From Bolinopsis microptera (taxonomy: Eukaryota > Ctenophora > Tentaculata > Lobata > Bolinopsidae), in NCBI RefSeq assembly GCF_026151205.1, contig NC_087074.1, forward strand, positions 9,279,726-9,343,725: DNA of 64,000 bases, given 5' to 3'. Of the stretch, positions 1-64,000 are shown in pieces. The position numbers and the translations under genes were made by a program. Under the pieces are notes generated by a model. That model searched no databases, had not been told where the DNA came from, and saw only the letters and a list, made by a program, of their open reading frames with translations. Position 1 is the stretch's first letter. Each line of letters begins with the position of its first letter.

Positions 1-1
1 G

Positions 2-3000
2 TTCGGTTTTTTCACGGTGGCATCTCTCCACTTCGCCACATGGAATGTTAGAGGCATTAGTCAGGAACACTCGCAGCATCTAGCTGCAAATGATTGCAAC
101 AGATACAACTTGGATGTTATAGCCCTCCAAGAAACTAAGGTGTCTAAACACTCAGACACTGTTATACCCGGCAACCACAGGCTTCTTTTGTTTAACCAGA
201 AGTTGTCTTGGCATGGCGGACTCGGTTTTATTATCAACAGTAAATTTGTATCAAATGTTGTCTCGTACCATCAAATCAGTGACAGAGTAGCATACATGGA
301 CCTTTCTCTACCATCAAAGTGTCATGGGAAACCATCACTGAAAGCCCGTATTATAAACTGTTACAGTCCAACTAATGTCAAATCTATACAGAACCCACGC
401 ATTGCTGATGAGTTTTACTGTGAGCTCCAGGAAGCTATCAGAATTCCTGCCAGACATGAACTTTTCATCATGGGTGATTTTAATGCTAGGCTAGGGAAAC
501 GGACTAAATCAGATTTTGAAAGTGGTCTTCAAACTAACATGGGAAGACATGGTATTGGTCGGCGTAACGAAAATGGCGAAAGGTTGCTAGCTTTCATGAT
601 CACTAATGGACTCTATGCAGCCAACACTGCATTTTCACATGCGAGCAGACACACCAACACTTTTACAGGATGGATTAAAGACCGTAGATCCAAAAAGTCT
701 GTACCCTGGTTTTCTCAAATTGATTATGTTTTATGTAGATCTAGAAGTACCCCTCTGCTTGTTGACGCTAGGTCTTACGCTGGTGCAAAACTTCAATCTG
801 ATCACAAAATTGTAAAAGCAACTTTTGACCTCAGTAAACGTTACAAACTTTACAGTACTGCCAAACACAAAGTCAAGCAGTATAACACCAACTCATTGGT
901 TTGCAGCAAAGATGTTCAAAGTTCTTTTCAACAAAATGCTGCTCAGAAGATTGAAACTGATACATCTGCCCAGTCAGTCACTGAAAGTTTTAACAACCTT
1001 TTCGAGGCGGTTAAAATTGCTGCATCTGAAACAGTGGGTATGAAAAGAAACACAGCCAAACGTCACAGAACATCAGACCCACAAGTCGTCTCTATGTCAG
1101 AAAAGAGACACCAATTACTACAACATTTAAACGACAACAAAATGCGTGACAGAACTATCCTGCGTAAGGAAATCAACAGACTCAAGAATGACATTGCAAA
1201 GCGCCTTATTACACTTGAAACCGCTCATGCCGATCTTCTAGCTGAGACGATCAACTCCACTGATGATACCAGAAGAATGTTCGAAGCAACCAGAGCAATT
1301 TCAAGCACAAAGGACACTCCTCCTATTTCAATATTCCTACCAGAAACAGAAGAACTTGCTCTCAATGACGAAGATAAGGCAGACATAGTCAAGAACTGGT
1401 TCATGGAACATTACACAGGCCCAGAACCCCCACTAGAACCTTTTGTTGGAGCTGCTAAGCCATTAAATACGCCTATAACTGCACTTGAAGTTGAGACAGC
1501 AGCCAAGAAACTAAAGAACGGTAAAGCCGTTGGTCCTGACAACCTCCCTAACGAATTCCTTAAGTATGCACCTCCTTCTTTCTACATGAAGTTTGCATCA
1601 CTTATCAATGAGTCCTTTGAAAAACAAGAGCACGTTCAATCGTTCACTGAGGGATATCTTACCCCCCCTACAGAAGCCTGGAAAACCAAAAGGACCAGTT
1701 AAGAGTCTGCGTCCCTTGTGCCTTCTCAATGGAACTAGGAAAATCCTTTCCATGATAACACTCCAGCGTATTCAACAACAGATAGCAGACTACACTGGGC
1801 CATGGCAGAATGCCTATAAATCAGGACACAGCTGCTCTAATATTGTCTGGACACAAAGGGTTCTTATTTCTGTTGTCAAGGAGAAACATTGGGAGTTTAG
1901 TAAAATGGGGATAGACATGTCATCAGCCTTCGACACAATACATCGGTTAACTATCCTCAGGCTACTCGAAGATGCAGGATGCTCAGAAGATGACATAAGA
2001 CTAGTTAGATATCTGCTCGCTAACACCAAGCTCAGAATTAAGATCAAAAAGACGACATCGGGAGAGTTCGAAGTCACAATAGGAGCCTTTCAAGGTGACT
2101 GTTTGTCTGGCTCGCTGTTTACCATGTATCTAGCTGGAGCACTCTACCACCTTAGAGTTGTTGTTATACATCTACGCCCAAATCCCCCCATTTCTGAAAG
2201 CTCCCTTCCTTTAGAATGGGAATATGCTGATGATGTGGACTTTGCTGATGAAGATGAGGATTCGTTACACCAGCTCCTTCCAATTTGCAAGGAAATTCTC
2301 TCAGAATGGAATTTGTTTGTAAATGAATCTAAAACCGAGTTTGTAAAGTGTTATCTGGCTGGAAGTAGTGAGAAGGACGAAAAAGGAGAACCTCTAAGAA
2401 ATAGAGAACCTTGGAGGAAGTGTGTGTCCCTAGGCTCTAAGCTATGTAGTAAAGAAGACATACAGCATCGTATAATCCTTGGAAATGTTGCATTCGAAAA
2501 ATACAAGAAAGTTTGGATGCAAGGATCTAAGATTAATCTGAAGACCAAGATTAAGATATACGAAGCATACGTTACATCTGTTATGCTCTATAACTGCAAT
2601 AGCTGGGCTACCCCTCAGAACCTATTTGACAAACTTGATGCATGTCATAGAAGACACCTGCGTCAAATATTGAAGATGACTTATCCCATTATTATCAGTA
2701 ATAAAGCACTCTATGAACGCTGTGGTGTAACACCGTTGTCAGAGCGAGTGACATATGCTCGCTGGAAAATGCTTGGACATGTCCTTCGCAGTGACTGCTC
2801 ATCACCAGCTCAGAGAGCCTTCAATTTGCTGTTAATGCGTTATTTACCATGAAAGGACGTGTTGGTCGACACCAAAGTAATCTTTTAAAGTTTATTATAA
2901 ATGATTTGAATAAAAGAAACCTACCATTACGTGATATTAATGATCTTTATGATCTTAGGGCTACTGCCTCTAACAGAGTTTTGTGGAGAAAATTATTTAC

Positions 3001-3007
3001 CTCATAA
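2..3007 (+). pseudogene. APE-type non-LTR retrotransposon (LINE): endonuclease-reverse transcriptase, frameshifted
   Basis: The frame is already open at the window edge, so the 5' end is outside. The N-terminal endonuclease/exonuclease/phosphatase domain (about 20-850) shows TWNVRGI, ALQETK, GDFNARLG, IDYVL and SDHK. A reverse transcriptase follows from about 1480 (KLKNGKAVGPD, AFQGDCLSG, catalytic YADD near 2226) and then a C-terminal region (GHVLRSD) ending at TAA 3005-3007. The frame is broken twice. A C7 tract near 1661-1667 needs one C fewer to join the nuclease frame to the polymerase frame. A T3 near 2825-2827 needs one T more to reach the final frame (ending in WRKLF). In nature such proteins nick target DNA and copy their RNA into it, but this copy is probably dead. 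It could belong to an RTE- or CR1/L2-like clade; I cannot place it. Confidence 0.9.
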
Positions 3008-3077
3008 TTAACCTTTATTTTTCAGAGAACTGTTATGTTTTTTTGGGCACTTATCAGTCTCTTAAGATGTTTCTTTA

Positions 3078-3620
3078 CTATTTCGAGATTGTTTTAAAAG
3101 TTAGATAATAATTAAGGAAGGACAAACCGGTTGAACATGTTGCGCTGTCCATGCATTCCCTTGATTCCACTGCTTCACCACCACAATCTTTTCCACCATT
3201 AGCTGGAGGTGGGTTATTGCAGGTTTTGGACCGGGTCTGTGTCCCTTTTCCACAACCTGCTGAGCAAGCACCCCAGTCGCTGTAGTCACTCCACCCTCCA
3301 TCAACTGAAAGTAATATGGTTTTAATTTAGTCAACAGAAAAATAATCACTCAACTCCCTACTTCATAATCATACTCCCTAAATAGTTCAGTTTAACTTCA
3401 ATTATTAAAGTTGAATCATTATGTAAAAAAACTTAAAGCCTGTGGGAGAAATTAAAAACTTTATCATACTTGCTACGGCACATAAGGCTTCAAAAGATTT
3501 CTTCGCTTTTTCCAACTTTTTTGTTGTTTTCGTTATCTTTTTGTCCATCTTTTTACATTTTCCCGTATTTTCTGCACTTGCCAGACCAAGAGCGAGGATA
3601 ACCAGAAGAGTCACTAACAT
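3078..3620 (-). CDS. Small secreted thrombospondin type-1 repeat protein, copy 1 (two exons, 125 aa)
   Basis: Exon 1 is 3620-3470 and exon 2 is 3304-3078. Donor GTATG and acceptor TTTCAG give matching phase 1. The protein begins with a signal peptide (MLVTLLVILALGLASA), followed by a Lys-rich stretch of about 30 residues (KKMDKKITKTTKKLEKAKK) that looks helical. One TSP1 domain fills exon 2 (GGWSDYSDWGAC, CGKGTQTRSKTC, GGKDCGG and two further Cys). The tryptophan ladder and six-Cys pattern are canonical. TSP1 domains bind glycans and matrix proteins outside the cell. A possible polyadenylation hexamer (AATAAA on the minus strand) lies at 3014-3019, inside the LINE 3' end. A role in matrix or in nematocysts would be a guess. 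Confidence 0.8.
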
Positions 3621-3913
3621 TGTCGCCAGCTTTTTAATAAATCAGCGGATTAAACCTCCGATAATAGCAGAACGGTAAACCTTTTATTTTGGAATGGGAT
3701 TTCGATTTTAAAGCTTAATATATTTTGACGCTATCTAGGGCAGATAATGACTTAGACAATGCTTAGATTTGTGCTGCCATATCTGCATGATAAATGAAAA
3801 CGTATATGACCAGATAAAAATTAAAAACTATGATAAAACAGTTCAAAATCGAAATTCAAGTTCAAAATAAGCTTCAGAGATTAAAGAACGTAAAGAAGAT
3901 ATCATCAGCTCGG

Positions 3914-4102
3914 ATGTCGCAGCTGTTTCTTTTTCCTGTTCTTATAATTTATATGCTTGTCGCTTGTCATCCTAACTGCACAAATGTTGAATTGGCTGGG
4001 ACTTCATGGCAGTCGTTCTGCCAAACTTCATGTCAACAAATGGGCTCATTAGTCTCGTGCCAAAATAGGAAAAATAAACAATTTCTCATCAGAATTTACT
4101 AG
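3914..4102 (+). CDS. Candidate small Cys-rich secreted peptide, copy 1 (62 aa)
   Basis: A short ORF begins with a hydrophobic leader (MSQLFLFPVLIIYMLVA) followed by five cysteines in about 30 residues, then a basic tail and TAG. It starts about 290 bp from the divergent TSP1 gene start. An in-frame upstream ATG at 3830 would add 28 residues before the leader, making a poorer signal peptide. No family is recognised. It may be a fortuitous ORF or the first exon of something larger. The identical ORF in the second duplicate adds no independent support because the whole block is duplicated. Confidence 0.3.
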   Translation: MSQLFLFPVLIIYMLVACHPNCTNVELAGTSWQSFCQTSCQQMGSLVSCQNRKNKQFLIRIY

Positions 4103-4590
4103 TGAACGCAAATCCAAACAATGGGCCACCTCATGAAACAACCTTGAATTAATGTTCTTAGTGATGCTGTGACACACACAGTACAGTGTATATATCTTAT
4201 AGTCTGAATTTAAATTTAATCAGCTGTTGATAAAAAGTTCTTTTCCTTACAATTTGATTCAGGAAGGTGACAAGGGAAAGTACTTCAAATTGAATACGGG
4301 ATTAAGAATTGCAATTACAATGTCTCAATGTTCCTCGATATAATCTCCAATAAATTCAGAATTGCAATTAGTAAACTACCTACTGTACTAAAAACAAATA
4401 GTGTAACCTGTCATCCAACAGGCCCACTCTTAAGTATCCCCAGATAGTATAAACAATCTCCCACTCTCTCTAGCAATCTGTAAACAATTCCTAAACTATC
4501 CTCCTTGTAACCAAAACAGAGGTGTTAAAATGAACCCTCTGATAATCAAAACAGAGATGTTAAAATGAACTCTCTGCTCTAAACGGTTCC

Positions 4591-5247
4591 CGTACTGTAG
4601 TGCGACACGTACCCTAGTGCGACACGTACCCTAGTGTGAAACCTTCAAGATTTGACATTGCAATACAATGTTTTTAATGACAAGAGTGTAGTCATGTATG
4701 AGTAATGGGGTTAAATATAAAATCAAAATATCACAATATTCAATTCAAAATCATTGTTCCAACACACTTCAAATAGTCCATTCTGTCATAATCATCGTAG
4801 CAATCAATCACAGCGTTCAAGCGACGGTCGTAATCGGTTCACTTCTTCAGTCGGCGAGGATGTGGTTATCTGAGCATCTTCTGGTTGATCTTCCACTGGG
4901 TTAGATCCTGCTCCTTCTTCAGGACGTCGATAAATCGCCAGATAGTAGGGTTGGTGCAGCCCATCAAGGATCGAAAACCGTCGTGCCAACCCTCAGAATT
5001 GTTGGAACTTCTGGAAAGTCCGGCAATGACAGCATCCCGTTGATTCCAGATCCAGTGGGTGTAGAGGGGAGGGGAGGTTTGTGTTCCGACCCAGATACGT
5101 TCGTAGTAATCAGCAAAGGAATTCAGTTTCTTGAACCAGTAGTGCGTCCATGAATGAAGGTGATTGTAGAAGACATGTTGATCTTGTTCGATGCTTCGGT
5201 AGAATCGTCGTGACTTGAACTGACCCGAAGAAATTATTATCAGTGTA
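4591..5247 (-). mobile_element. FLYWCH/Mutator-like (MULE) transposon fragment, copy 1
   Basis: The left end carries a terminal array of the motif TAGTGCGACACGTAC (4597-4635), also found at both ends of the neighbouring element 8856-10165. On the minus strand from about 5240 to 4866 an ORF reads WTHYWFKKLNSFADYY, then NNSEGWHDGF and GCTNPTIWRFIDVLKKEQ. That is the C-terminal region typical of MULE transposases linked to FLYWCH zinc fingers. The catalytic core is missing, so it is an inactive internal-deletion derivative, and its right end is lost at the duplication junction. The 4103-4590 stretch before it is AT-rich, with nothing identified. Confidence 0.65.
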
Positions 5248-6618
5248 CAATCGTTCACTGAGGGATATCTTACCCCCCCTACAGAAGCCTGGAAAACCAA
5301 AAGGACCAGTTAAGAGTCTGCGTCCCTTGTGCCTTCTCAATGGAACTAGGAAAATCCTTTCCATGATAACACTCCAGCGTATTCAACAACAGATAGCAGA
5401 CTACACTGGGCCATGGCAGAATGCCTATAAATCAGGACACAGCTGCTCTAATATTGTCTGGACACAAAGGGTTCTTATTTCTGTTGTCAAGGAGAAACAT
5501 TGGGAGTTTAGTAAAATGGGGATAGACATGTCATCAGCCTTCGACACAATACATCGGTTAACTATCCTCAGGCTACTCGAAGATGCAGGATGCTCAGAAG
5601 ATGACATAAGACTAGTTAGATATCTGCTCGCTAACACCAAGCTCAGAATTAAGATCAAAAAGACGACATCGGGAGAGTTCGAAGTCACAATAGGAGCCTT
5701 TCAAGGTGACTGTTTGTCTGGCTCGCTGTTTACCATGTATCTAGCTGGAGCACTCTACCACCTTAGAGTTGTTGTTATACATCTACGCCCAAATCCCCCC
5801 ATTTCTGAAAGCTCCCTTCCTTTAGAATGGGAATATGCTGATGATGTGGACTTTGCTGATGAAGATGAGGATTCGTTACACCAGCTCCTTCCAATTTGCA
5901 AGGAAATTCTCTCAGAATGGAATTTGTTTGTAAATGAATCTAAAACCGAGTTTGTAAAGTGTTATCTGGCTGGAAGTAGTGAGAAGGACGAAAAAGGAGA
6001 ACCTCTAAGAAATAGAGAACCTTGGAGGAAGTGTGTGTCCCTAGGCTCTAAGCTATGTAGTAAAGAAGACATACAGCATCGTATAATCCTTGGAAATGTT
6101 GCATTCGAAAAATACAAGAAAGTTTGGATGCAAGGATCTAAGATTAATCTGAAGACCAAGATTAAGATATACGAAGCATACGTTACATCTGTTATGCTCT
6201 ATAACTGCAATAGCTGGGCTACCCCTCAGAACCTATTTGACAAACTTGATGCATGTCATAGAAGACACCTGCGTCAAATATTGAAGATGACTTATCCCAT
6301 TATTATCAGTAATAAAGCACTCTATGAACGCTGTGGTGTAACACCGTTGTCAGAGCGAGTGACATATGCTCGCTGGAAAATGCTTGGACATGTCCTTCGC
6401 AGTGACTGCTCATCACCAGCTCAGAGAGCCTTCAATTTGCTGTTAATGCGTTATTTACCATGAAAGGACGTGTTGGTCGACACCAAAGTAATCTTTTAAA
6501 GTTTATTATAAATGATTTGAATAAAAGAAACCTACCATTACGTGATATTAATGATCTTTATGATCTTAGGGCTACTGCCTCTAACAGAGTTTTGTGGAGA
6601 AAATTATTTACCTCATAA
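5248..6618 (+). pseudogene. LINE reverse transcriptase, 5'-truncated duplicate
   Basis: Duplicate of the 3' part of the LINE at 2-3007, starting inside the RT domain without the endonuclease. It keeps the YADD motif and the same two frame breaks (C7 near 5272-5278 and T3 near 6436-6438). The breaks therefore predate the duplication or were copied with it. Confidence 0.9.
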
Positions 6619-6688
6619 TTAACCTTTATTTTTCAGAGAACTGTTATGTTTTTTTGGGCACTTATCAGTCTCTTAAGATGTTTCTTTA

Positions 6689-7231
6689 CTATTTCGAGAT
6701 TGTTTTAAAAGTTAGATAATAATTAAGGAAGGACAAACCGGTTGAACATGTTGCGCTGTCCATGCATTCCCTTGATTCCACTGCTTCACCACCACAATCT
6801 TCTCCACCATTAGCTGGAGGTGGGTTATTGCAGGTTTTGGACCGGGTCTGTGTCCCTTTTCCACAACCTGCTGAGCAAGCACCCCAGTCGCTGTAGTCAC
6901 TCCACCCTCCATCAACTGAAAGTAATATGGTTTTAATTTAGTCAACAGAAAAATAATCACTCAACTCCCTACTTCATAATCATACTCCCTAAATAGTTCA
7001 GTTTAACTTCAATTATTAAAGTTGAATCATTATGTAAAAAAACTTAAAGCCTGTGGGAGAAATTAAAAACTTTATCATACTTGCTACGGCACATAAGGCT
7101 TCAAAAGATTTCTTCGCTTTTTCCAACTTTTTTGTTGTTTTCGTTATCTTTTTGTCCATCTTTTTACATTTTCCCGTATTTTCTGCACTTGCCAGACCAA
7201 GAGCGAGGATAACCAGAAGAGTCACTAACAT
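6689..7231 (-). CDS. Small secreted thrombospondin type-1 repeat protein, copy 2 (two exons, 125 aa)
   Basis: Same gene as 3078-3620, shifted by 3,611 bp: exon 1 is 7231-7081 and exon 2 is 6915-6689. Signal peptide, Lys-rich segment, splice sites and TSP1 domain are all kept. One visible coding change (6802 C for 3191 T) turns the GGKDC of copy 1 into GGEDC, a Lys to Glu swap inside the TSP1 domain. If the duplication is real, both copies look functional. Confidence 0.78.
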
Positions 7232-7524
7232 TGTCGCCAGCTTTTTAATAAATCAGCGGATTAAACCTCCGATAATAGCAGAACGGTAAACCTTTTATTT
7301 TGGAATGGGATTTCGATTTTAAAGCTTAATATATTTTGACGCTATCTAGGGCAGATAATGACTTAGACAATGCTTAGATTTGTGCTACCATATCTGCATG
7401 ATAAATGAAAACGTATATGACCAGATAAAAATTAAAAACTATGATAAAACAGTTCAAAATCGAAATTCAAGTTCAAAATAAGCTTCAGAGATTAAAGAAC
7501 GTAAAGAAGATATCATCAGCTCGG

Positions 7525-7713
7525 ATGTCGCAGCTGTTTCTTTTTCCTGTTCTTATAATTTATATGCTTGTCGCTTGTCATCCTAACTGCACAAATGTTG
7601 AATTGGCTGGGACTTCATGGCAGTCGTTCTGCCAAACTTCATGTCAACAAATGGGCTCATTAGTCTCGTGCCAAAATAGGAAAAATAAACAATTTCTCAT
7701 CAGAATTTACTAG
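7525..7713 (+). CDS. Candidate small Cys-rich secreted peptide, copy 2
   Basis: Duplicate of the 62-aa ORF at 3914-4102, with the same leader and five Cys. The same doubt applies about whether it is a real gene. Confidence 0.28.
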   Translation: MSQLFLFPVLIIYMLVACHPNCTNVELAGTSWQSFCQTSCQQMGSLVSCQNRKNKQFLIRIY

Positions 7714-8201
7714 TGAACGCAAATCCAAACAATGGGCCACCTCATGAAACAACCTTGAATTAATGTTCTTAGTGATGCTGTGACACACACAGTACAGTGT
7801 ATATATCTTATAGTCTGAATTTAAATTTAATCAGCTGTTGATAAAAAGTTCTTTTCCTTACAATTTGATTCAGGAAGGTGACAAGGGAAAGTACTTCAAA
7901 TTGAATACGGGATTAAGAATTGCAATTACAATGTCTCAATGTTCCTCGATATAATCTCCAATAAATTCAGAATTGCAATTAGTAAACTACCTACTGTACT
8001 AAAAACAAATAGTGTAACCTGTCATCCAACAGGCCCACTCTTAAGTATCCCCAGATAGTATAAACAATCTCCCACTCTCTCTAGCAATCTGTAAACAATT
8101 CCTAAACTATCCTCCTTGTAACCAAAACAGAGGTGTTAAAATGAACCCTCTGATAATCAAAACAGAGATGTTAAAATGAACTCTCTGCTCTAAACGGTTC
8201 C

Positions 8202-8858
8202 CGTACTGTAGTGCGACACGTACCCTAGTGCGACACGTACCCTAGTGTGAAACCTTCAAGATTTGACATTGCAATACAATGTTTTTAATGACAAGAGTGT
8301 AGTCATGTATGAGTAATGGGGTTAAATATAAAATCAAAATATCACAATATTCAATTCAAAATCATTGTTCCAACACACTTCAAATAGTCCATTCTGTCAT
8401 AATCATCGTAGCAATCAATCACAGCGTTCAAGCGACGGTCGTAATCGGTTCACTTCTTCAGTCGGCGAGGATGTGGTTATCTGAGCATCTTCTGGTTGAT
8501 CTTCCACTGGGTTAGATCCTGCTCCTTCTTCAGGACGTCGATAAATCGCCAGATAGTAGGGTTGGTGCAGCCCATCAAGGATCGAAAACCGTCGTGCCAA
8601 CCCTCAGAATTGTTGGAACTTCTGGAAAGTCCGGCAATGACAGCATCCCGTTGATTCCAGATCCAGTGGGTGTAGAGGGGAGGGGAGGTTTGTGTTCCGA
8701 CCCAGATACGTTCGTAGTAATCAGCAAAGGAATTCAGTTTCTTGAACCAGTAGTGCGTCCATGAATGAAGGTGATTGTAGAAGACATGTTGATCTTGTTC
8801 GATGCTTCGGTAGAATCGTCGTGACTTGAACTGACCCGAAGAAATTATTATCAGTGTA
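8202..8858 (-). mobile_element. FLYWCH/MULE fragment, copy 2
   Basis: Duplicate of 4591-5247, with the terminal motif array at its left and the transposase C-terminal remnant (about 8851-8477) on the minus strand. It directly abuts the next, separate MULE. Confidence 0.65.
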
Positions 8859-10165
8859 CTGTAGTGCGACACGTACTCTAGTGCGACACGTACCCTATAA
8901 GTGCGAAACCTCCAAGATCGACACTGTCGCAGTAGAGTAGGTACGCTACCTGGATAGTAGTGCGACACGTACCCTAGTGCGACAGAGAATTTTCAAGGCC
9001 GAAACTGTCGCACTACAGTGCGCTGGACTGTAGTGCGACACGAACTAAATTAGTGCGACAAAACACTTTACACATTCAATAAACATTTTACTTTCCATTT
9101 TTAATGACAAGAGTGTAGTCGTGTATGAGTAATGGGGTTAAATATAAAATCAAAGATTGCAATCACAATATTCGATTCGAAATCATTGTTCCAACACACT
9201 TCAACTAATCCATTCTGTCATAACCATTCTGTCATAATCATTCTGTCATAATCATCACAGCGCTCAAGCGACGTTCGTAATCAGTCCACTTCTTCAGTCG
9301 GCGAGGAGGTAGTTGTCTGAGCATCTTCATTCTTCTGGTTGATCTTCCATTGGGTTATATCCTGCTCCTTCTTCAGGACGTCGATAAATCGCCAGATAGT
9401 AGGGTTGGTGCAGCCCATCAAGGGGAGAGGAGGTTTGTGTTCCGACCCAGGTACGTTCGTAGTAGTCACTAGGCAGCAAAGGAATCCATCTCCGAGGGAA
9501 GGGTTGCTTTCAGCTGCGTCCAGGCCACAGTAGTGTTGTTCGTCAGACTGAGACGTCCGGAGCAGGTCTTCTCAGGGCATCGCCAGTAGGTCTTGTCGTC
9601 GCGATTCTTATCCAGGCAGTAGCGGTATCCGTCCTGGATAACGTTTCTTGGACCAGTAGTGCGTCCAGGAATGAAGGTGATTGAAGAAGACATGTTGATG
9701 TTGTTCGATGCTTTGGTAGAATCATCGTGACCTTATTTATGGCCCAAGCATATGAACTTGTTATCCCAATCGGAGATATACATACGATGCGTGTGATAGG
9801 AATGAGGATCATATGCTGCTTAAGAGTTACCCAGTGGATCACACACTGCATACGTGGCTTGAACTGACCAGAAGGAATTATGATCAGTGGATAACTTCGA
9901 AACACGTGATGTGAACCGACGAATCGTATTCGCAAGATCACTTCAAAATAAGTGACGTGAACCGACCCGACGAATCACTTAATGGTCCATAAGAAGGATA
10001 GGATGTGACCAGAACTTGGAAATAAGTCAGGATATTTTGTCGCACTAGAGTACGCTACCTGGATCGTAGTGCGGCACGTACTGTAGTGCGACAGAGGGCG
10101 TTTTTGTCGGACTTCGCACTAGTCGAGTACGTGTCGCACTAGAGTACGCGTCGCACTACAGTACG
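8856..10165 (-). mobile_element. FLYWCH/MULE non-autonomous element with matching terminal inverted repeats
   Basis: The left terminus (8856-8893) and the inverted right terminus (10127-10165) match over about 38 bp, both built from repeats of TAGTGCGACACGTAC. Further copies of the motif lie at 8974-9060 and 10045-10140, giving a subterminal array. On the minus strand 9693-9469 encodes a FLYWCH-like zinc-binding segment (GYRYCLDKNRDDKTYWRC, then TCSGRL). 9469-9281 encodes a shortened MULE C-terminus (GCTNPTIWRFIDVLKKEQ). The region between these parts, including the DDE core, is deleted. FLYWCH domains bind DNA and commonly sit before MULE transposases. I could not identify a target-site duplication. 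Confidence 0.7.
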
Positions 10166-11335
10166 ATTACCGAATCCAATAACTCTGTTCTTGTTGATCA
10201 CAACATCAATAGACATGGGATTTATACATCTCAACGGAATTCTGTTTTAAACGGAAAAAATAAAAATAAAAATCTTGCGATGGTGTTCGCTGATTAAACT
10301 GACGACGATGGTACCAAGTTACTAATAATACTGCATCTTCTTTGTTTACGAACATATAAAAATAATTATGCTGTCACAAAACCAAACTGAAAGGGCTGTT
10401 TCATGCACAACAGATAATAATTATCGTAATTAGATAAATTAGCTCCACATAAATCGTCCCAATTCAGTGGAGGAACCGAGGTGTGAGAACTATAAGTACG
10501 TTACTGGCACGTACCAGAGTAATGGTAAACTAATGTAATTGTTGTGGATAATGGACACTGTCGGAACTGGGTTGTGTTAAACATGGCGAATGATGCTTGC
10601 AAAGTCATAAAGCTAATGATCCTTAAAAGCTTTAACGACTGATTTATTTTATATGTGGTTAATATAAAGACTAATATAAGACTAAGAGCTTGAATAAATA
10701 AAAAGATTTTCACCCGTTTCCTTTTTTACCAGTGACCAATCAGTGAGGTCAGTGGCAGTGACACAAGTCACGACCAAGGCACTGGCAGCTGAATATCCGG
10801 ATAACCTTTTGATGAAAGGAAAATCATGAAAATGTCCTACCGGTAGGACATTTTCATTGATCAGCTTTCTTCAACCCAAATTTTATTGTTTAGACTACAT
10901 TTTTCTGCAATGTATAGTTAGTATTTACTGATAACTTGATAGAAGGTGTTTTCGTCAGGAGAATAAATTGGACCGATATTGTTGACGATTGTGATTTGTT
11001 GTTTTTAATACATTAATTTCCAACAGTTTCATTCAATAAAAATGTCTGAATTGGTGTTAAACAATTTATGTTTTTATCTCAAAGTAAGAAAAATGTGACC
11101 CGGCAGTCGGCACTTAGTTCCAATACAAAAACATAAAAATTTCGACTCATTAAATTGAGGGCCGATTATATGAAATATGATAAAAAATCTTGAAGCATCT
11201 ATACAATCAAAATCCAACACTAAAAACACAAAAATAATACAACAAATTAAGAACAAACTTAAAGTTTTAAATTTTGAAAAGAATCTGTAGCACAATTCGA
11301 ATTTTGTTATTTCACAAAACTTGAACAGCTGAGAA
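10166..11335. other. Intergenic, AT-rich; includes a 32-bp perfect palindrome
   Basis: No coding exon was found between the MULE and the K+ channel stop codon. The leftward part presumably includes the channel 3' UTR. A perfect 32-bp palindrome lies at 10826-10857. Confidence 0.6.
10826..10857. repeat. Perfect 32-bp palindrome
   Basis: The two halves (ATGAAAATGTCCTACC and its reverse complement) meet at 10841/10842 with no spacer. It could extrude a cruciform, or form a hairpin in the 3' UTR of the K+ channel. No mobile-element context is visible. Confidence 0.9.
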
Positions 11336-14300
11336 TCAGCTGCTTCTGTGACCATTCTCCTCAGATTTAGTCGGGCTGCTATTGTCCACAATGTCTATCC
11401 TGCAACTTCTGCAGTCCATTTGCTGGCAATCCCCCGTTGGGCACCGTCCGTACACATTCTTGTATGAGTCAGCCCAGTTTCGGCTCATCATGTTGCCAGT
11501 GTCTTTAACTTCACCCCCGTTTTCGTTTACTCGGCTGTAGTCCTGATTAACTGCTTCTTGGGACCTTTCGTGTCGCGCCTAATTAATAGCGAATGTTACA
11601 CCACTGATATTTAAGAAAAGGAACTTAGAAATGTTTCGAAATCTTATAACGGAGGAAGAAAAACATGCTGGTCTTAGGTCTAGAATTGATGAAATAAGAC
11701 GTTTGTTATAAAGAAACTTGTTTTAAAGAATCTGAACCTAAATGTTTGTTTAACATTTATTAATTAATTATACATTTATTGGGCTCTCGGCCAGACTATC
11801 GTAGCTGGAAGTATTACTGGTTCTTCTTATTTCACTAACATCATCAATTCTGTCGTGTATGCTCGTCTGCTGAGAGTGGAGAGACTGGAATTTATTTTGG
11901 AGATTCCTTCGTTAAAACATTAAAACATATTTGTAAGAGATTATGTTTTTATAAAACAATTAAAAAGTTGGTAGACGAAAATAAATAAGTTAATCATTAT
12001 AGCATACAAATTGTATTGCACTTTTATTCATTCTCTGACGAATCTTTTTGACATTTAATACTTCTTCAAGGAGCTCTTTTGAGTGACGTTATTATAAACG
12101 TTATATAGGACTACAACATACTTTTTCATCCCAATTGTTGTTATGGTTTTTGGTGTTACAGTTGTTGCTTTTATGCTCTTCCGCCACTTTAGCATGATGA
12201 TTCTTGAGTTCCTGATTTTGTTGCTCCTATGGGTTTCTTTATTCAGAGGTTGCTGAATATTCTTGAAAATTCATACCCTTATAAAATAATGATAGAAGTG
12301 ATCAGTGGGATCAGCATCACGGTAGACTCCAACTTGGCTAAACATACACGGTAGTTAAAATTTTAATTTCCAGCTGAATTATACGCTGACCACATCAGAA
12401 GGTGTATGTTTAGCCAAGTCCACTTTACCTACCTGTTCTAGTTCAGCTATAATTAGGCTCGCCTACTTAAGTCGTTAAATGAGACCCTTGTAATTGCAGG
12501 CTCGCCGCCAAGTGAGACCCTTGTAATTCATAATCAGTTATCTTAGTAAAAGGCCAATGAGTGCTGAAACGTAGATTATTTCATTTAGTGTTCACTAGTC
12601 ATTTGCCTTGTTTCACTCTGTCTGTCGAGAGCCGTGATGCTCCTTACTGAACACTACAATGTTAAAACTCACGTCTGGCCTTCCGAGATCTATAAAATAG
12701 AGAGGAAAATAAGGCATCAGAAAACGAATGAAAAATGAAACCACCCTTACTTTCACTGTAGTGTAAAGTTTCTCGAATTTAGTCATGATAAGAGGCATTG
12801 GTATAGCAATGAGGGGTAGCCCTATCAGAGCTAGAATAGACCCGACTATCTTTCCGAATGTAGTCTTCGGAATCATATCACCATAGCCAACTGTAGTGAT
12901 AGTGACCTGTAATAATGAACACATGAATATGGAAATCTGAAATAAATGGCTGACGTAATTAGTTTAAAAGCCGTCTAATCGATATTGAGTATCTTAATCT
13001 AATTGTTGTTGAGACTTTACCGAAAGATGCAATATACTCACAGCCGCCCAGTAACTAGAGGCGAATATGCTAACATATTTCGTTCTATTGTTTGTGCATT
13101 CCCGGTGAAACTTGCAATCGTCAGTTCCTATCCAGGAGTCGTTGTATAGACAAGTTTTAGTTTCAATGTCGTACTTCCCACATGGCGGCTGCTCTGCGAA
13201 ATAGACGAATCCTGCGATTTGATGATCAGTTGGAGATCAGATGTTTGGAAATAAGTCTTCTCTTAGAGAGTTTTCTGCACTACAATACGTGATAGGAATA
13301 CTGGTTCTATGTTAGATGGAGAATTTGTAAGCCGATAGGTACAAATATCAGCTAATTTATTAATCTATTTTTATCTGAAGCCGTTAATCGGAATGTATTG
13401 TAAATATTTAGAACCTGCAGCCAGGAACATAATGAAGATAATAACTCCAACGACGTGGAGGAGATCTGAGAAACTCTGTCTGAGAGCCAGACCCAGGCAA
13501 TACAGCAGAGTGGAGTGTCGGGCTAAATTGAATAGTCTCAATACTCCTATAGCTCGCAGTGGCAGCTGAAACAGATTACAAAGGTGTTATCGTTATTTTA
13601 ATTGGTAATAACACCGCTAATAGAATAGCTGTCAATGCTCCGTTTAGCAAACACAGATTCCTCTCTTCTTTAATAAGCTTGTTAATAGTTGAACAGCTCC
13701 GCGGATAAATCTTAAGTGAGATTCAAGAAACGGAAGCTGTGGCATTGACGGAAAAGAGACGAATAATATGGGCTTACCGGAGTAGGATTTGAGACTTTAT
13801 TCCAGTGTAATATGTTGTCTATTATAACTGCGACAACAATTATTGCATCCACCATCGACATAAAAGATTTGATGTATTTATACTTTTCCTCGGCGACAAC
13901 CAAGCCGGCAAAGTAGTGAACTGAAAAATTCGAATCATTGCTTTTTGACTTTGACTGCTATCGTAGTAAAAACTACGCGACAAAGCATATTTAAATAAAA
14001 TCTAGTGTTTCTATACGACAGTGAAATCCAGAACTTACTCATAATATCACTCATAAAACTTACTCATTATCCACAAGACGCACATCCCCTCTATAACACT
14101 CCCGTAACTGAAAATATTTTACATCTTTTTCATTTAACACTACAAGTAACAAGAATAAACTAACAAATCAACAACTCTGCTGATTTAAACACTGGGTAAA
14201 ATAATACTAAAACATACTAAAACATACTAAAACATACTAAAACATACTAAAACATACTAAAACATACTAAAACATACTAAAACATACTAAAACATACTAA

Positions 14301-17300
14301 AACATACTAAAACATACTAAAACATACTAAAACATACTAAAACATACTAAAACATACTAAAACATACTAAAACATACTAAAACATACTAAAACATACTAA
14401 AACATACTAAAACATACTAAAACATACTAAAACATACTAAAACATACTAAAACATACTAAAACATACTAAAACATACTAAAACATACTAAAACATACTAA
14501 AACATACTAAAACATACTAAAACATACTAAAACATACTAAAACATACTAAAACATACTAAAACATACTAAAACATACTAAAACATACTAAAACATACTAA
14601 AACATACTAAAACATACTAAAACATACTAAAACATACTAAAACATACTAAAACATACTAAAACATACCAAAACATACTAAAACAAACTGAAACATACTAA
14701 AACATACGGATAAAACAAAAGTATACTAACGGTTCTGGTATGAGCCCTTGATCGTGGTCACTGTCGTGACCGGACACTTCGTCCTCGTGGCTCCCCACAG
14801 ATTGTTGTGGTTGTTCTCCCTCTGTTTGGCCGGTTGTGATGGTAGATACCACGTGACAGAACACGAAGAGTAAGGTCGCTACCAGATCACAAGCCATCAC
14901 CACCTGAACACAGGATATTAAGTGTTAGCTGGGTGGTATTAGTGGCGGTGTTGTGTACTTACTTTCAGCTTTAGTAGATAACTTTGGATTTAAAATAGTT
15001 TATAAATAGCCCACGACTTATAATTATAACTTGGAGAAATGTGATTTCCTGTTCGGAACAGTAGTCGCATGTTGTCATGCGGCTAATGTTCCGATTTATG
15101 ATGATCACGTTCATGATGATCACGTTGTTGCGAAACACTAGCTATTTAGTCTTATCTAAAAAGAGCTTTTGACTCCTGGGTCACAACAACGTAGAAATTT
15201 TGAATATTCAACGTAAAATTAAAAAGCCCCTAAGCTATTATGCTCGACATGTTTCCGTTATTTTCCACGGCCCTAAAACTCACACTGAGGCCCTCTGCTA
15301 TAATCGACCGTTTAAATAAAAGAAAAATAGGCCAGGAAATAGATGTGAAATCTGGTGGGGAGGTGAAGCATAATTTTTTACATGTGGCAGCGATTCTGTG
15401 GTTTGATTGGTCAATAGTGGAAGCTGATTGGTTTATTGCTGTCACGTGTCAAAACATATACATTTAAATTATTAGTAAAAATAGTTAAAACAAAAGGAAA
15501 TGCTGATGGAAAAGAGGGCTGTGGTAATTTCGGCCCAAAAATGCATGACAACTGTATATGGTTATCGTCATAAAATTTGCCAAATCAGTTTGCAAATGCC
15601 ACTCAGAGATTTCAAACGAAACAAAAGGATCCTCAATATTTCTCCTAAAAATGTGTCTGCAGCTTCACAGAAACAAACCTAAGCAGCATTTAAGTTCAAT
15701 ATAACAAACTTACTGACGAACTTAATGAGTTTGGTGCCAAATCGACCAGTCACTCCTGGATTAGTCATAAGATTAAGTCTTATGAAAAGTTGATGTTTGT
15801 AACTTGAGTCCCGTGTTTATTGTTTATAACGTGAGTTCCACTTTTCAAATTGATGATGATTGAATGATCTGTTTTGGTTTGTTTAATGGTTGAGGGTGAA
15901 ATAATAACCTGAGTTAGAATGAGTACAGTTGTTTAATGGTTGAGGGTGAAATAACCTGAGTTAGAATGAGTACAGTTGTTTAATGGTTGAGGGTGAAATA
16001 ACCTGAGTTAGAATGAGTACAGTTGTTTAATGGTTGAGGGTGAAATAACCTGAGTTAGAATGAGAGAGGCCGCACAGCTGCACACCACGACACATCTTCG
16101 AGAGTACTTTATCACGAACAATCATCAAATTACCTTTCCTACCTTGTATGTCCAAGTTCTGCCACCGAATATTGTGCTGTAAAGTTTTGTATACCGCACG
16201 TTACTCGGCGGGTATATGATCTTTTTCCGTTCTGTTGTCTCATTCTTGTACTTCCACTGCATTGTTCCACTCTTGTTCAGGGTTGTTGTTCGTTTGTTGT
16301 TGTTTGTATTCGCCACTATCCGAATTGAATCGTTTGGTATCTGTGGAAATTTCATAGGTGATGTCATGTCGAAAATTTCTTCGCAGCTTTGAGTTTGATA
16401 GGTATGCTAGATTTGATAGGTATGAAACGGTGGCGTTCTTTGCAGAGGAGTAAGGTCACTCAGAGGTCATAATCTCCCAACATAGTCATAACAAACGACA
16501 TATGCGCTTTTTATATTTCAAAAGAAGCCAATGAAAGTAAGAATTACCGCAGTTCTTTTATTTAGATAAATATAAAACATATGTTATACAAGCCGCACTC
16601 TATGACTGTCTGTGTACAAATGAAAAAACATGCAAGTAACCTCAACTAACCTGGAAAAAGTCCACTTCCTCGATGAAAGTGCTGCAGTACACGTTTTTCG
16701 GCTGACTCAGCAGTCCCCTGCTCTGGTAAAAATAGAGAATGGCCTCAAAACTGAGCCTACATCTGTTAGTGAATACGTACGCTTGTCTCACGGGGTCCCA
16801 GAATAATTCTTTTTGGTTCGATCCCAGGAGAGTGTTAGGGTATCGTTCTAGTGTCTCCTAAAATTAGGGTCGGGTAATGTTACATAATACACGATTATAC
16901 AATATACGTACCATGCAAATACCTCAGATCCTCGCCTTAGAGCCATTTTTGTTATAAATTGCTAATGTATAATTTATGGGATAGCTGTCTCAAAAATAAT
17001 TTTCTGATTTTTAGCATATTGCAGAGTTGATGACAGAAAGGAATTTAGACCTGCGTTCGAATGTTTGACGTAGCCTATTTTCCTCTCTAGAAATTACCTT
17101 TAGGGTCTTGAAAGGCTCTCCCGAGACGATGATGTGAACGAAGTTGAACTGGTTTGTCACCACACTCAGGGTCGTCTCCTGCTCCGATACAAAGTCGTCT
17201 ATCGCAATGCTACCCACCTCCTCGATCATGACGTTCTGATTATCGTCAGCACCTTTAAGGAAGCCACCTATCTTCAACCAATCGACAGTCAAATACTCTG

Positions 17301-17316
17301 GCAACTCTTCGAACAT
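11336..17316 (-). CDS. Shaker-like voltage-gated K+ channel alpha subunit, ten exons, 567 aa
   Basis: Exons: 17316-17098, 16857-16651, 16340-16143, 14903-14731, 14107-14064, 13920-13778, 13565-13415, 13211-13042, 12906-12751, 11578-11336. All have GT/AG borders and the phases close. An in-frame TGA lies just before the start ATG. The T1 tetramerisation domain is about aa 55-142 (VHIIVSGEPFKTLKE, NTLLGS, AILYFYQSRG). S1 begins near 209 (VVMACDLVATLLFVF), S2 near 266 (YGSVIEGMCVLW), S3 near 302 (MSMVDAIIVVAVI), S4 at 329-346, S5 at about 365-385. The filter TVGYGD is at 440-445 and S6 contains IAIPMPLIM. It should form a tetrameric plasma-membrane K+ pore. Odd points: S4 keeps only three arginines (R332, R338, R344), and the S2 charge-transfer residues are changed. 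The 80-aa C-tail is Cys-rich (CPTGDCQQMDCRSC). Confidence 0.92.
12332..12419. repeat. Short foldback in the K+ channel last intron
   Basis: Two perfect 18-bp arms (ACTTGGCTAAACATACAC at 12332-12349 and its complement at 12402-12419) flank a 52-bp loop. It resembles a small MITE remnant. The rest of the intron (11579-12750) shows nothing recognisable. Confidence 0.75.
14204..14706. repeat. 10-bp tandem repeat array (about 50 copies)
   Basis: The unit AACATACTAA repeats almost perfectly through about 500 bp, with a few changes only near the right end (for example 14661-14690). It lies in the intron between the S2 and S1 exons of the K+ channel and ends about 25 bp from the donor of the S1 exon. 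Confidence 0.98.
15881..16064. repeat. 47-bp minisatellite, four copies
   Basis: Units begin at 15881, 15931, 15978 and 16025. The first carries an extra ATA. They lie in the K+ channel intron between the S1 exon and the T1-S1 linker exon. The rest of this intron (14904-16142) has no recognisable gene. Confidence 0.95.
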
Positions 17317-20300
17317 GGAATAACTCGAAACGAAAGCTCAGCAAGACAAAAAATGTTTAATGCTCAGTTTGTCGTGACAATTACCTAAATCTCATATGTA
17401 GCTTATTTGTTCTGAGTGGTCAGCTCATTCAGTTTTAACTTGCTGATTTTTCAATGACACACTATAGCTGTAGTGTGATTACGTTAATATAATATACGTT
17501 AATAGATAAAATTGTGTCGATATTCGGAATAATTATCTGTTGTAACACTATAATCTAACGAGTTGTACTTGTAATTTATAAAGCAAGCTTTATACTTTAT
17601 TAGTTTAAAGCAGACAGTGTGTTGCATGCGACCTAGATTTGATATCTTGATCGGAAATCTTGATCAGAAATCCACCAGAAAGCCAAAGCACGAAAATTAG
17701 AACGAACAAAAGATGGATTGGTGGGATACACCACGATTTACAAACGAAAATCTTCTCCACAATTAAGTTATAATGTTTCTCTCAAAGGTTAAGAATATAC
17801 CAGCTATCCGAGACAGGGCGCGATATAATGAGAGTGACATTAACCCAATCATGGACTGATGTCGCACATTGAGTATTAGCTCGGTCACACTCTCTTAAAT
17901 GGACGGTTAGATCGGAAGCTTTTAGTCCGGGCACGGGGTGGACGTGTTCTCTAGTGGTTTGAGTAATTGGAGTGAGGGGAGATGGCTATTAACCTGTTAC
18001 TTCTTGTTCAAGAAAAACGATCGGAACTGGTTATGTTTACCATTAGTTAGTTCAAATTGTCAAGTCATGGGTTATTTGTTGATGCAATGTTGCAGAGCGC
18101 TATGAGAATTGTCGGCTTAAACAAGACGTGACTCACAATTGTACTCTGATGACTAATTTTACAAGCCGCTCTTTACTTACAGCACATCATCCACTTGTCA
18201 TACTTTTTTTCAGTAAATGTGCAGAACTTACTTTAGGGAAATTTTGCAGCCGTTGTGGTAGTTTAGTAGTTTGCTGCAAAGTGACTGGATCTATGCAATC
18301 ATACATATCTTTGTGGCACCAAGTAAGCAACATATTTTCAGTGTTTAACCTTTTCTCTTTGATGTCGTAACCATAGTCCTAAGTCCTAACTCATTGGGCA
18401 TGTATTTAGGAAGGTTATTCCTCAAGTGGAAAACTTGCAGTTATAATCTACCATGGAATACATGTTGTAAGGTCTTGTTTAGATTAAGCGGAATCAAGTT
18501 TAGATGAATTGTAGGTATTCACTTGTCAATGTCAGCCAGATAGTATGGTTATAGTTTGGCAAATAGTAACCTAAAAAAGTGACAAGGTTCTATCTGATGA
18601 GCATATCTTTTTATAAAAATGTTCCATGGGCGTATTATAGTATGACATTGCTACAACACACAACTTCAAAACAATATAACATTCAGGAGCTATCAGATGG
18701 GTACAGAATGGCCGCAATTGTTACATAATGGCGGGTGAATGCGAGCTTTAAAGTGGTTTGATAATATCTAGAGTCAAGATATCTGATCGCTGTTTTATGA
18801 GCCTGATTTTGTTAACTTTCGGTAAGAAGAATTTTAAAACGTCCCGTTAAGTGCAAAATGACCGGCACGTTTATACATAAGCTACAAGGAAACATGTGGC
18901 CTAAAAATAACTATCTTTTTGAGTTACTGTTGAAAACCCAATTTCACTAATCAAGCAAATAAAATGTATGCGGTGAATCAAGTTGGTAAGGTTTTAGGGA
19001 TGTCCCCATCTAGGTGCAAACTGTTTGCAAAAGCCATATTTATGCTCGACTTATGAAGCAAAAAAGCCCTCAACTGCTTCTTTTTGTGTTATTTACGAAA
19101 AGTAAATAATTGCGGTCATTTTACACCCCTCTGAAGCTCCTGCGTGTCTTCCTGGTGGATATTATAAGTTGCAGAAGTAGGATGGTAAGCGCTTATAGAC
19201 CATTTCTCTAGACAGTAGTGCCCATCAGATAGGACCTTACCACTTGTTTGGTGGTTCCTGGGAGTGGGAACAACACTTCTATGGTTGCGATTAATTCAGA
19301 ACATTTACTCTTTTTTACTAAACTAAGAAAAAAGGCGAGGACTAAAGTTTTACTAAACAATCCAAAAATCGTAAATAAGGAGAAGACTAGACTCGAGCAG
19401 GATGTTCAGCGATCCCAAATGCTAACCTGATTTTACAACGCCGCTGGTCGCGGCAGCAGGCATCTAATTATTTTAAGAGTAGACATAATGTCTACTCTTT
19501 AAATCATTTGATGCCTAGACCTTGCAACTTGGCTATCTGACCAATCAGGTGTCTACAGATGCGTGTTCATTAGTATCAATTGTCTAAGCTTTGACCCCTT
19601 CAATAAAGACAAAACATCACGAGGATTATGGTGCGATACAGTAACTGTTTTGAGATCCATCTAAGCATCTATATAGTCGATTAGCAGGCTCAACCCATGC
19701 CTAATTAATTTGCTTGTCGCTTGATCTCATTTGTTTTGGGTTGTTTGAGATATCAACGCTTTCTATGCATTGCTTGCTTTCGCATACATCTGAATTAGCA
19801 TGTAATTTTCAGAATTATGTATGTAAACAGTAAAGCGTGGGCAAGTTAGAAAGGGAGGAGGGAAGATATTCTCAAAGATACTGAACTCATTTCTTCATCC
19901 TCAATACGATTATTGTATTATGATATATTTTGCTGAATTTTTGGTTGATTGCTTGATGATTTTTTCCTATGCTGATGAGTCTATTTTAAATTTACTTTTG
20001 ATCGTTTAAATTTTTACTTTCGGTGTAAAAGTTTTGTATAGTTTTATTGATTAACCAGTCTTCATTTAGCAGAATATTTATTTTACGAAGAACTCATCTA
20101 GAGATGCTACCTTCACTGTGTGTAATGACTGTGTAATGACTGTGTACTTAAGTATTGAACCTCAAATATTTAGGTCAATTTGCAAATTTGACAGAGGAGT
20201 TTAATTTGCAGAGCTTTCGCCTCATCCTTAATTACGATCATTAGATCAATACAATTAGTTTTTTTATAGAATTGAAAACTCCTAACAAGTAACAAAAGTC

Positions 20301-21281
20301 AATCGATTTCTGACAAAACCCCAGAATATTTGCAAAATAAATAATAAACTAGCAGATTAATAATAAGTTTACAAAGTATGATGTAAATATAATACTTGAG
20401 AGTTGAGTGCACTTTAAGACACATTTAAAGAGAGTTATACCATAGGGTGCTAAGCGCAGCTATGCTGTGCATTCTACAATCTGCAAATTGTCGACCCAAC
20501 TTGAATAGCTCATGCTGAAAGTCCAACCAGTTAGAATCACCTCTTTTCGCTTTACTGTTACTGCCCACATCTCACACCAATTGTCATGTGCGACGCTAAC
20601 AAACTGTCCAACGCACACTCGTGTGAAAGTTAGCCTCAATTTGGTATGTACAAATGTTATTTGTATACGTAGTTGGACTAAATAAGGTTCTATAATTGAG
20701 TGCACATTTTTGATGCTATGTTTTTAACAAGATGGACTGAAAGAGTTTACATATGGCTTAACTATCGCAGCATGAATTGTCTCGAACCGAAGTACTACAA
20801 CTGTGCAGTTAACAAGCTTCAAGATGCCTTGCAGTGGGAAGTCAATCAGTGAGACAACCTGTTGTCTGCATTGGCAGTGAGGTCCGCAATACTACTACTC
20901 GCTGGTCAATGCAATACTGCTTGCTGACTAGTCTTTGAGAAAATTTCTACACATCCAACCATGTACCGTTAACTTAACTTATATTTTCTTATACAAAATT
21001 TGGCGGAATGACAGGCTGAGCGCTGCCCAGTAAAATATAATATGACATAACAAGCAATTCTAATGTAATACTATGAACTGCATGGCAGTAATAAAACTGA
21101 ATGAAATCCAACTCTCTAGAAAGCAAGAAGATGTTAAAATATCCCGAACGAAGCCTCAAGTCTCATAATTCTTTTCATTCTAATATAGTAATATAGGCTT
21201 CCAGGAGTTTTTAGAATACCTTTTTACAAATTTTCAAATTCCGATGCACTGACAATTATATACCGCAGCTAAACTTTCGGC
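17317..21281. other. Intergenic region with no gene seen; one imperfect hairpin
   Basis: About 4 kb between the start of the K+ channel gene and the end of the matrix gene. No ORF shows coding character or splice-bounded domains. An imperfect inverted repeat spans about 19461-19513, with arms around GAGTAGACA / TGTCTACTC. The two gene ends presumably include the channel promoter (right of 17316) and the matrix gene 3' UTR (left of 21282), but no motif can be assigned with confidence. Confidence 0.6.
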
Positions 21282-24200
21282 TCAGTGTCCCTTCTCAGAG
21301 CAAGAAAGAAGGGGGTGGTATGTTCCGTCCTTCTGACAGAAGGTTCTTTGAGGAGCAGAGTGGTGGTCACAGAAGAGCATGACTGAGTTTCCAGGGAGGA
21401 CTGGATGGTGGGGCTCCGTGTAACCACCCTCTACCAACAAAACAGGACACCCTGCGGTTATATTATCTAGGTTAAGTGAGCTGCAAGAAGCTAAAGCGTC
21501 ATGATAAAATTGATTTGGATCACAATATTTCCAGAATAACAGAGTCCTGTTTTACTTACATCTTGTAGAGTTCTCGATTTCGTTAGATTGAAAATTACTG
21601 CATAATTTACACGATCTTTTACAATTGTAAAACGCTTCAGTAGGATATTTTAAGCAAAAGTCGGTGTCAATTTCAATGTTCTGTTTGCAACGCGTCAGTT
21701 CGTAATCTGTACAATCTTCTGAACTGGTCACTGAGGAATCTGATGTTAAATAAGGTGGGAGCTTAAATTTAAGATTGCTAAAAACATTTATCAGATGAAT
21801 TCCGTGAGTGTGTGTGTGGGTAATTACTCCCGGGCTACTATTCGATGACCCAGTAGAGGAATCTACGTATCTCTCCTAAGTAATAAGTATCCTAATATAA
21901 CTATAAGTAAGTTTGCAACAAGCAAATTTCGTTAAAGAAATTTGTCCGATTCTCCTCCTCATGCTAAATTAAAACCGATGACTAAAGAAAATAAAATGAT
22001 CACATCACGATCAAAGAATGGCAGGTCTATAAACTCACAAGTAGATCGCCCTCTCCGTCTAAAAATGCGAGGCTGGGGGTTGCATGGGCGGGGTTTAGTG
22101 CGGTGACCCCTGGTTTTAGGTATCGCTGCACCTGTTACCGTGTCCACACACCAACAATCCCCATTGTCACACTGCATCTGTAGAATGAATTGGAATTGAG
22201 ACTTTAGGCATGCAACAGAGTGGTAATCGCTAACTTTAGAATTTGTTAAATAAGGAATTTAAACTTTCGCATATATGTCGATTAAGCTTTAACTCTTTAA
22301 TAAACTAAAATTACCTCATGAAACTCGCCACGTTCATTGCACCTCGGGGTAAACGCATCAAATGGCACGATATATCCGTCAAATCGGGAGTTGTATACCG
22401 GTCTGCCACTCTGGTAGTTGAGACAAGTGGAGTTTGACATGACCACTGGTCGGCATGTGCCTGGAGCATGGTTGTATTCTCCGGACTCCCCACATCTTAG
22501 CACTGCTTTTCCATCCAGTTCGTGTCCTTTATAGCAGGTTATCTAGGAATTAAGGTTCGTAAATTTATTGAGGCGAAATTCAGTCGGACTACAACGTTGT
22601 ATGTACGGACACGTGACACGTGACGCGTGTGACGAGGCAGCCTAGCTTGATAAGGCAGCTGCAGTTGCTAAACTCCCAACTTGTACGCAATAGTAATCAT
22701 CTGCAGAGACATTTTTAATTTACTCCAAGGTCTAACCTGTACAATGGAACCAGTAACAACAGGGCCAGTAGGGAAAGAAGCACCATTCTCCACTACAACA
22801 TCAGCACAGGTGGTCGTGTCACCACAGAATCCACACGTTTTAGCACAGTTATCCAGCATGAAGTTCTTGAAGAAGGAGCAGTATCCAGCTACTACAAATC
22901 GGGCACAGTTGTCTCGTCTGTCCCGGCAGGCTTGTTTGTCAGGGATATTGAGGTTCGGGCAAGTTCCACATGACCTGTGTTTTGAGGTGATATTCAGTTT
23001 TACAATTACTTTCGCTTGAATGGTACTTCAATTTAACTTTTACCTAGTCACTTTCATTGTCATGATTCAGTTTTACTATTCGATTCAAACTATACATTTG
23101 TGGACCAATTAATGAAAGGCTAAAACATTCGAATGTCTTACGACCGTTCGGTTCTAAACCATGACTCTATAACAATCGTCTACATATATAATATGTATCA
23201 ACAATAAATCGTTATTATTTCACCAATAAGAAGCTAACCTTGGGCAGAACTGTACCATATAAGGAGCTCCAGATAAACATTGACCTGCTCTAGCGAAATC
23301 TTTACACAGTGGGCTAACATCGTTACAAGAGTAGAAGTCCATATCCAGGAACTCTTCAGATACTTCGTTAACTGAGTAAAATTGGGTTCAAAATATATAC
23401 ATTTTTATCAATTACTCTATTTCCAAATATATTATCAGTGCAATTATATAACATAAGAATCTGATCTAAATCTAGATGATATCATTAAGGAATATTGCTG
23501 GATCGTAAAACGTTAATTTTTTGAGTCTCAACCTTGTCTTTTGGACCGTTTGTTGTCTTTAGTTTTGCTATAACTCTGGAACACATCCTCCATGGTGCTG
23601 CCTCGACCGTACAGCTTTCCTTTGGACCGTTCAGAGGGGAAATATTTGTCAGCTGGTCGTCTGTTGTACTCGTATGGAGCTTAAGGAAGGGGTAGAGGAT
23701 ATTAAATAATTTAATTTTGATGACAGTGGATACCAACGAAACAGGATTCCTAAGGCAAGGGTCATTTTAATGGTAAATAAACTTTTATTGTAAAGACTTG
23801 CGAAACTTACTGCAATCAGGTCTCTCGCCTGAGGCATGAGTAAACCTAGTGTCTTTAATCTCCTTGCCGTTGAGATTTACACAGAAACAGCAGCAGCGGT
23901 TGCATTGCATGGGTAGATACTGGCCCCTGATTATTTCAACTTTATTTGAATGACAAGAAATGCGAAAAGCAACATTCAGGTCATCTTTGTATTACAAAAA
24001 ATAAATAAAGATACCATTGACTTTAATAAACGCTCCGTCGATCCTCTAGTTTATTATAATGAGTTGATAAACCTTACTAAAACTAATAACTGTTACTACC
24101 TAGTATCACACTCCGGTACAAGCTCATATTCCGGGATAATCCAGCCCACTTCAGGTAGCTGTATTGGCTGAGACTTCCGGTACTTCTCCCTCTGACACTG

Positions 24201-27200
24201 AGTCATCCTGTATACTGCAAAATGCGACTGTTTAGTGAAAGTCAACCCAGTGCAAACTGGAGAGTGGAGGTGGACTGAACTTATCCGCTCGGCTTAGACT
24301 CTTGTTAAAATGTATTTCTTAGAAACTGTATGGAGAGCATATATAGACTGCTTCATTTAACTAAAAACATACTAACACAAATTGTCGGTCATCTTGGTAC
24401 ATTCTCCTCCCGGTGAGTAATACCCATCTTTCTGACAGGTTAGAGTTCCTCGTCCCAGCAAATAATAACTATCTTCACAGGAGATAAAGATCTTGAAGCC
24501 GGGTGGTACTGGCATTCCTGGATCCGTGTACCCGTGTTCTATGTCACTTGGAACTTGGCATACTGCCATGAAGGTTTGCGACATCAGCATATTTGAATTT
24601 TTTTGAACATTCGAGTATACCACCTTCTAATATTGAAGCAACTGTCTCGATATATAACGCCATATTCACAGTTTTGATTGATACACATTTCAGTTCAAAT
24701 CGATAATCTCTTCAAAACGACAAAAGTTAGACTCACTCGTTGGTGAACACATTTCACAGGTTTTCTTGCAGTTCTGTAGCATGTAAAAGGGTTTGTTCTG
24801 ACACTGACCTCTGCTCTTGTGTCCATCGCATGTTTGTTTGTACTGGGATATTCAAGATATGAGACTCATTCAAGGAAATAATTTCTGACCCTCAGTTTCT
24901 TCCGATAGTTAAATTAGACCACATAAAATATAATAGAAAGGATTAATTTTACCTGATGATCAGAACAGTCGATGTCTTTATCCGGGTCGTAGTTGTCCCA
25001 AAGTGCTTTAACCTCCGCAGACAGCTCCCCCTCGATGTAGGTTGTATCTTCCAGGTCGGCTGCTTTCTGGACTATATCTTTCACCTGCACGGAGTATCTT
25101 CATTGGGACGGCAAATTTGAATCAACCGCAGGTTAGTCGTCATGAAAACTTTTAACATTCTAAATTCCTGAATCAACTGAAAATGTCAGCCATTTAGGCC
25201 ATACTGTTTGTCACACGGCATAATGCTGTTATTGCATGTTTGTGGGGAACATTATACGACTAACTCTAACCTCAATATCCGATGCACACTCATCCTCCTC
25301 TAAATCTATATTGCACAGGAGTTTCTCCTCTTCCAACATAGCCAATAACTCTTCCCCCTTCTTCTTTTCCTCGGCTCTTTTCTTATCTTCCTCCCGCTTT
25401 TTAGCCTCCTGGCGTTTTTTCTCACCCTCTTGACGCAACTTTATCTTTTGATTCTCCTCGTATGTCACTTGGTATGGGAAAAGAAGTTGAAATTATGAAT
25501 TGTACGATATCTAATTATCGAATGAGTTCAATGTTTGACTAATCGAATCATCAGTTATTGTACTTGTAGTTACTTACGTTACTTTTTTTACAGACTCCGG
25601 TCCCAGAGATACGAACTTTCGTCATACATTTAGATAATGATTCCAGGTATAATATCAGGTAGTAGAGACTAGGTAGGACAAGTGAAATTACTACTGTTTA
25701 GGAGGAAACGCGAGCTTTCAGTGTGCTACACTTTCATCAGGCTCAAATTATTTGTTATATAGTATTAGTAGTGCCTAATAGTATCAAAATGAAAGTGTAG
25801 CACACTGAAAGCTCGCGTTTCCTCCTAAACAGTAGTTTCACTTGTCATACCTAGTCTCTACTACCGGATATTATCCCTGGAATCATTATCTTATCATGAG
25901 ACTGATAAACAGTGAACCTCTCCAGAATCTCATACATTTAGATACTCACACAAATTAAGTTGAGAGCACATCTCACAGGTTTCAGGACAGTGGTATCTCA
26001 TATACCGGGTCTGGGACTGACACCAGGACTTGTGTCTGTATGTCCGACATTTGTCAGGTCTTATCTTATCTAGACACAATCCCTCTCCCACTGAGAGGAA
26101 TGCTTTATCAATATCTAGTTGTCATGGTGATCGTGATCGTGTTCAGTCGGTGCACCTCAAAATTATAGCCGCCCTATCTGAGATCTTGAAATGTTCAATC
26201 TCTTATTCTTAACTACGAATCATACCTTCAGTATGTAATGATCTCATGTGTCGCTTCCAAATTCAGAAAACTACTTCATAATATTAAGATACAAATATCG
26301 CAAGTAAATACAACTCGTATTTACCTATTTTCCCGAGTGTTTGTTTCTTTGTAATCAGCCACCCTACGTTACTTGCTAAACCTCCGTAGTCTGAAGAATT
26401 TGTAATTGGTTTTTCAATTGATTAACTAAAATTAATCTGCAAATACCATTTCAGATCTGAGTACTGGTGGGGATGTGAACCATTTTTTCTGACACGTGAC
26501 ATCTATAATTAACCAACCAGTTACTTTTTAACCATCTTTCAACATTGCCCGATCCAGAATTAAGTTTCACGAAGACTTTTCTGTGATCACTTTAAGTCTT
26601 ACCTATTTGAGGTAGAGGTAGAGGTTGAGGCTGATCGAGTTGGGGTCGTGGTCTAGGGCGGATCTTCTTAACAACTTTTGGCTTGATTCTTCGAACTTTG
26701 AAATGAAGCAAATCAAATTCAACACGCAGTGTAATATAAGGGTCAGATAAAATTTAGAAAAATGCTTACTTCTCTAGCTTATATATCGTGATAACTAGGA
26801 AATCATTGTATCAGGTGTCTTCTTCAATGGCATTATAATGGCCACCATCAGATTTAGGAATATCCAGCAGCGTTATTGGGAGTAAGACTTCATCACTGAG
26901 GAGAATGGACCAAAGCCAATACGGCAATAGAGCGATAAGGAAATTCTATGCAATGAGTGTTTTCTTAGATTTCTTAAGGCCATTTTTGATTTTGCCCGAT
27001 TTGATAATATATTTATCAAATAGGAGCCGATACGGTGCTTATGTTTTGAATATCATATTGATGGCCATATTTGTCATCTAGTCGTTGTCATAAAAGATGT
27101 ACAATAAGCTCACTTATGATATTTATATCAATATCAATGTGACCTTCTATTTAGGTCAACTAGTTTGTAATTTTAAATATGATTTATAACAAGAATAAAA

Positions 27201-30200
27201 ATCTTTCAATTTTCTAATTCAATTTTAAATCAATCTTTAACCAAAAATATTTTCCAATGTACATTCATTAAAACTCCAATAAAATCGATAAAAATGCAAA
27301 ATGTGCAGTGTCAAAGCTTTTTTATAATCTATATACAAAGAAAATATGTCATATCCGTTTCAAACGTCCGTAGTAGGCCCCTCCAACTCTGAAAAAATTG
27401 GATGTTAAATGATTTTTTCAGAGCGAAGGTTTCATGCAAACCTTGATCGGTAAAATCACCATGATGTACTGAGTATGTGCACAGAAACAGCTAACGTTTC
27501 TGAAGTAGACTAGGAATAGGAACAAGGAAGACATGCAAGTTGATGAAATGAAGTATTTTTATTGCTTGTAATGTTGGAGGGGCCCACTTTACCCTGACAA
27601 CGCAAATAAACAACATAGAACTTGAAAGAACTTACTCAACAATCAACAACTATTACTCTGTCACAAACACGAAAAATGCTTCAAGAATACGTTTTGGGAG
27701 GTTTACTTACATTCGTCGGCGGGCTCAGCATCTGAAATTTTAAGAGATTAATGACAATTTCCTTTTTAATCCGTTTACAGGACCAAGACACTTTATTTTC
27801 ATGAAAATGGTTTCAAGCACAATATTCTACACACACTAAAACCAACCAGCTTCTCGCTTATTTCTCCTTCTCTTCTTGTTTCGTCTCCGGGCGTCCTTGG
27901 TGTTTTCTTCTACCTCCTCTTCCATGATAACTTCTTCGACAACCTTCTCAGGTTCGCTAGCAACCTCTGTCTCTACAGCAGCTACTTCCTCTTCGCTCTA
28001 TTAAATGAGATTCACTATTCAAAATGATAGCTTAGATTCAATTAGTTTATTATTAGAGTAACTGTTAGTCCCGATTGAATATGATCATTTTATTATTTTC
28101 ATTATTATTATTATTACATCTCCTTCAGTGTAGTAGTATGAATTATCGAATCCATCTCCATCATCATAGTAAGCATCTCCTCCAGAGGCATACCCATCAC
28201 TGCCACCTGCATAGTAACCATCATCACCAGCGTAGTAACCATCATCACCAGCGTAGTAACCATCATCACCAGCAGCATATCCATCACCACCTGTAGCATA
28301 TCCATCACCACCTGCAGCATATCCATCACCACCAGCAGCATATCCATCACCACCGGCAACATAGTATCCATCACCACCAGCAGCATATCCATCACCACCA
28401 GCAGCATATCCATCACCGCCAGCAGCATATCCATCACCACCAGCAGCATATCCATCACCACCGGCAACATAGTATCCATCACCACCAGCAGCATATCCAT
28501 CACCACCAGCAGCATATCCATCATCCCCAGCAGAATATCCATCACCACTAGCAGCATATCCATCACCACCGGCAACATAGTATCCATCACCCCCAGCAGC
28601 ATATCCATCACCACCGGCAGCATATCCATCACCACCAGCATCATAGTATCCATCACCGCCAGCAGCATATCCATCACCACCAGCAGCATATCCATCACCA
28701 CCAGCAGCATATCCATCGCCACCTGCAGCATATCCATCACCGCCAGCAGCATATCCATCACCACCAGCATAGTAACTATCGTCACCTGCAGAATATCCAT
28801 CATCACCAGCATAATAACCATCATCACTAGCAGTATATCCATCGTCAGGAGCAACATAGTAATCTTCGCCGCCAGCGACATAGTAATCATCGTCACCTGT
28901 AAAGTGGGGCTAGGGTGAGCATATTTTAAATTGATATGTGGCGGTTAAGCAACATATCAATTTGCTCATTGGCCAAAAGCAATCGAACGAATGGCATTTA
29001 GGGGACAATATATATTAAATGGTCCTGACCTGAAGTTTCGTATCCAGCATCCTCACCAGCTGATCCGCTGTTGTCATAATTGTAGTCATAGCCAGAGTCG
29101 CTATTGTCGTAGTTGTAATCGTAACCTGAATCGCTGTTGTCATAGTTGTAATCGTAGCTCGAGTCGGCATCTCCGCCAGCAGAAGTTGATCCACTACTGT
29201 CATAGTTGTAATCGTAGCTGGTTTCACTGTTGTCGTAGTTGTAATCGTAGCTGGTGTCGCTATTGTCGTAGTTGTAATCGTAACTTGATTCACTATTATC
29301 GTAGGTATCATAGTTGTAACCATCCGATCCTGAGTTGCTTGCACCCCTTTCTAGAGCTAATCTCTCGTAATAATCCTTAGCGGATCCTGGAGCACCTGAT
29401 AAAGAATAAAGCTGTAGTTAATGGTACTTTTTACAGTCAAACTTCTATCATCATGCTTTGATTCATTTGATCCCTGGATGTAGCAGGCCTACTTTCTTCC
29501 CAAAAACGTTTTTTTGAGCTGCTAGTAGACCAATTATGCCGTCTAAAAATGTTGGTCCTCGAATAAGGATATGATTATTATTTTCTTACAGCTGATGTAT
29601 TCATGTTTTCCCTGGATCCTTGTTCCTTGGATCTCAATCCCACGATACATGTCAGCGCAGAAGGTTTCTCCCTTTCCTCCGTCATACTGGATCTCTTTGT
29701 AGTTGCCTGAGCGGAGAGTTTATTAATAAAATATTCTTATTTAATTGTCTTCGTGACGTTGGGAAATTTATGAATTCATTCATAACCATCACCAAGATGT
29801 AGCCAACTTTGGCCAATATTAACTTCGCCTGTTAAGGTTTCTTTCATTAATTCTAAAACTACCCATTAAGTATAAACTTACCCTCGTAATCATCACATTG
29901 AGGCACGTAATGTGTGGAGACTTGAGGGATCACGTATTGAGCATTAACATAGGTCGGCTCCATGGCTGATTTAGCGGCTCTTTGACAAGCAGTCTCTTCT
30001 GGTGCTGGGTAACGGCTATCATCTCCACCTGTAATATCCCTCCCTGATTAATTGTATTTTAACTACTTTGTTTATTTTAAATATGTGAGTAACCTGTTAA
30101 GTTAAAGATTCTCCATTGGCAGTGGGAATTGTGCTGATGGTGTGAAAATCTTCTTACTTACACTCTTTATACAACTACTTACCGATCTCCTCGCATCTAG

Positions 30201-31162
30201 CAGAACCTTCCATTTCTCCGAAAGCACCACAGGTCAACTGCCCGTATCCCATGTTTTTGAAACCCTCGTAACAGTAAACGTTGACTGTTGCTCCGGCGGG
30301 GATCATGATCATCTCAAAATCGGTCCAACCGTTCTCCACATCAGGTGGCGTACAAACTAACAAAATTGGAGATTCAGATAAATTAAGTTGACTGCCACTT
30401 GCTTTTGAGGTTTTCTCACAGGTTTCAATTGGAAGAAATTTCTCAGATTTTTGTTGGCACCCATCTAATATCATTCTGATACCAAAATCTGTAAATAAAG
30501 CAATTTTAAAAGCATTGTTTTGAACTATTCTAATCTGTAACTCACGGGTAGCGCCACACCAGCCGCAAGTTTGCGCACAGTTCATGACCATGACAGCAGA
30601 GTATTTCTCACAGTGGCTCTGGGTCTTGTACCATTCACAGTCCTTGGTGGAGCAAGTGTCCCGGCAAAGCTCCATACTCTCCGGCTCTCGTTCTGTCAGA
30701 AGGGTGTTTGTTAAGGGTGTGATAGATGCTTGAGGAAATGATGCAGCTTAAAGAGTACAAAATATTGATTTCATAGCTGCAGGCAACTGGTAAAAATGAG
30801 TTAAGTTCAACTTAGTTCATGAATAATGTGGATATGTTTTATTAGCATGGCTCTCACGACAGTTAGACAAAACCACTCGACTAGAGTGAAAGTTAAACAG
30901 CTACCTAGAACTTTCATTCACACACGGTAGTAAAATATAAACTGCTGGTACCTGGTCTAGGATCTACAGCAGTACCGGGTTCACCCCCGTCTCCACCTCC
31001 ACCTCCACTACAGAACCCACAGCTTTTAGCACACATCTCTTTGAGAGTATCCCCATAACTCTCACAATACCCGGCCTCTTTGTAGTAGCTGCAATCTGCG
31101 CTGGTGTCGGAGCATCCACTCACCAGAGCGATCTGAAGAACGAACAGCACAAACCCCCTCAT
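21282..31162 (-). CDS. Secreted modular matrix-like protein: ShK, sushi (CCP) and thyroglobulin type-1 domains around Tyr/Asp/Gly repeats, 23 exons, 1,423 aa
   Basis: Exons: 31162-30952, 30692-30546, 30356-30183, 30028-29882, 29706-29590, 29395-29030, 28896-28118, 27997-27847, 27731-27711, 26695-26603, 26069-25950, 25467-25271, 25084-24953, 24842-24737, 24562-24379, 24207-24100, 23926-23811, 23371-23239, 22974-22737, 22542-22315, 22177-22039, 21739-21560, 21466-21282. Phases close. An in-frame TGA precedes the ATG. Order: signal peptide; ShK 1 (aa 17-51); ShK 2 (about 79-114); CCP 1 (about 121-176); Tg1 1 (about 190-265); DYNYDNS repeats (266-387); GGDGYAA repeats (388-647); acidic then basic linker; RP/PQ-rich linker; ShK 3 (about 742-770); charged E/K/R helix (776-841); ShK 4; CCP 2; Tg1 2; ShK 5-6; CCP 3; Tg1 3 with canonical CWCVD; ShK 7; CCP 4. 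It is probably extracellular or structural, which is inference. Acceptors of the last two exons are ambiguous (21739 or 21730; 21466 or a nearby AG). Splitting into two genes is possible but not needed. Confidence 0.82.
25633..25890. mobile_element. Foldback MITE inside a matrix-gene intron
   Basis: Arms of about 105 bp (25633-25737 and 25789-25890) are near-perfect inverted copies around a loop of about 50 bp. A 15-bp direct repeat (TCATACATTTAGATA) occurs at 25622-25636 and again at 25930-25944, bracketing the hairpin and about 40 bp more. The element lies between the ShK 3 exon and the charged-helix exon. Confidence 0.85.
28118..28896 (-). repeat. GGDGYAA-type coding repeat exon
   Basis: A single 779-bp exon of the matrix gene encodes roughly 35 back-to-back units of six to eight residues. 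The commonest is GGDGYAA, with GDDGYYA, GGDGYYVA and similar variants. At DNA level the array is a degenerate 21-bp minisatellite. The product is very rich in Gly, Asp, Tyr and Ala, a composition seen in structural and adhesive proteins. It ends in FDNSYYYTEGD before the acidic linker exon. Confidence 0.9.
29030..29395 (-). repeat. DYNYDNS coding repeat exon
   Basis: The exon following Tg1 1 in the matrix gene. After a short lead it repeats a 10-residue motif of the type SSYDYNYDNS/SGYDYNYDNS about seven times, broken once by a Gly/Ser insert. It is strongly acidic and Tyr-rich, and differs in sequence from the GGDGYAA exon that follows. Confidence 0.88.
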
Positions 31163-32116
31163 ATCTCCTCAAAACTCAGCAAAATCGTAAAATCAAACGT
31201 GTCTCACCTATATGTAAACCATCGGGTGTACTTTGTAACGCGGAAATACTGTATTATATGTTTGCGGTTCTCGTCCAATGGCTGGTCCGTTTATCGCTGC
31301 TCAAAGTAAACAATTTAAGTGCGTCCGTGGTAAACAGTTGAGCCGGCGTCAACACCTTCGGTGAAACCTGCCAGCATCTGCTATTCAATTTGAAAAATGA
31401 AAGGTCATGGTAGCGCTTCCTGTCAGTTTCGAAATTCAGTCGTTTTGGGTCCAAAAAAAGATTAAAATTTGTTGAGGGCCGAAAGTTGTTCAGGTTTTCT
31501 GGGCGTCACGTGATGGTCAAGTCCATTAGCTTGATTGAACACGTGTCGTTTACCATTTGTAAACAAAGTAAAACCTTTCATATTATTTTTATGCCATATT
31601 GTCGCAAATAGACACTTCCGGTAATACCTGAGTGCCCAAACAAATTTACACCATTGTAATACAGAATATAACTTTTATCACGGCCGGCAATTTACTTTAA
31701 GTCAGATTCTCACATTTAATTATAAATAATAGTGATTTTAATAAACTTGAGAACCTGTTTACGAATGATTGGAGGCATCTTAGCAGAAAAGGGGTATTAG
31801 CATGTGTAACCAAAGCAACTTTCTTGGCATAGCTAAAACAAACAATTATATGAGCATATAAATATTAAATAACAGTATCATTACTAACATCGATAAAATG
31901 TCATTAACATTTGATGTTTTACCCATAATTCATTAAGGGAGATCATGCGAAACCACAAAAACGAATAGCAGGTTCTTCCCAAAATGGAAAGAAATTTCTC
32001 AAAAATTCAACTAACAAATACTCGGACACTAAAACGTTCCTTGCTCAATTAATTGATTCTTATATCTGGGTTACTGGGTACCAAAAGATCTCTAATATCT
32101 ATAAAGAGATAAAATC
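31163..32116. other. Intergenic; likely promoter side of the matrix gene
   Basis: No coding exon recognised. It lies between the start codon of the matrix gene and the stop of the orphan gene on the same strand. I could not assign a TATA box or other element with confidence. Confidence 0.5.
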
Positions 32117-32992
32117 CTACGACGTAAGATATTCATTACAAGCAGATATCAAACTCTTGAGTGCCTCCCAAAACTGTTTCTCAACCCCCTTACGTTTTGA
32201 ACTTTCACAGCTCTTAGACTCAATTTCTCTCCGTTCCTTGTTGGAGTAGACGACAGGAGTTATCAAAGTAGCGAAGTAAGCCGTACTCTCTGCTCTATGT
32301 TTTATCACCAAAATTCGTCTCATTCGGTCCTCTAGCTTAGCACGGACCTTGTGAGCTCGCTCAACTGAAGCTCTTATATCGAGTCCTAGCCTTGAACCAA
32401 ACTTGTTCAGTTCAGTGATATTTCCATCTACCACCCAGGAGGACAGACAAAGGAAAGTGTCTGTTATAGAGTTGAATGGTGTTTGTTTTTCTTTCAAGTC
32501 AAAGTTGGGCACTGGTAATTCAACAACTGAGTTTTTCCTGTTTTTCTGGATCTCTGCTTGTTGTTGTAAATACTGTTGTTTAAGTTCCTCTAATCGGGAT
32601 AGTTCCTCTTGCGTATCTTTCTCTTGTTGTAGCTTCAAGCTACAAAGAGATCCCACAACCTCGATCAGGCCCGACACAAGCTCCCCGATCCCGTCAAATG
32701 CAGCCTTTACCTCTGGCAACAGATTCTCACGGACACGGCTAGCGTAGTGAGCGGCTTTATCCTCCTCACTAGAATCATCAGGACCAAACTTGTTGAGCCC
32801 TTTGTTGACGTCGTTAGCCAGGATGTTGAGTGAGTTCACCACATCTGCTGTGAAGAAGAGAACAGTGTTTATCTTCTTACACAGGGTCAATATTTTCTCG
32901 TGAAGTATCTTGTCTTCTGTTTTCACTATTAGTTCAGTGATCTTAGTTTCAGTTTTTTTGATCGTCTGATCTGTGGCTGTCGGTTCACTCAT
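32117..32992 (-). CDS. Intronless orphan, 291 aa, mostly helical
   Basis: A long open frame with balanced composition and no low complexity, opening MSEPTATDQTIKKTETK. No signal peptide and no clear transmembrane segment. A likely coiled-coil segment sits near residues 120-150 (KLQQEKDTQEELSRLEELKQ), and a basic stretch near 225 (AKLEDRMRRILVIKHR). A hydrophobic helix around 95-115 (FDGIGELVSGLIEVVGSL) could be buried. I do not recognise the family. The composition suggests a soluble helical-bundle protein. A putative acceptor (CTTTCTAG) just upstream suggests a 5' UTR intron. The region 32993-33884 beyond it shows no other gene. Confidence 0.6.
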   Translation of the reverse strand: MSEPTATDQTIKKTETKITELIVKTEDKILHEKILTLCKKINTVLFFTADVVNSLNILANDVNKGLNKFGPDDSSEEDKAAHYASRVRENLLPEVKAAFDGIGELVSGLIEVVGSLCSLKLQQEKDTQEELSRLEELKQQYLQQQAEIQKNRKNSVVELPVPNFDLKEKQTPFNSITDTFLCLSSWVVDGNITELNKFGSRLGLDIRASVERAHKVRAKLEDRMRRILVIKHRAESTAYFATLITPVVYSNKERREIESKSCESSKRKGVEKQFWEALKSLISACNEYLTS

Positions 32993-33884
32993 TGTCGCTA
33001 TCTCAAACTAGAAAGTGTAGTTGTTAGTTCAACTATTTGTATCAGCTATGATACTGGCGTCAGTCAACAGCGTTTGGAAAACAATTCATCAGTACATGAA
33101 CATCCGTTTCATTTATTACACAAAAGTATATAAAACAATTTCGCCTGAACAATGAAAACTGTATCACTACACTTAATTAACTTATCTGCCCAAAGTTAAC
33201 CGTTCTTACTTATTCGAAGTGAAGCTAAGTAATCAGTACCGAAAAAGTTAAAACCAATTATCGCAAGATTGCATATGCAATGCTCTTTCAAGAAATCGCT
33301 GAATATCGCGAAAACACAAAAATAACTCATTTTCAACGCTCAACTAAAAGAGTTGCAGGGCACATTTTTGCGGCGCAGTGCAGACGATGCTTACATACTT
33401 TACCTTTACTATTATATTATTGAAATCATCAAATTGATCATTAGCACTTTCGTACTATGTAGGACTATACAAAATACAACGTTTTTCAACACGAAAAAGT
33501 AGCTAAAAGTATAAAGTAGCTATCAGATTACCTCAAATTATAACAGAGTTATATGATTGTTGTAAAGGCTTAAAATCTAATATCTATCGACCCTCTACAA
33601 ACGGCCTAATGAGTTACAAGAACAAGTTGGACGTGCTCGGCCCACTAATAAGTAATACTCTATTAGTGCTTTTCATTGACAAATGAGACCCAACTCTAGA
33701 TGTTATATAGTCACGGTTTCAACTGAATAAACCAGGTCAAGACAGTCGTTAAAACGTGTAGTTACTGTAGTTACAGTATTTACCGCGCTAGTTATCTGGC
33801 GATCAAGTTTCTTAAGTTACTGAATAAGAATTCAAACCTCATTTCAGATGTTAACAGTTTTAAGTTGAAACCTTTCACTTTCCC

Positions 33885-34328
33885 ATGACGATTCCGAACA
33901 GCACTAATGGAGATTTTGCTATAAAGGATGAAGCAGTACGGTACATTTGGGCAGGATGGTTCATCTTCGTTCTTAGTTCATCACTGGTTGGAGACACAAT
34001 CATTCTCATTGCTTCCATCAAGTACAAGGCTATTACATTGCCTAAATTGATAGTCGCTTTTATTCAGCATATTATAGCGGTTAGTGATTTGGTGACCTCC
34101 ATGACTTTCATAGTCATACTCGCTGTCTCGCTGGTTGCCAACAAATGGACAGTTGGGTATGAGATATGCTACTTAAGTCCATATTTATTAATGAATGTCA
34201 GTGATTATCCAAAACAAAAGTTCATGAAAATAAAATTTTTGAAATCTTATTTGCCCCAACTGATAATTATTAATTTTCCCAGACTGATACAAAATGAAGC
34301 AATCTTATTTCTGTGCACAGATTTCTGA
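33885..34328 (+). pseudogene. Truncated copy of a rhodopsin-like GPCR gene
   Basis: The first 60 or so residues nearly match the intact GPCR at 35286 (NST N-terminus, DEAVRYIWAGWFIFVLSS, SLVGDTIILIASIKYKAI). Similarity continues weakly to the end of TM3 entry (CYLSP) and then stops. What follows is unrelated sequence, and TM3-TM7 are missing. It has one extra Ile in IQHIIAVSD relative to IQHIAVSN. It is likely a dead tandem duplicate, though the first part could be an exon of a diverged gene. Confidence 0.75.
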
Positions 34329-34954
34329 CTTTGTCGCCATGAGCCCATGATCACACAGGGTATTTATGCTACTGACCACTACTAGTAATTTATCCATAAC
34401 GTTCAGAACGTGAGATGAGTTTTAGTGAACGCATGTACAGAAAATGTTTAGTGAATGACAAACGTTCCGTATGTGCACTACAACTAAGGTATACAAGCAA
34501 TACACCTACAGTTATAAAACTAATAAATTTCCAAAATTAATTAAATCTGTTAAATTTTGCCGTGGTCATCACCGTGTAGCCAGGCTCTCCCTCCCGAGTC
34601 GCTCTGAATGTAACTGTACTTACGGTTATCCGAGTCTTCATGGCACCAATTGCCGACATCAAAGGAATGTGTACAAGCATGGGTATTGTATTTCAGTATT
34701 ATGTGATGGGATGGAAGCGTTTTAACCAGGTGAACTAGCCACTGGCTACTAGCCAGTCAACACCCTGGATCCACAATATGAAGTTTCGATTATAGATGAA
34801 AAGCTCGAATATATGTACTGCAAATATATTATATTACTACAAATAAATTATATTATTGCCGTGGTGTCATGGGCATACTAACACTACTAGGGGGGCGATC
34901 TTACTTAACACTACTAGATAACCTAAAAGCAGAAAGTGGGCTGAAGACTGAAGT

Positions 34955-35150
34955 CAGTAGATGCAAGATGAGATAGCTAGACTAATGGAGGACAGAAAGC
35001 TATGGAGAACTGTTGTCAATGGATCTCGGGACACTACCCGCCTTAAGTCAGTAAGTCAAGTCAAGTGTCTGCGGTTACTTCTTGGATGCTGTGTAAACGA
35101 CTCAAGTATGGAACCTAACAGTTTCAGTTCCTCTCCAGGAAAGTTCACCG
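34955..35150 (+). mobile_element. Possible LINE 3' scrap
   Basis: A short stretch reads DEIARLMEDRKLWRTVVNGS, which resembles the extreme C-terminus of LINE polymerases (a D-R-x-L-W motif). It is followed by AAGTC-type short repeats, as at CR1/L2 3' ends. It lies between the two GPCR copies. The rest of 34329-35285 shows nothing recognisable. Confidence 0.35.
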
Positions 35151-35285
35151 ATTAATCAGTAATTTAATGCTTTGCTTTTACTTTTTAGCACGCGCTACAG
35201 TTATCTCTTGCTATAAAGGTTCTAAAGTTACTGAATTCTAATTTTAAACATTGAAACTTTCAGTTGATGCCTTTTCTTCTTTGCC

Positions 35286-36269
35286 ATGATGTTTCCGAAC
35301 AGCACTAATGAAGATTTTGCTATAAAGGATGAAGCAGTGCGGTACATTTGGGCAGGATGGTTCATCTTTGTTCTTAGTTCATCACTGGTTGGAGACACAA
35401 TCATTCTCATTGCTTCCATTAAGTACAAGGCTATCAAACTGCATAAAATGATGGTTGTTATTATTCAGCACATAGCAGTAAGTAACCTGGCAACTTGCAT
35501 CGCTGAGTCGTTCCCACACTCTGTCTCATTGATAACTAACAGGTGGATTTTTGGTACTACTATTTGCTACATTAAACCGTATGTCTGCGCCTTTATTTAC
35601 CAGGCTGGTATCTTTCTTGTCTGTGGTATGGTAACCTGCAAGTTACTGATCCTAAAATACCCTGGAAGATCTCTCACCTGGTCTGCAGGAAGAGCTCACA
35701 AAATATGTTTTTTTATCTGGCTGCTGGCCCTTTACTGGCCAATATCCTATCTCATTATTGATAAAGAGGACATGTCATTTGACTACTACAGACCATACAC
35801 ATGCACCTACGAGTTCAATTCTACCACATGGAAGTTTTTGCAGCCGGCAAATTTTGTGATCTTTAATGTCGTTCCAAATTGTATTATCGTTGTAACAGCA
35901 GTTATGATTCTGGCAGTGACTAGAAGAGTGACACAAGAAGCGCGACAGGGAATGAACTGGCAAGGTGTTATGACAGTCGTCTTGACAGCAGCTGCATTCA
36001 TCATCTCTTACCTTCCTATGGCAGTTTATCATATCCTCAAACCATTTGTGGAGAAAGATGCGCCTGGCCCGTTCAGGATTACTTACTACAGAGTAGCTAA
36101 TTCCGTACTTAACATCAATGTTATCGCCAACTTTTACATTTACTGTCTTTCTATAAGCAGTTTCAGAGATTTCCTTCGTGTCAGAGTTCAGCGAATAACT
36201 TCCTGCTCCTTCAAAATACATCTACGCAACGGTGGGCTTTTTTATAGCAATTCCTTTTACTGCAATTAA
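35286..36269 (+). CDS. Rhodopsin-like (class A) G protein-coupled receptor, intronless, 327 aa
   Basis: Seven hydrophobic segments fit a class A receptor. The short N-terminus has an N-glycosylation site (NST). TM1 contains FVLSSSLVGDTIILIASIKY; TM2 begins VVIIQHIAVSNLA; a Cys (CYIKP) comes before TM3; extracellular loop 2 has a Cys (YTCTYEFNSTTW). TM5 is FVIFNVVPNCIIVVTAV; TM6 ends FIISYLPMAVYHIL; TM7 is NSVLNINVIANFYIYCLSI. It would signal through G proteins at the plasma membrane; the ligand is unknown. Two hallmark motifs are altered: the DRY site reads TCK, and NPxxY reads NFYIY. The start ATG matches the position in the truncated copy. The family style resembles large lineage-specific GPCR sets in cnidarians. 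Confidence 0.85.
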   Translation: MMFPNSTNEDFAIKDEAVRYIWAGWFIFVLSSSLVGDTIILIASIKYKAIKLHKMMVVIIQHIAVSNLATCIAESFPHSVSLITNRWIFGTTICYIKPYVCAFIYQAGIFLVCGMVTCKLLILKYPGRSLTWSAGRAHKICFFIWLLALYWPISYLIIDKEDMSFDYYRPYTCTYEFNSTTWKFLQPANFVIFNVVPNCIIVVTAVMILAVTRRVTQEARQGMNWQGVMTVVLTAAAFIISYLPMAVYHILKPFVEKDAPGPFRITYYRVANSVLNINVIANFYIYCLSISSFRDFLRVRVQRITSCSFKIHLRNGGLFYSNSFYCN

Positions 36270-37029
36270 TTCTATTATCAGTTCCGTTGTTGAATACCTT
36301 TAGAATTATCACATGGTATGTAAAACATATTTCTTAGGGTTATATTGAAAACTGCTCATATTCTTTACGTGACGATAAAATTAGTTCAATTAACAAAAAA
36401 CATAATCTGTCAGGTAACGAAGAAGAAAAAGTGCGCATTTTGAAGAATCCTAGAGGACAGGTCTCAAGTAGTCAAAAAGTTTGTATCTAACAAACTACTG
36501 AACACTGACGAAAATTAAAATACTTAGTAATAGTATTATCTTGAAATACAGTATTACACTGAATGCTGATCTCTCTCAAGGACAATCAATAATCATAAGG
36601 TTTATGTTTGATTTGTGTATTTTGATAATGTTCATCTCTTAACTTTGGCTTAAAAATCAAATTCAATTTCGAGTTGAAACCTTTTTTATTTTCTGAAGGG
36701 GCAAACTTGAACGCTATGGATATTTGCGTTCACACTTATGCCAGAAAATACTTCTTCTAAATTTTTTCATTTTGGGTACTTTTGTCTTCGCATTTGTAAG
36801 ATTTAATTAATGCGTTTTTTCTCTTTGTTGAAAAAAAAACAAAAGATTATATTAATTGATAATAAAGATGATAAAATTCGCTTTTCTTTTTCGACCCATG
36901 TTGATCAAGAAGGTTCGTTTTGTGCCAAATAGAAGTTTCTTATGAAACATATGATGGTACTTTCTTACATCCACATCAACTTCTATCTCAGATTAAAATA
37001 ATCGTTAATCAAATATTATACAATCGTTA
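36270..37029. other. Convergent intergenic spacer
   Basis: Between the stop codons of the GPCR (plus) and SIDT (minus) genes. AT-rich with several A/T runs. It probably holds both 3' UTRs. No gene seen. Confidence 0.5.
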
Positions 37030-40000
37030 TCATTCGTTCACTTCCTCCATGACGACAGATTTATCATCTACTAACGGTATCACCTTCAGTATCTCCGGCT
37101 CCTGAAAATTCTTCTTCTTGTTGACCGGTTGAACCATCTCCCTGTCTCCATTCTTCTCCTTGGCAGGAATTTGACACTCCTTATACTTCATATAACAGTC
37201 TCTGCAGGGTTTCTGCATCTGGATCACCACCAACACAATCATCATGAGGGCGTGGGACGCAAAGAAGTGCCAGAGGTCGTGAGCATCCCAGAAGTCGTTG
37301 AGGACGCATCCCTGGTTAAGTTCCCGGGACTCCCATGGTGGTATGGACTTGTCGGTGCTCTCCAGGATCACGAAGAAGAAGAGGGAGACAATCACTAGTC
37401 CCAGTCCACAGAGCAGGTACAGGACTACTCCAGCCGGGATTATGTACCGGTAGTGCATAGGATCTGCAAGGGGACGTTTGTTATATTTTCATTTTTGTTT
37501 TTTATTGATTAAAAATTTGAAAGAAATGTGTGACTTTTTATAGTTATGTCTTAGCTGTCATAGAAAATTATAAACCATTTTTATAAGTCTAAAAGCTATC
37601 TACCCCCTCTGACCAACTTACACTTTTTATTGTTGGGTCGAACCACACGTGTCAGGGTGAACCAGAGATCACTCAGTAGATAAACAAACGAAGCAGCCGT
37701 CATTATCGTCAGTGCAACAATCAGCTCTCCCAGGATGAATATAGAAATCACAAGTTTCCCCATGACTACCATGATGAAGCCAATGACCACTAGAAGTGTA
37801 TATGCCCCGAAAAAAACTTTCTTCAGCATGCTTGTTTCACTGGTTTTCTCTTTTACTTCCACTCCACCGGATGTAAAGTGGATGGTAGCTGCTCGGAAGT
37901 AACTTGTGGGCAGGAGATTGGCTTTGTAAGCAGCCCACAGTAATATTCCCAACACCCACAGACCAACGAATAAGAAAAAGAAGAAAGCTATTGGCTTCGG
38001 TAGCGGATCTATATAGTGGAGGTTTCCAAGAAAGTTGAATCCGTAAGCAGGCCCTAAAAAGAAGAGGAAGAGTTTAGGACTTCTGATAGATTTCCTTTTG
38101 GAGGAGAATAGCTTGTGTGCATCCTCGTGAACCTCTCTTCTTACTGCATGCCCGTCGACCAGTGCAGTGATGATATACTGGGGAGAAGTATCATCAAACT
38201 GAATCCCCGATATTCGTTTTTAAAACGGTATAGGTTGTACGATTTTTCTTTCATCGTTTTATTGTATTATTAAGACTCAATATTAGTTCACGACTAAATC
38301 AGGTTGTAAGATTCGTACAAATTATTAAGGAAACGAATAACGATTGGCTATTTGCACACTAGTTGTGACCAAATTAATTACCTGAGAGATGACGAACATA
38401 AAAAGAGTGTCGAACTGGAATATGATCTGAGCAGGACAGATGTGATAGAGAAGAGATCCAAACCTGTGGGAATGTTACTTCAATATTGGTTGGCAGGTTA
38501 GGATACTAGTCGGTGTCAATTAGTCTCCATTTAGCCAATTAGTCTCCATTTAGTTTCAATTATTATTAATCTCTTGTATAAGGGATCAATTTTACCCTTT
38601 ACCAATTTGTAATATTGCTAGTGTCTACTGTCTGCTACGCTTTAAAATTTATAAAGTTACCCTTCGAAGATGAAAGCCAATCCAAAAGAGTAAGGAATAG
38701 AATAGTCGTATCGCTTGTGCTTGAGTGAGTAGCAACTGGTCTCCGCTAGAGAAACTGAGAGGATGATGATTGCTCCGTGTACCATGAAAGGAAGGTTACT
38801 TGCAATACCATTCACCGACACGTCGTAGTAACCTGTGAGTAATTGTGATCTGTTAAATCAGTAGATTCTAAATCTTGAAACAGTTGTCAGCTCTGATCAC
38901 TTTCTATTTGGGGATGATGAGTCACTAGTCCTGCTGGCGGTGGGGCAACTCCAACAGAAAAAAAAAACACTCATAAGATTCTAACGTAAATTTGATAGTT
39001 CAGATCACCTAAATAAGGTCTGTAGCAGCGCTCATTGTAGTAACAGATGTCTCGGTCCCCCTTTTCCATCATCTCACCCCATTTCGCGTGGACAACCTGT
39101 AATAATTCAAATTCTTTACAACCAAATTGTTATTTTAAATACTTATGTGGCACCATTTTACTACTTTGTGGCACCATTTTACTACTTTGCAGAAAGTTTT
39201 GATTGCCAAACTATGGTTAAACTTCAAAATAATTTTCAAAATGAACTTCGAATTTTTCTTCAATCAAACCTGAAAAGCGCTGACAATCAGCATCCAGGCG
39301 AGAAATCCAGTCAGATAAGCCAAACCTTTGTTTCCGCTATAAAACCAGTTTATCACTACCTGAAATTTTGAATTTAGTCACAAAAATTTATAAAGAAATC
39401 TCTCTGAAAATTTGAAATGTAACTCAGTGTTGAAATGCAAATTTTTTTAATACCACTTTTGGTCGTTATCAAGTTATTTCTGATAACCATTCTCTGCAAA
39501 GAATATTGTGACAGTATAATTGATGTAAGTTTCAAAAATTACGCCTGTTCTTTTCAGTTTGAAAAATAACCTACCTGCCTCCAAGCCGCAAATGAAGCTT
39601 TCCTCTCCGCGTTCATATAATTGAAGATGTACCTGAACAGGATTTGATGTGAGATATTTACATCATCAAAAGAAATTTGTAAACCCTTCAACGGTATAAT
39701 ATATTCCATGTCAATAGTTCTCGTATTTAAAATATGTTTTATCACTCATTAAATAATATCTGACCTGCAAAAGATAGGAAGAATAACACCAAAACAGGAC
39801 ACTATTGTCAGAATAACCACTTTTGAAACATATTCGTAGTCCGTGTTCACACTGTGGACATTTTGTTTGTTAATTTCCCACCGTTATGAGCACTATTTGC
39901 GATGCCACAATGATGGTAAGACAGTATTGGTACCGTTGGAACAATTGGCAATGATGCCATCTGTAGCTGACAGCTATCACTCAAGATGGATGTTGATATT

Positions 40001-42063
40001 CGGATGCTGCCATCGCAGCAGTTTCTTAAATCTTCACTGAACCCTTTGCTTAGCAAATTATCCAATAAGTGTAATAATTAAAATAGGGCACTCACGCAAT
40101 AGATATAGCAATGTTTTTCGTCTGCTCTTCATCAAACAGAATATGGCCTACCATCCAAATACCAGGTGCTAGACCCGGACTGGAAACGTCTGATAACACA
40201 ATTCTACCTGGAGAAAAGGCGAGTATAATTATAGTACTGGTCACCAGTAAAACTGTAAGGATATTTTGTGAGGTCATTAGGTTAGCTAAACCTCCTTTTT
40301 GAAATTTGAGAACATGCAAAATAATCAGGGAATGAACTCGAGAAATTCTGGTTCATAATGAGAAATTCAGGTAATTGATATCGATTTATCACATAATATT
40401 TACTTTAACTTTTAACTTTTTAAAACTCACCGAATTTAGAGTAACCAAGTCGCATGCTGTTTAAGGTGGAGGTATTCGGAGAGATCAGGAAGTTGTAGAG
40501 CTCGTCTTTGTTTTGGGTAACTATCATTTTACCTGTCGTACAGAATGATCAGTGGTGAGCAAGCAGTGATTGAGTGATTGATAAAAACCTTCACGACAAG
40601 TTGATCACTCATAAGTATTACAGTACTCTTCGACAAGAAACAATGAACTTGACGAATATAATCAACACGAAAATACTAATATGTACTTACCAATAACATC
40701 AGTTTGATTTTCCCATCCCTCCACGCTGACATCCACAAAACGGTAGTTAACATCGTCCCAATTGTCTATAGCGAAAGTGTGGATAGAAGGAACGCCCGGT
40801 GTCAGCACGTGATAGGTTGGTGTCCCATCAGAGGGTAGCCGGACAGTATTCACTTCGTACAGCACCTCGAAAAACGCTCTCTCCGCACCTGCACAGGGGA
40901 AAACGTTGTTTGATGTTTATTAACTACTGGTAGGGTCATGATGTGGATATGTTATGATGTGTGGCTGAAATTTAGTATTTATGATTGTTCGCTGCTGCAG
41001 TTTTAACGTAATAATAAGTCTTTTTAATTAAGCGAAGGTATTTATTATGTACAAGTATGTAGTTTTATGTTCTGTTAAGTGTGTACCTTATAAATATAAT
41101 GGTTCTCACCTGTGACAACAATTCTATAGTCGACACTGTCGGAATCGTCGCTGAAAACCCTTGCCCATTTGTACTTTTGGTCAAAATCTTTTTGGCTTTT
41201 GGTACAAACCGTCTTTACAGAAACCTGGTTTATTCTCAATAATTGTATTATTAACAGTATTGAGTAAAATAATAAATGTTTACCTATATCTTGTTTGACG
41301 TTGTTGAATAATCTTGTCGTATTCAACTTTATGCTAATTTGTTTTTCTGTTTATGTACTCAATACAAAATTAACGCGTTGATCGAACATCTCAAAGATGG
41401 TACGATGATGAAGAACTTAATTCAACTGCAGTCTCTTACTTACAACGATTTCCTTGGTATCTTCTCTTTGCAGATACGCAGTTAGGAATTGGTTGAACTC
41501 TTGGTGACAACCCAGTCTTATTGATACTAATGATCTTGCTTCGACCTGCAGTAATTAAGTAATTAATTAAGTAATTAAGATTTGGTGAAGCACAATTTCT
41601 CCACTGCTTAGTGTTTTTCTGTTAAATAGGTTAAATGAATTAAAATTTATTTGTTCGGCCGAGAAACTGCTATCAGCATTCAGCAGGTACCGTAAAGCCT
41701 TTGAGAGATCAATCGTCCATTTATACTACTTCAAGAAACCTGTCCAAGAAAGTGAGATTTGGATAACTTAACTATTCAACATACAAGTGGTCTACGGAAT
41801 CTACTCTACTAGAAGTTCGTATTGTACTAGTTAGTACACAGTTAGAGTGAAGAGTTATGTTGGTCCTAACATCTAGGGCGTGTAGTTGTTAGAAATTTGG
41901 AGGAATACTGATGATTATAATTGCTAAAACTTACGGATATTATGGTTGAGCGCTCGGCAAGAGATTGGTTGTCCTCGATGTGGCCAGTGAAAGTTTTGTA
42001 CTCTATCCCAAATGTAGCCCCACAGAGCATCAGTAAAACACTTACAGCCCCCAAATACCTCAT
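37030..42063 (-). CDS. SID-1 transmembrane family (SIDT) protein, 14 exons, 774 aa
   Basis: Exons: 42063-41935, 41545-41444, 41224-41110, 40888-40691, 40532-40431, 40207-40096, 39851-39765, 39632-39575, 39359-39270, 39096-39009, 38832-38661, 38463-38382, 38177-37622, 37463-37030. GT/AG borders and phases all close. It has a signal peptide (MRYLGAVSVLLMLCGATFG), a beta-rich ectodomain to about aa 250, TM1 near 260-280 and about ten further membrane segments. Diagnostic motifs: ICYYNERC, SLLYHICP (S-x3-H), FQFDTLFMF and, near the end, ESRELNQGC...DAHDLWHFF (H-x3-H). These match the SIDT signature and the metal-binding residues of the CREST hydrolase superfamily. Animal relatives act in dsRNA uptake or export and in cholesterol or lipid handling, so the exact substrate cannot be told. 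The TM1-TM2 cytosolic loop is much shorter than in vertebrate SIDTs, and a charged tail of about 60 aa ends the protein. Confidence 0.93.
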
Positions 42064-45000
42064 TCTCCTAATTTGGTGTAATTCACAATTGTATTGGGAC
42101 GAATATTACGATTGTATTTATATTAGTATTACGACGAGAATAAAAAGAGTAAAGTCCGCGATCGTTATAAAACATGGAGTTTATAACTCGATATCTCGGT
42201 CAGACTCAAAAGCCAGAAGTAAAAAATTAAACGAGAGCGCGCAGTTGCATTCTCCCAAGCCTACTCTGGTGTGAAATAAAAACTACTCAACAAGCAAAGT
42301 GAAGACAAATGATCATATCAAGCAAAGTCAACGATCGTTATGAAAAATGAATTTAATAAAAAGACATTCGGTCAACAAATATTATGTTCAATATATTTAT
42401 AACGAATAACGATTGCGGCTCTTTGCTAAATTGCGGATGATCAATAATATCCAGAAGCAATTTCCTGACCGCGAGTATAAACATGGAGATTTGCAACTGA
42501 AATACACATAACGTAGCTGCAGATAGTCTCGTCTGTTTCATGCAATTAATTATGTATATTTATGAGACGTTTACCTGAGAGTTAATTTGACCCCGAAGGT
42601 TAAATAGGGATCTGTTAATTATTAGTGTAAGAGCGGATGACGGATGTTAGAGAGTAACCGGTAATTTTTAGATCCGGTGTGAGTGCGTGTGCTACAGTAT
42701 CACGCACGTTGGCACGTATAACTCCATTGTTGAAATAGCACCATACTCCGTAGTCAAAACAGAAAGTAAACCACAACATATTGAAACACAAACTGTGACT
42801 ATAGTTACAAATTCAATCGCAAAAAGAAGGGTTTGGTGACTATATTATTGAATTGTGCTTGGTCTTGTTAACTAACAAACGTACAGCTAGAACTACAATT
42901 TAATTATAGAGTTATAGATACATGCTCAGATGGTTTGTTCAGGAAGTAGTGCACATTTTGTGAACCAATTAAGGCATAATCAAATTGCTCCGGTGAGTAG
43001 GCTTCTAAAAAAGTTCATGCAGGAAGTACGAGAAATTATTACGAGTAATTATAATTAGATTTATAAACTTAACAACTGTGACAAACATGAGCAGAAATGA
43101 GTAAAAATAAAATGAGCTAATTCTGTAAAACTGAATTGTAACTTACTAATAAGTTACAATTCAGTGGCACTGCCAGATGTGCTGTAAACAGGCCCAAAAT
43201 ATTCGTGAGAACGCAATGCAAAATATGTATTATTGATCAAGCTTTTGTGTTTGAGTTTCAATAAACTCATTAGATTTGACAGAATTTCCAATGTAATCAT
43301 TTTTGGAACCAACTGCAAGAATGGTTCATTCTTGTGTTCTAATCAAAGTTACCGCAATAGACATAATACGTGCGGAACAGACTATTTTCGAAACAATACT
43401 CTGGTATTTAAGTAATGAAGCAGGACAGATTTGAATACATGACACCACATCAGTGTTGTCTGACTATTATAAATAATTTGATGTATCGTTTACTGTGCAA
43501 CGGTGGTTAGTCGATAGTAGAGACTGTGTTAAATGTGGTTATGAAAATGTTTCAATGTCAGACGGCAGTTATAAGTACAAAAAGGCAGGCAAAATATTGC
43601 AGAAGACAACAAAAACGTATATTTTGTGTACGCTACTACAGTAATCAGCAATAGCATAAAGCTAGCAAAATATTAATAACCGGATAAATACCTCGCCTGA
43701 TTGGACGTTACGATTTTAATAGTCCGATGAATTTGCATACAAAAGGTAAAGCTGACTTGGGTAGTTGGGTATAGTTAACAGTTATACATAATATACATAT
43801 TACATACTGAGTAATATGCTGAAACTGTTGAAACCATTCAAGTTTGGAGTCAAATGTCAGCAAATATAATGTGCGGACATTAATTTGTCTATCCAGCTCA
43901 CTATAAGCATTGTCAGATTGTGTGAAGTTCAGGTATAATTATAAATACTGCTAAGGATTTGTCTATAAAATACGTAATTCATGCTTTAATTGCATCTGTT
44001 ATAAGATCCTGGAAGTGCATAATTGGAACAGTAATTTTACTTTTGCTCGTTAGCCATCAAAGAATTATATCAAATATGCTGACTATTATTGAACGTAAAA
44101 AGGATTAGTCCTCGAGAATTTAAAATTTGCAGCTGTAGAGAATTAATGGAAATGCCACTGACAATTTCAAAATAAGGGAAATAATGGATAAAAAGGGAAT
44201 ACTTAAGGAAGCACAAAGAACTGTACACTCATGTAGTGTGAATAGAATAAAACTTAACAATGGAGATGGGAAACACAGTATCAGTAATCCATGCGATGGT
44301 TATGAACCATGAATATTGAATAGCTTGGAACCTGAAAATACAATGTCCACGCTGAACAGAGCGAAAGCCGAATACACAAGCAAATAAAACAGTCGTAAAT
44401 GAAAGAGTCGTTCTCTGATTTACCTTGTAGAATGTAGAGGCATATATAGGCACGGTATAGACAGATTTTAATATCAAAGCTTTGAACGGAGTTTTCTGAA
44501 CATGAGGCGTATCTTTTAAGATTTCGATTATCTCCATAATACTATTACCAAAAACCAGTTAACGGTAACCAGGCATAATTTTGCAAAATAAATTAAACAA
44601 CTTCCTCTGCACATCTAGAGAAATAGTGCATTTGTATTCTTCTGTGTTGTGTGTGATAATAAAATTTTAAGATTGAAAATCCCAGTAGCACTTCAGCAAA
44701 CTTAAACTTAAATGAAGTACGAACTGATTGAGAATATAAAGTAATTTGGAATATATATTTCCATCGACCACGATACGCAATTAGAACGAACTTAAATTTC
44801 GAATTACAGAGACAGATTGTATGTATTCCCTCCAGTGAGACGCACTATAAGTACTCAGTGTCAAGTGTTCCGCACGTAGATATAATTCCCCCGGATTATA
44901 TACGAATGTCCTACTCCACTGACATTTGGTATTGGTGTCATTATGAGTGTGTCTGAGAAAAATGGAAATCAGATAAATGCACCTAATTTTAGACTAAAAT

Positions 45001-45598
45001 AAAGAAAGCCGCTACATGTACAAGGTACACAATGTTTCAGCGGTTCGACCTTAAACTTAATTAAATCACTGATGTGGCACGTGAAAACGATATTATTATT
45101 GACACTTTTTATTTACACTTTTCAGGCCGGTAAGGGTATGTTCAGGGTGGCCCAGAAATAACTTCCCACTCACGACCCTTGTTATTTAAGAGTTGTGTGT
45201 GGGGAATTACTTCTGGGTCAACTTGTTTTATTTGGTAAAAAGTGTGCTAGAAAAAGGTAAACTTTATTATAAATATATCAGCTTCAACAGCATTTCGATG
45301 GGGCCTGTAAAATGTCTTTTGTCTAATTCCAAATCTTTGGCTTGAAGTTTGGAAGAGCAACTTTTCAAGTTGGTCTTAATCGATATTAATACAGGGGGCA
45401 CAAAAGTCAGTACCCATACGTTAAGGCCAACGTATATGGGTAGTGGGTACTGACTTTTGGCCCCCTCCCCCCTGTTTGATCATCAATATATTGCTATTTG
45501 TGTAAGGTACTTTACAACATTGGCAATGATTTGTATCACTTCAACTGTATGGCCCTACGCTTGCCCATTCATCAGATTGCAGATGAAAGAACTCGTCA
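42064..45598. other. Intergenic, AT-rich; two short hairpins, no convincing gene
   Basis: A 15-bp perfect hairpin with a 4-bp loop lies at 43131-43164. A longer imperfect hairpin (arms containing AAAAGTCAGTACCCATACG) lies at 45391-45475 and resembles a MITE fragment. A minus-strand ORF at 44537-44422 ends in a good donor but matches nothing I know. The SIDT promoter should be just right of 42063. Confidence 0.55.
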
Positions 45599-46176
45599 AT
45601 TGAGGGGGGGGGGGGGGGGGGGGGGGGGTGGGGGGGGGGGGGGGGCAATGGGTATTTTTTTGTGAAACTTGAATTCGAGATAGCAGTTGACCAACAAACT
45701 AGGATCAGTGACCGAACTTGGGGTCCCGGACCCCAACCGCCAAACGGTGCCCGCGGGGCAGGGAACCAGTCAGGAGGGCGGAAGACGCGTGGGCGGAGGT
45801 CGCGTAGGCGGAAGACTTGAGGGCGGAGGACGCAAGGGCGGAAGTTTCCTAAAAGGTTGGACACGAGGGCGGAGGTCGCGAGGGCGGAGGTCGATCCCAT
45901 GATTTGGGCGGAAGTCTCGTAAAACGATCACATGTCCTAAATGCTCGACTGGTAATACTACAAAACCTGAAACATCACACAACGTACTTCAAATTGTATA
46001 AATTATATAAGTTATATTCAATCATTTTAGTGGTACTGATTTCGAATTCTTTGTAACTTTAAAAACAAAATACACAGGGTTATAGAGAACGCTTAAAGGT
46101 AATATAAATCACAATGTAATCAATCAATTTTGTCAAAACCCGAATAGAATAATATCATGCAATAACATAAACATTA

Positions 46177-46404
46177 TCAAGCGATATCAGCGTCGTGGTT
46201 ATGTATCTGTGTCACTTTCACCAAGGATTCGTTCAGGGTATACAGACGACCACGGCAACAGTCTTTCTTCCTCACACATCTCCAGGCTTGGCGTCCATCG
46301 GTGGTAAGCTTTCCATCCTTAGAGTAGCGGAAACCACCGTGTAGGAGATTCTGACTGGTAGGAGTCCTTCCTCTGATAATCTTTACTGTATCTTCATCGT
46401 ACAT
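46177..46404 (-). CDS. FLYWCH-type zinc-finger ORF in a transposon (75 aa)
   Basis: The ORF starts MYDEDTVKIIRGRTPTSQ, then GGFRYSKDGK, QAWRCVRKKDCCRGRLYT and ends with IHNHDADIA. The WRC..C..R and HNH pattern is the FLYWCH zinc-binding fold, which binds DNA. It is the N-terminal portion only of what is normally a longer transposase or regulator. Confidence 0.8.
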   Translation of the reverse strand: MYDEDTVKIIRGRTPTSQNLLHGGFRYSKDGKLTTDGRQAWRCVRKKDCCRGRLYTLNESLVKVTQIHNHDADIA

Positions 46405-46828
46405 GGTTGTTATTGTAGTAGTTGAGATGTAGCTGCAACTAAATAATAAGATACTTCTATTCCCAACATCGGTCTTAAATATACTAGTTGTCTCTCGAGT
46501 CGTCTACGTTGTGACTCAAGTTGTTCGTTTCACTGTGCAATCTCTTCGTGTGAAAACAGTTGATCATATCCCAGATCAGTTTACAGATGCCAGATCAGAT
46601 CCCAGATCGCTCGTGATGTTGTGATGTCCTCACATACCGTTGTGTTATATGAGATCATGACCATGGTGATTCATGTCGTGAGTCGAAGTTATGTATCACG
46701 TGACTCGATTCGATAGTTTGAGTCACATGACACAAGGGCTTCTGGGATATGATCAACAGTTTTCACACGAAAAGATTGCACAGTGAAACGAACAACTTGA
46801 GTCACAACGTCAGAATCTCCTAGTCCAG

Positions 46829-46999
46829 ATGGAACAGTCCTCGACAGACAAGAAGACCTTAGCGAATTCGCTTGGAGAGCAGCAGCCTAAGAGGAGGAAG
46901 GCCAATAGCGACAAGGATAGAAGAATCTTCAGCATAGTTCAGAACTACCATTCGTACGAGGATGATGTTGTGCTATGTGAAATGTTTATGTTATTGTGA
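46829..46999 (+). CDS. Small ORF divergent to the FLYWCH ORF (56 aa)
   Basis: Begins MEQSSTDKKTLANSLGEQQ, has a nuclear-localisation-like PKRRK, and ends in a hydrophobic CEMFMLL. It starts about 425 bp from the divergent FLYWCH start, across the inner inverted repeats. It could be a truncated element-encoded protein or chance. Confidence 0.3.
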   Translation: MEQSSTDKKTLANSLGEQQPKRRKANSDKDRRIFSIVQNYHSYEDDVVLCEMFMLL

Positions 47000-47514
47000 T
47001 ATTATTCTATTCGGGTTTGACAAAATTGATTGATTACATTGTGATTTATATTACCGTTAAGCGTTCTCTATAAGTATAACCCTGTGTATTTTGTTTGTAA
47101 GGTTACAAAGAATTCGAAATCAGTACCACTAAAATGATTGAATATAACTTTGATTGAATATAACTTATATAATTTATACAATTTGAAGTACGTTGTGTGA
47201 TGTTTCCGGTTTTGTAGTATTACCAGTCGAGCATTTAGGACATGTGATCGTTTTACGAGTCTTCCGCCCAAATCATGGGATCGACCTCCGCCCTCGCGAC
47301 CTCCGCCCTCGTGTCCAACCTTTTAGGAAACTTCCGCCCTTGCGTCCTCCGCCCTCAAGTCTTCCGCCTACGCGACCTCCGCCCACGCGTCTTCCGCCCT
47401 TGTGTCCTATACCCCGCGGGGCAGCCACGCCCATATTTGGTCCAAATTAGGCCCAATTTAGCCAAATACCCTGAACATGCCCAAAACCCAGGTTTATAGT
47501 GCTTTACTTGTAGC

Positions 47515-48117
47515 TAGTCAGAAGCCATCTCGAGTACTGTTGTCCCCTCTGGAATTCAACTAAGCAAGCTGATATCGCTGAGCTAGAGGGAGTACAACGT
47601 ACATTTACGTCCAAAATACATGGTGTGCAACATCTGAACTATTGGCAGAGACTGAAGGCTTTAAAATTGATGTCACTTCAACGGAGGAGAGAACGTTACA
47701 CTATCATTCATATGTGGAAGATTCTACACAAGAAGTGTCCTAATGATGTCAACGTTCAGTTTACAGATACACTCCGATATGGCCAGAAAGCAGTAGTCCC
47801 TAGCTTGTCAACGTCCAGTAGCCAAAGGAATCAAACGATCTTTGACAGCTCATTTGCAGTGATGGGGCCTCGATTGTGGAACATCATTCCCGCAAACCTG
47901 CACCTTATCGAGGACCCCCTACGCTTCAAGTCATTGTTGACGGAGTTTGTTACATCTATTCCAGACGAAACTCCTGTTACTGGATATTGTTGCCAGAACG
48001 GGAATTCGTTATTGAACTGGAGCGCAGAAAATACATCAACTTCGCTGCACGGGTGGTCAGCCGTTCTGATGACCCGATAGAGGATCTATGAAGCAACCCC
48101 AAGTAACCCAAGTAAGT
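47515..48117 (+). pseudogene. 5'-truncated LINE (CR1/L2-like), polymerase C-terminus
   Basis: In frame the text runs LEYCCPLWNSTKQADIAELE, GVQRTFTSKIHG, LNYWQRLKALKLMSLQRRRE, then PRLWNIIPANL and RFKSLLTEF. This is the typical post-RT tail of CR1/L2-like LINEs. It ends with short AAGTAACCC-like repeats instead of poly-A, also typical of that group. It is inserted in the palindromic-family element. The RT core and endonuclease are absent. Confidence 0.8.
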
Positions 48118-48435
48118 AGTAGTGGTCTCCTGAACTCGAATATGAAATTTCATCAAGATTGGACAAAAAATACTGAGTTATGAGCCAAAAACCATATGCC
48201 CATATTTGGGCATACGCACCAAATTTGGTAGATTTCGTCCCATAAATTGGTCAAATATCAATATTTTGGATGTGACTAACTTTATATGAAAGGTAGGCCT
48301 AAACTACATATTCTCTGTAAGTTATAACTTTATATCTGTTTAAATGTGGATACTAAGGCGAAAATACCCCAAAAAATGAACAAAATTGCCCGTATCACAA
48401 TGCTGGCAAGCATGACCGTCGCCCTTATATTCACA

Positions 48436-48590
48436 ATACTATTTACCCCCTTTACTATTTACCCCCTTTACTATTTACCCACCTTTACTATTTACCCCCT
48501 TTACTATTTACCCCCTTTACTATTTACCCCCTTTACTATTTACCCCCCTTACTGCTTACCGGTACCCCCCTTACTGCTTACCCCCATTCT
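48436..48590. repeat. Pyrimidine-rich tandem repeat (CTTTACTATTTACCCC units)
   Basis: Seven or so 16-17-bp units of CTTTACTATTTACCCC, drifting to CTTACTGCTTACC at the end. A related inverted stretch sits at 54355-54380. Confidence 0.85.
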
Positions 48591-48914
48591 AATTCAATGT
48601 TAAAGATGACAGGAATGAGAAATAGTTATGTGGAGGTTTTTAAGAAATTTGCGCAAAATACGCGCCAGCATGTTATACGAAATTAGGTAAAAAACCCAAA
48701 ATCGCCATATTCAGGTGCCTTAAAAACCATGTTAAAATTGAGTTAGAGATTTGAAACTTTGCAGGGCGTCTAGATGTTGACCAAATCGACTGTAAAAAAA
48801 GTTTCAAGTTTCAGGAGTATCGGGAAGTGGGTTTTCTGGAACCCCTGTTTTACAACAGATTGTCGTGAAGTATATAATATATGACTGTATGATTGTATAT
48901 ATATATAATATATA

Positions 48915-49253
48915 TATTTGACCAAAACCCATAATCATGGGTAGAGTGTACCGCTGCCAGTGTCTCTCTTTTCCAAACAAAAGGAAATGATATTAATTTG
49001 AGGAACCGTCCGCTAATGCAAATTGAAACCGAGAATGAAATCGGTCGCTCGCTTTTCCCATTCATTCACGGCTTACGAATTGTAATAAAGCTTATTAAAT
49101 GGGATCGGAAAAGCGAGCGACCGATTCTATTCTCGGTTTCAATTTGCATTAGCGGACGGTTCCTCAAATTAATATCATTTCCTTTTGTTTGGAAAAGAGA
49201 GACACTGGCAGCGGTACACTCTACCCATGATTATGGGTTTTGGTCAAATATCA
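48915..49253. mobile_element. Palindromic MITE, copy 1
   Basis: Arms of about 145 bp (from TTTGACCAAAACCCATAATC) are near-perfect inverted copies round a short centre (CATTCACGGCTTACGAATTG). It shares sequence with the MITE at 55436-55750. Confidence 0.92.
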
Positions 49254-50545
49254 TCTCTTTTTGATTATAATGTCAGGATAATTTACACAGTCGAAACTTC
49301 ATTAATAAGGAGGTAATTTCAACGATTTCGAAATTCTGCCTTTGAAAACGTTTCCTTGTGTTTAGGTAGGTATATCTGTCGATAACTGACTGAATATGGC
49401 ACTTTTTACTCATTCAAGTTGGCATTAAATTCATATATAATAATGCCATTTAAATATCGTGGAAAGCAGAATATATTCGAAATCACGAATGAGCAAAATT
49501 CTCACCTTTCGCACGTGCAATCTTTGAGCGGACGTTGCATGCGCATACAATATTGAATCGCCGTAAATTTTTGCATAGTGGTATTTAATATATAGTTTGA
49601 TATGCATGAAAAGTTTCAGAAGATTTCAAAAAGAACTTGGATCACAAGGGGACTCCAAAGTTGATAAAAATCGTGAAAATCAAAATTTTTAGTGATTTTA
49701 GCTATTTTAAATCAATTTGGGCGTGTCCCCACGTGTGCAACTTTTCGATTTTTAACTTTAAAACTAGCCTATAACACAATTTACACCTTTAAGAAGCAAA
49801 ATTGAGCTCCACAACCAGTGGCGTAACGAAAGGCCCTGCTGACCCCGCTGTGCAGGGGGGCGCCGTCTTAGGGGGGTGCCAAATCGTCGTTTGAATATGG
49901 GACAATTTCGAAAACTTAACTAAAGTACTAGCAAAACTGCGCGTTTTGCTCTAGATACACACTTTTTTAGAGATTTTACTGGTGTATTCTCTAAAATCAC
50001 CTAATTTGTTCAATTTTAGGGAGGGGCACCAAAAGGGGAGGGGGCGCCAACAGGGGGGCGCTTTTTTCGGCAGGGGGGCGCCAACAGGCAACGTTACGCC
50101 ACTGTCCACAACCCAAGGGATGGCCCAACACCAGAGAATACTAATTCACAACTTTTGTGTTTTTATAAAATTACTCTTTAAAAAAGCACTAACTTCAATA
50201 GCAAATATCTTTATGAAGGAGCAAGGTAGGAAACTTTTCCGGTAGATTTTCGGAATGCTTGAACAATTATCTAAGGTGAAAATGTCCTCAGATTTTGAAT
50301 ATAATTACTCCTTAATGGTGTTAAATTGATTTGGAAATTTCTTACTTTGTCAAAAATCAAGTTTTAAAAACAGTTAATTTGATGACGTCATCAAGTGATA
50401 ATGATGACGTTAAATTATTTTTCAATACAATGTAAACTGAAGTTTAAACGATTATCTTTAAAACCTGTGGTTCGAGATGACTGTATCGTTTATACTTTTG
50501 GATCTACGGACACTTAAATGTAGGCTACAAGTGACTGCAAAAGCG
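49254..50545. repeat. Long inverted repeat arm, left
   Basis: Diverged inverted counterpart of 54425-55435. Matching landmarks include GTTCGAGATGACTGTAT, the TGATGACGTCATCA tract, TTGGGCGTGTCCCCACGTG and CCTCCTTATTAATG-like text beside the MITE. Each arm has a MITE at its outer end, so the whole 48.9-55.75 kb is a nested composite. Confidence 0.8.
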
Positions 50546-50899
50546 TCTATACATATATAATATATATGCTTCACGACAATCTGTTGTAAAACAGGGGTTC
50601 CAGAAAACCCACTTGCCGATACTGCTGAAACATGAAATTTTGTTTACAGTCGATTTGGGCAAGGTCTAGACGCCCTGCAAAGTTTCAGATCTCTAACTCA
50701 ATTTTAACACGGTTTTAAGGCACCTGAATATGGCGATTTTGGGTTTTTTACCTAATTTCGTATAACATGCTGGCGCGTATTTTGCGCAAATTTCTTAAAA
50801 ATAAATAAAACCTCCATATAACTATTTCTTATTCCTGTCATCTTTAACATTGAATTAGAATGTTTTGAACTTAAATATACCTGCTGAACTACTTTCGAT

Positions 50900-53162
50900 G
50901 AGTGGGGGGGGGGGGGGGGTTCACCCTGATTTTTTTGTGAAACTTGGTTTCGAGATAGCAGTTGACCAACAAACTAGGACCAGTGACCGAACTTTTGAGG
51001 AGGTCCCGGACCCCAACCGCCAAACGGTGCCCGCGGGGCAGCCACGCCCATATTTGGTCCAAATTAGGCCCAATTTAGCCAAATACCCTGAACATGCCCA
51101 AAATCCAGATTTTAGGTGCTCTACTTGTAGTTAGTAGTTTCTTGAACTCGTATATGAATTTTCATCAAGATTGGACAAAAAATGACTGAGTTATGAGCAA
51201 AAAACCATATGACCATATTTGGGCATACGCACCAAATTTGATCGATTTTGGCCCATAAATTGGTCAAATATCAATATTTTTGAATGAAACCAACTTTATA
51301 TGGAAGGTAAGCCTATACTACACATTATCTATGATTATCAGCTCAGTATCTACCTAATTGTGGATTCTATGTTCAAATAATCGCAAAAAATGAACAAAAT
51401 TGCCCATACCTTATCGGACCTTATTTGGACGGACATTACATGAACGGACATAATTGTGAACGGACATTAATATGAACGCTCGAAGGCATTCAAAACCATC
51501 AAAAATCCGAAATTTTTTCAATTTTTGACGTTTTTTAATTTCAGCAAATGATTTTTTAATCCATTTTTTATACAGTAAGTAAAAATAGCATTCATTAAGC
51601 AGTAAAAATGTTAAATATGTGTACATGATCAGTGTCTAATATCACATATCATCTTCATTAAATGGGTTTTCGTGCATGAAATAGTCCATGCTTAAACAAG
51701 CATCAGTGATTTCTAGCTTTGTGGAAACCTTTTTTATCAAACTACCCCGGTCCTGCATTTCAGTGTTAACTTTTACAAGTCATTCGGCGTGAAGTGGTTT
51801 TATCTTAGACAACTTTAGGTTAACCTTAACATCACGTGGAGCTTTCCTAGCACTGTTTCATTACCTCCCCTCAGTAATATGAACTAAAAAAACGTCGGAC
51901 AATGTCCTTGGCAACACGATTTACCGTAATATCTAGAGGCTGGAACAAGTTTGTCATGTTGGCGGGGACTAGCTCATGAACTATGTTGTTGAGTGCCATG
52001 ATTTCGTTCACTTTTTCCGCCAAGTGACCCTTGAAAACATCATATACTAGTAGAGTTTTCTGTGCCTCCGGCAGACCAAGGAGAACCTTTCCTTGGTCTT
52101 TCCGGCACAATAAAGTTCTCATAGTTGTCATATTCTGGGTAAAAAGTTCGAAATGGAGAAATTTTTGAAAAAATTTCAACGGACTTTAACTTGGACGGAC
52201 ATTAATTGAACGGACGTTATTTGAACGGACATTAAGATGAACGCTAGGGCCTCCAGCGTTCAAGTAATGTCCGTCCAAATAAGGTCCGATAAGGTATCTC
52301 AGTTCGCGATATTTGCAAAACTGACTTCGCTCAAAACAATAAAACTCAATAGGGTTTCAATATTTTTTCATGAAATTTTCAGAATCAACGTAGAATTGTC
52401 TCATGACCTTAAGTTTTGGGACAGAATTTTGAGTTAGGCCTTTAAAAAAATTTGGCGGCCAAATTCTAAATTTAGCAGTGCAAATTTTGGAATTTGGCCG
52501 CCAAATTAAAAAAAAAGCCTAACTCAAAATTCTGTCCCAAAACTTAAGGTCATGAGACAATTCTACGTTGATTCTGAAAATTTCATGAAAAAATATTGAA
52601 ACCCTATTGAGTTCTATTGTTTTGAGCGAAGTCAATTTTGCAAATATCGCGAAATGAGATATGGGCAATTTTGTTCATTTTTTGCGATTATTTGAACATA
52701 GAATCCACAATTAGGTAGATACTGAGCTGATAATCATAGATAATGTGTAGTATAGGCTTACCTTCCATATAAAGTTGGTTTCATTCAAAAATATTGATAT
52801 TTGACTAATTTATGGGCCAAAATCGATCAAATTTGGTGCGTATGCCCAAATATGGTCATATGGTTTTTTGCTCATAACTCAGTCATTTTTTGTCCAATCT
52901 TGATGAAAATTCATATACGAGTTCAGGGAATCACTAGCTACAAGTAAAGCACCTGAAATCTGGATTTTGGGCATGTTCAGGGTATTTGGCTAAATTGGGC
53001 CTAATTTGGACCAAATATGGGCGTGGCTGCCTCGCGGGCACCGTTTGGCGGTCGGGGTCCGGGACCGCCTCAAAAGTTCGGTCACTGGTCTTAGTTTGTT
53101 GGTCAACTGCTATCTCGAAACCAAGTTTCACAAAAAAATGAGGGTGAACCCCCCCCCCCCCC
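50900..53162. mobile_element. Palindromic DNA element with a nested Pogo-like insertion
   Basis: Left arm from the G run at 50908 and right arm ending in the C run at 53148-53161 are inverted copies of about 700 bp, meeting near 52470 (TTTGGCGGCCAAATTC and its complement). The left arm is split at 51408 by an 886-bp element. The right arm at 52640-52690 shows the same sequence uninterrupted. No protein of its own was recognised. Confidence 0.9.
51409..52294 (-). mobile_element. Pogo/Tigger-like DNA transposon with TA target duplication
   Basis: Terminal inverted repeats of about 30 bp (CCTTATCGGACCTTATTTGG and onward, 51409-51438 and 52265-52294) match perfectly and are flanked by TA on both sides. 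The minus strand encodes the C-terminal half of a DDE_1-type transposase (52179-51871: LLVYDVFKGH, then VPANMTNLFQPLDITVNR). Beyond the stop, similar sequence continues with an in-frame stop (KIKPLHAE then stop) toward 51650. The N-terminal half and DNA-binding domain are missing, so it is defective. Motif GAACGGACATTA repeats near both ends. Confidence 0.85.
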
Positions 53163-53193
53163 GCCCCTTAATGCCTGGAAAACAATAAAGGGG

Positions 53194-54352
53194 ATACCTT
53201 AATTCCCAAAAATTTGGGCGACCAAAAATTTGAGCGGGCCTCTCGCCCAAATTTTTTGCAGACCAAATTAATTGCATAAATCTTTTCCGCCTGCTAAATT
53301 TTTTGCTAACCAAACTTTTGGCATTTGGCCTGTGGCCCTGAAATCTATAGAAAGATGGCTTTTTCTTCATATCCAAGTGAAAAAATATTTGAAATTTTAG
53401 TTTTCTAATCTATCATTCATGGCTTGACCAAGTAGCAGGGGTCTGGGGGCGCAGCCCCCAGTGTGGTCAAGGGGTGGAGCCCACCGGAAAATTTTTAAGG
53501 AAATTAGACAATTTTGACGCATTTTCCAGTACTTGAGGGAAACGAATTTACGTTAGCAGCAACTAAAAGAAAAAGCAAATTAATGTAAGTAGTCCGAATT
53601 TAAGCTTGACAGTACATACACGGAATTCATCCATTGTTCGTGGTAACTGGCATGGTATTTAAAGATAACACAGTGTAGGGGGGGGGGGGGGGGGCTACAG
53701 TGCAACAAAACTGTATACCATAGCCGTCTGGTTTAATGTTATGTTGAAGAATACATAATTTTCATGTTTTTGTAAACTTGTCCCCCAAATCCCAGGGGGG
53801 GGGGGGCAGCTGCTGTAGCCTCCCCCCCCCCAGTGATGTAGCCCATGCGCAACACACAATTATGTACACCTTTGTTTCCCCAAAGCTAAGCGTATGTGCC
53901 GCTTAGTTTGATAGATCATGATGTAAACCTTCTAATTTTCTTCCAAACCTTTCGACCATCTGGTGAGGCGTCATAATGATAATTGTATGTGAAAGGGGTA
54001 TGATAAGATATGCTGAGTGTAAGTAGACTAAACTATCTGATTGAGAGACTAAATATCACTATTGTATATATCTATCATTTTGTACTGTGCCATCGTCACT
54101 GTATTTTTTAGTAGTTACTGGGCAGATCGTAAATTTCATAATGTGAAACAACTCAGACTACCACCTTGACCTACATGCTTAAAATTGGCAAATATCTAAC
54201 TGAAATTTTAGTGGAAAATCGTTCATTTTTCGAAGAATTTGTGCCCAAATTTTTGGTCGCCCAAATGAGTTCAAATTTTCTGCCCAAATTTTTCGGGCTC
54301 AAATAAATTGTGCTCAATATAATGGCACACAAATTTTTGGGAACTAAGGTAT
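53194..54352. mobile_element. Non-coding TIR element, about 1.16 kb
   Basis: Ends match as inverted repeats (ATACCTTAATTCCCAAAAAT at the left; ATACCTTAGTTCCCAAAAAT read from the right at 54352). Internal near-terminal arrays repeat the phrase CCCAAATTTTTGG. Poly-G/C runs lie near 53679-53694 and 53798-53832. No transposase was seen. It sits directly between the palindromic element and sequence matching the 48.4-kb region in inverted order. Confidence 0.75.
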
Positions 54353-54424
54353 AATAGTAAAGGGGGTAAATAGTATTGTGAATATAAGGGCGACGGTAAT
54401 GCTTGCCAGCATTGTGATAGACGC

Positions 54425-55435
54425 TTTGACAGTCAATTGGAGCCTACATTCAAGTATCTGTAGATTCAAAAGTATAAAAAATACAGTCATCTCGAACCAT
54501 AGGTCTTGAAGATAATCGTTTACACGTTAGTTTACTTTATATCAAAAAATAATTTAACGTCATCATCACCACTTGATGACGTCATCAAATTAATCGTTTT
54601 TAAATCTTGATTTTTGATAAAATAACAACTTTTCAAATCAATTTAACACCATTAAGGATTAATTTTATTCAAAATCTGAGGAAATTTTCACCTTAGATAA
54701 TTGTTCAAGCATTCTAAAAATCTACCGGAAAATTATCCTACCTTGCTCCTTCATAAAGATATTTACTATTGAAGTTAGTGCTTTTTTGAAGAATAATTTT
54801 ATAAAAACTCAAAAGTTGTGAATTAGTATTCTCTGGTGTTGGGCCATCTCTTGGGTGGTGGAGCTCAATTTTGCTTCCTAAAGGTCTAAATTGTGTTATA
54901 GGCTAGTTTTAAAGTTGAAAATCGAAAAGTTTCACACGTGGGGACACGCCCAAATTGATAGAAAATTGCTAGAATCACTGAAAATTGTTATTTTCACGAT
55001 TTTTATCAGCTTTGGAGTCCCGTTGTGATGCGAGTTCTTCCTGAAATATTTCTGAAACTTTGCACACTTATTAAACTACATGAAAAATACGAAAATTCAA
55101 AATTTTACGGTGATTTGATATTGGATGCGCACGCAACGTCCGCTCAAAGTTTGCAAAAAGTGAGAACTTCACTCTCTTTATTTCGATTACATTTAGTTCC
55201 TGCTTTAACAGTAACATGACAGTTAAATGATATTATATTTGAGTTTAATGCCAACTTGAATGATTATATAGTTGCATATTCGATCAGTGATCGACAGATA
55301 TGCTTACCTAAACACAAGGAAATGTTTTTAAAGGAAAAATTTCGAAATTGTTGAAACTTCCTCCTTATTAATGCAGAAGATATCAGTTTATATTTCGACT
55401 TTATAAAAAACTCTGACATTACAATCAAAAAGAGA
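54425..55435. repeat. Long inverted repeat arm, right
   Basis: Inverted, diverged copy of 49254-50545. It is shorter because of several small deletions. Confidence 0.8.
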
Positions 55436-55750
55436 TGATATTTGACCAAAACCCATAATCATGGGTAGAGTGGACCGCTGCCAGTGTCTCTCTTTCCAAA
55501 CAAAAGGAAATGATATTAATTTTACTGACCGTTTTCAAATGCAAATTGATACCGAGAATGAAATCGGTCGCTCGCTTTTTCCATTCACTCACGGCTTACG
55601 AATTGTAATAAAGCTTATTGAATAGGAAAAGCGAGCGACCGATTTCATTCTCGGTATCAATTTGCATTTGAAAACGGTCAGTCAAATTAATATCATTTCC
55701 TTTTGTTTGGAAAGAGAGACACTGGCAGCGGTCCACTCTAGTAGAGTGGA
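55436..55750. mobile_element. Palindromic MITE, copy 2
   Basis: Same family as 48915-49253, with arms again around CATTCACTCACGGCTTACGA. The inner arm text differs in places (ACCGTTTTCAAATGC versus ACCGTCCGCTAATGC). It is followed directly by the block of long inverted repeats. Confidence 0.92.
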
Positions 55751-56538
55751 CCGCTGCCAGGGCCTGTCGTGATATCATGGATCGCTTAGGTTCCACCAGG
55801 ATCTGGTAGTCCTCATAATTCTGCGGCCTCTATGTGTCGTCATCTCGCACAACTCCGAAAAACCGTTGTGAGTTTGGCATGTGAAAATTTGCAGCCTTCC
55901 AGACATCGATTGGGTTAACGAGTTGTCGTACGTCACCTCAAGATCGGGTAACAGGGGGCTGAACAGGCCAGAACCCAATTGGTTGGGTCTGAGGTCACGT
56001 GATTATGAGCCTGAGGTCACGTGACTATGACGTCACCAGAGCTCGTTCTCCGTTTCCCGCTCTTTGGACCAGGTGAGCTTGCATGCTTGTGAAAGTGGGT
56101 GTAAGTACAGCTGTACTGTAGTTACATCCAATTACCCCTAATAGAACGAAGATTTATTTTCTGACAGAAAGCTAGAAATTTACCAAAATATCGACTTCGT
56201 TCAAAATTTATTTTGATGACCACTCCTGACCTAAAATTGCACGAGAAATCGATTGAACTTGGTTTCAGAACTCAACAATGCTTCCTTATGCCTTAAAATT
56301 CATTTTTATCGATACAATAAACATTTTGATCCTGTGGATTAATTAGTAACAGGTAACAAATACACAGACAAAAACCATCGCACTTACATTGCATTCTTAA
56401 CGGGTCGATTTCGAGTGACCAATAATCGTCGTGATGATATTTATACGTCATGCGTTCCTGATCATCATCAGCAATCAAGAGACAGGCGCGGCGATTGCTT
56501 TAAATCAACGGTTTACGTTATTTTTGTGAATTAGACCC

Positions 56539-57610
56539 CTGTTTTAACGGTTATCACAATTTGTGATTGAATGTATTGAGGATAGCTTTACAAATAAGAG
56601 GACCAGTAAATAAAATTGCCACAAGTGTTTCTCTCACTCACTTTCGATAAGACACAATGGAAATTCTTACTTAACCATAAGACTCGGAATTTTTCAACCG
56701 TTGAAGAATATCGGAATTTTATAAAATGTAAGTTCAATTTTTACAAAAAATCAACGAATCGTATGAAATTCCATCAGCAGTTAGTTCTTCTGCTTTTTCG
56801 TTTCCTGTCTGTGCTCTGCGACAGCAATTTGTTGCCCAGACTTCCTATCCTCCCCTACCACTTTCTTACCACAGGTTGACATAAGAGCCACTTGCTTCTC
56901 AACGTCTTGATTGTTGTTGACAAATGCCGTTTTGAGAGGCATTCTTATATAGGAGATGATAGCGGCTCTCGTCAGACCACGTAGCAAGGGGGGGTAGGGT
57001 TACCCGAGCATACTCCTTCTTTGTTGAGGATAATTTTGTTATTTTGTATTTAAATCATGTACTGAGACTGAAGCAACTATAACTTAACTCGAACACATTA
57101 GTACGAGTATAATATGTCGAATAAATGATTGATTAAGCTTGTTAACATATGATATAAATTATGCAAAAAAGGTATCTTTGAAAATAATTATTATTACCAA
57201 CTCCCGTTTTAAACCACTATCCACAAGAATCCTCCTTATAGATGGGGAGCTCGGTGAACTTCCTTGCGGTCATGTTCAAATCTGGCTTGTAAAAAACCCT
57301 CACACGTCGGGAGGGTGGCACCTTCTCCTCCCAGTCAAGGATTTTCAGACAATCGGCCACACCCTCCCTCCGGAAATTACTTTATTATAGAAGGGAGTGA
57401 GTATTACAAACCTCGGGTTAGGTAACGAGTCAGAAAACTTTCCAAGGACCGTGAATCTTTTGTCTAATTCAGCCTGGAAGTTGGCGTACGGTGTGTTCGG
57501 TGTTGTCACGACTTTACAATCGTGGACCTTCCTCATGGTCACGTGAAGCTTCTTCAGTTTTCTAAAGGTAAAAGATAAATGAATAAAATCTGTTATAGTT
57601 TGAGGATCAG
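56539..57610 (-). repeat. Duplicated cassette with exon-like ORFs, copy 1
   Basis: The minus strand carries segments with coding character. About 57561-57412 encodes KLKKLHVTMRKVHDCKVVTT, AELDKRFTVLGKF, ending in donor-like GTTTGT. 57367-57227 encodes KILDWEEKVPPSRRVRVFYK and TARKFTELPIYKED before TAG. 56942-56872 begins MPLKTAFVNNNQDVEKQVA and ends at donor GTAAGA. Joining the first two in frame needs a 44-bp intron, shorter than others here, so the model is doubtful. No family recognised. They may be captured host exons. Confidence 0.45.
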
Positions 57611-58134
57611 TCACGTGACTATGACGTCACCAGAGCTCGTTCTCCGTTTCCCGCTCTTTGGACCAGGTGAGCTTGCATGCTTGTGAAAGTGGGTGTAAGT
57701 ACAGCTGAACTGTTGTTACATCCAATTACCCCTAATAGAACGAAGATTTATTTTCTGACAGAAAGCTAGAAATTTACCAAAATATCGACTTTGTTCAAAA
57801 TTTATTTTGATGACCACTCCTGACCTAAAATTGCACGAGAAATCGATTGAACTTGGTTTCAGAACTCAACAATGCTTCCTTATGCCTTAAAATTCATTTT
57901 TATCGATACAATAAACATTTTGATCCTGTGGATTAATTAGTAACAGGTAACAAATGCACAGACAAAAACCATCGCACTTACATTGCATTCTTAACGGGTC
58001 GATTTCGAGTGACCAATAATCGTCGTGATGATATTTATACGTCATGCGTTCCTGATCATCATCAGCAATCAAGAGACAGGCGCGGCAATTGCTTTAAATC
58101 AACGGTTTACGTTATTTTTGTGAATTAGACCCCT
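57611..58134. repeat. Direct partial copy of the inverted-repeat arm
   Basis: Matches 56017-56540 at a constant offset of 1,594 with few differences. Both copies, and the inverted copy near 63350-63480, contain an exon-like minus-strand ORF (CLLIADDDQERMTYKYHHDD, then WSLEIDPLRMQ) followed by GTAAGT. Confidence 0.85.
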
Positions 58135-59089
58135 TATAAGGGGAAAAGTGGCATTCCGTTGGATTCGAATGTTCACAAGGATTTTTCAAAGGAATATGGT
58201 AGTTAGGACCCCTACGAACATAATTAGACTTGTTGCCAATTTTGTATCTCAACGGAAACACCACTTTTACCACTTTTTACCACCTTTGTACCACCTTTCT
58301 GGTTTGCCAAATATCTTTAGTTGTGAACATCATAGAAGGCTGAAAATTAACCTAGAATGTTTATCTTATCAAGGAGTAAAACTTTTGTAACAAAAATTTT
58401 TACATTGGACAATCAGCTAATTGGATAATTACCAATTAGTTAATCACCAAAAAAAGTGAAAATTTTTTATTGGCTCAAAATGATTGAAATCGTTTGAAAC
58501 ACGGAGAAATGTAGTTTTTAGAAAAACTTCAAAAATTTTTCACTTAAAATTTTTTTTCGAGACTTCAAAAAAAAGTTTGAAAATTTGAAAATATTTTTTT
58601 CCGCCAAAAGTGATCGAATTGCATGAAACGTGGATAAAAATGCTTTGCAGAAAAAATTCGAAGATTTTTAGATTGAGGAATACTAAAATCATCAATATTT
58701 GAAGTTGGAGTTCAGTAAATCTCGACATATTTTAGTAATTAGGAATAGCTTAGCGGAAAGGGCTGGACCTGAAAAAGGTTAACCACACAATATTAGAGTT
58801 TCATAACTAATTACAATACAGCTTTATCAAATTCCACATAAAGAAACATCACAAAAGGACCATTTAAGATCGAACCGATTTTACCTGCTGTACTATCATT
58901 TTATTGATTTCAATGATCAAAACCTCTGTCAATCTTGCCAATCTATACCGGGTATCTGAATGTACCGGACCTCTTATTTACCTCTATAATTAGACCCAGT
59001 TGTGCAAGAAATGCGATTTCTCACAGGGGTTTCTTTAAACTGTGCACTTTTTGTCACTCTCGCAACTCGCAAGAGGCCTGGTATTATAA

Positions 59090-59115
59090 GGGGGGGGGGG
59101 GGGGGGGGGGGGGGG
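59090..59115. repeat. Poly-G tract, 26 bp (left palindrome arm)
   Basis: Uninterrupted G run at the position that mirrors the long C run in the right arm. Confidence 0.97.
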
Positions 59116-60416
59116 AATAACCCCATATGTCATTGCCAGGGTCGGGATAGAGCTGGAGATAGCATTGAAAAGTTGCTAGAAATAGCTAGATTTAGAGTAA
59201 ACTGGTGGTAGCTGGGTGGTGCTAGCATGGATGTAGCAGAACGTAGCTACACGGGGTTTCATTGGAGTTGGTTATTTTAATGGCCAAAGAGTGCCGGAAC
59301 TAAAGTTACTTAAGATTGCAGTTTAGGGGCAGTGTAAACCACGGTGTAGTCAGGGACACAGAGCTACAGTGCAGGAGTACTGTAAAATAACAGTGCAAGT
59401 GATACAGTCTGCAACAGTAAAACTCCGAAGAAGGAGATAAGATTGTGGCTGCAGAGGAGGAGAGTAGCTGGAACCTGATTGTGTTTGTGTTGAAAGAAGA
59501 GGAGGAAGAAGAGTTTCCTGCTCTGGTAACTGTATTTTTGGAAGAGGTGGGGTGAGAACTTATTTTCAAGCGACAAGGGTGGGCTGGAAGCAACCAGATA
59601 CAGCTATCCGACCTATTAAGATCACCGTCCTGAGCTTAACAGCATTTCATCAGAATCTTATGAAAACAGAGAGACTGACCCACCCTTTTTAGATCCAACG
59701 AAACCCTTTATATAAATCGACTTTTCTGCATGAATTACTTCATGGTATCTTCTTATCAAGGCTATAGACCTTGCCGTACCGGATTTATTGATCAAAGTGA
59801 GTCTCTTTAGCCCTCTTCTTGTTTAGAGCTTTAGGTAAGTGATCAAACTCTTCGCTACTCGCTCTTCACTGGATCTATCAGGACAGATTCACATCTTTTT
59901 AGGTCTCAACCAGCCTTAGTTTTCCTGTTTTCATCATGTAGTACGTTCTGCTACCTCCATTTTAGCACCACCCAGCTTCCATCAGTTCACTCTAAGTCTA
60001 GCTTCGTCGGCGTTTTACTGTTGCAGACTGTATCACTTGCACTGTTCTATTGCAGTACTCCTGCACTGTAGCTCTGTGTCCCTGACTACACCGTGGTTTA
60101 CACTGCCCCTAAACTGCAATCTTAAGTAACTTTAGTTCCGGCACTCTTTGGCCATTAAAATAACCAACTCCAATGAAACCCCGTGTAGCTACGTTCTGCT
60201 ACATCCATGCTAGCACCACCCAGCTACCACCAGTTTACTCTAAATCTAGCTATTTCTAGCAACTTTTCAATGCTATCTCCAGCTCTATCCCGACCCTGGC
60301 AATGACATATGGGGGTTATTCGAGGTATATGGCATAGCAAACGAAGCGGCATGCGCATTCACAATACAAAAAAGCCACAATGGATGATGGAAGGTATATT
60401 TACACTCGCTTCCTAT

Positions 60417-60544
<128 letters not shown>

Positions 60545-61518
60545 TATAATACCAGGCCTCTTGCGAGTTGCGAGAGTGATAAAAAGTGCACAGTTTTAAC
60601 TTTAAGAAACCCCCTGTGAGAAATCGCATTTCTTGCACAACTGGGTCTAATTATAGAGGTAAATAAGAGGTCTGGTACATTCAGATACCCGGTATAGATT
60701 GGCAAGATTGACAGAGGTTTTGATCATTGAAATCAATAAAATGATAGTACAGCAGGTAAAATCGGTTCGATCTTAAATGGTCCTTTTGTGCTGTTTCTTT
60801 ATGTGGAATTTGATAAAGCTGTATTGTAATTAGTTACGAAACTCTAATATTGTGTGGTTAACCTTTTTCAGGTCCAGCCCTTTCCGCTAAGCTATTCCTA
60901 ATTACTAAAATATGTCGAGATTTACTGAACTCCAACTTCAAATATTGATGATTTTAGTATTCCTCAATCTAAAAATCTTCGAATTTTTTCTGCAAAGCAT
61001 TTTTATCCACGTTTCATGCAATTCGATCACTTTTGGCGGAAAAAAATATTTTCAAATTTTCAAACTTTTTTTTGAAGTCTCGAAAAAAAATTTTAAGTGA
61101 AAATTTTTTGAAGTTTTTCTAAAAACTACATTTCTCCGTGTTTTTAAACGATTTCAATCATTTTGAGCCAATAAAAAATTTTCACTTTTTTTGGTGATTA
61201 ACTAATTGGTAATTATCCAATTAACTGATTGTCCAATGTAAAAATTTTTGATACAAAAGTTTTACTCCTTGATAAGATAAACATTCTAGGTTAATTTTCA
61301 GCCTTCTACGACGTTCACAACTAAAGATATTTGGCAAACCAGAAAAGTGGTACAAAGGTGGTAAAAAGTGGTAAAAGTGGTGTTTCTGTTGAGATACAAA
61401 ATTGGCAACAAGTCTAATTATGTTCGTAGGGGTCCTAACTACCATATTCCGTTGAGAAATCCTTGTGAACATTCAAATCCAACGGAACCCTTAAATCGAC
61501 CACTTTTCCCCTTACTAC

Positions 61519-62590
61519 CTGTTTTAACGGTTATCACAATTTGTGATTGAATGTATTGAGGATAGCTTTACAAATAAGAGGACCAGTAAATAAAATTGCC
61601 ACAAGTGTTTCTCTCACTCACTTTCGATAAGACACAATGGAAATTCTTACTTAACCATAAGACTCGGAATTTTTCAACCGTTGAAGAATATCGGAATTTT
61701 ATAAAATGTAAGTTCAATTTTTACAAAAAATCAACGAATCGTATGAAATTCCATCAGCAGTTAGTTCTTCTGCTTTTTCGTTTCCTGTCTGTGCTCTGCG
61801 ACAGCAATTTGTTGCCCAGACTTCCTATCCTCCCCTACCACTTTCTTACCACAGGTTGACATAAGAGCCACTTGCTTCTCAACGTCTTGATTGTTGTTGA
61901 CAAATGCCGTTTTGAGAGGCATTCTTATATAGGAGATGATAGCGGCTCTCGTCAGACCACGTAGCAAGGGGGGGTAGGGTTACCCGAGCATACTCCTTCT
62001 TTGTTGAGGATAATTGTGTTATTTTGTATTTAAATCATGTACTGAGACTGAAGCAACTATAACTTAACTCGAACACATTAGTACGAGTATAATATGTCGA
62101 ATAAATGATTGATTAAGCTTGTTAACATATGATATAAATTATGCAAAAAAGGTATCTTTGAAAATAATTATTATTACCAACTCCCGTTTTAAACCACTAT
62201 CCACAAGAATCCTCCTTATAGATGGGGAGCTCGGTGAACTTCCTTGCGGTCATGTTCAAATCTGGCTTGTAAAAAACCCTCACACGTCGGGAGGGTGGCA
62301 CCTTCTCCTCCCAGTCAAGGATTTTCAGACAATCGGCCACACCCTCCCTCCGGAAATTACTTTATTATAGAAGGGAGTGAGTATTACAAACCTCGGGTTA
62401 GGTAACGAGTCAGAAAACTTTCCAAGGACCGTGAATCTTTTGTCTAATTCAGCCTGGAAGTTGGCGTACGGTGTGTTCGGTGTTGTCACGACTTTACAAT
62501 CGTGGACCTTCCTCATGGTCACGTGAAGCTTCTTCAGTTTTCTAAAGGTAAAAGATAAATGAATAAAATCTGTTATAGTTTGAGGATCAG
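61519..62590 (-). repeat. Duplicated cassette with exon-like ORFs, copy 2
   Basis: Near-identical to 56539-57610 at offset 4,980 (one visible change: 57033 T versus 62013 G). It carries the same exon-like minus-strand segments. Unlike copy 1 it is followed on the right by unique sequence (62591 on), not by the arm copy. Confidence 0.85.
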
Positions 62591-64000
62591 TTGACAAATT
62601 TTAATGTTACATAGGAAAAATGTTACAGCACAAACAAACAAAGTCCGTCCGTAATACGCTGATACGTGCTCTATGTTCAAACTTGCTCCCTTCTTAAACT
62701 TCTGACTTAGTCTACGGATATTGAATAAAAAATTCACGTGGATCATAAAATTTAGCCTCACCAGCGCAACGTGAATTTTATTAGAAATCGTTAACAACAT
62801 ATTTTACTAAAATAGATCTGCTGGATTTGCAAAGTGCTAGTAACAATCGGGGATCGGATGGCCGGATTTTAAAATTCAAAAAATTCCTAGGTAGTAGGTT
62901 TACGAAAATTGAAAAAACAGACACTTTAAAAAGCTGCCCAACTGAAATTGCACAAATTGCAATACAATACAAAGATATCATTGGAAATAACCGTCGCGTC
63001 ATTCTAACAACTCATTCCTCATTTAACTGCCACCTAACGCAAGGTTTTTATACATATAAGTGATAAGACAATTGCAGCGGTATCATTCACAATTTTTCGA
63101 TTTTATTTACCGTTCAAAGGTTGATAAGTGTGATTAGATTTTATAAAATTCCGATTTTCTTCAGCGTTTTAAAAAATTCCGAATCTTATGGAAGTAAGAA
63201 TTTCCATTGTGTCTTATCGAAAGTGAGTGAGAAAAACACTTGTGGCAATTTTATTCAGTGGTCCTCTTATTTGTAAAGCTATCCTCAATACATTCAATTA
63301 CAAAGTGTGATAACCGTTAAAACAGGGGTCTAATTCACAAAAATAACGTAAACCGTTGATTTAAAGCAATCACCGCTCCTGTCTCTTGATTGCTGATGAT
63401 GATCAGGAACGCATGACGTATAAATATCATCACGACGATTATTGGTCACTCGAAATCGACCCGTTAAGAATGCAATGTAAGTGCGATGGTTTTTTGTGTG
63501 CATTTGTTACCTGTTACTAATTAATCCACAGGATCAAAATGTTTATTGTATCGATAAAAATGGATTTTAAGGCATAAGGAAGCATTGTTGAGTTCTGAAA
63601 CCAAGTTTAATCGATTTCTCGTGCAATTTTAGGTCAGGAGTGGTCATCAAAATAAATTTTGAACAAAGTCGATATTTTGGTAAATTTCTAGCTTTCTGTC
63701 AGAAAATAAATCTTCGTTCTATTAGGGGTAATTGAATGTAACTACAGTACAGCTGTACTTACACCCACTTTCACAAGCATGCAAGCTCACCTGGTCCAAA
63801 GAGCGGGAAACGGAGAACGAGCTCTGGTGACGTCATAGTCACGTGACCTCAGGCTCATAATCACGTGACCTCAGACCCAATCAATTGGGTTCTGGCCTGT
63901 TCAGCCCCCTGTTACCCGATCTTGAGGTGACGTACGACAACTCGTTAACCCAATCGATGTCTGGAAGGCTGCAAATTTTCACATGCCAAACTCACAACGG

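Follow-up and report, generated by a model that had tools for sequence, protein, structure and literature searches.

The window, a stretch of 64,000 nucleotides of contig NC_087074.1 from the ctenophore Bolinopsis microptera, carries what looks like a single gene for a large secreted modular protein. In the product, a module of the order ShK-ShK-CCP-Tg1 occurs three times and is followed by a final ShK-CCP pair, giving seven ShK, four CCP and three Tg1 domains, and module 1 is followed by a stretch of acidic repeats of Gly, Asp, Tyr, Ser and Asn that is about 380 residues long. We favor the reading that this protein would be a secreted precursor that is cut into its modules, with the repeat piece acting as a cross-linkable structural or adhesive polymer, and give it a probability of roughly 40 %.

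Gene model and domain assignment

The gene lies on the minus strand, with an ATG at 31162 and a stop codon ending at 21282. The model comprises 24 exons and 23 introns, all of the GT-AG type, and encodes 1490 amino acids (AA) with a single in-frame stop. A preliminary description of this DNA had given exactly these outer limits and closing exon phases, which the rebuilt chain reproduces, whereas its 23 exons and 1423 AA are replaced by the counts given here. The top choice of the splice scoring was taken at 13 of the junctions. The other ten (1, 2, 3, 6, 7, 11, 15, 16, 22 and 23) were set by eye at sites that the scoring ranked lower or did not list, so that no domain was broken up, and therefore some linker residues are uncertain. 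The model goes beyond chance: summed over the exons, its frame has a single stop, the terminal one, versus 40 and 144 stops in the two alternative frames; the G+C content is 0.479 in exons and 0.337 in introns (window: 38.5 %); and the exon-6 repeats differ mostly at the third codon position, with 4, 1 and 20 minor bases at the first, second and third position, respectively (P = 0.00016 in a column permutation test). The same test was not significant for the exon-7 repeats (P = 0.10). According to a genome search, the gene is apparently single-copy in B. microptera and the sole locus found there that unites ShK with Tg1, while ShK-CCP pairs are present elsewhere.

Pfam was scanned on residues 1-300, 736-1115 and 1116-1490 and on ten isolated domains. 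In addition, profiles were built from other genes of the same genome and compared with 500 full shuffles and 500 shuffles that kept the cysteines. Both the isolated domains and the genome-trained profiles were needed because Pfam on the long pieces alone overlooks ShK2, CCP1, Tg1a, ShK7 and CCP4.

Module 1 starts with exon 1 (30952..31162), which encodes a predicted signal peptide, with a signal-like start by hydropathy, and ShK1 (Pfam ShK, 34 bits). ShK2 in exon 2 (30546..30692) has one extra cysteine and scores 15.6 bits, below the cut-off of 20.9, and 19.4 bits with the own-genome profile. CCP1 in exon 3 (30183..30356) is 0.5 bit short of the Pfam Sushi cut-off (20.2 vs 20.7 bits). Tg1a is split between exon 4 (29882..30028) and exon 5 (29590..29706), the latter without the QC and first CWC cysteines, and the joined piece reaches 35.4 bits (E = 7.1e-9; Thyroglobulin_1 cut-off 20.6). 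In module 2, exon 11 (25950..26090) encodes ShK3 (24.0 bits), exon 13 (24953..25084) a linker and the start of ShK4, exon 14 (24737..24842) the remainder of ShK4 (25.5 bits for both exons), exon 15 (24377..24562) CCP2 (Sushi, 32.2 bits), and exons 16 (24100..24214) and 17 (23811..23926) the halves of Tg1b (37.9 bits together; exon 17 gives 27.6 bits in the genome search). Module 3 comprises exon 19 (23239..23371) with most of ShK5 (34.2 bits for the ShK5 piece), exon 20 (22737..22974) with the end of ShK5, ShK6 and the first half of CCP3, exon 21 (22315..22542) with the second half of CCP3 (Sushi, 26.9 bits for the CCP3 piece) and the first half of Tg1c, and exon 22 (22039..22177) with the second half of Tg1c (46.4 bits) and a basic linker. 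Exon 20 scores 40.6 bits in the genome search and contains the best ShK stretch of a 50.9-bit Pfam piece. The final pair consists of ShK7 in exon 23 (21560..21739; cysteine spacing 7-10-10-3-2) and CCP4 with the stop codon in exon 24 (21282..21490).

Ten of the 14 domains pass the curated Pfam cut-offs, namely ShK1, ShK3-6, CCP2, CCP3 and all three Tg1, and ShK1, 3, 4, 5 and 6 also have six cysteines with a spacing near 6-8-10-3-2. The profile check proposed in the preliminary description thus succeeds for these ten, while ShK2 and CCP1 stay below the cut-offs and ShK7 and CCP4 give no Pfam match as isolated domains. The assignment of the final ShK and CCP rests on the cysteine pattern and the genome-trained profiles (12.2 and 21.1 bits), and they are best regarded as putative. 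With these profiles, all 11 ShK and CCP domains outscore 500 of 500 full shuffles. Among the 500 cysteine-kept shuffles, none reaches the real score for CCP1-4 and ShK1, 3, 4, 5 and 6, one does for ShK2 and five do for ShK7. The Tg1 domains differ in their cysteines: Tg1a has four and lacks the middle disulphide pair, Tg1b has eight with an odd CCC run, and Tg1c shows the six-cysteine CWCV pattern.

No Pfam family other than ShK, Sushi and Thyroglobulin_1 passes in residues 1-300 and 736-1490, and no catalytic domain was found there. The six top 19-residue hydropathy windows all begin at residues 1-6, so no other segment exceeds a value of 1.14. This signal-like N-terminus and the extracellular domain types support secretion, as had been suggested before.

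Kinship of the modules

The order of ShK, an optional second ShK, CCP and Tg1 described earlier holds in a stricter form, with two ShK in every module. Growth of the protein by duplication of such a unit is only partly supported. It fits the repeated order and some kinship of the CCP and Tg1 domains: CCP2 and CCP4 match each other best (36 % identity between the exon 15 and exon 24 pieces), the best match of CCP1 is CCP2, and that of Tg1b is Tg1c. However, CCP3, Tg1a and Tg1c have their best matches in other genes, and the intron layout of module 3 differs from that of the other modules. Positional kinship of the ShK copies was sought as proof of module duplication and not found: only three of the seven have their best match within the gene, and not by position.

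Three other loci share parts of this architecture. A signal peptide-ShK-CCP locus at C7:4.276 Mb (L030) is the best match to module 1 outside the gene (30 % identity, E = 2.6e-7) and likewise has ShK before CCP in a secreted-looking frame, but holds only one ShK, seen by eye as Pfam lists Sushi only, one CCP, no Tg1 and no repeats. At C3:10.37 Mb (L029), an ShK is followed by about ten CCP-like units. Its ShK-CCP pair is nearest to module 3 (33 %, E = 2.2e-11), whose own pair scores 164 against it versus 134 and 117 against modules 1 and 2, which also speaks against plain module duplication. No Tg1 was seen at this locus, and its CCP units are called by cysteine pattern, with only ShK passing in Pfam. 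At C2:22.038 Mb, a Tg1 and three CCPs lie on one strand within 2 kb, but there is no ShK among the matches listed and other cysteine-rich exons intervene.

Linkers, repeats and the possible fate of the product

Long Gly/Asp/Tyr repeats and charged linkers had been noted between the first module and the rest, and they are found in exons 6-8 and 10. Exon 6 (29030..29395) encodes 11-residue repeats of the SYDYNYDNS type and exon 7 (28118..28896; 3' end set by eye) about 30 repeats of 7-8 residues of the GGDGYAA type. Residues 267-648 (382 residues) contain 73 Tyr, 80 Asp+Glu and 3 Lys+Arg. Exon 8 (27847..27997) encodes a linker that is first acidic and then basic, exon 9 (27711..27731) is a microexon of 21 nt, and the linkers of exon 10 (26603..26695) and exon 12 (25271..25467) are basic and proline-rich, and highly charged, respectively.

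All three inter-module linkers hold a basic site: RNKR in exon 8 (aa 692-695), RSKR in exon 18 (23533..23679; aa 1111-1114) and RRGR in exon 22 (aa 1356-1359). The first two have the strict form R-X-[KR]-R, the third only the minimal RXXR. Three RX[KR]R sites were observed in total versus 0.34 expected from whole-protein shuffles, the remaining one lying within ShK6. Against the linker composition, these sites are statistically weak (RX[KR]R: P = 0.28 in aa 648-735 and P = 0.08 in aa 1067-1128; RXXR: P = 0.19 in aa 1349-1369), and RXXR occurs at nine places in the protein, including four within domains and one between ShK1 and ShK2. The linker sites are convertase-like and may be candidate cleavage points; the genome has eight match rows for P_proprotein, a convertase-type domain.

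In the favored reading, proprotein convertases would cut the precursor at these three sites. The products would be a first piece of net charge -101 (aa 17-695), made up of module 1 and the acidic, tyrosine-rich tail, then module 2, module 3 and the ShK-CCP pair. Outside the cell, the tail could be cross-linked into matrix, mucus or adhesive, either as dityrosine via a haem peroxidase or via DOPA, while the ShK/CCP modules would bind partners and the Tg1 domains would shield the material from papain-like proteases. Alternatively, the repeats could be sulphated, calcium-binding or plain spacers. In Mnemiopsis, low-complexity sequence is not enriched among the genes assigned to colloblasts and tentacles (PMC6278862, section 8), which counts against the favored reading.

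The same linkers bear on the best-surviving alternative, an uncleaved extracellular matrix protein, in line with the structural or matrix role that the preliminary description had inferred. Here, the repeats would keep the binding modules apart as elastic or hydrated spacers, and the basic runs would be binding sites of the heparin type. The domain types are typical of matrix proteins, 16 of the 23 introns are in phase 1, as is usual in exon-shuffled extracellular proteins, and the weak within-linker statistics agree with it. This alternative is considered doubtful, as each inter-module linker has a strict or minimal convertase site.

Another possibility is a thyropin-like inhibitor precursor, whose three Tg1 domains would block papain-like proteases, perhaps the organism's own ShK-tailed ones, with ShK and CCP aiming them. 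Two such ShK-tailed papain-like cysteine proteases are encoded in the genome (L033 and L037), and the Tg1 part of the CCP3-Tg1c piece, which has the regular CWCV pattern, matches the p41 fragment 1icf (E = 1.3e-4) and the tick thyropin 8r6t (E = 0.0012). However, the best PDB matches are thyroglobulin repeats and not inhibitors, the cysteines of Tg1a and Tg1b are irregular, and the large tyrosine-rich tail is left unexplained, making this reading unlikely.

It is still less probable that two or more adjacent genes were wrongly joined, for example across intron 9. With 1015 bases, this longest intron separates the repeats from module 2; the by-eye junctions and the positions of AATAAA, which occurs 11 times and always within introns, also fit this, and the first 680 or so bases past the stop codon hold neither AATAAA nor ATTAAA on the minus strand. 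On the other hand, the phases close throughout, and by crude hydropathy the locus has, besides the first ATG, no signal-like minus-strand start except for exon 7 read out of frame and a 23-residue reading at 22786.

A toxin-like role in a secretion of tentacles or colloblasts, proposed because ShK and Tg1 recur in tentacle gene sets, is highly improbable and was rejected as the main reading. For Mnemiopsis, the part of PMC6278862 available reports sushi as over-represented among colloblast candidates, ShK in the tentacle set and Tg1 in both sets. However, it reports no significant overlap with toxin domains and does not name the gene, and in the B. microptera genome proteases and a peroxidase carry ShK as well.

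Relation to known proteins and to other ShK genes

The component domains are familiar, but their combination seems new: a full-text literature search aimed at ShK, CCP and Tg1 met no description of them in one protein, in agreement with the earlier statement that none was known. We know of no ShK partner in the Tg1 proteins thyroglobulin, saxiphilin, p41 and tick thyropin. The Tg1 signature is shared with thyroglobulin, one repeat of which lacks the middle cysteine pair like Tg1a. Domain 2 of saxiphilin is likewise reported without the middle bridge, and papain-like proteases are the class targeted by Tg1 inhibitors, according to PMC10889554. The figure legend of a coral paper places ShK and TY in one domain box for proteases and agrin-like proteins; its accessible text does not say whether both share one protein. 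Since the genome is that of a ctenophore, cnidarian proteomes, which had been named as a search field, are not the obvious starting point for a search. Polydom/SVEP1 and the cnidarian polydoms are also large secreted multi-domain proteins with CCPs, as described in PMC12549020, but Pfam finds no vWFA, EGF, HYR or pentraxin domain in residues 1-300 and 736-1490.

For the cross-linking step of the favored reading, the genome encodes candidate enzymes. At locus L055, four ShK open frames, three of them above the cut-off and one with 18.2 bits, are followed immediately downstream on the same strand by the full-length frame of a haem peroxidase (540.8 bits), and tyrosinase has eight match rows. This locus is built like C. 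elegans SKPO-1, a peroxidase carrying ShK; MLT-7 carries ShK as well. Both are extracellular, as the modular protein would be, but they are enzymes, whereas the modular protein has no catalytic domain in the scanned parts. According to PMC6368334, MLT-7 cross-links cuticle collagen and SKPO-1 mutants suggest a cuticle role. The ShK enzymes of B. microptera are related to the modular protein by their shared genome only.

A wider and quite improbable extension of the favored precursor reading is that ShK could be a common address for self-made extracellular material, possibly colloblast glue. The ShK peroxidase would cross-link the convertase-released tyrosine-rich substrate, and remodelling would fall to the ShK-tailed cysteine proteases, which the substrate's own Tg1 domains would restrain. 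If this is true, the ShK kit would partly parallel that of the nematode cuticle, in a lineage held to be the sister to other animals. This unusually built, tyrosine-rich secreted protein raises concrete questions on its site of expression, its cutting and its cross-linking.

Gene model and reading frame

The gene lies on the minus strand and could be rebuilt as a chain from an ATG at 31162 to a stop codon ending at 21282, with 24 exons, 23 introns that are all GT-AG, closed phases and 1490 residues. The preliminary description (21,282-31,162) was right about the limits, but its 23 exons and 1,423 residues had to be revised. The 24 exons were anchored via peptide fragments, and phase-compatible GT/AG pairs were then scored. 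While 13 of the 23 junctions were the first choice of this scoring, 10 were picked by eye, including 7/8 and 15/16, which were not among the four best-scored pairs listed. The roughly 680 bases past the stop codon contain neither AATAAA nor ATTAAA.

The reading frame is well supported by stop codon counts summed over all exons (1 in the chosen frame, 40 and 144 in the alternatives) and by the G+C content of exons (0.479) compared to introns (0.337; window 38.5 %). In the six 33-base repeats of exon 6, codon positions 1, 2 and 3 have 2, 1 and 9 variable columns and 4, 1 and 20 minor bases (permutation P 0.00016), a pattern as expected under protein-level selection. The exon 7 repeats show the same tendency non-significantly (P 0.10), and since exon 7 is also open in further frames, its openness is little proof of coding.

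Intron 11 contains a MITE-like inverted-repeat element (25610-25910) matching its own opposite strand at 85 %; genome-wide, it gave at least 115 match rows when 40 of 165 candidates were scored. Outside the gene, the window includes a 3611-base tandem duplication (1651-5250 and 5262-8861, 99.89 % identical) with a reverse transcriptase frame on the plus strand (RVT_1, Pfam scan of the first copy). Judged by eye, its minus strand also encodes a small secreted protein resembling thrombospondin-1 (start codons 3620 and 7231). Further features are a 10-base unit in 50 copies (14204-14707, 98 % matching), an open frame for a rhodopsin-family receptor (35268-36269, plus strand; 7tm_1, 50.1 bits) and an unbroken stretch of 127 C (60418-60544), possibly an assembly or sequencing artefact.

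Domain architecture and its origin

The protein follows the order ShK1-ShK2-CCP1-Tg1a, tyrosine-rich repeats, ShK3-linker-ShK4-CCP2-Tg1b, ShK5-ShK6-CCP3-Tg1c and ShK7-CCP4, one of 120,120 possible arrangements of seven ShK, four CCP and three Tg1 domains. With boundaries as drawn here, 78 of 80 cysteines fall inside domain stretches, counting extra cysteines in ShK2 (one), CCP4 (one) and Tg1b (two). The spacing 8-10-3-2 closes six of the seven ShK domains, and CCP1 and CCP2 have the spacing 26-13-11 in common. Ten of the 14 domains pass Pfam. Profiles were also trained on other genes of the same genome, using 13 ShK and 16 CCP pieces; nine of the latter, two of them loosely cut, came from the locus L029 and were not passed by Pfam. 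With these profiles, CCP1-4 and ShK1, 3, 4, 5 and 6 exceed all 500 cysteine-kept shuffles, whereas the scores of ShK2 and ShK7 were attained by one and five, respectively. Tg1a lacks the middle cysteine pair, as does one aligned repeat of thyroglobulin; PMC10889554 describes saxiphilin domain 2 as lacking the same bridge. The gene model is well supported, and in this ctenophore it combines known domains in an architecture of which we met no earlier description.

The genome was searched with two queries, one running from module 2 to the end and the other made of module 1 plus exon 6, and identities of at least 70 % were confined to this locus. ShK-CCP pairs occur elsewhere, at L029 (33 %, E 2.2e-11, query module 2 to end) and at C7:4.276 Mb (34 % with this query, 30 % with module 1 plus exon 6). 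A co-location test covered 76 ShK, 33 Tg1 and 128 CCP places among the matches listed, with 150 of 235, 62 of 62 and 150 of 817 candidates scored, respectively. Among these matches, ShK and Tg1 are joined at this locus only, and Tg1 and CCP at one other place (C2:22.038 Mb); the searches were made exon by exon, and the lists miss weakly scoring domains, among them those of L029 and of L030, the C7 locus. Large single-frame arrays of repeated Tg1 were seen at L035 (3762-6047, minus strand; seven scored stretches, some by eye without the middle cysteine pair) and L032 (57-1883, plus strand; five scored stretches).

The domain order favours a history in which a unit of four domains was duplicated, but the sequence comparison is mixed, with some best matches inside the gene and others outside. 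In a comparison of 27 CCPs, CCP2 and CCP4 came out as reciprocal best matches and CCP1 matched CCP2 best, while CCP3 is closest to L038. Tg1b is closest to Tg1c (93), with L015 close behind (92); Tg1c matches L032 best (97), and the top three matches of Tg1a are all in other genes. Three of the seven ShK domains (ShK2, 3 and 6) have their best match within the gene. ShK-CCP pair scores are 148 for modules 1 and 2, 134 for 1 and 3 and 117 for 2 and 3, compared to 164 for module 3 and L029. CCP1 and CCP2 occupy one exon each, whereas CCP3 is split and partly shares an exon with Tg1c. Together, order, match scores and intron layout suggest that the ShK-CCP pair is old, since several genes have it, and that in this gene it probably acquired Tg1 and was then multiplied, followed by later change or exchange.

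Secretion and possible cross-linking

A signal-like start and the lack of any further strong hydrophobic stretch point to secretion. Every inter-module linker contains a basic site (RNKR 692-695, RSKR 1111-1114 and the minimal RRGR 1356-1359), and another RX[KR]R lies at 1177 within ShK6. Three RX[KR]R were observed compared to a mean of 0.34 in whole-protein shuffles; within the basic linkers, P is 0.28 (RNKR), 0.08 (RSKR) and 0.19 (RRGR, scored as RXXR), so that the sites may be due to chance, and RXXR occurs at nine places across the protein. Convertase-type P domains were found in eight rows in the same genome. Cleavage at the basic sites would free a first piece with a net charge of -101 and a 382-residue tail, in which 63 of 73 tyrosines lie at most two residues from an acid.

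Candidate partners are encoded in the same genome. At L055 (C5:17795000-17804500; locus at 3370-7021, plus strand), a haem peroxidase in a single 669-residue frame is directly preceded on the same strand by four open frames with ShK, three of which exceed the cut-off, whereas the fourth reaches 18.2 bits and includes a TSP1 piece. These frames may form one gene, built similarly to a nematode ShK peroxidase, in a ctenophore. According to PMC6368334, MLT-7 together with BLI-3 cross-links cuticle collagen in C. elegans, and the ShK peroxidase SKPO-1 is required for pathogen resistance and perhaps for the cuticle. Tyrosinase matches comprise eight rows, and two papain-like cysteine proteases carry C-terminal ShK stretches, three scored at L033 (4568-6034) and eight at L037 (5247-7457), both on the minus strand.

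The Mnemiopsis tentacle and colloblast gene sets include ShK, sushi and Tg1 domain types, and this gene is not named in the portion of PMC6278862 available. Based on the basic sites, the tyrosine-rich tail, the ShK peroxidase, the tyrosinases and the ShK proteases, we infer that the gene product would function as secreted cross-linkable material with protease control built in.
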